Shown piece after piece: positions 1 to 64,000 of a stretch of 64,000 nt of DNA; position 1 is the stretch's first letter, and the number at the start of each line of letters is the position of its first letter. The DNA lies in NCBI GenBank assembly GCA_029781865.1, contig JAKOVW010000079.1, positions 466,458-530,457 on the forward strand, given 5' to 3'. This DNA is from Bacteroidota bacterium. Lineage in GTDB: Bacteria; Bacteroidota; Bacteroidia; Chitinophagales; Saprospiraceae. Position numbers and translations under genes: made by a program. The notes beneath the pieces were generated by a model, which was not told the DNA's origin, made no database searches, and was given only the letters and a program-made list of their open reading frames with translations.

Positions 1-994
1 CACCATAATCAGAGCAAACATTATATTCCAAATTCGTACAAACCGTTCCTACCCATGCCAGTCCAACAGCACCTGATTTGAATTTGGTGGTCCAGTTGGT
101 AGCAATATCATAAACTGCACCGTATCCACCTCCACTTCCCCAGCTTTGATGCTGATCTAATTGCGAGTTGATATCGTTAATTCCATTCCATGGATCTCCT
201 GCTGAAGAAAGGGCAACAAAACTGGCCGTTTGAACAAATTCTATACCGGAGGCAAATTCATTGTCATAATTAGCTCCCATAAGGGTCAAAATCGTAGTAT
301 TCCAATTCTCAACCGCAGCCTGTGAACCTCTCTTCTGAAATACGGTAAAGTCATTTGAAATGGCAATTTCGACCTGGTAACAACCAGCCCTGTTCTCGAT
401 ATGCAACTCTTTACTCTTTTCTGTTATGTCGTTTTTATTTTTCTTATACAATTCAAATCCGCAGGAAATGCTGGTATTTGGTATGATATTATCCGTGTTA
501 TAGACTACCAGATAGTCCGGGGACATGGAAGGATCGATACCATTGGCAGGCTCAATAAAAAAAGTCATTCCACCCTGTTCTACCATTCCTGCGATGTAAT
601 TTTCAGCAACAACCATTCTGGCTTGTCCTCCTCTTTCGGATTTAAGATATCCTATCATGGCCGTATTAGCCGGTTTTCGATTGGACGTAATGACACCATG
701 ATCGGTGCCAACCTTCGAAACAAAATCTGCCGCGTAAATACTATGCTCGAACAGATCGAGATTCCAATCCAGATCCTTACTCTGTAAGTGCAGTATATGC
801 TCATTTCCGCGGGACGCCATAGCAGACTTCAATTGATCATATTGAATCCGGAAGACTTTGTATTCAAAAAAGGTCTTGTTTAATGGCGAACTTTTATCCA
901 CATTTACACCGCTCAATTGAATTGACTGGCTCTGCAGAAAATTGATAAAACCAATGAGTAAAATGAATGTTAAACCTAATCCCAGACGTTTCAT
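1..994 (-). CDS. Secreted reprolysin-like metallopeptidase, N-terminal part (runs off the window)
   Basis: Reading the minus strand from the ATG at 994 gives an open frame of about 331 codons to the window edge. It starts with a signal peptide (MKRLGLGLTFILLIGFINF, mature part near LQSQS). The body has a prodomain-like region, and the last visible residues (AVGLAWVGTVCT, then YNVCSDYG) resemble the stretch that precedes the HExxH zinc site in M12B/reprolysin-like peptidases of Bacteroidota. The zinc motif itself would lie just beyond the window, so catalysis is inferred. The gene diverges from the barrel-protein gene at 1059 with only about 64 bases between them. Family assignment is from memory of these sequences; the open frame and signal peptide are seen directly. 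Confidence 0.8.
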   Translation of the reverse strand, partial: MKRLGLGLTFILLIGFINFLQSQSIQLSGVNVDKSSPLNKTFFEYKVFRIQYDQLKSAMASRGNEHILHLQSKDLDWNLDLFEHSIYAADFVSKVGTDHGVITSNRKPANTAMIGYLKSERGGQARMVVAENYIAGMVEQGGMTFFIEPANGIDPSMSPDYLVVYNTDNIIPNTSISCGFELYKKNKNDITEKSKELHIENRAGCYQVEIAISNDFTVFQKRGSQAAVENWNTTILTLMGANYDNEFASGIEFVQTASFVALSSAGDPWNGINDINSQLDQHQSWGSGGGYGAVYDIATNWTTKFKSGAVGLAWVGTVCTNLEYNVCSDYG

Positions 995-1058
995 ATAAAA
1001 ATTGTTAAAAAGAATCCGTAAAAATATCAAAAAAATATCATTTTAAAAACGAAATTGT

Positions 1059-1706
1059 ATGTCCGAAACAACATTAACTAAATCAAACCCTATTATACTG
1101 TATTTCAACAAGTTAATAAGATTATTCTGCCTTGTCGGCTGCCTTGTTTTTTGCCTCCATTTCGATGCCTTGGCCCAGGTCAAAAAGGCTAAGAAAACCA
1201 AAGAAAAAAGCGAATGGACCAAAGACCTCTGGTATGGCGGAGGAGTTAATCTTGGTTTTAGTTCAGATTATTATAACGGTCTACAGTCCAATTATTTTGT
1301 ATTCGGCATTTCCCCCATGGTAGGATACAAACTAAATTCCGTCATTTCTGTAGGTCCCAGAATCAGTATCGACTGGACCATTGCCAAATTCAATGACGGT
1401 TTTCAAAGCTATAAATACAATAGTGTCGATTACGGATTAGGTGTATTTGCCCGATTCAAATTTCTGGATAATTTATTTGCTCATGCAGAGTACAGTCAGC
1501 TGAATGAAACCTATACAACCGGATATATTGTTAACAATGAATTGGAGAAATTCAGGCAATGGAGGGCAATAGCACTTCTAGGTCTTGGATATACCACCAA
1601 TCAGATTTGGTCTTATGAAATCAATGTGAATTATAATTTCCTTGAAAAAGACAAATCGTATCGCCTGCCTATCATCTACCGTGCCGGAATTACGTACAAC
1701 TTTTAA
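1059..1706 (+). CDS. Outer-membrane beta-barrel family protein
   Basis: The product has 215 residues. A hydrophobic signal segment at about 18-40 ends in ALAQ, a typical Bacteroidota signal peptidase site, and is followed by a lysine-rich stretch (VKKAKKTKEKSEW). The rest alternates polar and aromatic residues in short strands (GGGVNLGFSSDYY, GISPMVGYKL, VGPRISIDW) and ends in YNF. This is the pattern of a small 8-10 stranded outer-membrane barrel, with the final aromatic residue expected for BAM-dependent insertion. No specific substrate can be named. Its stop codon overlaps that of the convergent TonB receptor gene, and no terminator separates them. Confidence 0.75.
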   Translation: MSETTLTKSNPIILYFNKLIRLFCLVGCLVFCLHFDALAQVKKAKKTKEKSEWTKDLWYGGGVNLGFSSDYYNGLQSNYFVFGISPMVGYKLNSVISVGPRISIDWTIAKFNDGFQSYKYNSVDYGLGVFARFKFLDNLFAHAEYSQLNETYTTGYIVNNELEKFRQWRAIALLGLGYTTNQIWSYEINVNYNFLEKDKSYRLPIIYRAGITYNF

Positions 1707-4147
1707 TGAAAATCAAGGCTGATACCAAGGCTTAAATGCCTTAATGCCTGAGGGAACAAGCCTTTATAGTAATAGTGATCCTTCATATCTGATGCCAGAT
1801 ATGGATCAGAATTCAAATCAAACGAATATTCTGAATTGAATTTTGAAATCCAACCATGGCTGATATATTTCGCGTCCAACAAGTTATAAATGGTCACCCA
1901 AAAATTCAAAGTTCCTAAACCCTGAAATGATTTATGTGCTGCGAATGTACATTCCAGATTATGATATCCCTTCAGGAACCCGGATACACTGGAATAATTA
2001 TCGATATAAAATCCGGAAACATAATAATGATTGAGCCCAAATGACACTTCCGGTAACTTTTTACTTTCAGATAGAATCTTTAATTTGATCCCGGACTGCA
2101 TCACTGCACCCGGGGAATATGAAATGGTTGAATTCTTATGTGCCAATTCTTCATAACCAAGCAGATTATACAAAGAATCAATAATTGGAATTGATTCCTT
2201 AATTTCAGGAATTCTATTTAAACTGAAATTGCTGGCATTCCAAACCGTAACCGAATTGGAAATATTGTAGTTTCCTTCAAATTCAAACCCTAAACGATAA
2301 GAACGGTCCAGGTTTACATGCAAGGCTTCGCCAACATTGTTTAGTTTGCCACTTAGCGCTAATTGACGCCGGTAATTCATAAAGTATCCATTCATCTTTA
2401 ACCCGGCTTTCTTTTTATTGAATTTAAATCCCGCTTCTATATCAAACAATTGCTCCGGTTTCAGATCCCCTTCTCCATTCAACAAATCTTCCCTGAAAGG
2501 TTCCCGCTCCATAAATCCAATTGAAGAGTACCATTGCCAGTATCTATTCAAATCAAATGATGCGAATAACTTAGGATTGAATAATTGGTATTTTTTCTGA
2601 ATCTGTATGCTGTCCTTGAATTCCAATTTCCCGTTAATGTCATCCTTTATATTTCTGTATTGCAAATCAACGCTGACACTAAATCGCTCAGAAAACCGGT
2701 AACTGAATTTAAGACATAAAGACAATTCCTTTTTAAGACCATTGTTCTCATAATAGCGTCCCCGCTGAAAACTGTATTCACTTAAATAAACTTCGGATAC
2801 ACGTCCAAAATGATCTCCGTCATAATTACTATAACTCAAAGAAGGACTCAGAGTCAGATGATCAACAGAGTTAATATTCAATCCGACATTTGCGAATATA
2901 AAATCATTTTGAAGCCATTGTCTTTTAACCAGATCAGCGGTAGAAGCTACCGGGCTTTGAATGTAATATTGACTTAAATCCTGACCTTGCTTATAGTTCT
3001 CATAATATCCATCTCCATGTGTATAATTGATACTACTATTTAAAATCACACGATCTGAAATCTGACTTTGATAGAAAAACTGAATGTGATCTTGTTTGTA
3101 ATTGTCTTTTTCATCTTCATATGGACTACCAGGCTTTTCCGTTCCTGCAGTGTTATATGTTCTTAAACTATCTACATTTTCATATTGAACCGGCAATCCA
3201 TTCCAGGCCTGACCTGTGACTTCAGATCCATGTAGATAATTCAATCGCATAGAATAATTTTTTCTGATGACTGCACCGGAAAATCGAAAAGATTTTAAAT
3301 CAGAACCACTTCTGTCAATATAGCCATCCGATTTTTGTCGGGAAAGTCCGAATTCAAAATTGTATTTATTATCAAGCAAACCGCTATTGGCCTGGAGGCT
3401 GTATTTCGAGCTATGATAAGATCCAATTTGCGTTTTAAGACGTAGAAACGGTTCAAAACTAAGTTTATTGGTATTGATATCAATGGCACCTCCGAAAGAA
3501 GGTGTTCCGGCCCTGTTCGGCACATTCCCTTTAATGACGGTAATTTCCTGAGTTGATGAGATCAGATCTGGAACATCCACAAAATAGCTCAAAGAAGACT
3601 CGTTGTCATTGAAAGGAATCCCATTAATATTTATCTGAACATGAGACGGATCCATCCCTCTCATCCGGATACCAGTATAGCCAACACCGTTACCGGCATC
3701 TGACTGAACAACAATACCCGATACATTTCTCAATACGTAAGGAAGATCTTTTTCTTTATCGAGAGCCTGTAATTGAGTTTCCTCTAAATGGGTTGCATTT
3801 GAATACTTTGAAACATCCATTTGATAGGCACTCACAAGAATTTCATTAAACTCAATTCTGCGCTCGAGGAGGATATCAAAACTGGAATCTTTTGAAAAAA
3901 CAGGAACGGTAAAATACTTTATGTCATACCGGTAATCAACAGATAATGCATAGGTCCCCGGTGAAATATCTTTAATCGAATAAAATCCGAATTCATCTGT
4001 GACTGAAGATTGTGATGACTGTTCAATTTTTACCGTTAAATATTGAAAGGGTTTTCCATTTTCATCTTTCACATAACCATGTAAACAATTTTGTGCAAGT
4101 GACAGATTTGCTGAGAGCAATGCAAAAGCAACATAAATTCGTAGCAT
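1703..4147 (-). CDS. TonB-dependent outer-membrane receptor, predicted thiamine (or thiamine precursor) uptake
   Basis: The product has 814 residues. A signal peptide at about 1-18 (ALLSANLSLAQ) is followed by a carboxypeptidase-regulatory-like beta-sandwich (about 20-90, HGYVKDENGKPFQYLTVKI). Next comes a plug domain (about 115-225, with LPYVLRNVSGIVVQSDAG and GIRMRGMDPSHVQININGIP), then a 22-strand type barrel. It imports a scarce ligand across the outer membrane using TonB/ExbBD energy. A TPP riboswitch lies in its leader (4178-4256), so transcription or translation should fall when thiamine pyrophosphate is plentiful. That makes thiamine, a thiamine phosphate or a thiamine precursor the likely ligand. 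The ligand is inferred from regulation, not from the barrel sequence. No PnuT or other inner-membrane thiamine transporter is adjacent. Confidence 0.9.
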   Translation of the reverse strand: MLRIYVAFALLSANLSLAQNCLHGYVKDENGKPFQYLTVKIEQSSQSSVTDEFGFYSIKDISPGTYALSVDYRYDIKYFTVPVFSKDSSFDILLERRIEFNEILVSAYQMDVSKYSNATHLEETQLQALDKEKDLPYVLRNVSGIVVQSDAGNGVGYTGIRMRGMDPSHVQININGIPFNDNESSLSYFVDVPDLISSTQEITVIKGNVPNRAGTPSFGGAIDINTNKLSFEPFLRLKTQIGSYHSSKYSLQANSGLLDNKYNFEFGLSRQKSDGYIDRSGSDLKSFRFSGAVIRKNYSMRLNYLHGSEVTGQAWNGLPVQYENVDSLRTYNTAGTEKPGSPYEDEKDNYKQDHIQFFYQSQISDRVILNSSINYTHGDGYYENYKQGQDLSQYYIQSPVASTADLVKRQWLQNDFIFANVGLNINSVDHLTLSPSLSYSNYDGDHFGRVSEVYLSEYSFQRGRYYENNGLKKELSLCLKFSYRFSERFSVSVDLQYRNIKDDINGKLEFKDSIQIQKKYQLFNPKLFASFDLNRYWQWYSSIGFMEREPFREDLLNGEGDLKPEQLFDIEAGFKFNKKKAGLKMNGYFMNYRRQLALSGKLNNVGEALHVNLDRSYRLGFEFEGNYNISNSVTVWNASNFSLNRIPEIKESIPIIDSLYNLLGYEELAHKNSTISYSPGAVMQSGIKLKILSESKKLPEVSFGLNHYYVSGFYIDNYSSVSGFLKGYHNLECTFAAHKSFQGLGTLNFWVTIYNLLDAKYISHGWISKFNSEYSFDLNSDPYLASDMKDHYYYKGLFPQALRHLSLGISLDFH

Positions 4148-4177
4148 AATTGAGAATTAAGGGATGCTTGGATAGGC

Positions 4178-4256
4178 TCTCTCCCAGTCAGGCATTACCC
4201 TGTCAGGTTCAGCGGGTATAATCTCAGCCGGCTAAAGCATATTCGGCACCCCAGTT
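4178..4256 (-). promoter_or_regulatory. TPP (thiamine pyrophosphate) riboswitch
   Basis: Read on the minus strand, the leader carries the THI-box consensus in order: GGGGTGCC (4245-4252), GGCTGAGA with CTGAGA at 4222-4227, ATACCC, GAACCTGA (4203-4210), and GGTAATGCC with TAATGCC at 4191-4197, then a closing TGGGAGAG. Spacing is normal for the class, with a short P3 arm. It lies 31 bases upstream of the TonB receptor start, so it probably works by occluding the start region or by early termination. I see no strong terminator hairpin with a U-tract between it and the start codon. Confidence 0.96.
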
Positions 4257-4262
4257 AAAATA

Positions 4263-4270
4263 CAAAGGTA
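4263..4270 (-). promoter_or_regulatory. Putative -7 element for the riboswitch transcript
   Basis: TACCTTTG on the minus strand fits the Bacteroidota -7 consensus TAnnTTTG and lies just upstream of the TPP aptamer. That places transcription start a few bases before the first aptamer helix. No clear TTTG -33 element is seen. Confidence 0.55.
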
Positions 4271-4381
4271 CGTATTGTTTAAACTTTAATGTATTTGATT
4301 TATGCTGAAAAGAGTGACCGAACTATAAACTAAACCTTTGTAAGCCCAGTTTATCCGGATCTTCAATCGCTTGCGGTAACT

Positions 4382-4897
4382 TCATTTATAAAAAGACTGG
4401 GAAATCATGAACAAAGCATTATTCATCCTAACCCGGCCAACTCCGCTGATTATGGCATATTTAGCCCTAAATTGTATGATGTGAGAATAATACAAACCGA
4501 ATAATCGCTCCAAATCATCCTCACTTTCCCGCAAATCATCATACTCCCATTTAAGATCCGGATAACATAGCAAATAAAGATCAGGGAGGTTCTTCTGCCA
4601 TTCGTTTCTTAAGATCTGGGAATCAAACTTGAATTTCTCCTTTGCCCATATATAAGCGGTTAAAGAATCCGTATCACAGAATACAAATTGGCCTTCCAGC
4701 TCCAGATTTTTATTTTGAAATTCCTGTGTAAGGCCTATCGTTTCTACATCCTTTAACTCATATTTGCCACCGGTTTTGTGCAAATACGCTCTGCTAAATT
4801 CAGGGATCATCGTACCTTTGTAAAATTCGGACAAACGGGTACAAAGAGTAGTTTTTCCTGTAGATTCCGGACCTGTAACAACAATTTTTATCGGCAT
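4382..4897 (-). CDS. NadR-like P-loop ATPase/kinase (AAA_28-type)
   Basis: The product has 171 residues. It has a Walker A motif at residues 8-15 (GPESTGKT), a characteristic EFSRAYL segment after it, and a Walker B-like CDTDSLTAYIWA. This is the arrangement of the ribosylnicotinamide-kinase domain of NadR and related small-molecule kinases. The nucleotidylyltransferase domain of full NadR is absent. In many Bacteroidota such stand-alone proteins sit with PnuC/PnuT transporters and TPP-regulated TonB receptors. The neighbour here is a riboswitch-controlled receptor, so phosphorylation of a thiamine-like or nicotinamide riboside-like substrate is plausible. The gene lies upstream of the riboswitch and is not controlled by it. 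The fold is confident, the substrate unknown. Confidence 0.85.
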   Translation of the reverse strand: MPIKIVVTGPESTGKTTLCTRLSEFYKGTMIPEFSRAYLHKTGGKYELKDVETIGLTQEFQNKNLELEGQFVFCDTDSLTAYIWAKEKFKFDSQILRNEWQKNLPDLYLLCYPDLKWEYDDLRESEDDLERLFGLYYSHIIQFRAKYAIISGVGRVRMNNALFMISQSFYK

Positions 4898-4931
4898 CTG
4901 TTAACTATTACCATTCGCTAAATTCCCTTCT

Positions 4932-4939
4932 CAAAGATA
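4932..4939 (-). promoter_or_regulatory. Putative -7 element for the NadR-like kinase gene
   Basis: TATCTTTG on the minus strand matches TAnnTTTG. It lies about 35 bases upstream of the kinase start and overlaps the first base of the divergent hypothetical gene. Confidence 0.45.
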
Positions 4940-5499
4940 TGCACGATATAGAACCATTTTTCAATTGGCGGGAATTGTATAATCCATTGGAAGATTCAAA
5001 ATCTCCATTTTTTAAACAAGAATATGATGAATTTCAATATTCCAATAAGATTTACAACTATTACATTCATCCGCTTTGGGATTCCATCGGTTCTGAAACG
5101 CTTTATATTAAAGTACTATATGCAGACTACGAAGAAGGAAATGCGATTATTGAGTTAATTGGAGAATGGAATGATTGCATTAATAACGATATCATGTATT
5201 TAAAAAGAGATATTATTGATGCAATGATAGAAGAAGGCATAAATCGCTTTATATTGCTCTGTGATCATGTTTTCAACTATCATGGATCTGATGATTGTTA
5301 TTATGAAGAGTGGAAAGATGACATTTCCGACCAGGGAGGATTTATCATTCTTGTAAATTTACAGGAACATGTATTAAGTGAAATGAAGTTGTTTGGTCTG
5401 CAATATCATGTTCAGCTCGGCAAACAGTTCCAGGAATTGAACTGGAGGAAAATGAATCCAATGAATCTGACCGAATTTTTAGAAGCTAAAATAAAATAA
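4939..5499 (+). CDS. Conserved-looking acidic hypothetical protein upstream of era
   Basis: The product has 186 residues and I do not recognise its family. It has no signal peptide or membrane segment and looks cytoplasmic. It is rich in Asp, Glu and Tyr, with clusters such as HGSDDCYYEEWKDDI. The middle (about 57-115) reads as an alternating strand/helix alpha/beta fold. The stop codon shares one base with the start codon of era, which implies translational coupling and co-transcription. The operon suggests some link to ribosome assembly or cell-cycle GTPases, but that is only guilt by association. It is very likely a real gene, given its length, its coupling to era and the absence of a better frame. 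Confidence 0.8.
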   Translation: MHDIEPFFNWRELYNPLEDSKSPFFKQEYDEFQYSNKIYNYYIHPLWDSIGSETLYIKVLYADYEEGNAIIELIGEWNDCINNDIMYLKRDIIDAMIEEGINRFILLCDHVFNYHGSDDCYYEEWKDDISDQGGFIILVNLQEHVLSEMKLFGLQYHVQLGKQFQELNWRKMNPMNLTEFLEAKIK

Positions 5500-6401
5500 T
5501 GGAAATCGAATTCCGCTCCGGCTTTGTTAATCTTATAGGTTTGCCCAATAGTGGCAAGTCCACTTTATTAAATGCATTGACTGGAGAAAAAATGGCCATT
5601 ATATCTCCCAAGCCTCAGACCACCCGCCAACGCATTTTAGCATTGATTAACGAACCCACATTTCAAATTATATTTTCAGATACTCCGGGTTTTATTGAAC
5701 AGGCTAATTATCCGTTACATCAAACGATGAATATGCAGGTCAGACTGGCATTTGAAGATGCGGATGTCATCTTATTGGTTATCGATTCTACCCTACCCTG
5801 TAATTTGTCTGAATCCTTCTTGCAAATGCTAAAGGATTCCAGCATTCCCATTATTTTATGCTTAAACAAAACAGATCGGGGAAAAGACAATCATGTAAAT
5901 GAGATTATTCCATTTCTTGAAGATTACCAACTCCCCATTAAATCGATTCATAAAGTTTCTGCACTTCAGCAAACCGGCATTTCGGAATTATTGGAGGATA
6001 TTAAATTCATGCTTCCGGTACATCCTGCTTATTATCCCGATGATATTTTAAGCAATCGCCCGGTTCGTTTTTTTATTTCCGAATTGATACGTGAAAAAAT
6101 TTATCAATTGTATGATGCCGAAATTCCATACCACACTTTTGTTGTTGTAGAAAACTGTAAAGGTGTTGATGAAAAGAAAGAGATGGCCATAATTGATGCT
6201 TTCATTTTTGTTGGCAAGCAATCCCATATTCCAATACTCATTGGAAAGCAAGGATCTAAACTGAAAGAATTAGGTACAAAATCCCGGTTGGAAATTGAAC
6301 AATACCTGGATCAGAAAGTATATTTAAATTTAAGTGTCAAACTCAGAAAAGACTGGAGAAACAATTCCACTTTTTTGAACAAATCCAGTGTATTTCAATG
6401 A
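5499..6401 (+). CDS. era: GTPase Era
   Basis: The product has 300 residues, the usual Era length. The G domain shows G1 GLPNSGKS (residues 14-21), G3 DTPG (61-64) and G4 NKTD (123-126). A C-terminal KH RNA-binding domain carries the GKQGSKLKELG loop at about 250-260. Era binds the 3' end of 16S rRNA and helps mature the 30S subunit. The gene overlaps the preceding hypothetical gene by one base and der by four (ATGA), so all three should be translated from one mRNA. All signature residues are present. Confidence 0.97.
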   Translation: MEIEFRSGFVNLIGLPNSGKSTLLNALTGEKMAIISPKPQTTRQRILALINEPTFQIIFSDTPGFIEQANYPLHQTMNMQVRLAFEDADVILLVIDSTLPCNLSESFLQMLKDSSIPIILCLNKTDRGKDNHVNEIIPFLEDYQLPIKSIHKVSALQQTGISELLEDIKFMLPVHPAYYPDDILSNRPVRFFISELIREKIYQLYDAEIPYHTFVVVENCKGVDEKKEMAIIDAFIFVGKQSHIPILIGKQGSKLKELGTKSRLEIEQYLDQKVYLNLSVKLRKDWRNNSTFLNKSSVFQ

Positions 6402-7699
6402 GCTATACTATTGCAATTGTAGGAAGACCGAATGTCGGCAAATCGACTTTTTTTAACCGCTTAGTCGGGTATAAAAAAGCTATCGTTGATGATATCAGCG
6501 GTGTTACCAGGGACCGCATCTATGATGTGGCAGAGTGGAATGGAAAACATTTTACAGTCATTGATACCGGCGGACTGGTTTTCAAAAGTCAGGATGTATT
6601 TGAAATAGAGATTAAACGTCAGGTACAGCTTGCTATAGAAGAAGCCAATTCCATTGTATTTATGACAGATGCTGCTACAGGTATCACCGACCTCGATGAA
6701 AACGTCACTGAACTCCTTCGCAAATCCAACAAGAAAATATTTCTGGCTGTCAATAAAGTAGATAATCCACAACGTTATCTGCAGGCTCAGGAAATGTGGG
6801 GTTTAGGCTTTGAAGATGTATTTTTTATTTCATCCATATCGGGAAGCGGTACAGGAGAATTATTAGATGCCGTAACTGCATTAATTGATAACAACACCGA
6901 AGAAATTTCTGATCTTCCAAAATTTGCAGTGATAGGCCAACCCAATGTCGGCAAATCTTCCTTTCTGAATGTCCTGCTCGAAGAAGAAAGAAATCTCGTA
7001 ACAGACATTGCAGGCACGACAAGGGATCCCGTACATTCCGTGTATAAAAAGTTTGGCAAAGAATTTATCCTGGTTGACACTGCCGGCATTCGCAAAAAAG
7101 CAAAAGTTCAGGAAGATCTTGAATTTTATTCTGTGATTCGCGCTATAAAAGCGATAGAAGATTGCGATGTTTGCTTTCTCATTATTGATGCCACTCAAGG
7201 CCTGGAATCCCAGGATATGGAATTAGTTTCACTGGTTGTTAAACGCAACAAAGGACTCGTGATCTTGGTCAATAAATGGGATCTGGTAGAGAAAGATACA
7301 AAAACAGCTGGTGAGTTTGAATCAAAAATAAGATCCAAGCTTGCTCCGTTTGATGATGTCCCTATACTGTTTGTATCGGTAAAAGAAAAGCAACGGATTT
7401 TTCAGGCTGTCGAAATGGGCTTGCAGGTGTATTCAAACCGCAAACAGGAAATTAAAACTTCAGATTTGAATGAAAAAATGCTGGAAGCCATTTCCAAAAT
7501 ACCACCACCCTCTTATAGAAATCACCTGATTAAAATCAAATACATTGTTCAAATCAAAAAGCCTTATCCGGTTTTTGCATTTTATACCAACTACCCGGAT
7601 CAGATAAAAGGAAATTACAAAAATTATCTCGAAAATCAACTCAGGTCTCTGTATAATTTTAAAGGTTGTCCGATTCGCTTGTTATTCAAAGATAAGTAA
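6398..7699 (+). CDS. der: Ribosome-associated GTPase Der (EngA)
   Basis: The product has 433 residues. It has the two tandem G domains that define EngA/Der: the first P-loop is GRPNVGKS at residues 9-16 with DTGG, the second GQPNVGKS at about 180 with DTAG and NKWD. A KH-like C-terminal domain of about 85 residues follows, ending KGCPIRLLFKDK. Der acts in 50S subunit maturation and is normally essential. Era and Der side by side give a small ribosome-assembly GTPase unit. The gene overlaps era by four bases and is followed after two bases by rfbC. Confidence 0.97.
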   Translation: MSYTIAIVGRPNVGKSTFFNRLVGYKKAIVDDISGVTRDRIYDVAEWNGKHFTVIDTGGLVFKSQDVFEIEIKRQVQLAIEEANSIVFMTDAATGITDLDENVTELLRKSNKKIFLAVNKVDNPQRYLQAQEMWGLGFEDVFFISSISGSGTGELLDAVTALIDNNTEEISDLPKFAVIGQPNVGKSSFLNVLLEEERNLVTDIAGTTRDPVHSVYKKFGKEFILVDTAGIRKKAKVQEDLEFYSVIRAIKAIEDCDVCFLIIDATQGLESQDMELVSLVVKRNKGLVILVNKWDLVEKDTKTAGEFESKIRSKLAPFDDVPILFVSVKEKQRIFQAVEMGLQVYSNRKQEIKTSDLNEKMLEAISKIPPPSYRNHLIKIKYIVQIKKPYPVFAFYTNYPDQIKGNYKNYLENQLRSLYNFKGCPIRLLFKDK

Positions 7700-7701
7700 A
7701 C

Positions 7702-8247
7702 ATGAAAATAACCCATACGGATATAGAAGGATTACTCATACTAGAACCGGATGTCTACGCCGATTCCAGAGGTTGTTTTTATGAATCTTACAACTCCCGT
7801 AAATTTATCATCAATCATCTGGAGTACTTTTTTGTTCAGGACAATGAGGCTGAATCCAAATATGGCGTAATCAGAGGTCTGCATTTTCAAAACGACCCGA
7901 TGGCACAGACTAAATTAGTGCGTGTACCCTTTGGTGAAGTCCTGGATGTTGCCATTGATCTTCGACCAGGAAGTACAACATTCGGAAAAGTATTTTCCAT
8001 TATCTTAAATCAATTCAACAAAAAGCAACTATTAATTCCGCGTGGATTCGCTCATGGTTATTCTGTCTTAAGTGAATCATCGGTCTTCCATTATAAATGT
8101 GATAACTATTATTCAAAATCTCACGAAAGCGGGTATCACCCTTTGGATTCATATTTTAAAATCGACTGGCAAATTCCGCCAGACAAAATGATTATCTCTC
8201 CAAAAGATTTAGCTTTACCCGTTTTTAATTTACAACCGAAGGCCTGA
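7702..8247 (+). CDS. rfbC: dTDP-4-dehydrorhamnose 3,5-epimerase
   Basis: The product has 181 residues, normal for RmlC/RfbC. It has the cupin fold signatures GVIRGLHFQ (with the catalytic His), DVAIDLRPGSTTFGK and PRGFAHGYSVLS, and a Tyr-rich stretch (HYKCDNYYSKSHE) that supplies the second active-site residue. It epimerises C3 and C5 of dTDP-4-keto-6-deoxyglucose, the third step of dTDP-L-rhamnose synthesis. It is followed by rfbD after three bases. rfbA and rfbB, needed for the first two steps, are not in this window. Confidence 0.95.
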   Translation: MKITHTDIEGLLILEPDVYADSRGCFYESYNSRKFIINHLEYFFVQDNEAESKYGVIRGLHFQNDPMAQTKLVRVPFGEVLDVAIDLRPGSTTFGKVFSIILNQFNKKQLLIPRGFAHGYSVLSESSVFHYKCDNYYSKSHESGYHPLDSYFKIDWQIPPDKMIISPKDLALPVFNLQPKA

Positions 8248-8250
8248 TTT

Positions 8251-9141
8251 ATGAAAATATTGATTACCGGAGCCAATGGCCAGCTTGGACAGGAATTAAA
8301 TCAATTGGCTTCTATTTATCCCGAAATACAATTCTTGCTTTATACTAAACATCAATGGGATATTAGTAATCAAAATGAGTCAGAACAAATACTGACACTA
8401 CACAAACCTGATTTTTTGATCAACACAGCTGCCTATACCAAGGTTGATCAGGCTGAAGACGAACCGGAACTTTGTTTTAAAATCAACGCAGATGCTCCAA
8501 CTCAACTTTCCGTTTTGTGCAAGGCAATCGGTACTCAATTAATTCACATTTCAACGGATTATGTATTCAATTCTACTACCAGAAAGCCTATATTAGAGAA
8601 TGAACCTAAAAATCCAATAGGCGTATATGCAGTTTCCAAAAGTAAAGGAGAAGATGGAATCATGCAATCAAATCCGAACAGTATCATCGTCCGAACCTCA
8701 TGGTTGTACAGCAGCTTTGGTCATAACTTTGTTAAGACCATGTATAAACTTTCAAAAAGTCGTAAATCCTTAAATATAGTCGCTGATCAAGTTGGAAACC
8801 CTACCTATGCCAAAAATCTTGCAGCCTGTTTGATACATATGATGTTGCAATTGAAAGACCAGAACCATTCAAATTTTTCAGGCTATTATCATTTTTGCAA
8901 TCAGGGTAACTGCAGCTGGTATGATTTTGCTGCAGAAATTTTCAAATACCTGAATATTGATATACATTTGAATCAAATAACCACGGCAGAATATGGCGCA
9001 AAAGCATGGAGACCCCTATATAGTAGCCTGGATTGTACAAAAATTCAACATTCCTTTAAATTTGAGATACCACACTGGAAACAAAGCCTACATGAATGTC
9101 TTGACCTTATTCGATTTGAGGAGACAAAACTAATGTCATGA
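8251..9141 (+). CDS. rfbD: dTDP-4-dehydrorhamnose reductase
   Basis: The product has 296 residues. It is an extended short-chain dehydrogenase with the nucleotide-binding GANGQLGQEL near the N-terminus, the STDYVF strand, and the catalytic YAVSK (YxxxK). It reduces dTDP-4-keto-L-rhamnose to dTDP-L-rhamnose with NAD(P)H, which completes the pathway served by the adjacent rfbC. The product is a precursor for cell-surface polysaccharide or glycoprotein decoration. Its last codons overlap the start of the secreted protein gene (ATGA arrangement), which shows tight coupling. Confidence 0.95.
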   Translation: MKILITGANGQLGQELNQLASIYPEIQFLLYTKHQWDISNQNESEQILTLHKPDFLINTAAYTKVDQAEDEPELCFKINADAPTQLSVLCKAIGTQLIHISTDYVFNSTTRKPILENEPKNPIGVYAVSKSKGEDGIMQSNPNSIIVRTSWLYSSFGHNFVKTMYKLSKSRKSLNIVADQVGNPTYAKNLAACLIHMMLQLKDQNHSNFSGYYHFCNQGNCSWYDFAAEIFKYLNIDIHLNQITTAEYGAKAWRPLYSSLDCTKIQHSFKFEIPHWKQSLHECLDLIRFEETKLMS

Positions 9142-11849
9142 GAATTAAAATTCTGTACCTCTGTATTTCCTGCTTATGCTGTCTTAACAGTTTATCCGCT
9201 ACGCACAACCGGGCGGGAGAAATTTCTTTTGTTCAGACATCAGATTTGACCATTCATGCTACAGTAACAACCTATACTAAAACCAGCAGTGTTTCTGCAG
9301 ACCGGGACAGTCTAATTGTCGAATGGGGAGACGGTTCGTTCAGTACAGTCGTACGTTCAAACGGCCGTGGTGAAATATTACCAAACAACGTAAAAAAGAA
9401 TCTGTATATCACGGATCACACATATCCGGGACGAGGTTCCTACCACATCAGCATTACGGATCCCAACAGAGTAGAAAATATTCTGAATATAGACCCACCC
9501 AATAGCGTTAATATTCCATTTTATATTGAAACCACAGTAACCTTATTAAATCTTCAATTTCAATATCCAAATCATTCTGTACAACTATTGCAACCTCCTA
9601 TAGATTTTGGCTGCGTCGGGCAACTTTTTATTCATAACCCATCTGCATATGATGAAGACGGTGACAGCTTGAGTTTTGAACTCATTGTTCCATTGATGGA
9701 CAAAAACACACCCGTTCCAAATTATAGTTACCCAAACCTGATTAATGCCGGATCAAATAATACGATCAGTTTTGATAAGACTCTCGGCACCTTTATTTGG
9801 AATGCACCACAACAAGCCGGCGAATACAATATTGCATTTGTTATTAATGAATTCAGAAAAGGAGTAAAAATAGCAAGCACGATACGCGATATGCAAATAT
9901 TTGTGCGCAATGACTGTAATACGAATCGTGCACCTGGAATTATCGCAATTCAGGATACCTGCATTGTAGCCGGAAGTACTTTAAATATAAACATACTTGC
10001 ATTCGACCCCGATTCTACGAATCCAAAAACTAAAATTAAACTCGAAGCTTTTGGTGCGCCGTTTTATACCAATCCGGTAGCGACCGTATCCGTTAGCTCT
10101 GTCTTTACAGCATCTCCAATACATGCACTCTTTCAATGGAAAACCGATTGCTCTTTAATACGTAAAGAATACTATACCGTAGTGATCAAAGTAACTGATA
10201 ACTATCTTGACACAACAGGTCTCTCCTACCTACATACCCTTCGCATCAAAATTGTAGGACCTGCCCCAGAAAACCTGGAGTCTTCCGCGCAAAATAATTC
10301 TATTCGACTCAATTGGGACAAACCATACTCCTGCGATACGACCTTTCTATTCAGGGGGTTTTCGGTGTGGCGAAGAGAAGGTTCTAAATTCCTTGTGCAT
10401 GACACCTGTAATCCAGGATTAGAAAATAAAGGCTACCAACAAATCGCGTATCTGATCAGGCAGACCCAGGCCAATAAATTTACCTATCTGGATTCCGCTA
10501 TTACAAAAGGTAAATTTTATTGCTACCGTGTTCTTGGCGAATTTGCAAGAATCAGTTCTCAGGGATTTCCTGTAAACTTCGTCAGCAGCCTTCATTCCAA
10601 TGAAACATGCAACTCAATTGCCGTTGAAAATCCCATTCTTTTAAATGTTGACATTCAAAAAACAGACAGCATTAATGGCACTATATTTATTAAATGGCTT
10701 AAACCGGATGCGGCCATCTTTGATACGATCAAGAATCCTCCACCCTATCAAGTGGCAATATCACATCGATCCAAAGCGGAGAATTGGAATGAGATTCCAG
10801 GCTCAATAAAAACATATAACCGGTTCTCAGACATCATTGACACGAGTTTTTATCACCTTGGCATCAACACAAAGTCAGACCAACACAGTTATTCAGTAAA
10901 TATCAAAGCATTAAACTTAATCAATCACATTTCTGATTCATCACAGAGCATATTTCTTAAAGGCTATCCAAGTGACCGAAGTATTGAATTGACATGGGAT
11001 GCCAAAACTGCCTGGAATAATTACTTATATACAATTTACAAATACAATTTAATAACACAGCAATTTGACTCTATTGGAATAACCGATCAAACAAACTTTA
11101 AGGAAACTCAACTCGTTAATTTAACTACGTATTGCTACTTAATCAAATCTACTGGTGAGTATGGCATAAATTACATCGAACATCCTTTAATCAATCATTC
11201 CAACATAAATTGTTTTACACCATTTGATAATGTGCCTCCTTGTTGTCCAAAACTTATCGTTGAGGGTCCTTGCGATGAAACACAAAATCCTGACCCGGAT
11301 CACTTAGTCAATAAATTATCCTGGACGAACCCCAATTTGAATTGCGAAACCAAAGATGCCATTGGCTATAAAATATATAGCATCACTTCAAATGTAAAAA
11401 AATTAATTGGTGAAATTAAAGACATTAATGAAACCCATTTTGAAGATCTACTTACCCGTTTCACACCAACCTGTTACCAGGTCACTGCATACGATAGTTT
11501 ACAAAATGAATGCACTGCCATCGATTCTGCTTGCGTAAAATACTGCCCTAAATATAAACTCCCTAATACCTTCACTCCAAATGGTGATGGACACAATGAT
11601 TTATTTAAGCCCTATCCGTATTTATTCATCGACAGAATAAACATGAAGATTTATAATCGCTGGGGCAATCTTGTTTTTACCACCAAAGATCCTGACATCA
11701 ATTGGAATGGTACCGATTTAAATGGATCTCAACTTAGCAATGGAGTGTATTATTACCATTGCGATGTTTATTATACAGGCAATCAGCCTAATGAGCCGAT
11801 TAGTGAAACCATTACAGGTTTTATCGAATTATTATCCGGTAAAAAATAA
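9138..11849 (+). CDS. Large secreted protein with T9SS type B (gliding-motility-associated) C-terminal domain
   Basis: The product has 903 residues. A signal peptide (about 1-20) is followed by THNRAGEI, a start common to Bacteroidota surface proteins with PKD-like repeats (EWGDGS is PKD-like). Ig/cadherin-like beta-sandwich repeats follow (AYDEDGDSLSFEL near 175; AFDPDS near 290), then fibronectin-like segments with repeated NLTTYCYLIK patterns. The last 90 residues are a type B sorting domain: FTPNGDGHNDLFKP, IYNRWGNLVF and LSNGVYYYHCDVYY. Type B domains direct export across the outer membrane by T9SS. The gene overlaps rfbD and precedes ribE by five bases, so it sits inside a housekeeping operon. 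Role: surface adhesin or envelope protein; the ligand is unknown. Confidence 0.9.
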   Translation: MRIKILYLCISCLCCLNSLSATHNRAGEISFVQTSDLTIHATVTTYTKTSSVSADRDSLIVEWGDGSFSTVVRSNGRGEILPNNVKKNLYITDHTYPGRGSYHISITDPNRVENILNIDPPNSVNIPFYIETTVTLLNLQFQYPNHSVQLLQPPIDFGCVGQLFIHNPSAYDEDGDSLSFELIVPLMDKNTPVPNYSYPNLINAGSNNTISFDKTLGTFIWNAPQQAGEYNIAFVINEFRKGVKIASTIRDMQIFVRNDCNTNRAPGIIAIQDTCIVAGSTLNINILAFDPDSTNPKTKIKLEAFGAPFYTNPVATVSVSSVFTASPIHALFQWKTDCSLIRKEYYTVVIKVTDNYLDTTGLSYLHTLRIKIVGPAPENLESSAQNNSIRLNWDKPYSCDTTFLFRGFSVWRREGSKFLVHDTCNPGLENKGYQQIAYLIRQTQANKFTYLDSAITKGKFYCYRVLGEFARISSQGFPVNFVSSLHSNETCNSIAVENPILLNVDIQKTDSINGTIFIKWLKPDAAIFDTIKNPPPYQVAISHRSKAENWNEIPGSIKTYNRFSDIIDTSFYHLGINTKSDQHSYSVNIKALNLINHISDSSQSIFLKGYPSDRSIELTWDAKTAWNNYLYTIYKYNLITQQFDSIGITDQTNFKETQLVNLTTYCYLIKSTGEYGINYIEHPLINHSNINCFTPFDNVPPCCPKLIVEGPCDETQNPDPDHLVNKLSWTNPNLNCETKDAIGYKIYSITSNVKKLIGEIKDINETHFEDLLTRFTPTCYQVTAYDSLQNECTAIDSACVKYCPKYKLPNTFTPNGDGHNDLFKPYPYLFIDRINMKIYNRWGNLVFTTKDPDINWNGTDLNGSQLSNGVYYYHCDVYYTGNQPNEPISETITGFIELLSGKK

Positions 11850-11854
11850 GCAAA

Positions 11855-12451
11855 ATGTTTACAGGTATTATTGAAGTAAAAGGCTTTGTCAAATCAATAA
11901 AAAAAGACAATGAAAATATGACTATGGAAATTCAATCCGGTATTTCAAATTTACTTAAACCGGATCAAAGTGTATCTCACAACGGAGCTTGTCTTACCGT
12001 AACAAAAAAAACAAGGAATAGTCATTTTGTCACGGCAGTCAAAGAAACTTTAGAAAAAACAAATCTTCGTTTATTAAAAACCGGGGATGTTATAAACCTG
12101 GAACGATCTTTAATCATGGGAATGAGACTCGATGGACACTTTGTACAAGGGCACATAGACCATACCTCAAAAGTCACCAAGGTCATAAACCACAATGGCA
12201 GTAAAGAAATTGTTGTTGAATTAGCAAGAGCCGATCATGGTTTAATTGTGGAAAAAGGATCCGTTTGCCTAAACGGAGTAAGTCTGACTGTTTCAAAATT
12301 AAAAAAGAACTCATTTAGCGTTGTTATTATTCCTTATACCCTGGAGCACACCAATCTAAAGAATGTAAAGAAGGGTTCTTTACTCAATGTGGAGTTTGAT
12401 ATTTTCGGGAAGTACGTTCAACGCATTATTAGGACTGAATATATTCATTGA
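11855..12451 (+). CDS. ribE: Riboflavin synthase, alpha chain
   Basis: The product has 198 residues, made of two similar lumazine-binding barrels: one starts with MFTGIIEVKG, the second near residue 93 with GHFVQGHIDHTSKV. Each carries the expected GACLTV or GVSLTV strand. The enzyme dismutates two molecules of 6,7-dimethyl-8-ribityllumazine to riboflavin and the ribityl pyrimidine. It is the last gene of the plus-strand operon that begins at 4939, and it ends about 165 bases before a bidirectional terminator. Other riboflavin genes are not in the window, and no FMN riboswitch is visible upstream. Confidence 0.95.
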   Translation: MFTGIIEVKGFVKSIKKDNENMTMEIQSGISNLLKPDQSVSHNGACLTVTKKTRNSHFVTAVKETLEKTNLRLLKTGDVINLERSLIMGMRLDGHFVQGHIDHTSKVTKVINHNGSKEIVVELARADHGLIVEKGSVCLNGVSLTVSKLKKNSFSVVIIPYTLEHTNLKNVKKGSLLNVEFDIFGKYVQRIIRTEYIH

Positions 12452-12615
12452 ATTTTCTGGTAGCACTCCCGAAAACAGAAGCCCATTTCAATTTAAATAA
12501 TCACTACGTAAAGAATTAAAATTCCCTTGAGTACATATTCCATAAAATGGTGTTTATTTAAATCTAATGGGGATTAGTTAAAGATTCAAATGGAATAAGT
12601 ATTTGAAAAAATTAA

Positions 12616-12645
12616 AAAAGGCTTTCAATGAATTGAAAGCCTTTT
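12616..12645. terminator. Bidirectional intrinsic terminator between ribE and rpoC
   Basis: A perfect 14-base inverted repeat (arms 12616-12629 and 12632-12645, with GGCTTTCAAT against ATTGAAAGCC) has A-rich sequence on its left and T-rich sequence on its right. It therefore gives hairpin plus U-tract in both directions. It lies just past the rpoC stop and should also stop read-through from ribE. Confidence 0.9.
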
Positions 12646-12650
12646 AAATT

Positions 12651-15600
12651 TTAATCTTCTACTTCAACAAGATTCTTTTTACTATTTGCTGATCGTACAA
12701 TAAGGTCTTTATATTTCTTGGCTCCTGTTCCAGCTGGAATTTTCTTACCAATGATTACATTTTCCTTTAAGCCGGATAAGTCATCACTTTTGGCAGCCAT
12801 AGCTGCAGAGCTCAATACTTTGGTTGTCTCCTGGAATGAAGCGGCTGAAATCCAGCTGCTGGTTCCAAGTGAAGCTCTGGTTATACCCAAAAGCAAAGGA
12901 CTGGCAGTGGCAGGAGTTGCATCTCTATAATCCACGAGTTTTTTATCATTTCTTTTTAGGAATGAATTTTCCTCTCTGATTTGTCTTAAGGATACTAACT
13001 GTCCCGGTTTCAGTTTTGCGGAATCTCCTGATTCCGTAACTACTTTTTTGTCAAATATTTCGTCATTGGCATCCACGAAGTCCCAACGGTCAACTGGCTC
13101 CCCTTCAAGCAAAGTTGTATCACCCGGATCTTCAATCTGAACCCATCTCATCATTTGACGGACAATTACTTCGATATGTTTATCATTGATATTGATACCC
13201 TGAGAACGATATACTTCCTGTACTCCATTCACCAGGTAGGATTGAACTGCAAAAAGTCCTTTTATCATCATGATATCCCTGGGTGCTGTAGTACCGTCTG
13301 ATAATGGTGTCCCTGCTCTTACAAAGTCACCCTCCTGTACAAGTATGTGCTTTGACAATCCAATTAGATACTTTCTTCTTTGGTTTGTGCGCTCATCTTC
13401 CACAAAGATCTCGCGGTTACCTCTTTTAATTTTACCATAATAAACAATACCATCAATTTCAGACACAACCGCAGGATTAGAAGGATTTCTGGCTTCAAAC
13501 AATTCAGTTACACGAGGTAAACCACCAGTGATATCGGTAACCTTACTCACATTACGTGGGATTTTACCAATTTTTTGCCCTGCGCTGATCTCGCTATTAT
13601 CTTCAATGGTAATGTATGCACCCACCGGTAAAGAATATGTTTTCAATTCATCACCAGCTGCATTTACGATGGATATAGCAGGTATCTTTTTCTTATTCTT
13701 GGATTCAATAATGACTTTTTCAGAATATCCTGTTTGATCATCACGTTCCATTCTATAAGTTACCCCTTCTTCAATAGAATCGTACTTAATGATTCCGGAA
13801 AACTCGGAAATGATCAAGGCATTAAATGGATCCCAATTACAAATTAAATCTGTCTTGCTTATCTTTTGGCGATCCTTCACGTATAATATTGAACCGTAAG
13901 GAATATGTGCTGTAGTTAATATTTTCCCAGTCTCAATGTCCAAAATTTTAATCTCTCCAGATCTGGAAATAACGATGGAACTCTTCACCCCTGCTTCATT
14001 CAATTCTGAAACCTTCAGACCATCATATTCGATAATACCGTCGAATTTAGAAATGATTTCGGATTCTTGTTTTGATACTGCAGCAACCCCTCCCACGTGA
14101 AATGTTCTGAGTGTAAGCTGTGTACCAGGTTCCCCAATACTTTGAGCAGCAATAATTCCCACTGCATCTCCTTCCTCCGTGATTCTTCCTGTGGCCAGAT
14201 TTTTACCATAACATTTCGTACAAACCCCTTTTTTGGACTCGCAAGTCAATACGGAACGAATGGTGACAGATTCAATTCCAAGTTTCTCTATCGTCTGTGC
14301 TGTTTTATCATCAATATAACTACCTGTAGGAAGAATAATTTCTTCGGTCAGGGGATGAATGATATTATGCAATGTGAAACGACCAACAATTCTTGATGCC
14401 AGATTTTCTATGACTTTATCATTGTCGATCAGCGCTGTTGTTTCAATTCCCCTTAATGTATTACAATCTTCTTCATTGATAACTACGTCCTGAGCAACAT
14501 CCACCAACCTACGAGTCAGGTAACCTGCATCAGCCGTTTTTAATGCTGTATCGGCTAGACCTTTACGCGCACCGTGGGTGGAAATAAAGTATTCCAATAC
14601 GCTCAATCCATCCTGGAAATTGGAAAGAATTGGATTCTCAATGATAGATGAACCTGTATCTCCCGATTTCCGTGGTTTAGCCATCAACCCTCTTAATCCG
14701 CACAACTGTTTAATCTGTTGTTTCGATCCCCTGGCACCGGAGTGCAACATCATATACACGGAGTTAAATCCACCTTTATGCGCTGCCAGTTCCTTCATTA
14801 AATTATCCGTCACTCTGTTATCGGCATAGGTCCACCTGTCAATGATCTGATTATAGCGTTCATTGTTAGTGATCAAACCCATGTTGTAACTATCCCAGAT
14901 TTCTTCTACTTCTTTTTGGGCTTCATCCAGTGTTTTCTTCTTAATGGATGGCGTAATCAAATCTCCCAAATTAAAAGATAAACCTGCTTTGAATGCCCAA
15001 TAAAAACCCAAATCTTTTATCTCATCTAAAAATTTAGCAGTTACTGCAAAACTTGTACGATGAATTATATCCGCAATAATCTGCTTCAGATTCTTTTTAG
15101 TCAATAACTCATTAAGAAATGGAACTTCCGCAGGTACTACTTCATTCAACAACACTCTTCCCACAGTAGTCCGGATCAATTTCATTTCAATCTCACCCTT
15201 CTCGTTTTCCAGTTTTGCTCTTACTCTGACCGGGTCATGCAACTCAATTTTCTTCTCATTAAAAGCGATCACTATTTCATCTGCACTGTAAAATGTTTTT
15301 TCCTTCTGTTCTTTTTCAACCATTCTTTCTTTGGTCAAATAATACAGTCCAAGAACCATGTCCTGAGATGGAAGCGTTACCGGTGATCCATCCTGAGGAT
15401 TCAACATGTTATGACTTGACAGCATCAATAATTGTGCTTCAAGTATGGATGCGTTGCTTAAGGGTACGTGAACCGCCATCTGGTCACCGTCAAAGTCAGC
15501 GTTGAATGCACCGCAAACCAATGGGTGCAGCTGAATGGCTTTTCCTTCAATCAATACAGGCTGAAAGGCCTGAATTGACAATCTGTGTAATGTCGGAGCT

Positions 15601-16919
15601 CTGTTCAGCAACACCGGGTGACCTTTCAAAATATTTTCGAGTATATCCCAAATGATGGAATCTTTACGATCCACCAATTTTTTAGCAGACTTTACAGTTT
15701 TTACAACTCCTCTTTCGATTAATTTACGGATAACAAATGGCTTAAACAACTCAGCAGCCATATTTTTCGGCAAACCACATTCATGCAGTTTTAAAGTAGG
15801 ACCAACGACGATAACAGAACGACCACTGTAGTCTACCCTTTTACCCAATAAGTTTTGACGGAACCTTCCTTGTTTACCTTTCAAAATATCACTTAGTGAT
15901 TTTAAAGCTCTTCCTCCTTCCGCTTTCACGGCATTGGATTTTCTTGAATTGTCGAATAATGAATCCACCGCTTCCTGCAACATCCTCTTTTCATTTCGCA
16001 AAATCACTTCAGGTGCCTTGATCTCTAATAATCGTTTCAAACGGTTATTGCGGATAATAACTCTTCGATATAAATCATTTAAATCAGAACTTGCGAATCT
16101 ACCTCCATCGAGTGGCACCAATGGTCTCAACTCCGGTGGTATTACAGGTAAATATTGTACAATGGTCCATTCCGGACGATTATTTTTTTCATTCAACCCT
16201 TCTCTGAAAGCTTCAGCAACGCGCAATCTTTTGAGTGCTTCTGATTTGCGTTGTTGAGATGATTCATTGGAAGCCTGATGGCGCAAGTTGTATGATAAAT
16301 CATCCAAATTGAGTCTGACTAATAAGTCATAAACAGCTTCAGCTCCCATTTTAGCAATAAACTTGTTGGGATCTTTATCATCAAGCAATTGATTCTCTTT
16401 TGGAAGTGACTCCAATACTTCGAAGTACTCTTCTTCTGTCAATAAATCAAGATAACTTGAACCTGTTCCTGCTGCTACTCCTGGTTGAATAACTACAAAT
16501 CGTTCATAATAAATAATGGACTCCAATTTTTTGGAAGACAATCCCAGGAGGTATCCAATTTTATTTGGCAAAGATTTAAAAAACCAGATATGGACAACAG
16601 GAACCACCAATTTAATGTGGCCCATTCGCTCGCGGCGTACTTTCTTTTCTGTTACTTCAACTCCACAACGATCGCAAACGATACCCCGGTAACGAATTCG
16701 TTTATACTTACCGCAGTAACACTCATAATCTTTTACGGGACCAAATATTTTCTCACAAAAAAGTCCATCGCGTTCTGGTTTATAGGAACGATAATTTATA
16801 GTTTCAGGCTTGAGTACCTCACCAAAAGAACGCTCGAGTATATCATCCGGCGAACTTAGGCTAATGGTGATGCGATCAAATTCCTGATCTTGTTTGGTTA
16901 TTTTATTTTTAAATGCCAT
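12651..16919 (-). CDS. rpoC: DNA-directed RNA polymerase subunit beta'
   Basis: The product has 1422 residues, typical of Bacteroidota. The N-terminal zinc ribbon is [20 protein letters not shown] (about residues 68-87). The catalytic magnesium loop is [12 protein letters not shown] (about 465-476). The second zinc site ([15 protein letters not shown], about 900) and the trigger-loop region ([15 protein letters not shown], about 925-940) are also intact. The protein forms the active-site cleft with RpoB. The gene lies 19 bases after rpoB on the same mRNA and is the last gene of the superoperon, ending at the terminator at 12616-12645. No unusual insertion was noticed. Confidence 0.99.
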
Positions 16920-16938
16920 GTTTAATTAATTTAAAGCG

Positions 16939-19900
16939 TTATTCAAATTTAACATCAAGTACCAAGCCTCTCAATTCATGAATCAATACATTGAATGATT
17001 CCGGAATATTTGGTTCTGGTAAATTATCGCCTTTCACAATCGCTTCATAAGCTTTTGCTCTTCCAATTATATCATCCGATTTTATAGTAAGCAATTCTCT
17101 CAGAATATGAGCAGCTCCAAATGCTTCCAAAGCCCAAACCTCCATCTCTCCAAAACGCTGACCTCCGAATTGTGCTTTACCACCCAATGGTTGCTGCGTA
17201 ATCAATGAATAAGGTCCGATAGATCTGGCGTGCATTTTATCATCCACCATGTGAGATAACTTCAACATGTAAATAACACCAACTGTAGCTTGCTGATGGA
17301 ATCGATCTCCCGTTTCACCATCATTCAAATACGTTTGCCCGAATTGTGGCAAGTTTGCTTTTTCAATATGCTGGTAAATATCCTGAATAGTAGCTCCATC
17401 AAAAATTGGTGTTGCAAAATGCAATCCCATTTCCTTTCCAGCCCAACCTAAAACGGTTTCGAATATCTGACCCAGGTTCATCCTTGAAGGTACGCCCAAT
17501 GGATTCAATACGATATCCACAGGTGAACCATCTTCAAGGAATGGCATATCTTCGACGCGTACAATTTTAGATACAATTCCCTTGTTACCGTGACGACCTG
17601 CAAGCTTATCTCCAACTTTAAGTTTTCGTTTTTTAGCGATATACACTTTTGCTAATTTCAAAACACCCGCAGGCAACTCATCACCAATACTAATATTAAA
17701 TTTCTCTCTCTTGTATTTACCTACTTCTTCATTTACTTTAATGTTGTAATTATGAAGCAATTTTGAAATCAACTGATTCTTGCTATTGTCTTTTGTCCAG
17801 TTGAAATAATCCACTTTGGTGAAATCAATTTTCTTCAATAATGGATTTGTGTATTTAGATCCTTTTGCAATTAACTCTTCGCCATAAATACTTTTCACTC
17901 CGGAAGAAATCTGATCTTTAACCAACTTTAATAATTTGTCGATTAATATCGTCTTCAACTCGTTCAATGCAACATCATGCTTATCGTCAAGACGGGTCAA
18001 CAAATCCTTTTCCTGGACTTTTTGAAACTTATCTTTCTTAGCTCTTGCATACAACTGCTTATCAATTACAACTCCTTCGATAGAAGGTGGAACTTTTAAA
18101 GAAGCATCTTTAACATCTCCTGCTTTATCACCGAAAATTGCACGCAATAGTTTTTCTTCAGGAGTTGGATCGGTTTCCCCTTTTGGTGTTATCTTTCCAA
18201 TCAGAATATCTCCTTCTTCCACATTAGCACCGATTCTGATGATTCCATTTTCATCTAAATCCTTCGTTGCTTCTTCACTGACATTCGGAATATCATTAGT
18301 CAATTCCTCTTCTCCCAATTTGGTATCTCTTACCTCAAGTTCAAAACTCTCAATGTGAATAGATGTGAAGATATCTTCCTGAATAACGCGTTCTGAAATT
18401 ACTATGGCATCCTCAAAGTTGTATCCTTTCCAGGGCATGAATGCAACCTGTAGATTTTGTCCTAATGCCAATTCACCATTTTCAGTAGCATAACCATCTG
18501 AAAGAATAGTTCCTAAACTCACGCGATCACCTTTCTTCACAATAGGTTTCAGGTTTATACAGGTAGCCTGATTCGTTCTTGCAAATTTGGTCAAAGGATA
18601 TTCCTTCACATTTTCTTCGAAAGAAATCAATTTTTCCTCAGCAGTGTGATCATAACGAATCACGATTTTGGTGGCATCGACAAATTCGACTACCCCATCA
18701 CCTTCGGCAGTAATTAGCATGCGCGAATCATGTGCCACTTTCGCTTCCAAACCTGTGCCTACGATTGGCGCATGAGGTCTGATTAAAGGAACGGCCTGAC
18801 GTTGCATGTTTGATCCCATCAATGCACGATTCGCATCATCATTTTCCAAAAACGGAATCAATGAAGCAGAAACACCCACGATCTGATTTGGTGCAACATC
18901 CATATAATCCAATTCGTCCGGCTCGAGTACAGGAAACTCCCCATGTTCACGACCTTTTAATTTAGTCATGTGAAATTCTCCCTTTTTATCTACCGCAACA
19001 TTCGCTTGCGCGATCTTTGCATAATCTTCTTCCTCTGCGGACAAATACTGAATCCCGTGTTTGATATTTACTTTTCCTGAGTCAATTTTCCAATATGGCG
19101 TTTCCAAAAAGCCCATGGAATTAATTTTGGCGTGTACACACAAGGTTGAAATCAAACCGATATTTGGTCCTTCTGGTGTTTCAATTGTACACAATCGTCC
19201 ATAGTGAGAATAGTGAACGTCCCTGACTTCAAATCCTGCACGTTCGCGTGAAAGTCCACCGGGTCCTAGTGCAGAAATTCTTCTTTTATGTGTAATTTCA
19301 GAAAGAGGATTGGTTTGATCGAGGAACTGAGACAACTGACTTGTACCAAAAAAAGAATTGATCACTGAAGAAAGCGTCCTTGCATTAATCAAATCTATTG
19401 GTGTAAATACCTCATTATCTCTTACGTTCATCCGCTCGCGAATCGTTCTGGCCATCCTGGCCAAACCGACTCCAAATTGAGCAAACAATTGCTCACCAAC
19501 TGTACGAACTCTACGATTGCTTAAATGATCTATATCATCCAATTCCGCTTTTTGGTTAATTAATGAAATCAGATATTTTACTATTTCAGTAATATCTTCT
19601 TTCGTAAGAACCAAAGTGGTATCAGACGTTTTTTGATTTAATTTTTTATTTATTTTATATCGACCTACTTCTCCTAGATTATATCTTTTGTCAGAGAAGA
19701 ATAATTTATCAATAATTCCACGAGCAGTATCATCATCCGGTGGATCTGATCCTCGTAGCTGACGATAAATGTGAATCACCGCTTCCATTTCTGAACTGGA
19801 AGGGTCTTTTTGAAGTGTATTGTATATGATGGAATAATCTTCCGTAATATCTTCTCTTTGAAGAATTATAGAAGGCACTGAAGCATCCGCAATTTGCTTG

Positions 19901-20757
19901 ATATTATCCTCATCTAAAATCGTATCTCTTTCGAGAATGATTTCGTTCCGTTCAACAGTTACTAATTCACCGGTATCTTCGTCGACAAAGTCTTCAGTCC
20001 ATCGTCTCAGTACACGCGCTGCAAGTTTTCTGCCAATTGCCTTTTTCAAATCTTTTGCTGTAGTTTTAATTTCCTCAGCCAGATTAAATAGGTGTAAGAT
20101 ATCTTTATCCGAAGTAAAACCGATTGCACGCAGTAATGTAGTTACCGGAAATTTCTTTTTCCGATCGATGTAAGCATACATCACCATGTTAATGTCTGTA
20201 GCAAATTCCATCCAGGCTCCTTTAAATGGAATTACTCTGGCAGAAAATATCTTTGTTCCGTTTGGGTGATACGTCTGACTAAAAAACACACCTGGTGATC
20301 TATGCAACTGAGACACAACGACACGTTCAGCACCATTAATAACAAAGGTGCCCTTTGGCGTCATGTATGGAATATTTCCAAGAAACACATCCTGCTCTAT
20401 GGTTTTGAAGTCCACATGCTCTTCATCATTACAGGAAAGTCTCAGACGCGCTTTCAAAGGAACAGAAAACGTCAAACCTCTTTGAACGCATTCGTCAATA
20501 GTATAACGGGGTGGATCCACATAATAGTCAAGAAACTCAAGGACGAAAATATTTCTTGCATCGGAGATCGGAAAATTCTCCTTAAAGACTTTGAAAAGTC
20601 CTTCATTAATTCTTTTATCCGGAGTGGTTTCCAATTGGAAGAACTCCTTAAATGATTTTAACTGAATCTCAAGAAAATCAGGATAAGGCACGTTGAGAGG
20701 GGCCCTTCCAAAATTATGTCTTGTTCTCAGTTGTGATTTCGTTGCGATGGAAGCCAT
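16939..20757 (-). CDS. rpoB: DNA-directed RNA polymerase subunit beta
   Basis: The product has 1272 residues. The rifampicin-pocket region reads [18 protein letters not shown], then [20 protein letters not shown]. The residues equivalent to E. coli Q513, D516, H526 and S531 are all the sensitive type. Downstream catalytic segments include [17 protein letters not shown] and [19 protein letters not shown]. The protein pairs with RpoC. The gene follows rplL after 143 bases containing a strong RNA hairpin (20815-20846) and a possible internal promoter, so it may be set at a different level from the ribosomal proteins upstream. Confidence 0.99.
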
Positions 20758-20814
20758 GTATTATAATCTATTTTAATAAAACCAATTCCCAATCCTATAA
20801 AACAAATAATGAAT

Positions 20815-20846
20815 GGCCTAGATCATGAACGTTCATGATCTAAGCC
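20815..20846 (-). promoter_or_regulatory. 32-base hairpin in the rplL-rpoB intergenic region
   Basis: The stretch is an almost perfect palindrome centred on AACGTT, with arms GGCYTAGATCATGAAC. The single plus-strand mismatch (C at 20818 opposite A at 20843) becomes a U-G wobble in the minus-strand transcript. The hairpin is therefore fully paired only in the rpoB mRNA. No strong U-tract follows. It could act as a partial attenuator or as an RNase III-type processing site, as known between rplL and rpoB in E. coli; the role here is inferred. Confidence 0.7.
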
Positions 20847-20870
20847 AAGCATATATGTATTCCTTTTGAT

Positions 20871-20878
20871 CAAAGGTA
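20871..20878 (-). promoter_or_regulatory. Possible internal promoter (-7) for rpoBC
   Basis: TACCTTTG on the minus strand fits TAnnTTTG. It lies after the rplL stop and just upstream of the 20815-20846 hairpin. No clear -33 element is seen, so this is tentative. Confidence 0.35.
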
Positions 20879-20900
20879 TACTGTTGATGCTGTTCGTAAA

Positions 20901-21272
20901 TTATTTTACTTCAATCTCAGCACCAGCAGCTGTCAATGTATCTTTCAAAGAGTTTGCCTCTTCCTTGGATACTCCTTGCTTTAAAGTAGATGGAGCTCCA
21001 TCCACCAGGTCTTTAGCTTCTTTTAGACCTAAGTTCAATAAATTCTTAACTTCTTTAATGACATTTAATTTATTGGCACCACCAGATTTGAGTATTACAT
21101 CAAATTCTGTTTTTTCAGCAGCAGCGGCAGCGGCAGCAGGTGCAGCGGCAACTGCAACAGCAGCGGCAGCCGGTTCAATACCATACTTGTCTTTTAGAAC
21201 AGAAGCCAGCTCACTTACTTCTTTAATAGTAAGGTTCACTAACTGATCTGCTAAAGTGTTTACATCAACCAT
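20901..21272 (-). CDS. rplL: 50S ribosomal protein L7/L12
   Basis: The product has 123 residues. The N-terminal dimerisation segment (about 1-35) is joined by an Ala-rich hinge (about 36-52) to the C-terminal factor-binding domain, which has [23 protein letters not shown] and [21 protein letters not shown]. It forms the mobile stalk that recruits translation GTPases and binds L10. It follows rplJ after 61 bases in the usual L10-L7/L12 order. Confidence 0.98.
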
Positions 21273-21333
21273 GATTCTTTTTTTTCAATTGTTAAAAAAT
21301 GTATGCGTGTATTACTTGGAAGCCAAACTTTAA

Positions 21334-21864
21334 TTAAGCGCTTGCTCTTTCTTCGAGCGCCTTTACGATTCCCGCGATTTTCTGTCCGCCGGAATTCAAT
21401 GCACTGACCAGGTTGCTTGCAGGAGATTGTAACAACATAATTACATCTCCAATCAATTCAAACTTGGTTTTCAATGCAACCAATAATTTCAATTGCTCAT
21501 CGCCTGAATAAACTGCAGTATCAATATATGCCGCTTTCAGAATAGGTCTCTCATGCGTTTCGCGGAATTCTTTAATCAGTCTTGCCGGAGTAGCAGCCGT
21601 ATCCGTAAACAGTATAGATGACGGACCTTCAAATGCAGCGTATAATGGCTCGAATCCTCTTTCTGCTTCGAGACTCTGCAATGCTTTTATTGCAAGCTTG
21701 TTTTTTACAACCTGCATTTCTATGCCCTGCTCGAAACACTTTCTGCGAAACTGATTTACTTGTTCAACAGTCAATGTAGAAGAATCGGTTACATAGAAAA
21801 ACTGAGCCTTGGAAAATTTTTCCTTTAATTCCTGTATTGCTAATGATTTATCTTCTCTGGTCAT
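21334..21864 (-). CDS. rplJ: 50S ribosomal protein L10
   Basis: With the start at 21864 the product has 176 residues and begins MTREDKSLAIQELKEKF, which is the normal L10 start. The longer frame (to 21909) would overlap rplA and adds an unrelated leader, so I rejected it. The RNA-binding N-terminal domain (QFRRKCFEQGIEMQVVKNKL) and the C-terminal helix that carries L7/L12 dimers are present. In other bacteria L10 also represses its own operon through the leader; no such structure was established here. Confidence 0.97.
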   Translation of the reverse strand: MTREDKSLAIQELKEKFSKAQFFYVTDSSTLTVEQVNQFRRKCFEQGIEMQVVKNKLAIKALQSLEAERGFEPLYAAFEGPSSILFTDTAATPARLIKEFRETHERPILKAAYIDTAVYSGDEQLKLLVALKTKFELIGDVIMLLQSPASNLVSALNSGGQKIAGIVKALEERASA

Positions 21865-21886
21865 GATGTCAATTTTTGAATGTGAA

Positions 21887-22579
21887 TTAATGAACAACCT
21901 TGGAGTCAATGTTTATACCCGGACTCATTGTTGAAGCCATTGATATACTTTTGAAATACGCACCTTTTGCAGAAGATGGTTTCATTTTATTGATTGCTCC
22001 CAGCAATTCTGCACAATTCTCTTTCAATTTCTGAGCTGTAAAAGATACTCTTCCGATAGAAGAATGAATGATTCCGAATTTGTCTACCCTAAAGGCAATT
22101 TTACCGCCTTTTACATCATTCACAGCACCGACGATATCCATAGTGACTGTACCTGTTTTAGGGTTCGGCATTAATCCTCTTGGGCCAAGAATCTTACCCA
22201 CTTTCCCAAGTTTAGCCATCACTGTAGGCATAGCGATAATAATATCGACATCTGTCCAACCAGCTTCGATTTTTTGAATATACTCGTCCAGTCCAACGTA
22301 ATCTGCACCGGATGCCTTAGCATCTGCTTCTTTTTCCGGTGTACATAAGACCAATACTTTTTTTGTTTTTCCGGTTCCGTTCGGAAGTGTTACGGTTCCT
22401 CTGATTGCCTGATCCGGTTTTCTGGGATCTACTCCTAATCTGATATGCAGATCTACAGAAGCATCAAACTTAGTGGTGTTTACTTCTTTGACAAGAGTGC
22501 AGGCTTCATCCAGGTTGTACAATTTTTTTGCATCAACCTTGGCATTGATTTGTTTTCTTTTCTTTGTTAATTGTGCCAT
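21887..22579 (-). CDS. rplA: 50S ribosomal protein L1
   Basis: The product has 230 residues, the usual length. It contains the family signatures [27 protein letters not shown] and [18 protein letters not shown] near the C-terminal third. It binds 23S rRNA at the L1 stalk and moves E-site tRNA. It lies 60 bases after rplK and 22 bases before rplJ. Confidence 0.98.
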
Positions 22580-22639
22580 ATAAAAGCATTTTAGGTAATA
22601 GCGTTCCGCGAAATGCGAAACTCCCTTGATGAAAAAATA

Positions 22640-23083
22640 TTAATTCTGCCACGGGGCGTTCCCCGAAACTGTCAATCCCATGCTTCTTGCTGTACCAGCC
22701 ACCATTTTCATAGCAGATTCCAGTGTAAACGCATTGAGATCGGTCATTTTATCTTTTGCGATTTGTTCAACCTGTGCCCAGCTGACTGAGCCTACTTTTT
22801 TACGGTTAGGTTCCGGTGATCCGCCTTTGATTTTTGCAGCTTCAATTAATTGAACAGCAGCAGGTGGTGTTTTGACTACAAAGTCAAATGATTTATCCTT
22901 ATAAAGGGTAATGACAACAGGAAGAATTTTTCCTGGTTGATCCTGGGTTTTTGCATTAAAACGCTTACAAAACTCCATAATATTCACACCCTTAGAACCG
23001 AGTGCAGGTCCTACGGGCGGAGCAGGGTTTGCAGCACCTCCCTTAACCTGTAATTTTATAAAACCTTCTATTTCCTTTGCCAT
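22640..23083 (-). CDS. rplK: 50S ribosomal protein L11
   Basis: The product has 147 residues. The N-terminal domain has [20 protein letters not shown], with the proline-rich thiostrepton-binding segment. The C-terminal rRNA-binding domain ends with the signature [12 protein letters not shown]. It forms the base of the L7/L12 stalk. It follows nusG after ten bases, the classic nusG-rplK order. Confidence 0.98.
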
Positions 23084-23093
23084 AATGTTCTAA

Positions 23094-23642
23094 TTAATTC
23101 GTTTTTTCAACTTGCATAAAATTCAATTCGACTTCCGTTCCCCTGCCGAATATTTTGACTATAACTTTTACTTTCTTTTTCTCTTCATTTACTTCTTTGA
23201 TATCCCCTACAAAGTCATTAAACGGTCCATCAATAATCTTCACTGTTTCACCGGGAATAAAAGGCTCAATCATTGTTTCCCCAACTTCCTGTGATTCATC
23301 CACTTTACCCAGCATCCGGTTTGCTTCAACCTGAGTCATGGGAATAGGTGTGTTTTTACCTAAAAAATGAATGATATCAGGCATATTGGCAATGTGTTGA
23401 ACAATTTCTCCGCTTAACTTGGAAGGAATTGCTTCAACGAGTAAGTAACCAGGAAGTATATTTCGCTCCATGATTACTTTTTTACCATTTCTTATTTTAT
23501 ATACTTTTTCAGAGGGCACTATTACCTGTGTAATAAAATCAGCCCATCCGGATCTATTTACTTCCAATTCGAGTCGCTCGCGGATTTTCTTTTCTTTACC
23601 GCTGATTACTCTTAATGAATACCACCTTTTTTCTTCGCTCAT
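23094..23642 (-). CDS. nusG: Transcription termination/antitermination protein NusG
   Basis: The product has 182 residues from the start at 23642 (MSEEKRWYSLRVISGKE). Four residues upstream there is another ATG, but that start would overlap secE, so I prefer the internal one. The NGN domain (about 5-110) is followed by a KOW motif (FIPGETVKIIDGPFNDFVGDIKEVN, about 125-150, broken here by internal Pro/Gly). NusG binds the beta' clamp, suppresses pausing and links RNA polymerase to Rho or ribosomes. It lies 11 bases after secE. Confidence 0.97.
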   Translation of the reverse strand: MSEEKRWYSLRVISGKEKKIRERLELEVNRSGWADFITQVIVPSEKVYKIRNGKKVIMERNILPGYLLVEAIPSKLSGEIVQHIANMPDIIHFLGKNTPIPMTQVEANRMLGKVDESQEVGETMIEPFIPGETVKIIDGPFNDFVGDIKEVNEEKKKVKVIVKIFGRGTEVELNFMQVEKTN

Positions 23643-23653
23643 CAGGGTGGTCA

Positions 23654-23842
23654 TTATAAACTATAGATAAAAGTAAGTACCTGATTAACCACAAAATCCA
23701 TTACAAAAACCACAACCGATAACATCAGTGCAGACACAACCACCACTTTAGCACTGTCAATTAAATTCTGCCTGGTTGGCCAGGACACCTTATCCATCAG
23801 CTCATTATAACTTTCCCTCAAATACAGTAAGATTTTATCCAT
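23654..23842 (-). CDS. secE: Preprotein translocase subunit SecE
   Basis: The product has 62 residues from the start at 23842 (MDKILLYLRESYNELMDKV). The longer frame to 23884 runs into the tRNA-Trp gene and was rejected. It has the amphipathic helix with the conserved VSWPTR motif, then a single membrane segment (about 30-57, VVVVSALMLSVVVFVMDFVV). This is the short one-helix form found in most bacteria. SecE clamps the two halves of SecY. It lies between tRNA-Trp and nusG. Confidence 0.97.
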   Translation of the reverse strand: MDKILLYLRESYNELMDKVSWPTRQNLIDSAKVVVVSALMLSVVVFVMDFVVNQVLTFIYSL

Positions 23843-23857
23843 TGCATTTTTGTTTTG

Positions 23858-23930
23858 CACGGGCAGAAGGACTTGAACCCTCAACCTACGGTTTTGGAGA
23901 CCGTCGCTCTGCCAGTTGAGCTATGCCCGT
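23858..23930 (-). tRNA. tRNA-Trp (anticodon CCA)
   Basis: Minus-strand cloverleaf of 73 bases. The acceptor stem is a perfect ACGGGCA/TGCCCGT. The anticodon arm is ACGGT-CTCCAAA-ACCGT, giving anticodon CCA. The T arm has GGTTCAAGTCC. CCA is not encoded. It lies between tuf and secE, the usual Bacteroidota position. Confidence 0.96.
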
Positions 23931-23936
23931 ATTATT

Positions 23937-23969
23937 CAGATCCATCTCAATTAATTATCGATGGATCTG
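23937..23969 (-). terminator. Hairpin between tuf and tRNA-Trp (attenuator or processing site)
   Basis: Ten-base arms CAGATCCATC (23937-23946) and GATGGATCTG (23960-23969) enclose a 13-base AT-rich loop. In the direction of tuf transcription only a short AATAATA follows before the tRNA 5' end, so it is not a classical strong terminator. It may limit read-through or guide tRNA 5' processing. Confidence 0.5.
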
Positions 23970-23985
23970 AAAATACTTTTATTTT

Positions 23986-25182
23986 TTAATCCAGAATTTC
24001 AGTTACCTGACCTGCACCAACTGTACGGCCACCTTCCCTGATTGCAAAGCGAAGTCCTTTTTCCATTGCAATCGGATTGATCAAATTCACTTCAAGTGAA
24101 ATATTATCACCCGGCATAACCATCTCTACTCCTTCTGGTAAGAATACTTCTCCTGTTACGTCAGTGGTTCTGAAATAGAATTGAGGACGGTATCCTTTGA
24201 AGAAAGGCGTATGACGTCCACCTTCATCTTTAGAAAGTACGTACACTTCACACTTAAATTTCATGTGAGGTTTAACAGAACCAGGAGCACAGATAACCAT
24301 ACCTCTGCGGATGTCATCTTTTTCAATACCTCTCAGCAGCAGACCTGCATTATCACCAGCTTCACCTCTGTCCAATAATTTTCTAAACATCTCAACACCG
24401 GTAATGGTAGAAGTCAACGGTTTTTCACCCGGAGCCATCATACCTACTAATTCAACGTTTTCACCGACCTTAATAACTCCTCTTTCAATTCTTCCGGTTG
24501 CAACTGTACCACGGCCTGTAATTGAGAATACATCTTCTACAGGCATCAGGAATGGTTGATCTACAAGACGAACCGGTTCCGGAATATCAGCATCAACTGC
24601 ATCCATTAATTCCTGAATTGCTTTTTTAGCTTCAGCATCGCCTTCCAGTGCTTTTAAAGCAGAACCTTTTATAACAGAAGCTTTTTCACCACCGAATTTA
24701 TATTTATCCAGTAACTCACGTACTTCCATTTCAACCAGGTCCAACATTTCTTTGTCGTCAACCAGGTCAACTTTATTCATAAATACGACGATTTTAGGAA
24801 CACCAACCTGACGAGCCAGAAGAATGTGTTCTCTGGTTTGTGGCATAGGACCATCAGTAGCCGCAACTACTAATATAGCACCGTCCATTTGAGCTGCTCC
24901 CGTTACCATGTTTTTTACATAGTCGGCGTGACCCGGACAGTCAACGTGTGCATAATGTCTTTTTTTGGTTTCATACTCCACGTGAGCAGTATTAATAGTA
25001 ATACCTCTTTCTTTTTCTTCCGGAGCGTTGTCAATAGAATCGTAGTCTTTCTTTTGAGCGAGACCCTGTTCTGAAAGAACTGCTGTAATTGCAGAAGTCA
25101 AAGTTGTTTTACCATGGTCAACGTGACCGATTGTACCTACGTTGACGTGGGGTTTTGACCGATTAAATGTTTCCTTTGCCAT
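23986..25182 (-). CDS. tuf: Elongation factor Tu
   Basis: The product has 398 residues. G1 is GHVDHGKT (residues 19-26), G3 DCPGHADY (about 81-88) and G4 NKVD (about 136-139). Domains 2 and 3 are complete ([13 protein letters not shown]; the final segment [19 protein letters not shown]). It brings aminoacyl-tRNA to the ribosome. The gene sits inside a tRNA cluster, with tRNA-Thr 60 bases upstream and tRNA-Trp downstream. It is probably co-transcribed with them and cut out by tRNA processing. No second tuf is in the window. Confidence 0.99.
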
Positions 25183-25242
25183 TGGTGACTATTTTTACTT
25201 TAAAGATTTAATGATGATCGATTATGAAAATTATTTTTTTTG

Positions 25243-25314
<72 letters not shown>

Positions 25315-25455
25315 TGGAAAGTAAAAGATCAGGACTATACTCCTTCCTTGTACTGAATTCAATTTTTATTTTTTGTGACCAGCATCCGTTGAACTGATCG
25401 TTTTTTAATTTCTATTCGCTTCAAAATTGGCTAAACGATTCTAGCCTTTCTATTG

Positions 25456-25528
25456 AGCGGGAGACGAGACTCGAACCCGCGACCCTTAGCTTGGAAGGCT
25501 AATGCTCTACCAACTGAGCTACTCCCGC
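25456..25528 (-). tRNA. tRNA-Gly (anticodon TCC)
   Basis: Minus-strand cloverleaf of 73 bases. The acceptor is GCGGGAG/CTCCCGC, the anticodon arm TTAGC-CTTCCAA-GCTAA gives TCC, and the T arm is CGCGGGTTCGAGTCTCG. It is the third of four tRNAs upstream of tuf. Confidence 0.96.
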
Positions 25529-25749
25529 AATTCGGCATGGGTGTGAATATTCGTGTGAGTGTGCATGTTGTGCGCTACATTTAGCAAACATTTTTAAATC
25601 TTTATTCCTGCTGACCAATGATCTGATCTTTAAGGATTCTTTTTCTTTTGCCAGGCAACTCGTTCATTAGAATTTACAAGTCCCGATATAATTCCCACTC
25701 GTTCCAGCCTTCATTCACACAAACTCAATCAAGCACTCTTGCTGATTTG

Positions 25750-25832
25750 TGGGGGTGATTGGATTCGAACCCATTCAGTCAAAGACACCAGATTTACAGT
25801 CTGGCCCGGCTCTCCCACTCCGGCGCACCCCC
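25750..25832 (-). tRNA. tRNA-Tyr (anticodon GTA)
   Basis: Minus-strand, 83 bases with the long variable arm expected of bacterial tRNA-Tyr. The acceptor is GGGGGTG/CACCCCC with discriminator A, and the anticodon arm CCAGA-CTGTAAA-TCTGG gives GTA. Confidence 0.95.
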
Positions 25833-25845
25833 TCTCTAACAAAAG

Positions 25846-25918
25846 AGCCAGTGGACGGACTCGAACCCCCGACCAGCTGATTACAAGTCAGCTGCTCTAC
25901 CAACTGAGCTACACTGGC
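25846..25918 (-). tRNA. tRNA-Thr (anticodon TGT)
   Basis: Minus-strand cloverleaf of 73 bases. The acceptor is GCCAGTG/CACTGGC, and the anticodon arm GCTGA-CTTGTAA-TCAGC gives TGT. It is the first tRNA of the tuf cluster, about 13 bases before tRNA-Tyr. Confidence 0.96.
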
Positions 25919-26241
25919 TTAAATCTTATCTACAGGACATACGACTATACCCTCCAAAAAAGAGATTGCAAAGATATAACTATTTGAAAAATTGAATCGA
26001 AAAAAATATAAAGCAATTGTTAATCGGCGATTATAGATATAATAATCTAAATATCAATTACTTACCTATTTTTTTAGCTTTGGAAAACGTTGCATAGTCA
26101 GAAACGGTAAGCAGGAATTTACCAAGGATCCCGGAACTGGATATCTTTTATGAATATCTTCCCAGTTTATCCTTTACGGTATTCTTTCAAACTCTTTCAT
26201 TATTTCAGACTCTTGTTTCCAGTGTATATTCCTCGGTTTAT
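25919..26241 (-). promoter_or_regulatory. Intergenic leader of the tRNA-tuf-secE-rpo superoperon
   Basis: This 323-base stretch between hpf and tRNA-Thr has no convincing reading frame. On the minus strand it carries TATCTTTG at 25969-25976, a good TAnnTTTG -7 element about 50 bases before the first tRNA. It is the likely main promoter for the tRNA and translation genes. I see no clear -33 TTTG, no terminator for hpf and no other structure. Confidence 0.55.
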
Positions 26242-26547
26242 TTAATGCTTTTTTTGCTTTTTCTCTTTATGTCTGAGAAGTTGTGTTTTGAGTGTTGCAA
26301 TAACCTGACTTAAAGCTTCTTCGAAACTCTTCTTTGTGCTCTTTGCTATTATTGGCAAGCCCGGAAGGTTAATAATCACTTCTATGACTTTATCCTGGAT
26401 CTGTCCTACCTTCTCCAGTTTCAAAATCACTTTGGCTTGAACGGCTTTGTTTTGGACATACCTGGCTAACCGGTCCATTTTCTCCTGTACTTGTTGAATT
26501 AATTTAACATCTGCGTCAAAATGGATGGATTGAATTGTTGTTGTCAT
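26242..26547 (-). CDS. hpf: Ribosome hibernation-promoting factor, short form (HPF/RaiA family)
   Basis: The product has 101 residues and is a single S30AE domain. It shows IQSIHFDADVKLIQQVQEKM at the start, a central beta strand pair, DKVIEVIINLPG, and the basic C-terminus KTQLLRHKEKKQKKH. The long-form C-terminal dimerisation domain is absent. It binds the 30S decoding region in stationary phase and silences ribosomes. It lies upstream of the tRNA-tuf cluster and 76 bases after the Xer recombinase. Confidence 0.9.
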   Translation of the reverse strand: MTTTIQSIHFDADVKLIQQVQEKMDRLARYVQNKAVQAKVILKLEKVGQIQDKVIEVIINLPGLPIIAKSTKKSFEEALSQVIATLKTQLLRHKEKKQKKH

Positions 26548-26623
26548 AATTCGCTGATTTATTTAAGTTTTAGGAATAATAATAATATCGCTTGAATCAT
26601 AGATCATTCATTGAAAGTGCTCC

Positions 26624-27520
26624 TTATTTGATCATTGCCCGTGGATGAGCTTGCTGATAACTCTTTCTTAATTGTTCGATTGAATTGTGCGTGTAAATCT
26701 GGGTTGCCGACAAATTGGCATGTCCTAATAATTCTTTGATAGCGTTGATTTCAGCGCCGTTGTCAGCAAGATGAGTGGCGAAACTATGCCTGAGTATATG
26801 AGGGCTGCGTTTACTCAAACTGGTTCTGCTTTTAAGCCAATTGTTGACCATCAGATAAACTGCCTTGGGATACAGTTTTTTGCCATTTGCCAACAGAAAT
26901 AAAACATTCTCGTCCTTCACCTCCAATTCATTGCGCATTATTAAATAACGCTCCAGTTTTAGTCTTAGTTCTTGCCCGAAAGGAATTATTCTTTCTTTTC
27001 CGCCTTTTCCCAATACTTTTAACTGGTTGTTTTTAAAATGAACATCTTTAATTCTTAAATTGATTAATTCTGACCTCCTGATACCCAAGGCATAGAGCGT
27101 TTGAACGATCGTATCTGCTAGAAAATCTTTGTAACTGTCCGTGCTTAATTTATTCTCATGGCCTTCGAATTGCAAATCCGATTCCCTGACGGTAAAAGGC
27201 AATCTTTTCTTGATTTTTGGAGTAATTACCTTTGATACCGGGTTATTGGAAATCAGGTTTCTCTTTTTAAGAAATTTAAAAAATGTGTTCAGACTGGAAA
27301 TTTTCCGACGTATTGATCTGGCTTCCATGCCATTAGCACTTAAACTGGCAAACCATGATCGCAAATGCAAATGACTTAAACCCTCTGTTCTTGTAATCTG
27401 ATAAACCGAATTTAAGTAGTCCATAAATTGTTGGATATCCCTTAAATAGGCTTCTGCGGTGTGCGTAGAATAGCGTTTTTCCGCAATGAGATAATTGTTG
27501 TATAAAAGTAAGGAATCCAT
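26624..27520 (-). CDS. Tyrosine recombinase XerC/XerD family
   Basis: The product has 298 residues, the Xer length. The N-terminal SAM-like core-binding domain (about 1-85) is followed by the catalytic domain with Arg in LYALGIRRSELINL, Lys in KVLGKGGKERIIPF, HxxR in SPHILRHSFATHL, His in LLGHANLSATQIY, and the nucleophile Tyr in QIYTHNS. All catalytic residues are present. It probably resolves chromosome dimers at dif. Its position between rpsU and hpf, with no mobile-element hallmarks, argues against a phage integrase. Whether it is XerC or XerD cannot be told from this. Confidence 0.92.
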   Translation of the reverse strand: MDSLLLYNNYLIAEKRYSTHTAEAYLRDIQQFMDYLNSVYQITRTEGLSHLHLRSWFASLSANGMEARSIRRKISSLNTFFKFLKKRNLISNNPVSKVITPKIKKRLPFTVRESDLQFEGHENKLSTDSYKDFLADTIVQTLYALGIRRSELINLRIKDVHFKNNQLKVLGKGGKERIIPFGQELRLKLERYLIMRNELEVKDENVLFLLANGKKLYPKAVYLMVNNWLKSRTSLSKRSPHILRHSFATHLADNGAEINAIKELLGHANLSATQIYTHNSIEQLRKSYQQAHPRAMIK

Positions 27521-27577
27521 TTCTTAGAACAAATCTAAGATACAGATTTTAAAAGAGATAAATATTATGAAAATATT

Positions 27578-27769
27578 TTATGCGTTCCGGGAAATATATT
27601 CCTGACGGTATACGGCTTTCAGAATTTCAGACCTTCTTTCTACAGATGGCTTGGTAAAATGCTTGCGATTTCTCAATTGACGCAGGGTCTGGGATTGCTC
27701 AAACTTCTTTTTGTACTTTTTGAGGGCCCGGTCAATGGATTCAGCATCTTTTACATCGATAATCAGCAT
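27578..27769 (-). CDS. rpsU: 30S ribosomal protein S21
   Basis: The product has 63 residues, basic throughout, with LIIDVKDAESIDRALKKYKK at the start and the RRSEILKAVYRQEY tail of the S21 family. It lies near the anti-Shine-Dalgarno region of the 30S subunit. Bacteroidota S21 is reported to help hide the anti-SD, in keeping with their SD-poor leaders. It has its own promoter at 27792-27821. Confidence 0.95.
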   Translation of the reverse strand: MLIIDVKDAESIDRALKKYKKKFEQSQTLRQLRNRKHFTKPSVERRSEILKAVYRQEYISRNA

Positions 27770-27791
27770 AAAAACTTAAAATTTAGGATTG

Positions 27792-27821
27792 CAAAGGTAA
27801 TCAATCTATAATTTTCACAAA
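27792..27821 (-). promoter_or_regulatory. rpsU promoter, Bacteroidota type
   Basis: On the minus strand TTTG (27818-27821), an 18-base spacer, then TACCTTTG (27792-27799) match the TTTG / TAnnTTTG consensus well. The -7 lies about 23 bases upstream of the rpsU start codon and just past the terminator of the SusCD operon. Confidence 0.75.
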
Positions 27822-27826
27822 GAAAA

Positions 27827-27858
27827 AAAACGGGCAAACTTAAAAGCTTGCCCGTTTT
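27827..27858 (-). terminator. Intrinsic terminator of the SusCD operon
   Basis: Eleven-base arms AAAACGGGCAA and TTGCCCGTTTT with a ten-base loop. In the minus-strand RNA they are followed by a run of eight U. It lies 53 bases after the last gene of the operon and insulates rpsU. Confidence 0.92.
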
Positions 27859-27910
27859 CTATAATAAATGGGATTATTTAAAGGCTACTTACCAAATAAT
27901 ATTAATATTT

Positions 27911-28750
27911 CTATTGTTTTACAAACGTTCGAATGCTATATCCCCATGTACATGCAGCCCCAGCATCCAAAGACTTAGAATTAACAGACGATGATCCAAA
28001 AGAAAAGATTTTCCATTGAAATGTTAACGGACTTGTGGATGTAATAATTGGAGGGTATGATAATGAATAAACTTTGCTGGTTAAACCCTCAGGTGCGGCT
28101 GGACTTACTAGTTGGTGACCACCGTTACATGAATTCACTTGATTTGCAAAAGCCAAACTGTCCTCTCCACTAATGTTAGAGTAATTATAAAGTAAATAAG
28201 GAAAAGGTGGCACCCCAGCACCTCCTAAATTATCAATGATATAAACACCATCAAATACTTTTTTAAGCTCTATTATGTATGAATTGGAAGTTCGTTTATA
28301 ACTACCTACCAAATCATTAGGTCCAGGTTTGTTTGGAGCTTTAATCTGATCGGCAATTACGATATTGGTGCCAACTGATGCTGAATATGAAGAAAGATTA
28401 AATCTTTCAAACCTAATACTTTTTCCACCAGCCGTAATTGTATCTCCCCAGCTAACAATATCAGATTTTAAAATTCTGATAAAATCATGTCCGGTTTTAC
28501 CTCCATATCCACCTTCAAAGCCCACAACTGAGTCCCCAGCAACAGCAATTAAATCAGGTATATCCTTATTAATGGTAGTTTGACCAGCACCATATACATA
28601 AGACGTTTGAAGGAAAATTGAATCTTCAATTAAATAAGGCACAGCTGTTGTTATGACTATTGACTTCCCTTCTTCCTTTTTTTCGCAGGCAGACAATGCC
28701 ATTAGGTTTGCTAGAAGGAATAAAATGTGATATATATTATTTGTTTTCAT
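27911..28750 (-). CDS. Lipoprotein of unknown function in the SusCD operon
   Basis: The product has 279 residues. A lipoprotein signal peptide ends in the lipobox LSAC (about residues 19-22), so the mature protein is a lipid-anchored outer-membrane or surface protein. The body is beta-rich with repeated Ser/Gly/Tyr strands (SYKRTSNSYIIELKKVFDG, WGYSIRTFV) and resembles the accessory surface lipoproteins that follow SusD in many loci. I do not recognise a named family. It is the third and last gene, 12 bases after the SusD-like gene, and probably binds the same ligand as SusC/SusD. Confidence 0.8.
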   Translation of the reverse strand: MKTNNIYHILFLLANLMALSACEKKEEGKSIVITTAVPYLIEDSIFLQTSYVYGAGQTTINKDIPDLIAVAGDSVVGFEGGYGGKTGHDFIRILKSDIVSWGDTITAGGKSIRFERFNLSSYSASVGTNIVIADQIKAPNKPGPNDLVGSYKRTSNSYIIELKKVFDGVYIIDNLGGAGVPPFPYLLYNYSNISGEDSLAFANQVNSCNGGHQLVSPAAPEGLTSKVYSLSYPPIITSTSPLTFQWKIFSFGSSSVNSKSLDAGAACTWGYSIRTFVKQ

Positions 28751-28762
28751 GTTTAATTTTTT

Positions 28763-30232
28763 TTAATTATCCCAAAATACTTTTGCAGTTAACGGATGTT
28801 GGCCCGGAAAATTCTTATTCAAACTTTCCTCTGAATCAGGATAAGGCAAAATAGATGGATACACATTGGGACCCAATGCATTCCTAGCCGGGTTTACGAA
28901 AATTCCACCTGGTGAACTGAATATGGGGTTTGCTGCATTATCAAATCTACGGGTCTCAATCCAGGATTCTATGGATTGCAATCCGGTCATACAAACCCAT
29001 TTTTGCAAGGCAATGGATTTTATAGCATCTGCAGGATCGTATTTGCCTTTTGTAATCAGGTACGTATCTGCATCCGTCGCAGCTACACCCAGGTATGCGC
29101 AATTTTCTTTGACTGCAGCTTCATAAAAAGGCTTGGCATCACCTGCTACCCATCCACGGGCCATAGCTTCAGCAATAAGTAAATTGCCTTCCCAGGATGA
29201 CATCAAAATAACCGGAGCAGTGGGGCTAAATATATTACCCCCCGCGGCAATTCGTGCTCCACTAGGCTTAGAATAATCTGCTGATGGAGGTGAATTTTCA
29301 ATATCCCCGAATTTCAATCCGATATGTTGGCCGGTTTTTGCCTTATCATAAAGAAAATCAATCCTTGGATCCTGTGTTGATGTCAGATAGTCAATGCTTG
29401 TTGTCGTTCCTACAAAGAAGTTACCCAATGCAGAGCTTTTTGCTTCAGTCCAAAATGGATTTCTTGAAGTTGAAGTACCCGGATAACTAATCATTGCATT
29501 ATCTGTATTCGCAATGATGAATTGATCAGGAGAGGAATAAAAAGCAGCTGCCTTTGCCTGTCCATCAGCACCTTGCCTGACATACAATTTAAGTAGCAAA
29601 GTATTGGCAAATTTTCTCCATTTTACTAAATCGCCACCATAGATCAAATCGTCAGAGCCAGGAATTTTATCTAATATTGACCCCAATGAATCCAATCCCT
29701 TTTTCAACAATTCTTCAATGCCCGGATACACCACTGATTTAACAGAATCATAGTGTGGTGCAAAAATTAAACCACTTGAAAAATCACCTCTCAACGCTTC
29801 TTTAAAGGGAATATCGCCGAACAAATCCGCACATACTTGAAAATTATAAGCTTGAATGATATAGGCAATGCCCTTATAATTTTTTTCATGTGTATTATTG
29901 ATGATGTAATTCAAATTGCTCATGCTTCTGTACAAATCTTCGAACAGCTGATTGCATTCTCCGGTTGACAACAAATGTTGATCCTGCTCCCCTAATGAAA
30001 CTCCTGGTCCCCCGGTCCAGTATTGGCACCAACGCTGTGTGGTGTAAGTGATCCGGTCTCCCATTGCAGTGCCAACATAAAGTATTGCGGAAGATAATTG
30101 TAGATTAATATCTGTTTTAGTAGATTGATTCGGATCGGAATTTACATCCAGATAATTATCGCAAGAGGTTGCGAGCATTACCATTGTCAGAATCAAAAAT
30201 AAATGTTTGAATGTATATGATTTCATTTTCAT
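28763..30232 (-). CDS. SusD/RagB-like nutrient-binding outer-membrane lipoprotein
   Basis: The product has 489 residues. A lipoprotein signal peptide is followed by LATSCDNYLDVNSDPNQ, the usual start of the SusD-2 subgroup. TPR-like helical regions contain LFEDLYRSMSNLNYIIN and VQAYNFQVCADLFGDIPF-type motifs typical of SusD proteins. It forms the lid over the SusC barrel and captures the ligand at the cell surface. It follows the SusC gene after 15 bases. No glycoside hydrolase, peptidase or sensor is next to it, so the substrate cannot be guessed; peptides or oligosaccharides are both possible. Confidence 0.92.
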   Translation of the reverse strand: MKMKSYTFKHLFLILTMVMLATSCDNYLDVNSDPNQSTKTDINLQLSSAILYVGTAMGDRITYTTQRWCQYWTGGPGVSLGEQDQHLLSTGECNQLFEDLYRSMSNLNYIINNTHEKNYKGIAYIIQAYNFQVCADLFGDIPFKEALRGDFSSGLIFAPHYDSVKSVVYPGIEELLKKGLDSLGSILDKIPGSDDLIYGGDLVKWRKFANTLLLKLYVRQGADGQAKAAAFYSSPDQFIIANTDNAMISYPGTSTSRNPFWTEAKSSALGNFFVGTTTSIDYLTSTQDPRIDFLYDKAKTGQHIGLKFGDIENSPPSADYSKPSGARIAAGGNIFSPTAPVILMSSWEGNLLIAEAMARGWVAGDAKPFYEAAVKENCAYLGVAATDADTYLITKGKYDPADAIKSIALQKWVCMTGLQSIESWIETRRFDNAANPIFSSPGGIFVNPARNALGPNVYPSILPYPDSEESLNKNFPGQHPLTAKVFWDN

Positions 30233-30247
30233 TCTAATTTAAAGTGC

Positions 30248-33200
30248 TTAAAAAGTTAATTTTAATTCTGCTCCGAAACTTCTGGATGTAGGCGTTGTTG
30301 AGGTTTCAATACCAAATGCATCGGTTGATGCACCAACACCACCAACTTCAGGATCTGCGAAAGTATTTGACTTGGCTACCCAATATTTCAAATTCTTAGC
30401 AAAAACGCCAACACTGATATTCGTAAAACCCGCAGAACCTAACCAGTCTTTTGGAAGATTGTAGGATAATGAAACTTCTCTCAACTTGACATAACTGGCA
30501 TCAACAAGAAATGCTGCTGCAGGTAAACTTTTGAAATAATGGTAAGCATCCGTTTTTATATCATTTACGCTACCATCTTCTTTCACACTATTAGGAACTA
30601 CAAACGGATCTCTATTATAAATTGTAGTTGTACTTGCAGTACCATTAAATTCTGTACTCAGCTTAGTACCTGAATAAAACAATCCACCTTGTTTTCCATC
30701 GAATAAAACATGAAGGTTAAATCCTTTGTAAGTTAAATCCGTACCAAAACTATACAAGAAGTCAGGCTGGTATGAACCTAGGTAAGATAAGGTACCGCTC
30801 TGCTTAGGATTTCCATTTCCATCTACGACTATGCGTCCCTGGCTATCAAAAACAAAACTGGTTCCTTTGTATGTACCAAACGGCTGGCCTTCTGCTGCTA
30901 CGAGATTCAATGTACCATGTCCTGCAAAATGCACGAGGCTTTCATAGATGTTCAGTTCATCACCTTGAATACCATTGTCAAGAATGGTCTTTACGATATT
31001 GTGATTTTCAGAATAGGTACCGTACACTTTCCAGTCCAAATCTTTAGCGTGATAAGGATTCAGGCGTATACCCAATTCAAGTCCAACATTTTCCATTCTT
31101 CCGATATTCTGAGTGATGACATCATACCCACTGGACCATGGAATGTTGACATCCACAATTTGATCTTTGGAATTGATTTCGTATAAAGTGAATTCGAAAA
31201 TCGCTTTGTCATTCAAAATACCAAGGTCTATCCCGCATTCATTGGTAATCGATAATTCCGGTTTCAAATTCGGATTTCCAATTCTCCTAGAGCGTTGGGC
31301 ACCTGGCACACCATTGAATGGAAATAGAATCCTGTAATCTGTTCCCCAATCCAATATCGTGGGATTGACAGAAAAATAATTATCCAATCTGTAAAGAGGT
31401 GCATCTTTTCCTGCAGATCCTACGCTTGCACGGAATTTAAGACTTGAAATTCCATCAATAGCCCATTCTCTAAGATTGGATGGAACGAAAGATATTCCAC
31501 CGGCCTGATAAAAGAAACCTCTTTTACCTTCAGGTAACGTGGAAGAATAATCTTTCCTCGCGGAATATTCGAAAAACACTAGATCCCTATATCCCAAGGA
31601 AGCATTAAACAAACCTCCAAGCAATCTATACTTACTAGTGGTATTTGTTGATATTGGTGTTTCAGCAGAATTAGTTAGATCATAGAAATCCGGAATAACC
31701 AAACCACCAACGGTAGATCCTGTAACTCTTCGGAATGTTTGTTCAATTGAATTAAAACCAACTGTTGTATTCAGTTTAAAATTACTTCCGATCGGTCTGC
31801 TATAATTAACCAAAAGGTCATAATTCAAATTTGTACTTCTGTCACTGGATTCTTTGTAAGATCCCAAACTAAAATTAGCTTGATCACGTGGACTATTAAA
31901 ATCACTTAATGCACCATCAGACCATGACAATGCTCTTGCATAGGTAAACTTCGGACTATTTTCTGTAACACTGCTGATGAAAAAGTTAGTACTTACTTTT
32001 CCAGTTAATCTTACATACTTACAAGGCAGATAATTTAAAGTCACATTTGAAATCACATTGTCGACAGAATTCCGAACGGCCTGCTGATCCAGTATGTAAT
32101 AAGGATTTACAGAATATTGTCCATAAAATCCTTTGAAATCCTGATAAGGACTGTTGTAATCCCGCAATTCACTAAATGGAATATTTACAGGTGTTTGCAA
32201 AGCAAAACCATAGGCTGGAGTTCCTGATGACCATCCAAATGGATAACCACCTTCAGTAGCACCCCGTTGGTTCAGTTTAGCATAGTTAAATGAAAATGAT
32301 GTGCTCAATTTTTTAGAAAATTCAGCTGATACATTCAACAGGATATTATTTTTATACAGATTGGTATGTGGAACAATCCCGGTATTGTTGAAATTAGTAT
32401 AAGAAATAAAGTATTTGAATTTATCTGATCCACCGCTGATTGAAACATTGTTCCGTTGGGTTTGTCCATAATCAAAAAAGTTTTCCAAATGATTAGGAAC
32501 ATAAGAATATGGTCGGGACAATTGTTCTATTTTACCATTGCTTAAAGGAATCAGGTTGCCATTGGCATCGGCCGGAGCACCTGTCCAAGGCAATATTCTG
32601 CCATCGAGAGCAGCACCCCAAGAGAAATTTTCTCCCATGAAAATATCGATACCACCACCACAGCCACCACAAGTTTTGTATCCGGATCCGAATTGTTCCT
32701 GTTGTTTGAAGATCAAGTACACGCGTTCTTGGCTGAAAGAGGTACTGAAGCTGATTTGAGGCTTGGAACCTTCCCTTCCTTTCTTAGTGGTTACCAAAAT
32801 AACACCCGAACCACCGCGAGAACCGTACAAAGTAGTTGCAGCAGGACCTTTGAGAACTGTAACAGATTCTATGTCATCCGGATTAATGTCATTTCCTCGA
32901 TTTCCAAAATCTACATAATTGTCACGATCTCCCTGAGCACCTTTTTCACCACCATTAGGGCCAACACCACCACCACCAGCTGAATTTGAATTATTTACCG
33001 GAACTCCATCAACGACAATAAGAGCGTTATTTCCCTGAGTAAGGGAAGTTTCTCCCCGAAGTACAATCCGTGTAGATGCACCTACAGCTCCGGAAGATGA
33101 CCCGATTTTTACTCCGGCTACTTTACCTTGAAGCGCATTCAGTACACTTTTGTTGGTAACAGTATTCAGATCTTCTGAACTAATTGTTTGGTTAGCATAA

Positions 33201-33550
33201 ACCACGTCGCTTTTATTCCGCTTCACACCAAGAGCAGAAATTACTGTCTCTGTAAGAAGTACACCTTCTTCCATGGAAACATCAACCATGTTACTGGCAC
33301 CCAGGGTGATTTCCTGAGTATTGTAACCTGTATAACTAATCACAACGACATTTACACCTGCAGGAACACTGAGGCTGTAGCTACCATTGAGATCAGTTAT
33401 TGTACCTGTGGTGGTTCCTTTCGCTACAACGTTCGCGCCGATGACGGGAGAGCCACTTTTGTCGGTTACCGTTCCTTTAATCATCCTTTGGGCCTCAGCC
33501 ATCTCAAAGACGATAAAAAGAGACAGAAATACGAATAAAACTTTCTTCAT
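30248..33550 (-). CDS. SusC/RagA-like TonB-linked outer-membrane transporter
   Basis: The product has 1100 residues. The signal peptide (about 1-20) is followed by a carboxypeptidase-D-regulatory-like domain (MIKGTVTDKSGSPVIGANVV, about 22-100). The plug has ALQGKVAGVKIGSS, RIVLRGETSLTQGNNALIVV and GPAATTLYGSRGGSGVILVT, all SusC signatures, then a 22-strand barrel ending in FGAELKLTF. A glycine-rich cysteine cluster (CGGCGGG, near residue 288) lies early in the barrel. It imports large ligands with the downstream SusD-like lipoprotein. A Bacteroidota promoter at 33592-33620 precedes it. Confidence 0.95.
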   Translation of the reverse strand: MKKVLFVFLSLFIVFEMAEAQRMIKGTVTDKSGSPVIGANVVAKGTTTGTITDLNGSYSLSVPAGVNVVVISYTGYNTQEITLGASNMVDVSMEEGVLLTETVISALGVKRNKSDVVYANQTISSEDLNTVTNKSVLNALQGKVAGVKIGSSSGAVGASTRIVLRGETSLTQGNNALIVVDGVPVNNSNSAGGGGVGPNGGEKGAQGDRDNYVDFGNRGNDINPDDIESVTVLKGPAATTLYGSRGGSGVILVTTKKGREGSKPQISFSTSFSQERVYLIFKQQEQFGSGYKTCGGCGGGIDIFMGENFSWGAALDGRILPWTGAPADANGNLIPLSNGKIEQLSRPYSYVPNHLENFFDYGQTQRNNVSISGGSDKFKYFISYTNFNNTGIVPHTNLYKNNILLNVSAEFSKKLSTSFSFNYAKLNQRGATEGGYPFGWSSGTPAYGFALQTPVNIPFSELRDYNSPYQDFKGFYGQYSVNPYYILDQQAVRNSVDNVISNVTLNYLPCKYVRLTGKVSTNFFISSVTENSPKFTYARALSWSDGALSDFNSPRDQANFSLGSYKESSDRSTNLNYDLLVNYSRPIGSNFKLNTTVGFNSIEQTFRRVTGSTVGGLVIPDFYDLTNSAETPISTNTTSKYRLLGGLFNASLGYRDLVFFEYSARKDYSSTLPEGKRGFFYQAGGISFVPSNLREWAIDGISSLKFRASVGSAGKDAPLYRLDNYFSVNPTILDWGTDYRILFPFNGVPGAQRSRRIGNPNLKPELSITNECGIDLGILNDKAIFEFTLYEINSKDQIVDVNIPWSSGYDVITQNIGRMENVGLELGIRLNPYHAKDLDWKVYGTYSENHNIVKTILDNGIQGDELNIYESLVHFAGHGTLNLVAAEGQPFGTYKGTSFVFDSQGRIVVDGNGNPKQSGTLSYLGSYQPDFLYSFGTDLTYKGFNLHVLFDGKQGGLFYSGTKLSTEFNGTASTTTIYNRDPFVVPNSVKEDGSVNDIKTDAYHYFKSLPAAAFLVDASYVKLREVSLSYNLPKDWLGSAGFTNISVGVFAKNLKYWVAKSNTFADPEVGGVGASTDAFGIETSTTPTSRSFGAELKLTF

Positions 33551-33591
33551 AATTTGGTAAGTTTTAGTTTGCTTAAGATATTGTTAACTCC

Positions 33592-33620
33592 CAAAGATAC
33601 TATGGTTTGCAATTTTCAAA
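33592..33620 (-). promoter_or_regulatory. SusCD operon promoter, Bacteroidota type
   Basis: Minus-strand TTTG (33617-33620), a 17-base spacer and TATCTTTG (33592-33599). Both elements fit the TTTG / TAnnTTTG consensus. The -7 lies about 42 bases upstream of the SusC start. Confidence 0.7.
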
Positions 33621-33704
33621 AATTTTTGGTTAATAATTTCTTATTTATTTTAAAATGCTTTTGATATCAGTTAAATGATTGATTTATAACTACTTGTAAA
33701 TATG

Positions 33705-34418
33705 CTACTTCAATTGATTTTTATACATTGAAATTGCATTTTCAAGACCATAATAGATTGCATCACAGACCAGTGCATGTCCTATGGAAACCTCTAAAAG
33801 CCCTTCCACATTCATTTTGTAATAATGAAGGTTTTCCAAATTTAAATCGTGACCGGCATTGACTCCCAGCATACATGTATTGGCAGCATGAGCGGATCTG
33901 ACATGATCCAGGACTGCTTTTCTTTGGTCAATTTTGAATTCTTTAGAATAATCTCCTGTATAAAATTCAACTCTGTCAGCCCCTGCTTCCCTTGAATAAA
34001 ACACCATTTCTTCCACAGGGTCCAGGAATAATGAAACGCGGATGCCCTGATCCTGAAACTTTTTAATGATGTCCCGAAGCATATTCAGATTTGCCCTGAC
34101 ATCCCAACCTGAATCAGAGGTTAGTACATCCGGAGCATCAGGCACGAGTGTAACCTGGTGTGGTTTATTCCTGCATACTAAATCAATGAATTCGTCAGAG
34201 GGATATCCTTCAATATTGAATTCCGTTTGTACGACTTCTTTTAACAGGGGGATGTCTGTATAGCGTATATGCCTTTGATCCGGCCTTGGATGCACTGTTA
34301 TGCCTTCCGCTCCAAAACGTTCACAATCCTGTGCAATCTGAACCAGATCCGGAAGATTGCCCTTTCTCGAATTTCTTATTAATGCAATTTTGTTGATATT
34401 TACGCTTAATCTGGTCAT
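33705..34418 (-). CDS. pdxJ: Pyridoxine 5'-phosphate synthase
   Basis: The product has 237 residues from the start at 34418 (MTRLSVNINKIALIRNSR); two residues more are possible upstream. The signatures are GAEGITVHPRPDQRHI, VTLVPDAPDVLTSDSGWD and GADRVEFYTGDY, with GVNAGHDLNLENL near the end. It condenses 1-deoxy-D-xylulose 5-phosphate with 3-amino-2-oxopropyl phosphate to make pyridoxine 5'-phosphate in the DXP-dependent route. It diverges from the CPBP protease gene. No other pdx gene is in the window. Confidence 0.96.
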   Translation of the reverse strand: MTRLSVNINKIALIRNSRKGNLPDLVQIAQDCERFGAEGITVHPRPDQRHIRYTDIPLLKEVVQTEFNIEGYPSDEFIDLVCRNKPHQVTLVPDAPDVLTSDSGWDVRANLNMLRDIIKKFQDQGIRVSLFLDPVEEMVFYSREAGADRVEFYTGDYSKEFKIDQRKAVLDHVRSAHAANTCMLGVNAGHDLNLENLHYYKMNVEGLLEVSIGHALVCDAIYYGLENAISMYKNQLK

Positions 34419-34546
34419 AAACAATACGATTTTGATTTTTCATTTTTATGTTAGAATATACCGGAAAAATTTAATTCAAACATGAAGCTAACCAAATATG
34501 AAGAACCTCAATATGGTTGCTACCAATTATTTTACAAACGGATATA

Positions 34547-35419
34547 ATGATCAAAAATAAACTGATCTCATTACTCTATTTTGTGCTCTTTGTAATTCTT
34601 GGATTACTCATCAGCAATTTAATGTTGATTGGAATGATTTATTCCAAAGGGATAGGATTAGAACAAATCGTTTCCGATTCCAAATCGCTTTTAAATACAT
34701 TAACTAGTCAGGAACTTCTTATTACGCAATTATGCAGCCAGGTATTTACTCTAATCATTCCAGCCTGGGTCCATAGCAGAGTAAATCCGGATTCATCAAC
34801 TTCACTAAATACTTCTTCATTTGCATTGAATATTTTCTTTATCAGTCTGCTTTTCTTTCTATCCTGTATACCCCTGGTCGCTTTTTCAAGTTATCTCAAT
34901 CAATTAATTCCGTTAACGGACTGGATGAATGACACAGAATTGCAAATGGCCGAGATGATACAAAAAATGCTTAATTTTCAGTCCCTGTCTGATTTAATCA
35001 TTGCCTTAGTAGTCATAGCTGCAATTCCTGCAATCGCCGAAGAATGGGTCTTCCGGGGCATTGTTCAAAATCAATTCATCTCATGGACTAAAAACAAATG
35101 GATCGGATTGCTTCTCGCATCCATATTCTTTTCTGCCATTCATATGCAGTTCCAGGGTTTTTTGCCGAGATGCGTATTGGGTTTGATTTTAGGATTTGTT
35201 TATATGAATACCGGCAATTTATGGCATTCTATATTATTGCATTTTTTTAATAATGGATTTCAGGTGATCGGAGCATACATTTATAGAGAGGAAATTTTAA
35301 AGCAACTTCACGAGGAGACCAAAATGCCAAATCCTGCGGCCCTGGCTTTTTCAGTTATGGCAACTGTATTCATGGCTTACTATCTCATTCAAAAAACAAA
35401 ACGAACAAGTCATGTTTAA
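34547..35419 (+). CDS. CPBP-family intramembrane glutamic endopeptidase
   Basis: The product has 290 residues from the start at 34547 (MIKNKLISLLYFVLF), a membrane protein with about seven to eight hydrophobic segments. The CPBP motifs are present: EEWVFRG (EExxxR, catalytic Glu pair), FSAIHMQFQGF (HxxxxF-type) and NLWHSILLHFFNN. Such proteases include CAAX-type processing enzymes and bacteriocin or quorum peptide processors; the substrate here is unknown. It overlaps cdsA by eight bases, which suggests coupled expression with phospholipid synthesis. The upstream ATG at 34517 would add ten residues before the first membrane helix and is less likely. Confidence 0.88.
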   Translation: MIKNKLISLLYFVLFVILGLLISNLMLIGMIYSKGIGLEQIVSDSKSLLNTLTSQELLITQLCSQVFTLIIPAWVHSRVNPDSSTSLNTSSFALNIFFISLLFFLSCIPLVAFSSYLNQLIPLTDWMNDTELQMAEMIQKMLNFQSLSDLIIALVVIAAIPAIAEEWVFRGIVQNQFISWTKNKWIGLLLASIFFSAIHMQFQGFLPRCVLGLILGFVYMNTGNLWHSILLHFFNNGFQVIGAYIYREEILKQLHEETKMPNPAALAFSVMATVFMAYYLIQKTKRTSHV

Positions 35420-36224
35420 ACGAAGCGTTACCGGATTAGCTCTTGGCATCATCACCTTTTTTGCGTTGTTGTATTCCATCTGGTCTGCAACGCTATTACT
35501 CATTATTATACTTGTATTTTCCAGCCGGGAATGGATTCAGCACGTTGCGAAACGGGAAGGCAGTTTCGCTTCAAAAAACTTTTTGTTCATCACCCTATTC
35601 TTTACTTTTTTTATTCTATTTAAATTAATCAATGGCAAAACGCAGGAAGATCATTTTGATCTTCAAAAAATAAACGCCATTATCCTTTTTATACTAAGTA
35701 TTTACGGAGCTTCAATAATTACTCAAAGAAACTGGAGCTTTTGTCAATCCTGGTATTCCGGAATTTTTTACATCTGCTTCCCTATTCTGATTGGATTCAG
35801 TTATTTGAACCAAAATTTCGAACAACATCGCTGGATCATTCTCGGATTAATTATTATTAACTGGTGCAACGATGTGTTTGCCTATTTTACAGGTAGCCTG
35901 ATCGGTAAACATCCACTTGCACCGGCTATATCCCCCAAAAAAACAATTGAAGGTGCAGCAGGTGGACTGATAGCCGCTATTCTCGCGGCCTGGTTGGTTA
36001 ATCAATATTTGTTTACACTAAAGTTCAACATTTCGACTATTGTTATTTTGGGCGGCGCAATTTGGTTTGCGGGAACTCTGGGCGATTTGTATGAATCCAA
36101 ACTAAAACGGATAATCGGGATCAAGGACAGCGGACAGCTGCTACCCGGACATGGTGGTTTCCTGGATCGATTCGATAGTTTTTTCTTTATCATACCAACC
36201 GGCATTTTTGTACTTTCTATTTGA
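35412..36224 (+). CDS. cdsA: Phosphatidate cytidylyltransferase
   Basis: The product has 270 residues with about seven membrane segments. It has the CDS signature near the C-terminus: SKLKRIIGIKDSGQLLPGHG, then GFLDRFDS, matching the S-x-x-K-R...K-D...P-G-H-G-G...D-R-x-D pattern. It makes CDP-diacylglycerol from phosphatidate and CTP, the branch point for phosphatidylethanolamine and cardiolipin. It overlaps the upstream CPBP gene and is followed after 99 bases by psd. Confidence 0.96.
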   Translation: MFKRSVTGLALGIITFFALLYSIWSATLLLIIILVFSSREWIQHVAKREGSFASKNFLFITLFFTFFILFKLINGKTQEDHFDLQKINAIILFILSIYGASIITQRNWSFCQSWYSGIFYICFPILIGFSYLNQNFEQHRWIILGLIIINWCNDVFAYFTGSLIGKHPLAPAISPKKTIEGAAGGLIAAILAAWLVNQYLFTLKFNISTIVILGGAIWFAGTLGDLYESKLKRIIGIKDSGQLLPGHGGFLDRFDSFFFIIPTGIFVLSI

Positions 36225-36277
36225 ATCTGCCTATTCGAAAGAAAAGCTATAACAAAAGCCTCCTTCCTGTAAATTTG

Positions 36278-36285
36278 TAACTTTG
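36278..36285 (+). promoter_or_regulatory. Possible psd promoter (-7 element)
   Basis: TAACTTTG fits TAnnTTTG and lies 38 bases upstream of the psd start. No good -33 TTTG was found, so psd may equally be read from the cdsA transcript. Confidence 0.35.
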
Positions 36286-36323
36286 TCTTTATTCGATACT
36301 ATTGAATCCGTAAACGCATACAC

Positions 36324-36974
36324 ATGTATATTCACAAAGAAGGAAGAACCTGGGTAACCGGCACGCTTTTATTTTATATAGCAGTAATTCTGTTGTTTCA
36401 GAATTACCTGACTTTTTTGTTTTGGCCGGTAGTTATCCTAATTGGTATTTTTTTTCTGCTCGTTTTAAATTTTTTCAGAAATCCAGAGCGTAGGATTCAA
36501 GACATAAACGATTCTCAGATATATGCTGCAGCAGATGGAAAGATCGTCGTAATTGAAGAAGTAACGGAAACGGAATTTTTTAATGATAGACGTAAAATGG
36601 TCAGCATATTTATGAATCCATTAAACGTACATTGCAACCGCTATCCATTTTCCGGCAAAATAATTTATGCTAAATATCATCCCGGAAAATACCTTGTAGC
36701 CTGGCACCCCAAAGCATCAACAGATAATGAACGAAACACCGTTGTCCTGGAGCGTAAAGACGGTACACAGGTTTTAATCCGGCAAATAGCCGGTGCCCTG
36801 GCAAGAAGAATCGTTAGTTATGCAAAACCAGGAGACGAGGTCGTACAAGGAACAGATTTAGGATTTATCAAATTCGGTTCCCGTGTTGATTTATACCTTC
36901 CCTTGAACGCTGAAATTAAAGTTGAAATGAATCAACTCGTCAAAGGAAATGTGGATGTAATCGCTCAGGTATAA
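36324..36974 (+). CDS. psd: Phosphatidylserine decarboxylase, small (PSD-B-like) family
   Basis: The product has 216 residues, the short form common in Bacteroidota and Proteobacteria without mitochondrial-type extensions. Two N-terminal membrane segments (about 14-50) are followed by ADGKIVVIEEV, MNPLNVHCNRYPFSGKI and the processing site in LGFIKFGSRVDLYLP. There the proenzyme cuts itself at Gly-Ser to make the pyruvoyl cofactor. It converts phosphatidylserine to phosphatidylethanolamine. A pssA gene is not in the window. Confidence 0.93.
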   Translation: MYIHKEGRTWVTGTLLFYIAVILLFQNYLTFLFWPVVILIGIFFLLVLNFFRNPERRIQDINDSQIYAAADGKIVVIEEVTETEFFNDRRKMVSIFMNPLNVHCNRYPFSGKIIYAKYHPGKYLVAWHPKASTDNERNTVVLERKDGTQVLIRQIAGALARRIVSYAKPGDEVVQGTDLGFIKFGSRVDLYLPLNAEIKVEMNQLVKGNVDVIAQV

Positions 36975-37128
36975 ATTCATTTTATTGAATCCCCTGATTT
37001 GAATACAATGCCGATTAAAGGCGCTATAATTAAAATGAAGTTTATCTGAAATGGTAATCGTCCGTTTCAAATTGCAATTCAAAAAATTACTGGAATCAAT
37101 TGACGGCCAAAATTCCCTTCATTTGAAT

Positions 37129-38652
37129 TTAATTCACCGGTTTCATTTGTGGAAACAAAAGTACTTCCTGAATCGCATCCTGTCCGGTAAGCATCATGGT
37201 GAGTCTATCGATTCCTATACCAAGTCCGGATGTCGGAGGCATACCATACTCCAGAGAAAGCAAAAAGTCTTCGTCGAGCACCATCGCTTCTTCATCCCCT
37301 CTGGCTGCTAATTTAAGTTGATCTTCAAATCGCTGCCGCTGATCTAATGGATCATTCAACTCTGTATAGGCGTTTGCAATCTCTTTAGTGTTTACATACA
37401 ATTCAAAACGCTCGACCAATCCGGCTTTTGAACGATGCTTTTTTGCAAGCGGAGTCATTTCAATCGGATAATCGGTGATATAGGTAGGTTGAACCAGGTG
37501 TTTTTCCACCATTGCTCCAAAGATGGAATCGATCAGCTTACCAACTCCCATTGAATCATCAATATCAATTCGGTTGGATTTACAAAATGCAATTAACTCG
37601 GCCTCAGATTTTCCCTCTACATCAAAGTTTGCATATTCCTTTATCGCATCAAACATACTTAACCGACGAAATGGTTTTGCAAAATTTAAATCAACTGAAT
37701 CATGTTTCACAACAGGAGAGCCAATTACTGCAACAACTACCCGTTCCAGCATAGTTTCCACCATTTCCATCATCCATATATAATCCTTATACGCCACGTA
37801 AATCTCCATCGAGGTGAATTCCGGATTATGCGTTCGATCCATTCCTTCATTGCGAAACATTTTTCCAAACTCAAACACTCCGTCAAACCCACCTACAATC
37901 AGTCGTTTCAAATACAGTTCATTGGCAATGCGCAAAAACAAAGGCATGTCAAGCGCATTGTGATGCGTTTTAAATGGTCGTGCTGCAGCTCCGCCATGAA
38001 TGCTTTGTAAGACAGGCGTCTCGACTTCAAGCCATCCCTGCTCTACAAAAAAATTTCTCATTTCATTGATGATGCGAGACCGTTTGATAAATATTTCTTT
38101 TACCTGTGGATTCACGATAAGATCCACATAGCGATGTCTGTATCGCTGTTCAGGATCGGTAAAAGCATCATGTGCATTTCCATCTGCATCCACTTTTACA
38201 ATAGGCAATGGATGTAATGATTTGCTTAACAATTTAAAAGTTGAAACATGGATTGATATTTCGCCGACTTTGGTTCTGAAAATATACCCTTCAACACCAA
38301 TGATATCTCCTATGTCGATCAATTTTTTAAATAGCGTATCATAAGCAGTTTTATCGTCCCCCGGACAAATTTCATCGCGTTTGATATAAACCTGAATTTT
38401 GCCAACAGCATCCTGAATCTCTGCAAAACAAGCCTTACCCATATCTCTTACCATCATCAATCTGCCGGCAAGCCGAATGTGCTTAAAAAATTCATTCCCC
38501 ACAGGACTTTCCGGGTTGTCGAAATTTGATTTAATAAAAACGGAATTTGAATTCACCTCAAAGGCTTCCGCGGGGTATGGATTAAAACCCTGCTGAATAA
38601 TTTCCGACAACGAATTTCGCCTGATAATCTCTTGTTCGCTAAGATGCTGCAT
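37129..38652 (-). CDS. lysS: Lysyl-tRNA synthetase, class II
   Basis: The product has 507 residues. The N-terminal OB-fold anticodon-binding domain (about 55-165) is followed by the class II core with motif 1 (IINEMRNFFVEQGWLEVETP), motif 2 (FRNEGMDRTHNPEFTSME) and motif 3 (GLGIGIDRLTMML near the end). Lysine-recognition residues of the LysRS type are present (NELYLKRLIVGG). It is convergent with psd, and no terminator was identified between them. Confidence 0.97.
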   Translation of the reverse strand: MQHLSEQEIIRRNSLSEIIQQGFNPYPAEAFEVNSNSVFIKSNFDNPESPVGNEFFKHIRLAGRLMMVRDMGKACFAEIQDAVGKIQVYIKRDEICPGDDKTAYDTLFKKLIDIGDIIGVEGYIFRTKVGEISIHVSTFKLLSKSLHPLPIVKVDADGNAHDAFTDPEQRYRHRYVDLIVNPQVKEIFIKRSRIINEMRNFFVEQGWLEVETPVLQSIHGGAAARPFKTHHNALDMPLFLRIANELYLKRLIVGGFDGVFEFGKMFRNEGMDRTHNPEFTSMEIYVAYKDYIWMMEMVETMLERVVVAVIGSPVVKHDSVDLNFAKPFRRLSMFDAIKEYANFDVEGKSEAELIAFCKSNRIDIDDSMGVGKLIDSIFGAMVEKHLVQPTYITDYPIEMTPLAKKHRSKAGLVERFELYVNTKEIANAYTELNDPLDQRQRFEDQLKLAARGDEEAMVLDEDFLLSLEYGMPPTSGLGIGIDRLTMMLTGQDAIQEVLLFPQMKPVN

Positions 38653-38668
38653 ACGTTTTATTGATGGG

Positions 38669-38676
38669 CAAAGATA
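38669..38676 (-). promoter_or_regulatory. Putative lysS promoter (-7 element)
   Basis: TATCTTTG on the minus strand lies 17 bases upstream of the lysS start and matches TAnnTTTG. The rest of the 38653-38926 gap shows no other clear element; no convincing plus-strand promoter for the efflux operon was found. Confidence 0.5.
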
Positions 38677-38926
38677 AGCTTATTCAGTAAAATAGCACCC
38701 GTTCATAAGCACAGAATACGGCTGTTCTGACCGGATGACTACAATACAAATAAGTTAAATACAGGCTCATTCAACAGGATCGGTGAACCAATTTGTTAAT
38801 AATTTATTATATTCATTTGATTGTTCAATACTTTGACTATCAATCCTGAAATTGCCATCACAAATGATTTATTCAATTCCTGATCTATCATGCAATCCCT
38901 ATTTACAGAATAACTAGTACATAAAG

Positions 38927-39988
38927 ATGCGTTATCGAACCCTGATTATCATACTTATCATTGTTGCCGGCCTGGGTATTTACAAGTATTATTTTTTGAA
39001 TAATACCGCTAATCAGAAACAGACTATCAGACCAGGAGCAGCTGCAGTACCGGTAACTGCCTTTTTAACGAAGGGTGAAAAGACCGATAATAAGTTGTTT
39101 ATAACCGGCACCACTTATGCTAATGAAGAAGTGAATCTGATCCCTGAAGTGGCAGGCAAGCTCACTATGCTCAATATACCGGAAGGGAAAATAGTCAGCA
39201 AAGGAGAGTTATTAGCAAAAATAAATGACCTTGAGTTACAGGCTCAACTGAAAAAACTGAAATCAGAATCGCAATTACTTAAAAACAAAGAAGACCGCAA
39301 CAAAAAATTACTTGAAATAAACAGTATATCTAAAGATGAATATGAGAATTCATTAAATGATTATCTCATCAATCAGGCTGATATCGAATTAGTCAATGCC
39401 CAAATTTCAAAAACGGAGATCCGCGCGCCATTCACCGGTTTACTTGGTTTTAAAAATATAGGCCCCGGAAGTTATGTATCACCTTCACAGCCATTGGTAA
39501 GCATACAACAACTTGACCCAATCAAAATTGATTTTTCCGTTCCTGAAAAATACCGTTCAATGCTTAAAACCGGTGGCACTATCCAATTCACTATTGAGGG
39601 TATTGACGAAAATTTTGAGGCAAAGATTCAATTGATCGAGCCGAAAATAGATATAGATACGCGCACCATTCGTGCACGTGCAATATGCAATAATAAAAAC
39701 AACAAAATTTATCCTGGATCATTTGCGAAGATTGAAATGACTTTAAAAGAAAATGAAAACAGCATTATGGTTCCTACAGAAGCACTGATCCCAATCTTAA
39801 AGGGATACAAAGTCTTTATCAGTAATAACGGACAGGCCAGGGATGTTGAAGTGGTAACCGGATTGCGAACGGAAACCAACGTACAAATTCTAAAAGGTTT
39901 AAATCCCGGAGATACCGTAATTACTTCCGGTATTCTGTCTTTAAAATCAGGAAGTCCTATTCGCATATTAAGCTTGAATGATAAATGA
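38927..39988 (+). CDS. RND efflux periplasmic adaptor (membrane fusion protein)
   Basis: The product has 353 residues. An uncleaved N-terminal membrane anchor (about 4-25) is followed by a biotinyl-lipoyl-like half motif (GTTYANEEVNLIPEVAGKL), an alpha-hairpin coiled coil (about 95-150, rich in KLKSESQLLKNKED-type heptads) and the second lipoyl half (KTEIRAPFTGLLGFKNIGPG). A beta-barrel and membrane-proximal domain complete it. It connects the RND pump to the TolC-like channel. It overlaps the pump gene by four bases (ATGA). Confidence 0.95.
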   Translation: MRYRTLIIILIIVAGLGIYKYYFLNNTANQKQTIRPGAAAVPVTAFLTKGEKTDNKLFITGTTYANEEVNLIPEVAGKLTMLNIPEGKIVSKGELLAKINDLELQAQLKKLKSESQLLKNKEDRNKKLLEINSISKDEYENSLNDYLINQADIELVNAQISKTEIRAPFTGLLGFKNIGPGSYVSPSQPLVSIQQLDPIKIDFSVPEKYRSMLKTGGTIQFTIEGIDENFEAKIQLIEPKIDIDTRTIRARAICNNKNNKIYPGSFAKIEMTLKENENSIMVPTEALIPILKGYKVFISNNGQARDVEVVTGLRTETNVQILKGLNPGDTVITSGILSLKSGSPIRILSLNDK

Positions 39989-42900
39989 ACGGATTTTCAG
40001 AAATATTCATCAAGCGACCTGTACTTGCTATAGTTGTCAATCTGATCATAATACTTTTTGGAGTAATTGGTTTTAATTTCTTAGGTGTTCGAGAATTTCC
40101 GGCAATTGATCCCCCTGTTATTACGGTAAGAACCAATTATGCTGGTGCCAACTCCGACATCATCGAATCGCAAATAACCGAACCGCTTGAAAAAGTAATC
40201 AATGGAATTGCAGGTGTGCGTTCTATTTCCTCTTCCAGCAGCCAGGGCGTCAGCAATATCACAGTAGAATTCCAATTGGATGCCGACATGGAAGCTGCAG
40301 CAAACGATGTCAGGGATAAGGTTTCGCAGGCCGTCAGACAATTGCCCAGTGATATAGATGGTCTACCTACCGTGACCAAGTCTGATGCGAGTTCAGATGC
40401 AATCATTGCTATGACTATCCGGAGTGATTCCCGCAATCACCTTGAGATTAGTGATTATGCTGAAAATGTCATTGCGCAGCGATTGATGACCATTCCTGGT
40501 GTGAGCACTGTGCAAATCTGGGGACAGAAAAAATATTCCATGCGCATCTGGATGGATCCCGATAAACTGGCTTCGTTCAAAATAACGCCGGTTGATGTGC
40601 AACAAGCTATACAGCGTGAAAATGTGGAACTGCCTTCCGGAAAAATATCAGGTGATAACACTGAACTCATTGTAAAAATTTCCGGCAAACTAATTTCAGA
40701 AGATCAATTCAATGAGCTCATCATAAAAGAAACAAATGGTCGAAAAATCCAATTGAAAGACATTGGTTATGCCATGCTGGGGCCTGAAAATGAAGAGACC
40801 ATTTTAAGAGAATCCAACATTCCGATGATCGGATTAGGAGTAGTTCCGCAACCCGGTGCCAATTATATCGAGATTGCCGATGAATTCTACAAGCGAATGG
40901 ATCAGATTAAAAAAGAGATCCCGAAAGACTACTCATTGAATATTGCCTTAGACAACACCGTTTTTGTCAAACACTCCATAAAGGAAGTAGAACAAACCAT
41001 TCTTATTGCGATACTTCTTGTAATACTCATTATTTTCTTATTCTTCCGCGACTGGCTTGTTGCGTTCAGACCATTAATAGATATTCCGGTCTCTCTTATT
41101 GGTGGCTTTTTTATCATGTACTTCATGGGGTTTTCCATCAATATCCTGAGTCTTCTTGCCATTGTGCTTGCCACAGGTTTGGTGGTCGATGATGGAATTG
41201 TGGTTACAGAAAATATTTTTAAGAAAGTGGAGCAAGGATTTTCTCCGGTTGAAGCCGCTATCAAAGGCTCAAGAGAAATTATTTTTGCCGTCGTTTCTAC
41301 CTCGATCACACTTGCCGTGGTCTTTCTTCCGATTATCTTTTTGCAAGGATTTGTCGGCAGGTTGTTCAGAGAATTCGGCGTGGTGTTAGCAGGTGCCGTC
41401 CTTATCTCGGCATTTGTTTCCCTGACCCTTACTCCAATGCTCAACGCCCACCTCATCCGAAAGCATACCAAAAAGAGTCGATTTTATGAAATGACCGAAC
41501 CGTTTTTCGAAAATATGGAAAATGGTTATCGCAATTCGCTGAATGATTTTTTAAGAAGACGATGGATAGCCATCCTTGCATTAATCTCTTGTGTAATCAT
41601 CATATTTGGTGTAGGAAAATTAATCCCCTCTGAATTATCCCCTCTTGAAGACAGAAGCTGGCTTCGACTAATCATCAGTGCACCTGAAGGTTCATCCTAT
41701 GAATATACAGATGCCTTTGTCAAACAGGTTGCCCAATTCATCGATGATTCAGTTCCGGAAAAACAAGTTTGCCTTACTGTCACTTCTCCCGGATTTACAG
41801 GTTCCGGCGCAGTGAATACGGCATTTGTAAGATTGCGCTTTTCCAATCCGGAGGAGCGAACCCGTTCACAAAATGACATTGCCAATTATTTAATCAAAAC
41901 AACCTCTCAATTTACACAGGCTAAAACATTTGTGACCCAGGAACAAACCATTAGCACAGGTGGCGGAGGGCCAAGAGGTGGATTACCTGTGCAATTCGTA
42001 TTGCAAGCTCCGAATTTTGAAAAATTAAAAGCAGTTCTTCCACAATTCATGGAAGAAGCCAATAAAAGCAAAGTATTTCAGGCAACTGATGTCAATCTTA
42101 AATTCAATCGTCCTGAATTAACTATTTCCATTGACCGCGAAAAAGCAAAAGCATTGGGCATTTCCACTTTTGAAATTGCACAAACCTTGCAGTTGGCTTT
42201 CAGCGGACAACGGTTTGGATATTTTACGATGAATGGAAAGCAATACCAGATCATTGGTCAGGTTCTCCGTCAGGACAGGGATGATCCAATGGATTTAAAA
42301 TCGTTTTATCTTAAAAATGATAAAGGTGAATTATTTCAATTGGACAATATTGTCAAGATGGAAGAGCTGAGCAGTCCACCTCAGTTATTTCACTACAACA
42401 GATATATGTCTGCAACGGTATCTGCCGGCTTATCTCCAGGATACACCATTGCAGACGGTATTAAAGAAATGCAGTCCATTGCTTCCAAAAAACTGGATGA
42501 TTCTTTTTCAACAGCACTTACAGGTGCCTCCAGAGATTTTCAGGAAAGTACTTCAAATGTTTTATTTGCATTCCTGTTGGCCCTGATCCTTATCTTTCTC
42601 GTACTTGCTGCCCAGTTTGAAAGTTTTATCGATCCTTTCGTCATTATGCTTACAGTGCCTTTAGCGATGGCAGGCGCAGTGCTTTCTCTTTGGTATTTCA
42701 ATCAAACGCTGAATATTTTCAGTCAGATCGGAATCATTATGCTAATAGGCCTGGTCACGAAAAATGGAATATTAATTGTTGAATTTGCGAATCAACTACA
42801 ACGCCAGGGCAAGCCTTTGCAAGAAGCCATACGCGAAGCTGCTGCATTGCGATTGCGGCCAATTCTTATGACCAGCATTGCTACTTCGTTAGGTGCATTG

Positions 42901-43056
42901 CCCATTGCACTGGCCTTAGGAGGCGGTGCAAAAAGCCGCATGAGCATGGGTATTGTGGTTATAGGAGGCGTTTTGTTTTCATTGATCCTGACTTTATACG
43001 TCATACCCGCTATATACACCTACTTATCAAAACCAAAAAAGAATGAAGAATTATAG
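39985..43056 (+). CDS. RND efflux pump, inner-membrane transporter (HAE1/AcrB-like)
   Basis: The product has 1023 residues with 12 membrane segments and two large periplasmic loops. The start FIKRPVLAIVVNLIIILFG and the proton-relay pair Asp-Asp in ATGLVVDDGIVVTENI (TM4, about residues 400-415) are typical of HAE1 pumps. The conserved ALGGGAKSRMSMGIVVIGG near the C-terminus is also present. It exports hydrophobic or amphiphilic compounds with proton motive force. Substrates cannot be told from sequence. It is coupled to the adaptor upstream and to the TolC-like gene (14-base overlap) downstream. Confidence 0.97.
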   Translation: MNGFSEIFIKRPVLAIVVNLIIILFGVIGFNFLGVREFPAIDPPVITVRTNYAGANSDIIESQITEPLEKVINGIAGVRSISSSSSQGVSNITVEFQLDADMEAAANDVRDKVSQAVRQLPSDIDGLPTVTKSDASSDAIIAMTIRSDSRNHLEISDYAENVIAQRLMTIPGVSTVQIWGQKKYSMRIWMDPDKLASFKITPVDVQQAIQRENVELPSGKISGDNTELIVKISGKLISEDQFNELIIKETNGRKIQLKDIGYAMLGPENEETILRESNIPMIGLGVVPQPGANYIEIADEFYKRMDQIKKEIPKDYSLNIALDNTVFVKHSIKEVEQTILIAILLVILIIFLFFRDWLVAFRPLIDIPVSLIGGFFIMYFMGFSINILSLLAIVLATGLVVDDGIVVTENIFKKVEQGFSPVEAAIKGSREIIFAVVSTSITLAVVFLPIIFLQGFVGRLFREFGVVLAGAVLISAFVSLTLTPMLNAHLIRKHTKKSRFYEMTEPFFENMENGYRNSLNDFLRRRWIAILALISCVIIIFGVGKLIPSELSPLEDRSWLRLIISAPEGSSYEYTDAFVKQVAQFIDDSVPEKQVCLTVTSPGFTGSGAVNTAFVRLRFSNPEERTRSQNDIANYLIKTTSQFTQAKTFVTQEQTISTGGGGPRGGLPVQFVLQAPNFEKLKAVLPQFMEEANKSKVFQATDVNLKFNRPELTISIDREKAKALGISTFEIAQTLQLAFSGQRFGYFTMNGKQYQIIGQVLRQDRDDPMDLKSFYLKNDKGELFQLDNIVKMEELSSPPQLFHYNRYMSATVSAGLSPGYTIADGIKEMQSIASKKLDDSFSTALTGASRDFQESTSNVLFAFLLALILIFLVLAAQFESFIDPFVIMLTVPLAMAGAVLSLWYFNQTLNIFSQIGIIMLIGLVTKNGILIVEFANQLQRQGKPLQEAIREAAALRLRPILMTSIATSLGALPIALALGGGAKSRMSMGIVVIGGVLFSLILTLYVIPAIYTYLSKPKKNEEL

Positions 43057-44344
43057 TGCAACGATCCTTTTGGTTTTTATTATAACAAATTGCTATTCCC
43101 AGGAAAAATTACGATTAGATCAAGCAATTGGAATTGCGTTGCAGAATAATTATGCTATTGCCATTTCAAAGAATGAAACGGAAATCGCAAAGAACAACGT
43201 GAGCAAAGGCAACGCGGGCATGTTACCGCAGCTGAGTTTCAATGCTGCGGGAAGTTTTGCTGGCAATGATACCAAACAGGAATTTGTCACAGGTAACAAT
43301 GTCGATAAAAAAGGTGCACAATCCAATACGATCAATGCAGGAATCAATTTTAACTGGATTGTATTTGATGGAATGAAAATGTTTATCAGCTACGACAAAT
43401 TAAAAGAGCTTAATCGCTTAAGTGGATTTGCAAGTAAGATGCAAATTGAAAACACGATGGTCGATGTGATCAATTCATACTACGATATCGTCAGACAGAA
43501 ACAGTTGCTGAAAGTAAATGAACAATTAATTTCCATTTACGAAGAACGACTAAAAGTGGCAAAGACCAGATGGGATATCGGCAAAGCAGCTAAGACAGAT
43601 TATCTTCAGGCACAACTCGATTTGAATGCCCAAAAAACGAGCCGAATTAAACAATTATCATTGATTACGGAGCTCAAATCAAAATTAAACCTTACACTTT
43701 CCAGGCAGGCGAATATCGATTTTGATGTAACGGATGAAATCGACGTGGACAAGACTTTAAAACTGGAAGAACTCAGCAGTACTGCTTTCAAGCTCAATAC
43801 GGCATTGCAATATCAGCAATCCAATATCTCAATCAATGAATTCAGTCTTCGTGAATATGAGGCAGATCGCTTTCCCGATATTGCGTTGAATGCCAATTAC
43901 AATTTTGCCCGAACCAATAACCAGGCCGGATTTTTATTATACAACCGAAATCTTGGATGGAATGTAGGTCTTTCAGCCAGTTGGATTTTATTTAATGGAT
44001 ACAATACCAGCCGGAATATCAGCAATGCCAAAATCGCTTTGAAGAATGCTCAACTGCACCTGGAAAACACAAAATCTGAAATCGAAAACGGATTGTATAA
44101 ATCATATCAAAATTATAAATCCGCATTGGAATCATTGGCTCTGAATGAAGAGAACACCACACTAGCAAAAGAAAACATGGATATATTGCTGGAAAGTTTC
44201 AGATTGGGCAAAGCCAATACACTGGAACTGAAAGAAGCCCAGAAAAGTTATGAAGATGCACTTACCAATCTGTTGCAAACCCGCTATGACGCCAAACTCG
44301 CGGAAACATCATTATTGAAACTGAAAGGAGAACTGGTAAAATAA
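43043..44344 (+). CDS. TolC-family outer-membrane efflux channel
   Basis: The product has 433 residues. The signal peptide ends near NCYSQ. Two tandem outer-membrane-efflux repeats follow: long amphipathic alpha helices (about 60-200 and 260-420) with LDQAIGIALQNNYAIAISKN at the start and LGKANTLELKEAQKSYEDAL in the second repeat. It forms the trimeric exit duct. It completes a full tripartite pump in the order adaptor-pump-channel, with no regulator next to it. Confidence 0.94.
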   Translation: MKNYSATILLVFIITNCYSQEKLRLDQAIGIALQNNYAIAISKNETEIAKNNVSKGNAGMLPQLSFNAAGSFAGNDTKQEFVTGNNVDKKGAQSNTINAGINFNWIVFDGMKMFISYDKLKELNRLSGFASKMQIENTMVDVINSYYDIVRQKQLLKVNEQLISIYEERLKVAKTRWDIGKAAKTDYLQAQLDLNAQKTSRIKQLSLITELKSKLNLTLSRQANIDFDVTDEIDVDKTLKLEELSSTAFKLNTALQYQQSNISINEFSLREYEADRFPDIALNANYNFARTNNQAGFLLYNRNLGWNVGLSASWILFNGYNTSRNISNAKIALKNAQLHLENTKSEIENGLYKSYQNYKSALESLALNEENTTLAKENMDILLESFRLGKANTLELKEAQKSYEDALTNLLQTRYDAKLAETSLLKLKGELVK

Positions 44345-44449
44345 GAACACGAATCATTTAGTCCTGAATTCATCATAGCAATGAAATTGGTAAAGATGCC
44401 CTAATCCGATTAAACCATTCAATCTGGAATTCGGTTAATTAAGCATTGT

Positions 44450-45583
44450 ATGATTTCCAAATACCCTATACTTGCACTGATTTTTATTCTCCTCACCTCC
44501 TGTGCTGCATACAAAACATTAAAATACGGAGGCATCCCGGATCAAAATGATTATCGTTATTTTCCTCAACGCAAAATAGTAAACGCCAAACCCTGCTTCA
44601 ATTATTTCAGGCCAAATAAAAACTACAATCTGGGTCAAAAAATCGGAGTCACCAACCGGGATCTAAATCCATCGAATATCAATCTGGACAGCTTTATGAA
44701 TATTCATAAAACGATCTCCTTTTTGATCATTCGCAATGATACCATTATATATGAATCGTATAAAGACAATTACACCGACACATCCCTGGTATCCACGTTT
44801 TCGATGGTAAAACCAATAATATCCACATTAATCGGAATTGCCATTGATGAGGGAAAAATCAAATCGATCAACGACTTATTGGTTGATTACTTACCTGAAT
44901 TTAAATTTAAGTCAGGCTGGGACAAAATCCGGATTAAACATTTGCTACATCATACTTCCGGAATCAAGTTTACTGATGCTCAATTGAGTCCGGTATCGGA
45001 CAACGCTGAATTTTACTGGGGGAATCATCTGAGAGAAGCAATTGTAAAATTGAGTATTGAATGTCCGCCGGATACCAAATTTCATTACAGCAGTGCGAAC
45101 CCCATGTTGCTTGCCGCAATACTTGAAAAAGTAACAGGATGCTCTGTCTCCGTTTATTTACAGGAAAAAATATGGAAGCCTCTTGGTATGGAAGCACCTG
45201 CCTTCTGGAGCTTAGACCGGGACGATGAACAGGGAATAGAAAAGGCCTTTTGTTGCCTGCAAGCACGAACTATTGACTTTGCAAAATTCGGCCGGCTTTA
45301 TCTTAACGGGGGAAGCTGGAACGGTAAACAAATCATATCCAAATCCTGGGTTGACTACTCTACTCATTCCGATCCAAGCGGCAACAACCGGATTTTTTTT
45401 AATAATAACTGGGGCATAGGTCCATTAAAATACGGAAGCTTTTTTGCAATCGGACTTTATGGCCAATGCATTTATCTCTATCCTGAAAAGAATATCACTA
45501 TTGTGCGATTTGGAAAAGCTGAAACTTCATATCATCCCAATTACTGGCAAAGTGTGTTTCTGCAAATCATCGATCAATTGTAA
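44450..45583 (+). CDS. Serine beta-lactamase-like hydrolase, lipoprotein (class C / NylB-like fold)
   Basis: The product has 377 residues. The lipobox LTSC (about 15-18) anchors it. The catalytic SxxK tetrad is STFSMVKP (SMVK, about 118-121). The second motif is YSSANP (YxS/N type). The third triad is replaced by GLYGQ, in the position of the KTG/HxG motif, as seen in 6-aminohexanoate-dimer hydrolase-like esterases. It may be an esterase, peptidase or beta-lactamase acting in the periplasm. It lies 105 bases after the TolC-like gene on the same strand; a link to efflux is possible but unproven. Confidence 0.88.
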   Translation: MISKYPILALIFILLTSCAAYKTLKYGGIPDQNDYRYFPQRKIVNAKPCFNYFRPNKNYNLGQKIGVTNRDLNPSNINLDSFMNIHKTISFLIIRNDTIIYESYKDNYTDTSLVSTFSMVKPIISTLIGIAIDEGKIKSINDLLVDYLPEFKFKSGWDKIRIKHLLHHTSGIKFTDAQLSPVSDNAEFYWGNHLREAIVKLSIECPPDTKFHYSSANPMLLAAILEKVTGCSVSVYLQEKIWKPLGMEAPAFWSLDRDDEQGIEKAFCCLQARTIDFAKFGRLYLNGGSWNGKQIISKSWVDYSTHSDPSGNNRIFFNNNWGIGPLKYGSFFAIGLYGQCIYLYPEKNITIVRFGKAETSYHPNYWQSVFLQIIDQL

Positions 45584-45673
45584 ATTGACTCAGTACAATT
45601 ATTACTATGATAAACGCAAATGAAACAAAGCAATCGATCACTGGAAGCAAGTCCAAAATAGTTATTAATAAAT

Positions 45674-47914
45674 TCAGTTAATCACACAAACTTTTCTCAT
45701 CGTGGTCATTCCATTCCATTTCATGACGAGATAATACATTCCTTCATGATCAGGTGCATTGATATTTATTCTTTGTATTCCGGAATCTATCATTACATCA
45801 TTGCCGAAAACAGCTCTACCATAGATATCAAACCAGCGATAGTTCAATGGACCATTCTCATCACTTTCCAGTGATACAAAACTTTGACCTGTATTAGAAA
45901 TGAGATTTGGTGTAAACAGCAATAAAGACGAATTATCCTGATCCGATTTAAATCCGGCTCTTTCAAAATAAATTTTATGCGGATACTCCGGATTTGCTTG
46001 TTGATAATAATGAAGGTTTACGCAAATGGTATCTTTCAAAATACAATTTGGATCGTTGATGGTCCATTCAAAACAATAGACCCCATAATTGTGTGCCGTA
46101 ATTTTTGACCGTGGATTGTTTGGTTCATGAATAACAACAGGATATGGTCCTCTGATTAGTCTCCAGGATCCATTGGGACTTTGTTTTGCATCCAGATAGG
46201 CATCTAGTCCCCGTTTTTCAAAATCTTCACCAGCAATCTTGGTTTTCATAAATACATCAAGGCATTTTACACAACTGGTTCCACAATCCGTATTATAGGA
46301 AACACAAACCCTGCCTGTATCTGTTGGCTTTAAAGACCACTTTACCTGTATAGTTGATGTATCTGTTTTTGAAATGATATTTCCACCGTTAACTGTCCAG
46401 GAATAGAATTTGACCTGTTGAGGAATAATAGAGTCCAACCAATAATCGCTGATTGTATCAAAGCAATAAACTTTTCCACCATTTAATCTGAAAGCACATT
46501 GTGGTGCAGCGTGTCCCTCATCAAATGATTCACAAAATGTCCTTGAGCAAAATTGTATTTCATATTCCAATTGGGTTTTGACAATTACTTCAAGGCAATA
46601 CTCTTCTGAAACCGGTTTCACCATTAATCTATCATCTGTACTCAAAATATGCGTAGGATCACTTTTCTTATACCATTTGTATTCAAATTCATAGGTTTCA
46701 CCTGCATTACAAGGTTTTACAATTTGAACATTTGGTATTAGTTCGACCATTCCATTACTACATTCCATACTCCAAACGGGAGCATAATCTACTTTCACAG
46801 CGGTCAATAAAATGGAACTATCACATTTAAGGCCGTCCGTTGATTTTGAAAGCACCACGTTCGATTGAAAAAGACAAGGATTGTGTTTGTTACCCAAAAT
46901 ATCAACATAAGGCTTCCCGTCACAACTTATATAGTATACTCTTTCCGGAGATGGCTTTTCTAAAATGGTGAATTCAACTATTGAATCGAATTTACAGCAA
47001 TTAGCATCTGAAAACTGTTCCCTATATGTACCAGAATTATAAATTCGCTGCGAATGCCATTTATAACCTCCCGGATTAGCCTCCTCCCAGCATATAAATC
47101 GGGGCACTCCCGTTTTATCTAAAATACGTCTGACTTTTGCTGTAGCACATTGCGGACCCTGCTGTGAACAAATAGAACCACTTTGCGGATTGCCAATGTA
47201 AGCAGTAACACAAATTGCGAAATCGCCTTCTTCAGGCATATCCAGTTGAATTTCATTGCTGTTACCACCTACTTCATTCCCATCAAGGGTCCAAACATAA
47301 GTTGGCACGCATCCTCCTGGTTGCGGATTGACAAAAAACTTCACATTGCAAGCACCTTCACAAATCGGCTGAATGATCATACCTGGTACATTATTTATTT
47401 TACCCAAAGGCGCCAATGCAGGTGGTCCCCCTCCTGAGGTATTTAGAGTAAAATTGCAAACATCTCCATTACAACCATCCACCCATAAGTAATAGGTTTT
47501 ACAAGGCTTCAAAGTAACATTAACTGTTGACATTGAATTAGCTGGAATGCATGGTGCAGACCTGCAGACAATTTCTTCAGCGCATATACAATCGCCCCAA
47601 ATTCCATACTCAAGGCCCTGACCATTATTACAACTTCCAACTGTTAATGTGATAGTGACATTTCCGCCCGCACTCACAAATCCCCACCAACTCGTGTTAT
47701 CTCCTAGCCCTCCTTGTGAACATAAAGGAGCACATGGGCTTGGTATTGTGCTGTTATTCTGACAGGTATAGCCATTCATTTCATCCAAAGAACAGAGAAC
47801 ATTGGCTTCCTCGCAGGTCTCCGCCATAGCTGGTGTGCATTGCGCATATAGAATCTGGACCTGGGCAGATATAAAAAAAATCACCCATGCCAGCCATCGC
47901 ATTTGTTTCTTCAT
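45674..47914 (-). CDS. Secreted Cys-rich protein homologous to the N-terminal part of the giant surface proteins, type A-like T9SS tail
   Basis: The product has 746 residues. The signal peptide ends LYAQ. Residues about 25-160 are a Cys-rich module (CSLDEMNGYTCQNNSTIPSP is identical in the giant at 57320). A PKD-like domain (FFVNPQPGGCVPTYVWTLDG) and three further conserved blocks follow, matching the giant over roughly 560 residues. After residue about 565 a repeat-like segment (AGEDFEKRGLDAYL) leads to a C-terminal tail ending GMYYLVMKWNGMTTMRKVCV. That tail resembles a T9SS type A sorting domain, not the type B domain of the giants. It is the most upstream-located product of this array on the map and is convergent with the hydrolase gene. 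Confidence 0.85.
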   Translation of the reverse strand: MKKQMRWLAWVIFFISAQVQILYAQCTPAMAETCEEANVLCSLDEMNGYTCQNNSTIPSPCAPLCSQGGLGDNTSWWGFVSAGGNVTITLTVGSCNNGQGLEYGIWGDCICAEEIVCRSAPCIPANSMSTVNVTLKPCKTYYLWVDGCNGDVCNFTLNTSGGGPPALAPLGKINNVPGMIIQPICEGACNVKFFVNPQPGGCVPTYVWTLDGNEVGGNSNEIQLDMPEEGDFAICVTAYIGNPQSGSICSQQGPQCATAKVRRILDKTGVPRFICWEEANPGGYKWHSQRIYNSGTYREQFSDANCCKFDSIVEFTILEKPSPERVYYISCDGKPYVDILGNKHNPCLFQSNVVLSKSTDGLKCDSSILLTAVKVDYAPVWSMECSNGMVELIPNVQIVKPCNAGETYEFEYKWYKKSDPTHILSTDDRLMVKPVSEEYCLEVIVKTQLEYEIQFCSRTFCESFDEGHAAPQCAFRLNGGKVYCFDTISDYWLDSIIPQQVKFYSWTVNGGNIISKTDTSTIQVKWSLKPTDTGRVCVSYNTDCGTSCVKCLDVFMKTKIAGEDFEKRGLDAYLDAKQSPNGSWRLIRGPYPVVIHEPNNPRSKITAHNYGVYCFEWTINDPNCILKDTICVNLHYYQQANPEYPHKIYFERAGFKSDQDNSSLLLFTPNLISNTGQSFVSLESDENGPLNYRWFDIYGRAVFGNDVMIDSGIQRININAPDHEGMYYLVMKWNGMTTMRKVCVIN

Positions 47915-47999
47915 AGTTATAAGATCTAATAAAACCCCTTTGTGCTGCTTTAATGGTAGCTAAAATAGCCATTTTCAAATACAGAACAATTTTTCAGAA

Positions 48000-49496
48000 T
48001 TAGTTCAACACAGCTATTTTCTTTACAAATGTACTACCATTTGTCTTGAATGCGAGAATATAGAAGCCTGGCTGAACAGGTGAATAGATAGTCTGTTCAC
48101 TAACCCCAATTTCCGCAACCACATAATTGCTATAAATACTAGTACCGTTGAGATCGACCCACTGATAGTTGAAAAGCACTTCCGTGCTGGTTTTACAAAC
48201 AATAGCCGTGCTTCCTGAGCCAGTAATTAAGCCTGGTACATAGAATTCGATTGGTGTGTTATTTTCAGAATTTGAATAATTATTTCTATCTAATAATCCA
48301 TACTTTGGATAATCCGGATCTGACGTTTTTATGGTATAAAACTGAATACAAACTGTATCCCTTTCACAAGGATCTGTAATGGAAGACCATAATAAGCAGT
48401 ATCTTCCATATTTATCCACTTTGAGTTTTGAAGAAGGGTCCAAAGGGTTTTCAAAAACTACATTCCCAGGCCCGCTTATTTGCTTCCAATATCGCCTTTC
48501 ACGAAAAGTCCCATTGAGCTTTGCAGTTAATCCTAATTTTTTAAAATCTTTTCCTGCACTGGAATCTATATTTAGTCCGCAATTACAATTATAAGTATCG
48601 ACAACTAAATTAGAAAGACAACCATTTGCATCTTTAATTTCCACTTTAAAATCGATTAAACTTGGAATGGTATCTGTAACGTATTTATTACCCTTAATTA
48701 GTCCCATACCAATCTGAATATAATAGGGAGGAAGTCCATCTGAAATTGTAAGAATCGCCTGATAATTAAATGGAGGTTGAATATCAATACATATACGCTG
48801 GTCAATGGCCAGAAAAGGGAGAGGATTAAACTTAATGCTAACCTGATCAGCAGCAATACAACCATGGTTGTCTTCCATAAGCTCAAACAGATAATTGCCA
48901 TACTTGCCATTGGTACTAACACGAGTAACAACAGATTCATCTTCTGCAAAACTTACTCCCCCACCATCAATCAACCGCCATTTAATTATTGATTCACGAA
49001 CACTTTGAACTCCATTCAACTCATAGAATGATCCACAGACGGCACTATCCCCGCCGGCATATGGCTCTGGACTCTTATAACAAATAAAGGGTTTGGGCCC
49101 ATCTACCTGAACACATGGTGAATTAAAATCAATACTGCCTGCTCCATTCCTATTTCCAAGCAAAGCAAATACATAATACGTTGTATTGAAACTGAAATAG
49201 CTCAAGTCAAAATCAAATTTCATCGAAGACAAAATTTTTATAAAATTACCTTCGGCAGCAGCGTCCGGATCAGGATCCGATGTAATCACAAAGATTAAAC
49301 TGTCATTCGGATTCCGACGTTCTTGAGTATTATCATATATTAATGAAATCTGTTGCCCTTCACAAATTGACTCTAAATTGTTTTGCAGTTTTCCAACCGC
49401 ATTCCCACAAGAATCTTTACCAAAATTTCTTGCTGCGCCTAAACAAAGTACCCCGCTTAAAACCATCAACATTGCGATGAAAAAATATCTGATCAT
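48000..49496 (-). CDS. Secreted protein homologous to an internal module of the giant surface proteins, type A-like T9SS tail
   Basis: The product has 498 residues. A signal peptide (about 1-22) is followed by NAVGKLQNNLESICEGQQIS, which aligns with the first Cys-bounded module of the giants (NAVGTIDKGIENVCDDQSF), through to YNCNCG near residue 310. The segment that follows (AGKDFKKLGLTAKLNG) parallels AGEDFEKRGLDAYL of the 746-residue neighbour. Both share a tail ending in a type A-like T9SS signal (GFYILAFKTNGSTFVKKIAV). Together the two small proteins cover consecutive parts of one giant. Function: surface or extracellular structural protein, by architecture. Confidence 0.82.
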   Translation of the reverse strand: MIRYFFIAMLMVLSGVLCLGAARNFGKDSCGNAVGKLQNNLESICEGQQISLIYDNTQERRNPNDSLIFVITSDPDPDAAAEGNFIKILSSMKFDFDLSYFSFNTTYYVFALLGNRNGAGSIDFNSPCVQVDGPKPFICYKSPEPYAGGDSAVCGSFYELNGVQSVRESIIKWRLIDGGGVSFAEDESVVTRVSTNGKYGNYLFELMEDNHGCIAADQVSIKFNPLPFLAIDQRICIDIQPPFNYQAILTISDGLPPYYIQIGMGLIKGNKYVTDTIPSLIDFKVEIKDANGCLSNLVVDTYNCNCGLNIDSSAGKDFKKLGLTAKLNGTFRERRYWKQISGPGNVVFENPLDPSSKLKVDKYGRYCLLWSSITDPCERDTVCIQFYTIKTSDPDYPKYGLLDRNNYSNSENNTPIEFYVPGLITGSGSTAIVCKTSTEVLFNYQWVDLNGTSIYSNYVVAEIGVSEQTIYSPVQPGFYILAFKTNGSTFVKKIAVLN

Positions 49497-49586
49497 AAAG
49501 TATAGTGTCTAATGCAAGAGCCTTATAACTCAATTTTTGCTGCTTTGACAGCGCTCTCATTTAACACATACTTTTAAATAGCCTGA

Positions 49587-50987
49587 CTACTTTACACCAT
49601 CCTTAGGAAAGTACTTCGCCATTAATTCCGTCCACTTGGGTCCTGACCGCAATAATTCAAGATCCTGATCAAGCTGTAACATTTGAATAGTTAGTCCTTG
49701 AAGCGAATGCAAAAGACAGATACTTTGCAAATCCTTCAGTTCTTCAGCTTTTAACAACTGTCTGATTCTTTTCCTTTTTTGAATGGCTTGCTCCAGATAC
49801 TCATACGCCTCTTTTGTTTCACCATTCGATGACAACAGATAAGCCATACCAAACATGGCGGGGGTAAAATCAGGATCAATTTTTAACGATTTTAGAAACG
49901 CTGCCTTTGCTTCATTTAAATGCTTTGATTTATAATCAATCATGGCAAGAAAAGTATACGGGCTAGCCATAGCAGAATCCAATTGAATAGCCTTAAGCAA
50001 ATTTGGTTTAGCTTCAGAGTAACGATGTGTCAGCAAGTACATCCAACCCAAATGATTATAAGCCAGGGCATAATTGGCATCCAGTAAAATTGCCTGCTTA
50101 TAAGCTAATTCTGCCTCCTGATATCGTTTGACCTGAATATACAACCATCCGAGCTTATAAAATGATTGAGCATAATTCGAATCTAATGAATGGATGTTTT
50201 TATAGGCAAGCTGCTCTTCAACATACTGACCATAATACGACATAGCAAAATTAGTATCGAGCGCTATTGCTTTTTTAAACGCTAAATTTGCAGAAGCAAC
50301 GCGTTCAGTATTTGAAAGCACACTACCTAACCTATAATGTGCGAATGCATAACCGGAATCAAGCGCTATGACCCTCCTGTATAATTTTTCAGCATCTGAA
50401 TTATAATTATTGTCCAGATAAACTGCAGCAATATTGACTATCAGTCTAAGTGTAACCGGATTGCTGTTAATTAGTTTTGATACCAGTTCCGAAGCATCAT
50501 TGGTTCTTTTTTTCTTCAGATAAATATTAATCAATGAAACATTACAAAAGGCATTCTGGGGATCTATTTTTAAAGCCTTCCTGTAATGCGACTCTGCCTG
50601 AGCCCATTCCATTCTGTTCCCGTAAATTGTTGCCAGATAACTATATACCGACGCATCCGGTTTTTCAGAACGCACCGCTTTGAGGAAATATCTTTCTGCT
50701 AATTTGTCGTTTTTTCTACCATTGAATTGCAGAACACCTAGCCAATAATTGGCCTGTACATCTTCAGAATCGATTTCCAGCACTTTATTAAAATAATATT
50801 CTGCACTGTCTATTTTTTTTAAAGGATAAAAGTCAATTCCTGTTGAAATCAGAAGTTGTTTTTTAGTAGAATCTGCAGTGGATAATAATAAAGGATAACC
50901 ATTGAAAACCGGAATGGCAAACAATTCGCGATCCAATAGCTTCAATATCGTAATTGCGAAGCATAAAATTAAGGGTTTACATTTCAT
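49587..50987 (-). CDS. Exported tetratricopeptide-repeat protein
   Basis: The product has 466 residues. A signal peptide (about 1-24) is followed by about ten TPR units of 34 residues with the standard W/Y-LG--Y and A--A---P pattern. Examples are AESHYRKALKIDPQNAFCNV, AELAYKQAILLDANYALAYN and AKAAFLKSLKIDPDFTPAMF. The last 70 residues (ELKDLQSICLLHSLQGLTI) are not TPR. TPR superhelices mediate protein contacts. A periplasmic place between surface-protein genes on the same strand suggests help in their export or assembly, but there is no direct proof. Confidence 0.88.
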   Translation of the reverse strand: MKCKPLILCFAITILKLLDRELFAIPVFNGYPLLLSTADSTKKQLLISTGIDFYPLKKIDSAEYYFNKVLEIDSEDVQANYWLGVLQFNGRKNDKLAERYFLKAVRSEKPDASVYSYLATIYGNRMEWAQAESHYRKALKIDPQNAFCNVSLINIYLKKKRTNDASELVSKLINSNPVTLRLIVNIAAVYLDNNYNSDAEKLYRRVIALDSGYAFAHYRLGSVLSNTERVASANLAFKKAIALDTNFAMSYYGQYVEEQLAYKNIHSLDSNYAQSFYKLGWLYIQVKRYQEAELAYKQAILLDANYALAYNHLGWMYLLTHRYSEAKPNLLKAIQLDSAMASPYTFLAMIDYKSKHLNEAKAAFLKSLKIDPDFTPAMFGMAYLLSSNGETKEAYEYLEQAIQKRKRIRQLLKAEELKDLQSICLLHSLQGLTIQMLQLDQDLELLRSGPKWTELMAKYFPKDGVK

Positions 50988-51111
50988 ATTCTCCTGTCAG
51001 TTCAATTTTAACCAACATAAATTAATACGCTTGTATTTTGATGCAATACATTTTGAATTGAACCGATTTATGGTTATGCAATTCGATTTATAAATTTCAA
51101 CATTATTTACG

Positions 51112-54100
51112 TCATCTAACCAGGGTCAACTCTCCTTTAAATTTATCTACTCCATTTGATCCCGAATACTCAATCTCTGCATAAAATACATACACTCCCG
51201 GCAGCACTTTCTTCCCGTTAAACTCTCCATCCCAACCTGCATTAGGATCTGTATTTCCATCCTTAATATTTTGTACAGAATAGACCAACTCACCCCAACG
51301 ATTGTATATATTTAATGTTCGTATATTATTAATGCGCTTCCCTTTCAGATTCCAAAAATCGTTAATTCTGTCTCCATTTGGGGAAAATACATTTGGCCAC
51401 CACACATCTTTGATCGTCCTTACAATCACGGTAACTTTTTCCTGAACAAGGCATCCTGTAGCATCAATTACTGTTATAAGAAAATCCCGTGTGGTATCTG
51501 CCAGATAACGCACATCAGGCCAACTGATATTTTGATTCAGATTTAACCAACTCGTATCTTTATAGACAGGAGTGCCTCCGGAAATTTTTAAAATCATACT
51601 GTCCAAATTTACCGGAGAATCCAAATCGACAACAATGCTTTTGATTACTTGTATTCCAAGTTTGGAAGGCTCTTGTAACAGGACAGTAGTATCGTGTTCA
51701 CATCCATTACTATCCTTTATCTTTAAATGGTACTTACCCTGACTTAAGTTAGGGAAAAAACTACTTTTGCTAAATCCCAAATCATTTATGGAATATTGAA
51801 TACCATCCACAGGAATATTTGCAATTGCACCATTCAATCGAATTTCTCCGTTTTGATCACCAAAACACTTTGGATCTACGGCTATTAAATCAATACCTAC
51901 AATGGGATTGCTTAATTCCAATACGGAATAAGTTGTCAGACTATCGCATCCGTTGTTTTGATCTTTTACGCGGAGCTGATAGGTGCCCGGTTTATCAATA
52001 GTAATCGTTGATGAATGTATTCCGGATATAATATTTCCATTGGAGGTCTGCCATGAATAGGACTCAATCGGCCCGGATTGTCCTTTAGATGCACTACCGT
52101 CTAATTGAATTTGTCTATTCGTGCAAACCAACTGACCGATTTGCTGTATATCCGGAACAGGTTTTTGATAGTCTCCAATCACATTGATAGAAATGGAATC
52201 ACTACATCCATTCTTTTGATTTGCAATAATCAAATTATAAACCCCGGTGGCATTAACCGTTGGCGTATACGTATTTCCATTCACTATACTTCCGGGACCT
52301 TTCCATTGTACAATAAATTCAGCTCCCTGTGAAGATGTCGAACCATCCAGCATAACACTGGTACGATTACAATTTAGTTCCAGAGGCTGAGCAATTGCAA
52401 CAACCGGATTATCCACACGGATTCCAATATCATAGGTAGTCTGACTTGTGCATTTTGAAACAGGATCCGTGACCAATAATTTATACGTTCCGGGTGCTTT
52501 TATTGTTACCGCTTTAGTGGTGTTGCTCCCGGCAATGATTCCATTGACAGAAGTCCAATTATAAGTTAAAGGAGAGCCAGAACCGCTGACCGATGTGCTT
52601 CCATCAAGAACAATTGAAGTTTCAATACATGTCAGAGTATCATCGCCTGTTATTTTTGCAAGCGGATAATCATACCATGTAACCGCAACAACTTCGAATT
52701 TTAAACAACGGTCACTGAACAATATTCTTGTAGGATCATTCGGATCAGGGTTTCCCATCAATACAGCTATATAATAAGTTTTGCCGGATTGCATAAACGA
52801 CTTATCGAAAGAAAAACTGCCGCTGTTATTATAACTGATTTGATTGCCGGATCCGGGATCTGCAGGATTACCTTCATAAAGTAAATATCGTATGACATCA
52901 TTGGCATCGGGATTACCGGAGTTCACACTATAATTCGCCCTGGCTACGTCATCCAAACAGAGTATCATTGGCGTTTTATCCAAATTGCCGATTGAATTTA
53001 TACATGGACATTCATAAGTACCACTAATCGTATCCGGCAAACAATTATGCCTGTCATGAATAATAAGTCTGTAATTGTCATTATTAGCTATCCAATCCGT
53101 TTGCCAGGTATTTGCACTGCTAAACATTCCCGAAAGAACACCCCGGGCAGGAGTATATCCATCAATGACCCAGGAAGGTCGATCCCCATTCTGTCCATCC
53201 ACTTTTATTCTGTAATATTCTGCCGTATTATCGCATTCGGGAGGAATTGCATTGATAAAAACGGGAGCATCCCAATGTGTAATTAAAACCGTATCATACG
53301 AAATACATCCTTTGTAATTCTCAGCAAGTTGATACATATACGTTCCGGTAGCTGCAACACTTACATTTGTGATTGCGCTATTCGGATTGGCAATCGTACT
53401 TTGACCGGGACCTGAGATTAGCTTCCATGATGCGCTGCCTGATTTGGCGATTCCTTTCAACTGGTAATCGAAAAAACAAACACTGTCACCAGCACCTGCT
53501 ACAGGCACAGGATAGGCATTCCATACAATTGCCTGGTTATTGGAAGCCCGCAGACAAGGATCCGTATTATCTACGATTGCGTTCTTGGGCATAGAATCAT
53601 TTCCGACCACCCGGGTGATGTAGTACGTTTTACCTGGGATCATTCCTTTGGAAGGATTGAAACAAATTTTCGCAGATGAAGAATAAAAAGTATCAATCGG
53701 CAAAATGATTTTGTCATTATAAGAAGATTGATGGAGTACATACATTGCGACATCTTCCTGCGCAAGTGTTTCCGGCACTATGCTTCGGATTGACACGCAT
53801 TGATCAACACAAACCTCAACAAGTGCGGTATCCAGTTTCCCTGCATCAATAATACCACAGTTGCAATTGTAACCATCAAGAATCAAATTCGAGATACATC
53901 CATTAGCATCTTTTATTTTTACATTAAACTGAGCCAGACTCGGCAAAGTGTCTGTTGAGTAAATATTTCCATTGATTGTTCCGTTACCCAAAACAATGCT
54001 AAACGGAGGTTTGCCATTTGTTATTAAAATATTGGCTTTATAAGGAAATGGGGGAAGATAATCCAGACAAATTTTTTCATCAACGGCAATAAATGGTGAA

Positions 54101-56577
54101 GGATTGAATGAAATTGTTACGCGATCCGCTGCAATACAACCTTTATTATTTTCTGACAATTCAAATATGAAAGTTCCGTATTGTCCATTCGAATTTAAAG
54201 TCGTAGAAGCCATAGTATCATCAGCAATAGTTATACCGGAGCCAGAAATTAAATTCCATTTTATCTTTGATCCCTTAATACCGGCTAATCCATTCAATGA
54301 CAGACTCGTTCCGCAAATAGCATTATCCGGTCCTGCATTTGGAACAGGATTCTGATAAAATTGAAATGGCTTCGGGCCATCTGACTGAACACAACCTGCC
54401 TGATAATCTATTCCTGCTTTACCATTCTTCTTCCCGATGAGCACAATGATATAATAACTGGTATTGTATGACATATATCCCGGATCAAAAATCACTGTTG
54501 CTGAATTCAGCATTTTAATAAAATTTCCTTTAGCTGCGAGATCAGGATCCGGATTTGTTGTAATTACATAAATAATCGTATCTCCCGGATTTAATTTTTG
54601 CAATGCAGGATCATAATTACAAGTAAAACTTTGATCTTCACACATCTCTTCAATAGTCCTGTCTATCCGACCAATTGCATTAGGACATTTACAATCATGA
54701 TCAAAATCAAAGCTCAACTCACACCCCATTGCATCGCGAACAAGAATAGAATAATTAGTTACATTATCATATAAATTGGAATTATAAACATTATTTGCAT
54801 CTATGGTTCCATTCCCCTTTATAATTTTATAAGGCGGAGTCCCTCCATTAATTTTAAACTGTAAATTGTATTGCGTTTGTTTTGAATTACACAAAAAGTT
54901 CAATCCTGATGAATCCGGTTTTGAATTAAAAAACAGATCAACAGTATCCGAACCGGAACATCCTAAATAGGTTTCTTTATAAGCAAAGCGATACATTCCA
55001 AATTTATCAACCGAAACTTTAGACTTTGGATCGTTATTGTCTGAAATCGTAGCATTACCACCTGAGGGACCGGATAAAATTGTCCATGAACCACCTACAT
55101 CTTTCTTTCCCTGAAACTGATTTACAAGATCGCAAATACTATCATTTGGTCCTGCATCCGGAGCAGGTGATGCTTTCATAGCAACTCTAAGGCATTTCTC
55201 ACAGGACCTGCCACAATCAGTATCGTAAAACACGCAAACTGTTCCAGTGTCACCCGGAAGTAAATTCCATTTAACTTTAACACCCGGAGAATCAATTTTA
55301 GAAATCACTGTGCCACCATCAATAGTCCAGGTATGAAATAATACTTTTTGACTGATTACAGTATCGATCCAATAAGATCCTGTCTGACCAGCACATATTA
55401 CGAGATCACCGGCCATTGGAAAACATTTAGGTGCATAATCGGACTCTTTAATTGGTTCACAAAAAGTTCTGGTACATACTTCAGATTCTGTAGATAGATC
55501 AACCCTGATACTCACTTCAACACAATAATCCTTGGAAACGGACTCCACCAACAGACGTTCATCTGTCGAAATAGTAGTACGTAGCGGATCATTCTTGAGA
55601 TACCATTTATAATTAAACTGATATGATTCACCAACGCTGCAGGGTTTGAGCACAGAAATATTGGGTGAAATTTCAATCATTCCACCTATACATTGTGCTT
55701 TCCACCGAGGTGTCACATCGATATTTATTGCAGTTAAAATTATGGAGCTGTCGCATTTCCAGGGATCGGTGGTTTTTGTCAAAGGGACAAGGACGTGATC
55801 CAGACATGGTTTATGAGAATGTTTTAATATATCCACATAAGGGGTATTATCACAAGTGATATAATATACTTCCGCAGGAACGGGATCCGGTGGTATTGAA
55901 AAGTCCACTATTGAATCAAAGGGACAGCAATTGTTGGGGAATCGTTGTACATATCTGCCCGGTGTAGAAATAATCTGACCATTCCAAACAGCGCCGGCAC
56001 AAACTGTTCTCGGTTTACCAATTCTTTGCTGAACAATAAAATTATCCAGAGTAACATTAATGGTAAAATCACAAATATCATTTTCCACACTTGTCATCCA
56101 CAGGTAATATTTTTTACAAGGTTCCAGAGTCCCTTTATATGTCCATGTTTTATTTTTTTGATCGGGGTGCTGTTTCGGACCACAACAATAAACTTCTTTT
56201 CCACAGGTGCAATCTGCCCAAATTCCCCACATCAATCCATCCTGATCTCCATCTCCATCCGCATCGATGCAGGTTCCGGTTGACAACGTAATTGTTACAT
56301 CACCGCCCGGTGCAATGAAAGCCCACCAGGTCTGGGCGTTTCCATTCCATGCTAAAGTAGAACACCAGGGATTGCATAGTTTGCCACCTCCACCGAGATT
56401 GTTACAAGAAAATCCATCCAAATCGATTAAACAAGTTGCAGGTGAAGAACCGCAGTCACTTGAACCCGGACAAGGACCCTGTGCTTTTAAATTAATGCCA
56501 TATGACAATGACATCGCGACTATCCCTAAAATCAGTTTGGACCGGGTAGCCGGAATAAAGTTGATTTTGTTTTTCAT
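51112..56577 (-). CDS. Giant modular surface protein with SprB-like repeat and T9SS type B C-terminal domain (copy 1)
   Basis: The product has 1821 residues from the start at 56577 (MKNKINFIPATRSKLI), which gives a good signal peptide; the 16-residue longer start is less likely. Order: a Cys-rich N-terminal module (CLIDLDGFSCNNLGGGGKLC), conserved blocks shared with the other giant, and three diverged Cys-bounded modules each opening with CxC and GxLD or GRID. PKD-like repeats follow (LDGSTSVSGSGSPLTYNW), then an SprB-type repeat (DPKCFGDQNGEIRLNG). The type B sorting domain has FSPNGDRINDFW, IYNRWGELVYS and LPGVYVFYAEIEY. Compared with the 57320 copy it lacks one PKD-like domain of about 100 residues after the Cys-rich module. 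Likely an adhesin or surface-layer protein. Confidence 0.9.
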   Translation of the reverse strand: MKNKINFIPATRSKLILGIVAMSLSYGINLKAQGPCPGSSDCGSSPATCLIDLDGFSCNNLGGGGKLCNPWCSTLAWNGNAQTWWAFIAPGGDVTITLSTGTCIDADGDGDQDGLMWGIWADCTCGKEVYCCGPKQHPDQKNKTWTYKGTLEPCKKYYLWMTSVENDICDFTINVTLDNFIVQQRIGKPRTVCAGAVWNGQIISTPGRYVQRFPNNCCPFDSIVDFSIPPDPVPAEVYYITCDNTPYVDILKHSHKPCLDHVLVPLTKTTDPWKCDSSIILTAINIDVTPRWKAQCIGGMIEISPNISVLKPCSVGESYQFNYKWYLKNDPLRTTISTDERLLVESVSKDYCVEVSIRVDLSTESEVCTRTFCEPIKESDYAPKCFPMAGDLVICAGQTGSYWIDTVISQKVLFHTWTIDGGTVISKIDSPGVKVKWNLLPGDTGTVCVFYDTDCGRSCEKCLRVAMKASPAPDAGPNDSICDLVNQFQGKKDVGGSWTILSGPSGGNATISDNNDPKSKVSVDKFGMYRFAYKETYLGCSGSDTVDLFFNSKPDSSGLNFLCNSKQTQYNLQFKINGGTPPYKIIKGNGTIDANNVYNSNLYDNVTNYSILVRDAMGCELSFDFDHDCKCPNAIGRIDRTIEEMCEDQSFTCNYDPALQKLNPGDTIIYVITTNPDPDLAAKGNFIKMLNSATVIFDPGYMSYNTSYYIIVLIGKKNGKAGIDYQAGCVQSDGPKPFQFYQNPVPNAGPDNAICGTSLSLNGLAGIKGSKIKWNLISGSGITIADDTMASTTLNSNGQYGTFIFELSENNKGCIAADRVTISFNPSPFIAVDEKICLDYLPPFPYKANILITNGKPPFSIVLGNGTINGNIYSTDTLPSLAQFNVKIKDANGCISNLILDGYNCNCGIIDAGKLDTALVEVCVDQCVSIRSIVPETLAQEDVAMYVLHQSSYNDKIILPIDTFYSSSAKICFNPSKGMIPGKTYYITRVVGNDSMPKNAIVDNTDPCLRASNNQAIVWNAYPVPVAGAGDSVCFFDYQLKGIAKSGSASWKLISGPGQSTIANPNSAITNVSVAATGTYMYQLAENYKGCISYDTVLITHWDAPVFINAIPPECDNTAEYYRIKVDGQNGDRPSWVIDGYTPARGVLSGMFSSANTWQTDWIANNDNYRLIIHDRHNCLPDTISGTYECPCINSIGNLDKTPMILCLDDVARANYSVNSGNPDANDVIRYLLYEGNPADPGSGNQISYNNSGSFSFDKSFMQSGKTYYIAVLMGNPDPNDPTRILFSDRCLKFEVVAVTWYDYPLAKITGDDTLTCIETSIVLDGSTSVSGSGSPLTYNWTSVNGIIAGSNTTKAVTIKAPGTYKLLVTDPVSKCTSQTTYDIGIRVDNPVVAIAQPLELNCNRTSVMLDGSTSSQGAEFIVQWKGPGSIVNGNTYTPTVNATGVYNLIIANQKNGCSDSISINVIGDYQKPVPDIQQIGQLVCTNRQIQLDGSASKGQSGPIESYSWQTSNGNIISGIHSSTITIDKPGTYQLRVKDQNNGCDSLTTYSVLELSNPIVGIDLIAVDPKCFGDQNGEIRLNGAIANIPVDGIQYSINDLGFSKSSFFPNLSQGKYHLKIKDSNGCEHDTTVLLQEPSKLGIQVIKSIVVDLDSPVNLDSMILKISGGTPVYKDTSWLNLNQNISWPDVRYLADTTRDFLITVIDATGCLVQEKVTVIVRTIKDVWWPNVFSPNGDRINDFWNLKGKRINNIRTLNIYNRWGELVYSVQNIKDGNTDPNAGWDGEFNGKKVLPGVYVFYAEIEYSGSNGVDKFKGELTLVR

Positions 56578-57319
56578 TTCAATAATTATGAATATTGATA
56601 ACAATGCAGGCTTTATCATCAACACAATTTCAATTCTTCAGTCCTGATCTAATTTAACTACATACACTTTTGTTAAATGGCTGACGAAACATAAGCACTC
56701 ATCCTTCCTGCTTTCCGGCAACAAACTTCATTACAAAGACTGTTTGACTTTATGTTTACCAAGAGTAAGTCATAGTTTCTTTTTAAGAACAAACACAATT
56801 GAGCAAAATTATTTTGTTCATTCGTTTTGCCATTTGAAATAACTAAAAATAATGGAAATTTTATCGGCTTGAAAAGCACCCGCAAGAACAACCGTTTTTG
56901 TGATTTCATAAGTCAGCCTTTTTAAATATATAAGCTTTTACTCTTGATTTTGAAAATTTAAACGGAGTTTGAGAGAAGGAAAATTAAAGCAATTTTCAAG
57001 GTGCCTCTACATAGAATTACTTCATTCAGATCTAAAAATACGAAAATATCCTAATTGTCAAACTTTTTTCAGGCCTTTACCCAATATTATCTTACGTATT
57101 TGCAACACCAAGAGATGTTCCATTCCAATTTCGGGCCAAATTATTCCCTGCTCATGTTTAAGACCATAATTTCGGATATTGGACTCGTTCATTTTGCGCT
57201 GATTGCTCTTTTCTTGAAACACCCTATTTCCTATATTGATCCAAACTCAAATTGCAATTGTTACTTTTAATTTTAGATGATTTAATAATTTATCGTCAAC
57301 CATTTGCCATGGAATACCT
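56578..57319. other. 742-base intergenic region between the two giant genes
   Basis: This stretch is AT-rich and separates the upstream stop from the downstream start. Short frames exist (56673-56909 minus, 57055-57270 plus) but none shows a family, a signal peptide or good start context. No clear hairpin terminator or strong promoter was recognised. It presumably holds the 3' end of the 57320 transcript and the promoter and leader of the 51112 gene. Confidence 0.6.
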
Positions 57320-60300
57320 CTACCTTATCAAAGTAAACTCTCCTTTATATTTATCAAATCCTGTTGATCCAACATATTCTATTTCCGCATAAAACACATA
57401 CACGCCCGGAAGTGCTTTCTCTCCTTTCAACTTTCCATTCCATCCTGCAGTCGCATCTGCGTTTCCATCTTTTATGTTCTGTGCTGAATACACCAATTCA
57501 CCCCAACGATCATAGATGTTCAATGTTCTTATATTACTGATTCGCTTTCCTTTGAAATTCCACACATCATTTATGTTGTCACCGTTCGGAGAAAATGCGC
57601 TTGGCCACCATGAATCTTTTATGATTCTGACTATCACCTTTATCCTGTCCTCTATCTGGCATCCTGATGCGTCTGTTACCGTGATCAAAAAGTCACGTGT
57701 GGTATCTGCATGATACTGCAATTGAGGTTCCCAGTCTATATTCTGATTCAGGTTTAACCAAGCCGTATCCTTGTAATTCCTTGTGCCACCTGTTATATTC
57801 AACAACATGTTTCTCAAATCAATCAATGAATCCTGATCTACCACTATTGACTTTATCACCTGTATACCCAGCTTAGATGGTTCTATCAATGTAACTATGG
57901 TATCGTGTTCACATCCATTTACATCTTTTACTTTCACACTGTAAGTCCCCTGACTCAGATTATTAAAACTCGAGGCCGGTCCAAAATTTCCGTTGTTGAA
58001 TGAATACTGCAATCCATTCAGCGGACCTGAGGGTATGATTCCGTTTATATCTATCATCCCGTTGCGATCTCCAAAACATTTCGGATCCTGCGCATTCAGA
58101 TTAAATCCTGCCAGTGGGTTTCCAATTTCCACTACGTCCAATGTCGTTATACTATCGCAGCCATTATTCTGATCTTTTACACGCACCTGATATGTTCCTG
58201 CTTTGTCTATAGTTACCTTCGATGTGCCTAATCCGGCCACAATATTTCCGTTTTGTGTTTGCCAGCTATACGTACTGATCGGACCTGACTGTCCTTTTGA
58301 TCCGCTTGCATCCAACTGCATCTGTTTTACTGAACAGGTCAATTGTCCTATTGGAGTAATATCCGGTGTTGGTTTTCTCAAATCACTTCTTACATTCACT
58401 GCTACTGAATCTTCACAACCATTATTCTTATTCATCACGATGATATGATACACCCCAATCGCATCCACCATTGGTTGGTATGTATTGCCATTCAATATAT
58501 TTCCTGGACCTGTCCACCTTACCTGGTATTCATTTCCCTGTGATGATGACGTTCCATCCAGAAGTACACTGGTCCGATCACAGGTCAACTCCTGTGGCGA
58601 AGCAATACTCACAGCCGGTTTTGTTACATCAATTCCGATGTTGTAGGTTATTTCATTGGTGCATTTCGAGATTGGATCTGTTACAAATAATTTATATGTA
58701 CCCGGTGCATTGATTGTCGCTGTGTTGTTGGTTGTACTTCCGACGATATTTCCATTCATTGTACTCCATGCATACGTCAATGGTGTACCTGATCCACTTG
58801 TCGATGCATTTCCATCCAATGCAATTGTCGTAATTGCACAGGTCAGCGTTTTATCCACGCTGTTTATTTTCGCAACCGGATAATCATACCAGGTTACCGG
58901 AACCACATCGAATTTTAAACACCGGTCGCTGAGTAATACTTTATTCGCATCATTCGGATCCACATTTCCCATGAACACTGCTATGTAATATGTTTTTCCA
59001 GTCTGCATTTTTGACATATCAAATACAAAACTTCCATTCGAATTAAAGCTCAACAGGTTTCCATTCCTCGGATCTGCAGGATTTCCATCAAACAGTGCGT
59101 AACGAATTACATCATTTCCATCCGGTGTTCCTGTATTTACAGCATAATTCGCTTGTGCCGTGCCGTCTTTACACAACAGGATTGGTTTTTTATCCAATGC
59201 TCCTATGCTTGATATGCATGGACACTCAAATGTGTTGCTGATCGTATCCGGCATACAATTATGGCGATCATTAATAATCAATCGATATACATCATTATTG
59301 GCTATCCAATCTGTCCGCCATGTATTCGCTCCTGTAAACATGCCTGACAGTGCTCCTCCGGGTATGGTATTTCCATCGATTGTCCATGACGGCCGGTCTC
59401 CGTTTTGTCCGTCTACACTGATCCGGTAATATTCTGCTGTATTATCACATTCCGGTGCTGCCGGAACTCCAAAATCAGGTGCATCCCAATACGTGATATC
59501 CACTGTGTCTCTCGATATGCAGCCTTTGAAATCTTCTGACAATTCATACTTGTAGGTGCCTTTGCCAAATACAAATACCTGCGTTACATCTTTGTTCGCA
59601 TTCGATATCACACTTGTTCCAGGACCTGATATCAACTTCCACGACGGCACTCCTGTATTGGTTATTCCATTCAACTGATAGTTGTAAAAACATACGCTGT
59701 CCTGTGGGCCTGCATCCGGACTTGGATAATCATACCATACGATAGGTTGGTTTTTGGACACCCGCTTACACGGATCTAACGGATCTACGATTCCGTTAAA
59801 ATCTTTATCATCTCCTACTACACGCGTTACATAATAGGTCTTTCCCGTTACCATCGTCGCAGCATTAAAACAAATCTGATCATTCACTGAATAAAAGGTA
59901 TCCAGTTTCGGAAAGGCCGGATCCGTTTCATTCCACGAGGACTGATGCAATACATACATCACTACATCTTCCGGATCCCTTATTTCTGAAATCAAACTTT
60001 TTATACTTACACATTTGTCTTTACACACTTCTGTTATCGTGGTATCCAATTGCCCCGCATCGATATTGCCGCAATTGCAATTGTAGTCATCGATGATCAG
60101 ATTCGATACACAACCGTTTGCATCCTGTATCTCCACCTGGAACTGTGCCAAGCTCGGAAGTGTATCTGTCGTGTATATATTTCCACTAATGCTGCCACCT
60201 CCCTGCAGTATAGTAAATGGCGCTACCCCATTTGTTATTTTAATTGTTGCTTTATATGGATACGGTGGCAAATATTCGATACATATTTTTTCATCCACTG

Positions 60301-63064
60301 CTATAAACGGCAACGGGTTAAACGTAATTTCTACACGGTCCGCCACAGCGCAATTCTGATTGTCTTCTGTCAACTCGAATATGTATTTCCCGAATTGCCC
60401 GTTTGTATTCACCGTTGTTGCAGCCTGTGCGTCATCTGTTATGCTCACTCCATTGCCACTTACCACTCTCCATTTCAAAGCAGAACCAGTTACACTTGAT
60501 ATCCCTTTCAGATCATACGTGGTGCCGCATATTTTATCATCCTGACCTGCATCAGGAGATGGTTTTTTGTAAAAGATAAATGCCTTGGGGCCATCAAACT
60601 GTACACAACCTGACAGAAAATCGATTCCTCCTTTGCCATCCTTCTTGCCTACCAACACTACGATATAATACGTCGTATTATATGCCATATAACCCGGATC
60701 AAAAATGATTGTTTTTGAACTCAACACTTTGATATAAGTGCCGGGGCCACCTCCTGCTGCATTCGCTGGATCAGGATCTGTGGTTACTACATAAATTACC
60801 GTATCGTTGGGATCTAATTTTTCGTTCGTTGCATCATATACAAATGTAAAACTCTGATCATCACATACATTTTCGATTCCTTTATCTATTGTTCCAACTG
60901 CATTGGTACACTTACATTCGTGACTAAAATTAAAATTCAATACACAACCCATTACATCCCGGATCAGTATGGTATAATTCGTCAGGTTATCATATAAATT
61001 CGAATTGTAATAATTATTTGCATCGATGCTTCCATTACCCTGAACTACCGTATAAGGAGGTGTGCCTCCGCTTACCAGAAACCGCAATTTATATTGTGTT
61101 TGTTTTACATTGCAGATATACGTTAGTCCGGTTGAATCCGGTGTTGAATTGAAATACAGATCCACTGTATCTGACCCGGCGCATCCGGTACGCAATTCAT
61201 TGTACACATAACGGTAGATTCCAAACTTATCCACCACCACATTGGATTGCGGATCAGTCGGATCTGTGATACTTGAATTGCCGGGACCTGATAACTGTGT
61301 CCACTGGCCTCCTGCATCTTTTTTACCCTGGAATTTATTCGCCAAACTGCATATACTGTCATTGGGTCCGGCATACGGCGCCGGAGCCGGCCTGATGGCT
61401 ACGCGTATACACTTCTCACAGGATCTTCCGCAATCCGTATCATAAAACACACATACCGTTCCCGTATCTCCCGCCGGTAAGTTCCACTTCACTTCTACTC
61501 CTTGTGAATCCGGTTTGCTCACTACACTTCCACCGTCTATCGTCCAGGTATAAAAACTAACTTTTTGCGAAATGAATGTATCTATAAAATACGATCCGTT
61601 TTTTCCTATGCACAACACCTGATCTCCTGCAAGTGGGAAACACTTCGGTGCCAGATCTCCTTCATTGAATGTTTCACAAAATACTTTCGTGCATGTTGAA
61701 TTCACATTCACCAAATCAACTTTTACTTTTACTTCAAGGCAATAATCTTCATTTACTGCATCAACCATTAATCGTTCGTCCGTACCTATGGTCTTTTTGC
61801 CTGGATCATTTTTCTTATACCATCTGTAATCAAACTGATACGTTTCTCCAACATCACAGGGTTTTAATATGCTGACATTTGGTGAGATCTCCACCATCCC
61901 TGCTATACATTGCACTTTCCATCTCGGTGAAAAATCAACATTCACTGCAGTCAGCATAATCGAACTGTCACATTTAAACGGTGACGTCGTTCCCGGTAGC
62001 AATACTTCAAAATGATCTTTGCAGGGTGTATACGAATGTCCTAGAATATCTACATAGGGCATATTATCACAAGTGATATAATAAACATCAGGTGGATCAG
62101 GAACCGGTAATACAACAAAATCAACTACCGAATCATACTTGCAGCAATTCACATCCGTAAACTGTTCGCGATAGGTGCCGGAACTCGTGATATATTGTGA
62201 ATGCCATTTATAACCTGGTGCCATAGTAAGTTCATTACATAGCGTACGCTTCACACCCTTTTTATCTGCAATAGGTCTGACTTTTACTGTTGCACATTTA
62301 GGTCCTTCCTGTGAGCAGATCGATCCGCTTTGCGGATTACCAATATAGGCTGTCACACAAATGACAAAATCACCCTCATCCGGAAAATCCAATTTAATCT
62401 CATTCCCACTTCCACCTACTTCATTTCCATCTAATGTCCAGACATACGTCGGCTCACAATTTCCCGGTTGAGGATTGACAAAAAACTTGACATTGCATGC
62501 ACCAGCACATACAGGTTGAATGATTCCACTGGATATATTATTTATAAAACCCAAAGGGGATAAAGTTGGAGGACCACCCCCGGCTGTATTTAATGTAAAA
62601 TCGCAGACATCTCCACTACATCCATCTACCCATAAGTAATAGGTTTTGCAGGCTTTCAGGTTAGCTGATGCAACGGTGACTGAATTCGGTGGAAGACAAG
62701 GTATCGACCTGCAAATTAGATCTTCACCACATACACAATCTCCCCATACACCATATTGCAAACCCATACCGGTCGTACATCCTCCAATAGTCAATGTAAT
62801 AGTTACATTTCCTCCCTGACATACAAATCCCCACCAACTGGTATTTTGTCCATCACCTCCCATAGAACACAAAGGCATACATGGGCTTGGAATGGTGCTA
62901 TTGTTCTGACAGGTATAACCATTCATTTCATCCAGAGAACATAGTACCTGAGCTTCATCACAGGTCTCCGCCATCGGCGGAGTACATTGAGCTAAAACTG
63001 ATTCTATCCGGATAGAAGATAATATCACGATTAGCATCGAAACACTAATTCGCGAAAGTTGCAT
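57320..63064 (-). CDS. Giant modular surface protein with SprB-like repeat and T9SS type B C-terminal domain (copy 2)
   Basis: The product has 1914 residues from the start at 63064 (MQLSRISVSMLIVILSSIRI), where the signal peptide ends near VLAQC; a start 21 residues earlier is less likely. Order with rough positions: Cys-rich module 27-165; PKD-like domain 170-265; conserved blocks 270-550; repeat 560-640. Three Cys-bounded modules open near 716 (CKCTNAVG), 995 (CNCGNIDAG) and 1281 (CPCISSIG). PKD-like repeats span 1403-1660 and an SprB-type repeat 1665-1750 (DPKCFGDRNGMIDING). The type B domain is at about 1830-1914 (FSPNGDNINDVW, IYDRWGELVYS). Export by T9SS and surface anchoring are inferred. 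Its 3' third is nearly identical to the next gene. Confidence 0.92.
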   Translation of the reverse strand: MQLSRISVSMLIVILSSIRIESVLAQCTPPMAETCDEAQVLCSLDEMNGYTCQNNSTIPSPCMPLCSMGGDGQNTSWWGFVCQGGNVTITLTIGGCTTGMGLQYGVWGDCVCGEDLICRSIPCLPPNSVTVASANLKACKTYYLWVDGCSGDVCDFTLNTAGGGPPTLSPLGFINNISSGIIQPVCAGACNVKFFVNPQPGNCEPTYVWTLDGNEVGGSGNEIKLDFPDEGDFVICVTAYIGNPQSGSICSQEGPKCATVKVRPIADKKGVKRTLCNELTMAPGYKWHSQYITSSGTYREQFTDVNCCKYDSVVDFVVLPVPDPPDVYYITCDNMPYVDILGHSYTPCKDHFEVLLPGTTSPFKCDSSIMLTAVNVDFSPRWKVQCIAGMVEISPNVSILKPCDVGETYQFDYRWYKKNDPGKKTIGTDERLMVDAVNEDYCLEVKVKVDLVNVNSTCTKVFCETFNEGDLAPKCFPLAGDQVLCIGKNGSYFIDTFISQKVSFYTWTIDGGSVVSKPDSQGVEVKWNLPAGDTGTVCVFYDTDCGRSCEKCIRVAIRPAPAPYAGPNDSICSLANKFQGKKDAGGQWTQLSGPGNSSITDPTDPQSNVVVDKFGIYRYVYNELRTGCAGSDTVDLYFNSTPDSTGLTYICNVKQTQYKLRFLVSGGTPPYTVVQGNGSIDANNYYNSNLYDNLTNYTILIRDVMGCVLNFNFSHECKCTNAVGTIDKGIENVCDDQSFTFVYDATNEKLDPNDTVIYVVTTDPDPANAAGGGPGTYIKVLSSKTIIFDPGYMAYNTTYYIVVLVGKKDGKGGIDFLSGCVQFDGPKAFIFYKKPSPDAGQDDKICGTTYDLKGISSVTGSALKWRVVSGNGVSITDDAQAATTVNTNGQFGKYIFELTEDNQNCAVADRVEITFNPLPFIAVDEKICIEYLPPYPYKATIKITNGVAPFTILQGGGSISGNIYTTDTLPSLAQFQVEIQDANGCVSNLIIDDYNCNCGNIDAGQLDTTITEVCKDKCVSIKSLISEIRDPEDVVMYVLHQSSWNETDPAFPKLDTFYSVNDQICFNAATMVTGKTYYVTRVVGDDKDFNGIVDPLDPCKRVSKNQPIVWYDYPSPDAGPQDSVCFYNYQLNGITNTGVPSWKLISGPGTSVISNANKDVTQVFVFGKGTYKYELSEDFKGCISRDTVDITYWDAPDFGVPAAPECDNTAEYYRISVDGQNGDRPSWTIDGNTIPGGALSGMFTGANTWRTDWIANNDVYRLIINDRHNCMPDTISNTFECPCISSIGALDKKPILLCKDGTAQANYAVNTGTPDGNDVIRYALFDGNPADPRNGNLLSFNSNGSFVFDMSKMQTGKTYYIAVFMGNVDPNDANKVLLSDRCLKFDVVPVTWYDYPVAKINSVDKTLTCAITTIALDGNASTSGSGTPLTYAWSTMNGNIVGSTTNNTATINAPGTYKLFVTDPISKCTNEITYNIGIDVTKPAVSIASPQELTCDRTSVLLDGTSSSQGNEYQVRWTGPGNILNGNTYQPMVDAIGVYHIIVMNKNNGCEDSVAVNVRSDLRKPTPDITPIGQLTCSVKQMQLDASGSKGQSGPISTYSWQTQNGNIVAGLGTSKVTIDKAGTYQVRVKDQNNGCDSITTLDVVEIGNPLAGFNLNAQDPKCFGDRNGMIDINGIIPSGPLNGLQYSFNNGNFGPASSFNNLSQGTYSVKVKDVNGCEHDTIVTLIEPSKLGIQVIKSIVVDQDSLIDLRNMLLNITGGTRNYKDTAWLNLNQNIDWEPQLQYHADTTRDFLITVTDASGCQIEDRIKVIVRIIKDSWWPSAFSPNGDNINDVWNFKGKRISNIRTLNIYDRWGELVYSAQNIKDGNADATAGWNGKLKGEKALPGVYVFYAEIEYVGSTGFDKYKGEFTLIR

Positions 63065-63298
63065 TACATTTTGCACAATAAAAGCTTTAGATTTTGAATA
63101 TGCTATCCGGAGTATTGTCAATTGCAAACAGAATACAATAAATTAAATTGATCATTTAAATGATAAGGACCATAAAATAATTTTACTTCTGCCCTTTAAT
63201 CTATATCCATTCAAAATAATTCAATATCCCGGTTTTTATGAAGTAGAAACAAAACTGATTAGTTCAATTCTTAGCTTCCCAGGTATTGCACATATCCA

Positions 63299-64000
63299 CT
63301 ACCTTATCAAAGTAAACTCTCCTTTGTATTTATCAAATCCCGTTGATCCTACATATTCTATTTCCGCATAAAACACATACACACCCGGTAGTGCTTTCTC
63401 TCCTTTTAACTTTCCATTCCATCCTGCGGTCGCATCTGCGTTTCCATCTTTTATGTTCTGTGCTGAATACACCAACTCTCCCCAACGATCATAGATATTC
63501 AATGTTCTTATATTACTGATTCGCTTTCCTTTGAAATTCCACACATCATTTATGTTGTCACCGTTCGGAGAAAATGCGCTTGGCCACCATGAATCTTTTA
63601 TGATTCTTACGATCACTTTTATCCTGTCTTCTATCTGGCATCCTGCTGCGTCTGTTACGGTGATCAAAAAGTCACGTGTGGTATCTGCATGATACTGCAA
63701 TTGAGGTTCCCAGTCTATATTCTGATTCAGGTTTAACCAAGCCGTATCCTTGTAATTCCTTGTGCCTCCTGTGATATTCAACAACATGTTTCTCAAATCA
63801 ATCAATGAATCCTGATCTACCACTATTGACTTTATCACCTCTATACCCAGCTTAGATGGTTCTATCAATGTAACTATGGTATCGTGTTCACATCCGTTTA
63901 CATCTTTCACTTTCACATTGTAAGTCCCCTGACTCAGATTATTAAAACTCGAGGCCGGTCCAAAATTTCCGTTGTTGAATGAATACTGCAATCCATTCAG
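63299..64000 (-). CDS. Third giant surface protein, C-terminal part (runs off the window)
   Basis: The open frame reaches the window edge; the 233 codons seen are the C-terminal end. They cover the SprB-type repeat and the complete type B sorting domain and differ from the last part of the 57320 protein at only three residues (S/N, Q/E, S/A). About 22 DNA differences in 700 bases were counted by eye, so most are silent. The apparent TTG start at 63991 is an artefact of the window edge. It lies 234 bases upstream of the preferred start of the copy at 57320 on the same strand. Its N-terminal part is not visible, so it may be a full tandem duplicate or a chimera. Confidence 0.9.
   Translation of the reverse strand: MNGLQYSFNNGNFGPASSFNNLSQGTYNVKVKDVNGCEHDTIVTLIEPSKLGIEVIKSIVVDQDSLIDLRNMLLNITGGTRNYKDTAWLNLNQNIDWEPQLQYHADTTRDFLITVTDAAGCQIEDRIKVIVRIIKDSWWPSAFSPNGDNINDVWNFKGKRISNIRTLNIYDRWGELVYSAQNIKDGNADATAGWNGKLKGEKALPGVYVFYAEIEYVGSTGFDKYKGEFTLIR
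63300..64000 (-). repeat. Long direct repeat shared with 57321-58021 (about 97% identical)
   Basis: The two segments align without gaps over the roughly 700 bases visible, with about 22 substitutions by eye. Similarity begins essentially at the stop codon and continues to the window edge; the sequence past the stop is unrelated. It may extend further beyond the window. Confidence 0.9.

What the first reader, a model, noticed from the sequence alone, without database searches (positions are those of the whole stretch)
45674..63064. Two small secreted proteins are consecutive pieces of a neighbouring giant
The 746-residue protein (45674-47914) aligns with roughly the first 560 residues of the giant at 57320. 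The 498-residue protein (48000-49496) aligns with the next module of the same giant (about residues 716-1000). Both small proteins have their own signal peptide and share a tail segment (AGxDF-KxGL) and a type A-like end. The giant thus looks as if it were split into two secreted products, or two small genes were fused. I know of no described case of this split/fused arrangement in one array.
Basis: partly seen in the sequence, partly recalled or inferred. Interest (0 to 1): 0.78.

Follow-up and report, generated by a model that had tools for sequence, protein, structure and literature searches.

The report
Giant-protein modules re-issued on short tails
In a bacterium that likely belongs to the Saprospiraceae family, two small proteins predicted to be exported each carry one different module of a neighbouring giant protein on a shared kind of tail; family trees place those modules inside the giants' own lineage but give the two tails separate histories, so the giant was not simply split in two, and the new tail would likely send the modules to a different anchor on the cell surface.

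Summary
P0001 (746 aa) matches the giant's N-terminal module A, and P0002 (498 aa) matches specifically its first B module (52-55%, against 27-29% for other repeats). Both end in a PKD domain plus a type A-like T9SS end that the giants lack.

The split/fusion reading does not hold as stated. Gene order is reversed (the B1 gene lies upstream of the A gene). The two tails are not sisters (p-AU 0.00024). P0001 belongs to a widespread short family, and its module A does not group with its local giants (p-AU 8.5e-5). Rooted module trees place both small proteins inside the giants' clade (giants-as-one-clade rejected: B1 p 0.0017; A p 0.0057 even without the one odd short), so information ran from giant to small, not by fusion. 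P0002 is a rare second line: two relatives found in the protein database.

Best reading: a standing tail cassette (PKD + type A sorting domain) carries modules from slow-evolving type B giants, predicted to move them from PorP/SprF to PorV/PorU handling. The evolutionary part is well supported; localisation and adhesion are inferred. New variant of a known kind; moderate interest.

The parts
46259..47851 (-). P0001 module A (residues 22-552): N-terminal collagen-binding/PPC-like head plus Ig/PKD-like domains
45677..46258 (-). P0001 tail cassette (residues 553-746): PKD domain plus type A-like C-terminal domain
48564..49412 (-). P0002 module B1 (residues 29-311), counterpart of the giant's first B module
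   Evidence: 52-55% to B1 of three own-genome giants, 27-29% to other repeats; rooted tree
48003..48563 (-). P0002 tail cassette (residues 312-498): PKD domain plus type A-like C-terminal domain
   Evidence: clade with P0007/P0008 tails 99/94; TIGR04183 16.9 bits, below cut-off; 2 of 187 residues differ from P0007 against 25 of 283 in the module
61403..63001 (-). module A of giant G1 (P0005, residues 43-575)
60056..60934 (-). module B1 of giant G1 (P0005, residues 732-1024)
57323..57604 (-). T9SS type B C-terminal domain of giant G1 (residues 1842-1935)
   Evidence: TIGR04131 48.3 bits, cut-off 35
51112..56625 (-). giant G3 (P0004, 1837 aa): partial module A, B1, PKD domains, type B C-terminal domain
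   Evidence: TIGR04131 54.5 bits; 64-65% to P0005 over P0005 residues 286/296-1935
63299..64000 (-). C-terminal 233 residues of a further giant (G4), cut by the contig end
   Evidence: 99% aa and 96.9% nt to G1; contig C79 ends at the window end
49587..50987 (-). TPR-repeat protein (P0003) lying between giant G3 and P0002; probably same transcription unit (spacing only)
   Evidence: TPR families; gaps of 90 and 124 bases

Best explanation
Each of the two small proteins joins one module from the giants' lineage to a PKD plus type A-like tail that the giants lack, and the two tails have different ancestries, so the pair most likely arose by separate giant-to-short transfers rather than by a split or a fusion. 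Shown: A in P0001 and B1 in P0002 nest inside the giants' clade, while the tails follow the short class (the class split itself has moderate support). Inferred: recombination at module borders, or gene conversion of an existing short, copies giant modules onto a standing tail cassette. Inferred: the giant (type B domain) would be handled by a PorP/SprF-like shuttle and the shorts (type A-like) by PorV and the PorU sortase, so the same modules would be shown in a second, differently anchored form: P0001 as a short adhesin with the giant's head, P0002 as a headless stalk segment.
For: Modules nested in giants: B1 rooted, giants-one-clade p-AU 0.0017; A rooted, p 8.8e-21, p 0.0057 in a set without g3_S_C18 and without three long outgroup rows. 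Tails by class: 19 short tail-PKDs on one side and 14 giant PKDs on the other, support 91/77. In the own genome and 8 of its genus the tail profile scores above 75 bits in 13 frames, all of 502-802 aa, and at most 69.5 in giants (10 of the 13 were model rows). Tails of P0001 and P0002 not sisters, p 0.00024. Head lineage of the G003 short goes with giants g2A/g1A (98/95 with g2A), and all-shorts-one-clade is rejected, p 2.2e-33. Sharp junction at P0001 residue 550. P0002 is a real gene: P0007 (92%, other contig) and P0008 (48%) share its layout. Own genome has a PorU hit of 1181 bits and 9 PorP-family hits, 8 over cut-off. Type A and B shuttle and anchoring rules: PMC12618676 (abstract, introduction) and PMC9143113 (abstract, passages).
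Against: P0001 and P0002 themselves score under the type A cut-off. The class split of the tail PKD is not starred (91/77), and grouping the G003 short's tail with giants is not rejected (p 0.123). Two shorts (G004:C34, G003:C71) score 61-63 bits with the tail profile, inside the giants' range. Within the own-genome clade one origin of the A-shorts tested is not rejected (p 0.304), so 'repeated' rests mainly on the G003 short and on P0002. The time and donor of P0002's B1 are unresolved. No expression, secretion or binding data. P0002's structure model is poor (pLDDT 51).
Confidence: 0.72

Rival explanations
1. A giant of this array was split in one event into P0001 and P0002.
For: Each small protein matches a consecutive module of one giant and they are adjacent.
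Against: Gene order reversed relative to the giant. Tails not sisters (p 0.00024). The database search gave 107 proteins for P0001, the window's own copy P0009 among them, but 2 for P0002. P0001 + own giants clade rejected.
Confidence: 0.04
2. The giant arose by fusion of older small proteins.
For: Stand-alone module A proteins are widespread: 98 of 150 genomes drawn from the family (own genome included) have some P0001 match, in frames of many lengths.
Against: Giants with A followed by B1 occur in the 7 genus genomes of 97% completeness or more (G001-G007; not found in G008, 66% complete) and outside the genus (G049:C38). Genus shorts tested nest inside genus giants. This does not exclude an older fusion before these giants.
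Confidence: 0.07
3. The shorts are an old separate class whose modules were later overwritten by gene conversion from local giants; no module was ever newly captured.
For: Tails follow class and heads follow genome lineage. Giants in the array look converted by each other: G4 against G1 runs 94%, then 74-83%, then 91-98% nt along 939 bases.
Against: Cannot easily explain P0002, whose module B1 has no counterpart in A-shorts; conversion needs homology.
Confidence: 0.2
4. Assembly or gene-call artefact.
For: Contigs break inside near-identical giants at the window end.
Against: P0002 recurs at 92% on another contig of 550,826 bases. Both genes lie inside a 530 kb contig with open frames throughout.
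Confidence: 0.02

Closest known systems
T9SS type B adhesins (SprB of Flavobacterium johnsoniae; TIGR04131 proteins with PorP/SprF-like shuttles)
   Same: The giants carry a type B C-terminal domain above cut-off and hold several PKD-type domains; PorP-family genes exist in the genome.
   Different: None of the 9 PorP-family hits lies in the window; the nearest on this contig is about 228 kb from giant G2 and about 290 kb from the window's giants. The giants donate single modules to shorts of the other tag class, which I saw described in none of the passages or sections of the four papers I opened.
T9SS type A sorting-domain proteins (TIGR04183 / PF18962)
   Same: Short tails lie in this family by relatives and by the predicted Ig-like fold of P0001 matching, among others, the PorU C-terminal domain.
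   Different: P0001 and P0002 score under the curated cut-off; their bodies are giant modules, not enzymes.
GhpA grappling hook of Aureispira (same family as the window's organism: recalled)
   Same: A chain of Ig/PKD-like domains; top Foldseek hit of P0001 (E 1.8e-16, TM 0.15). A review passage calls the hooks T9SS-secreted (PMC11205867, passage).
   Different: No sequence match to any PDB chain at E<=0.1 for P0005. The large rmsd (20-45 A) means only a similar string of domains.
Domain shuffling in bacterial fibrillar adhesins (PMC10952558, title and start of abstract seen in the listing)
   Same: Adhesins built by swapping modules.
   Different: Here the swap also changes the secretion and anchoring tag class, and donor type and recipients sit in one array.

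Membership tests
T9SS type A CTD protein (TIGR04183/PF18962) | Curated score cut-off reached by P0001 and P0002 | tested here: not met
   13.3 and 16.9 bits against 23
T9SS type A CTD protein (TIGR04183/PF18962) | Family members with the same tail reach the cut-off | tested here: met
   P0010 23.1 bits; G003 short 37.8; 35 of 50 aligned members match at E<=0.1. Against: P0007 16.0, P0008 19.1, P0011 17.6; of two other own-genome shorts S_C75 had no hit and S_C56 12.6 bits
T9SS type A CTD protein (TIGR04183/PF18962) | C-terminal Ig-like beta-sandwich | tested here: met
T9SS type A CTD protein (TIGR04183/PF18962) | PorV-dependent secretion, PorU processing | not testable with these tools
   PorU present in the genome; PorV not searched; no experiment possible
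T9SS type B CTD giant (TIGR04131) | Curated cut-off reached by the giants | tested here: met
   48.3 and 54.5 bits against 35
T9SS type B CTD giant (TIGR04131) | Linked porP/sprF-like gene (common, not universal) | tested here: not met
   None of 9 PorP-family hits lies in the window
Split gene (fission of one giant) | Pieces in the same order and of one origin | tested here: not met
   Order reversed; tails not sisters, p 0.00024
GhpA grappling hook | Sequence relationship | tested here: inconclusive
   No PDB sequence match at E<=0.1 for P0005 and no GhpA among the 2 matches of profile A1; fold similarity only

The most novel reading that the evidence does not exclude
Saprospiraceae keep a tail cassette (PKD + type A sorting domain) that captures single modules from type B giant adhesins, so one binding module is shown in two forms: on a giant handled by a PorP/SprF-like shuttle, and on a short PorV/PorU-handled protein. 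P0001 (head) and P0002 (stalk) are two captures from one giant type kept side by side.
Probability: 0.45. Interest if true: 0.66.

Novelty: new variant of a known kind. Interest (0 to 1): 0.5.

Why it matters
If right, it shows a route by which a bacterium changes where and how an adhesin module is displayed without changing the module: swap the C-terminal tag class. It gives natural matched pairs (same module, type A or type B tag) for testing whether the T9SS tag alone decides anchoring, a question that recent shuttle papers raise (PMC12618676 abstract; PMC9143113 abstract). It would also explain arrays of mixed giant and short T9SS proteins in uncultured Saprospiraceae that otherwise look like broken genes.

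Tried and rejected
Rejected: single split, fusion, assembly artefact (see rivals). Tried with little gain: a tail-only search of the protein database found only P0007 (the method needs shared 5-letter words, so a miss says little; the same limit holds for the 2 hits). The P0002 structure model was poor and was not searched. The genome-contig scan with P0005 gave one locus. The SprA family could not be checked. Literature: I saw no paper on this split or re-tailing in the listings of searches, which are partial (1 of 1, 15 of 27, 10 of 14, 2 of 2, 10 of 166, 3 of 3 papers shown; titles and abstract starts only) and cover open-licence PMC alone. The P0001 N-half looked closer to giants than to some shorts, and I first read this as gene conversion; with P0010, P0011, P0012 and P0015 added, the whole module groups with shorts (100/99), so slower evolution suffices and I dropped that claim.

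Search for other stand-alone B1 proteins: among the listed matches of 148 and 398 genomes, matches that begin before residue 40 of the query and run past 300 lie, besides P0002 itself, only in frames of 1,184 aa or more. Partial matches occur in smaller frames (for example 752, 763 and 889 aa), some at contig ends, and were not followed. One search scored at most 3 candidates per genome and at most 10, and one search's list was cut, so rarer cases may be missed.

Rows left out: one search used 4 of the database shorts (P0010, P0011, P0012, P0015) and 6 genome or window shorts; S_C20, g4_S_C10a/b, g4_S_C34, g5_S, g7_S and other divergent shorts were not in it (the first six were). further dropped g3_S_C18 and three outgroup rows (L108, L113, L117). 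One search's tail tree used 35 chosen database and window proteins plus 7 genome shorts. Alignment A1 used P0001 and 49 of the 107 proteins. One search used 7 outgroup modules, at most one per locus, out of the tblastn matches found.

Full report
WHAT IS THERE. The window is the end of contig C79 of a 4.52 Mb genome in 93 contigs. A genome that the tool places in the same genus holds a contig of 34,230 bases (G003:C69), the same length as a public record titled Saprospiraceae bacterium S-RSF-IL-02; this names the family by inference. On the minus strand, in transcription order, lie: the cut end of a giant (63299-64000), giant G1 = P0005 (57320-63127), giant G3 = P0004 (51112-56625), a TPR protein P0003, P0002 (48000-49496) and P0001 (45674-47914). 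Both complete giants end in a T9SS type B domain above cut-off.

THE OBSERVATION. P0001 matches the giant's module A (58%, E 4e-258). P0002 matches the giant's first B module B1 at 52-55% in three own-genome giants, and the other repeats only at 27-29%, so the likeness is module-specific. Both end in a PKD domain with a Cys-free AGxDF..GL start and a type A-like end. The 14 giant PKD domains compared start AGPNDSIC or similar, with a Cys.

P0001 IS NOT A FRAGMENT. Own genome: three further full shorts (750, 758, 781 aa) share head and tail with P0001. Genus: 8 of 8 genomes have P0001 matches; 7 of them in giants of 1,916-1,944 aa as well as in shorter frames, G008 (66% complete) in shorter frames and one of 1,373 aa. 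Database: 107 proteins, the window's own copy among them, many of 740-760 aa over the full length. 98 of 150 genomes drawn from the family have some match.

P0002 IS A RARE SECOND LINE. Only P0007 (92%) and P0008 (48%) were found. Both have the same B1 + tail layout. Between P0002 and P0007 the module differs at 25 of 283 residues, the tail at 2 of 187 (Fisher p 0.00018): the two parts are under different constraint or have different recent histories.

TREES. B1, rooted with seven modules from other genera: P0002, P0007 and P0008 lie inside the clade of giants from G000, G004, G005 and G007 (100/99); making the genus giants one clade is rejected, p 0.0017. Within that clade the order is unresolved: P0002 with own giants is neither shown nor rejected (p 0.263), nor is one clade of the B1 of P0002, P0007 and P0008 (p 0.424). 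Module A, rooted: a seven-row clade of P0001-type shorts (100/99) inside a 14-row clade with five giants (100/100); giants-one-clade rejected (8.8e-21), all-shorts-one-clade (10 shorts) rejected (2.2e-33), P0001 with own giants rejected (8.5e-5). The G003 short (g3_S_C18) groups with the G002 giant (98/95), then G001's (100/99), so shorts have at least two head origins. Without it and three long outgroup rows, giants-one-clade is still rejected (p 0.0057), while one origin of the remaining 9 shorts is not (p 0.304). End branches are short in the own-clade giants (0.02-0.16) and longer in the shorts (0.23-0.80). Tails: P0001 and P0002 as sisters rejected (p 0.00024); P0002 with P0007/P0008 99/94, P0001 in a 22-row clade 100/100. 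Tail PKD against giant PKD: 19 shorts on one side, 14 giants on the other, 91/77, not starred; the G003 short's tail with giants is not rejected (p 0.123). Heads thus track giant lineages while tails track class. A tail profile over nine genomes (own and 8 of the genus) scores above 75 bits in 13 frames of 502-802 aa; the best giant scores 69.5; two shorts score 61-63, inside the giants' range; 10 of the 13 were rows of the model.

THE ANCESTRAL GIANT. Giant G2 (C79:452607-458375) sits between a cmk/queA-like pair and a 1,791-aa protein whose end resembles the giants'. The G004 giant lies by the same pair (gene names by recall from the sequences). In 6 of the 7 other genomes with a giant, one giant has a neighbour of 1,797-1,850 aa that matches P0005's C-terminal part; in G004 that stretch is masked. 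So G1, G3 and G4 in the window are likely extra copies.

MECHANISM. Literature seen: type A domains are all recognised by PorV and two type B substrates tested rely on cognate PorP/SprF-like shuttles (PMC12618676, abstract and introduction); type A proteins are linked to A-LPS after PorU removes the signal, while type B proteins appear to be held by PorP-like proteins (PMC9143113, abstract and passages). The own genome has PorU and 9 PorP-family hits; SprA could not be checked. Hence the inference: moving a module from a giant to a short changes its predicted shuttle and anchor. P0001 keeps the head; P0002 has only stalk.

LIMITS. Type A membership of P0001 and P0002 themselves is below cut-off. 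No expression or localisation data. The number of captures in the own clade is unresolved. The neighbourhood of P0007/P0008 could not be fetched with the tools and caps left.

VERDICT. A confirmed and specific observation; split and fusion rejected; a real, testable pattern of module transfer between tag classes. Interest 0.5.

Noticed in passing
63299-64000 and C75:1-1067 (L042): A fourth giant is probably cut in two by the assembly: its C-terminus ends contig C79 and its N-terminus starts contig C75. Against G1 the N-terminal part runs 94%, then 74-83%, then 91-98% nt, which looks like gene conversion between neighbouring giants.
   Followed up: partly
48000-49496 against P0007: P0002 and its 92% relative differ at 25 of 283 residues in the module and 11 of 28 in the signal segment, but only 2 of 187 in the tail.
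   Followed up: partly
database proteins, for example P0062, P0069, P0098, P0110: The P0001 head also occurs with other C-terminal ends: type B domains (PF13585, several of 907-1306 aa) and PF24595 proteins of 754-789 aa.
   Followed up: no
L152:5557-10163 (G004) and L043:7333-9675 (own C20): Two tandem A-shorts in G004 lie near the same conserved 'GCTSC' gene as the single own-genome short S_C20, so this short may have a conserved place.
   Followed up: partly
L156:4738-6978 (G003): A short whose head is nearest to giants of G002 and G001 (72-77% to the G002 giant) but which carries a clear type A end (37.8 bits): a second head origin.
   Followed up: yes
44450-45583: Beta-lactamase-fold protein (PF00144) beside an RND efflux pump and outer membrane efflux protein (39985-44344), next to the array on the other strand; ordinary by family.
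   Followed up: no
9138-11849: Another protein with a T9SS type B end (903 aa, PF13585) lies in a plus-strand gene cluster 4939-12451.
   Followed up: no
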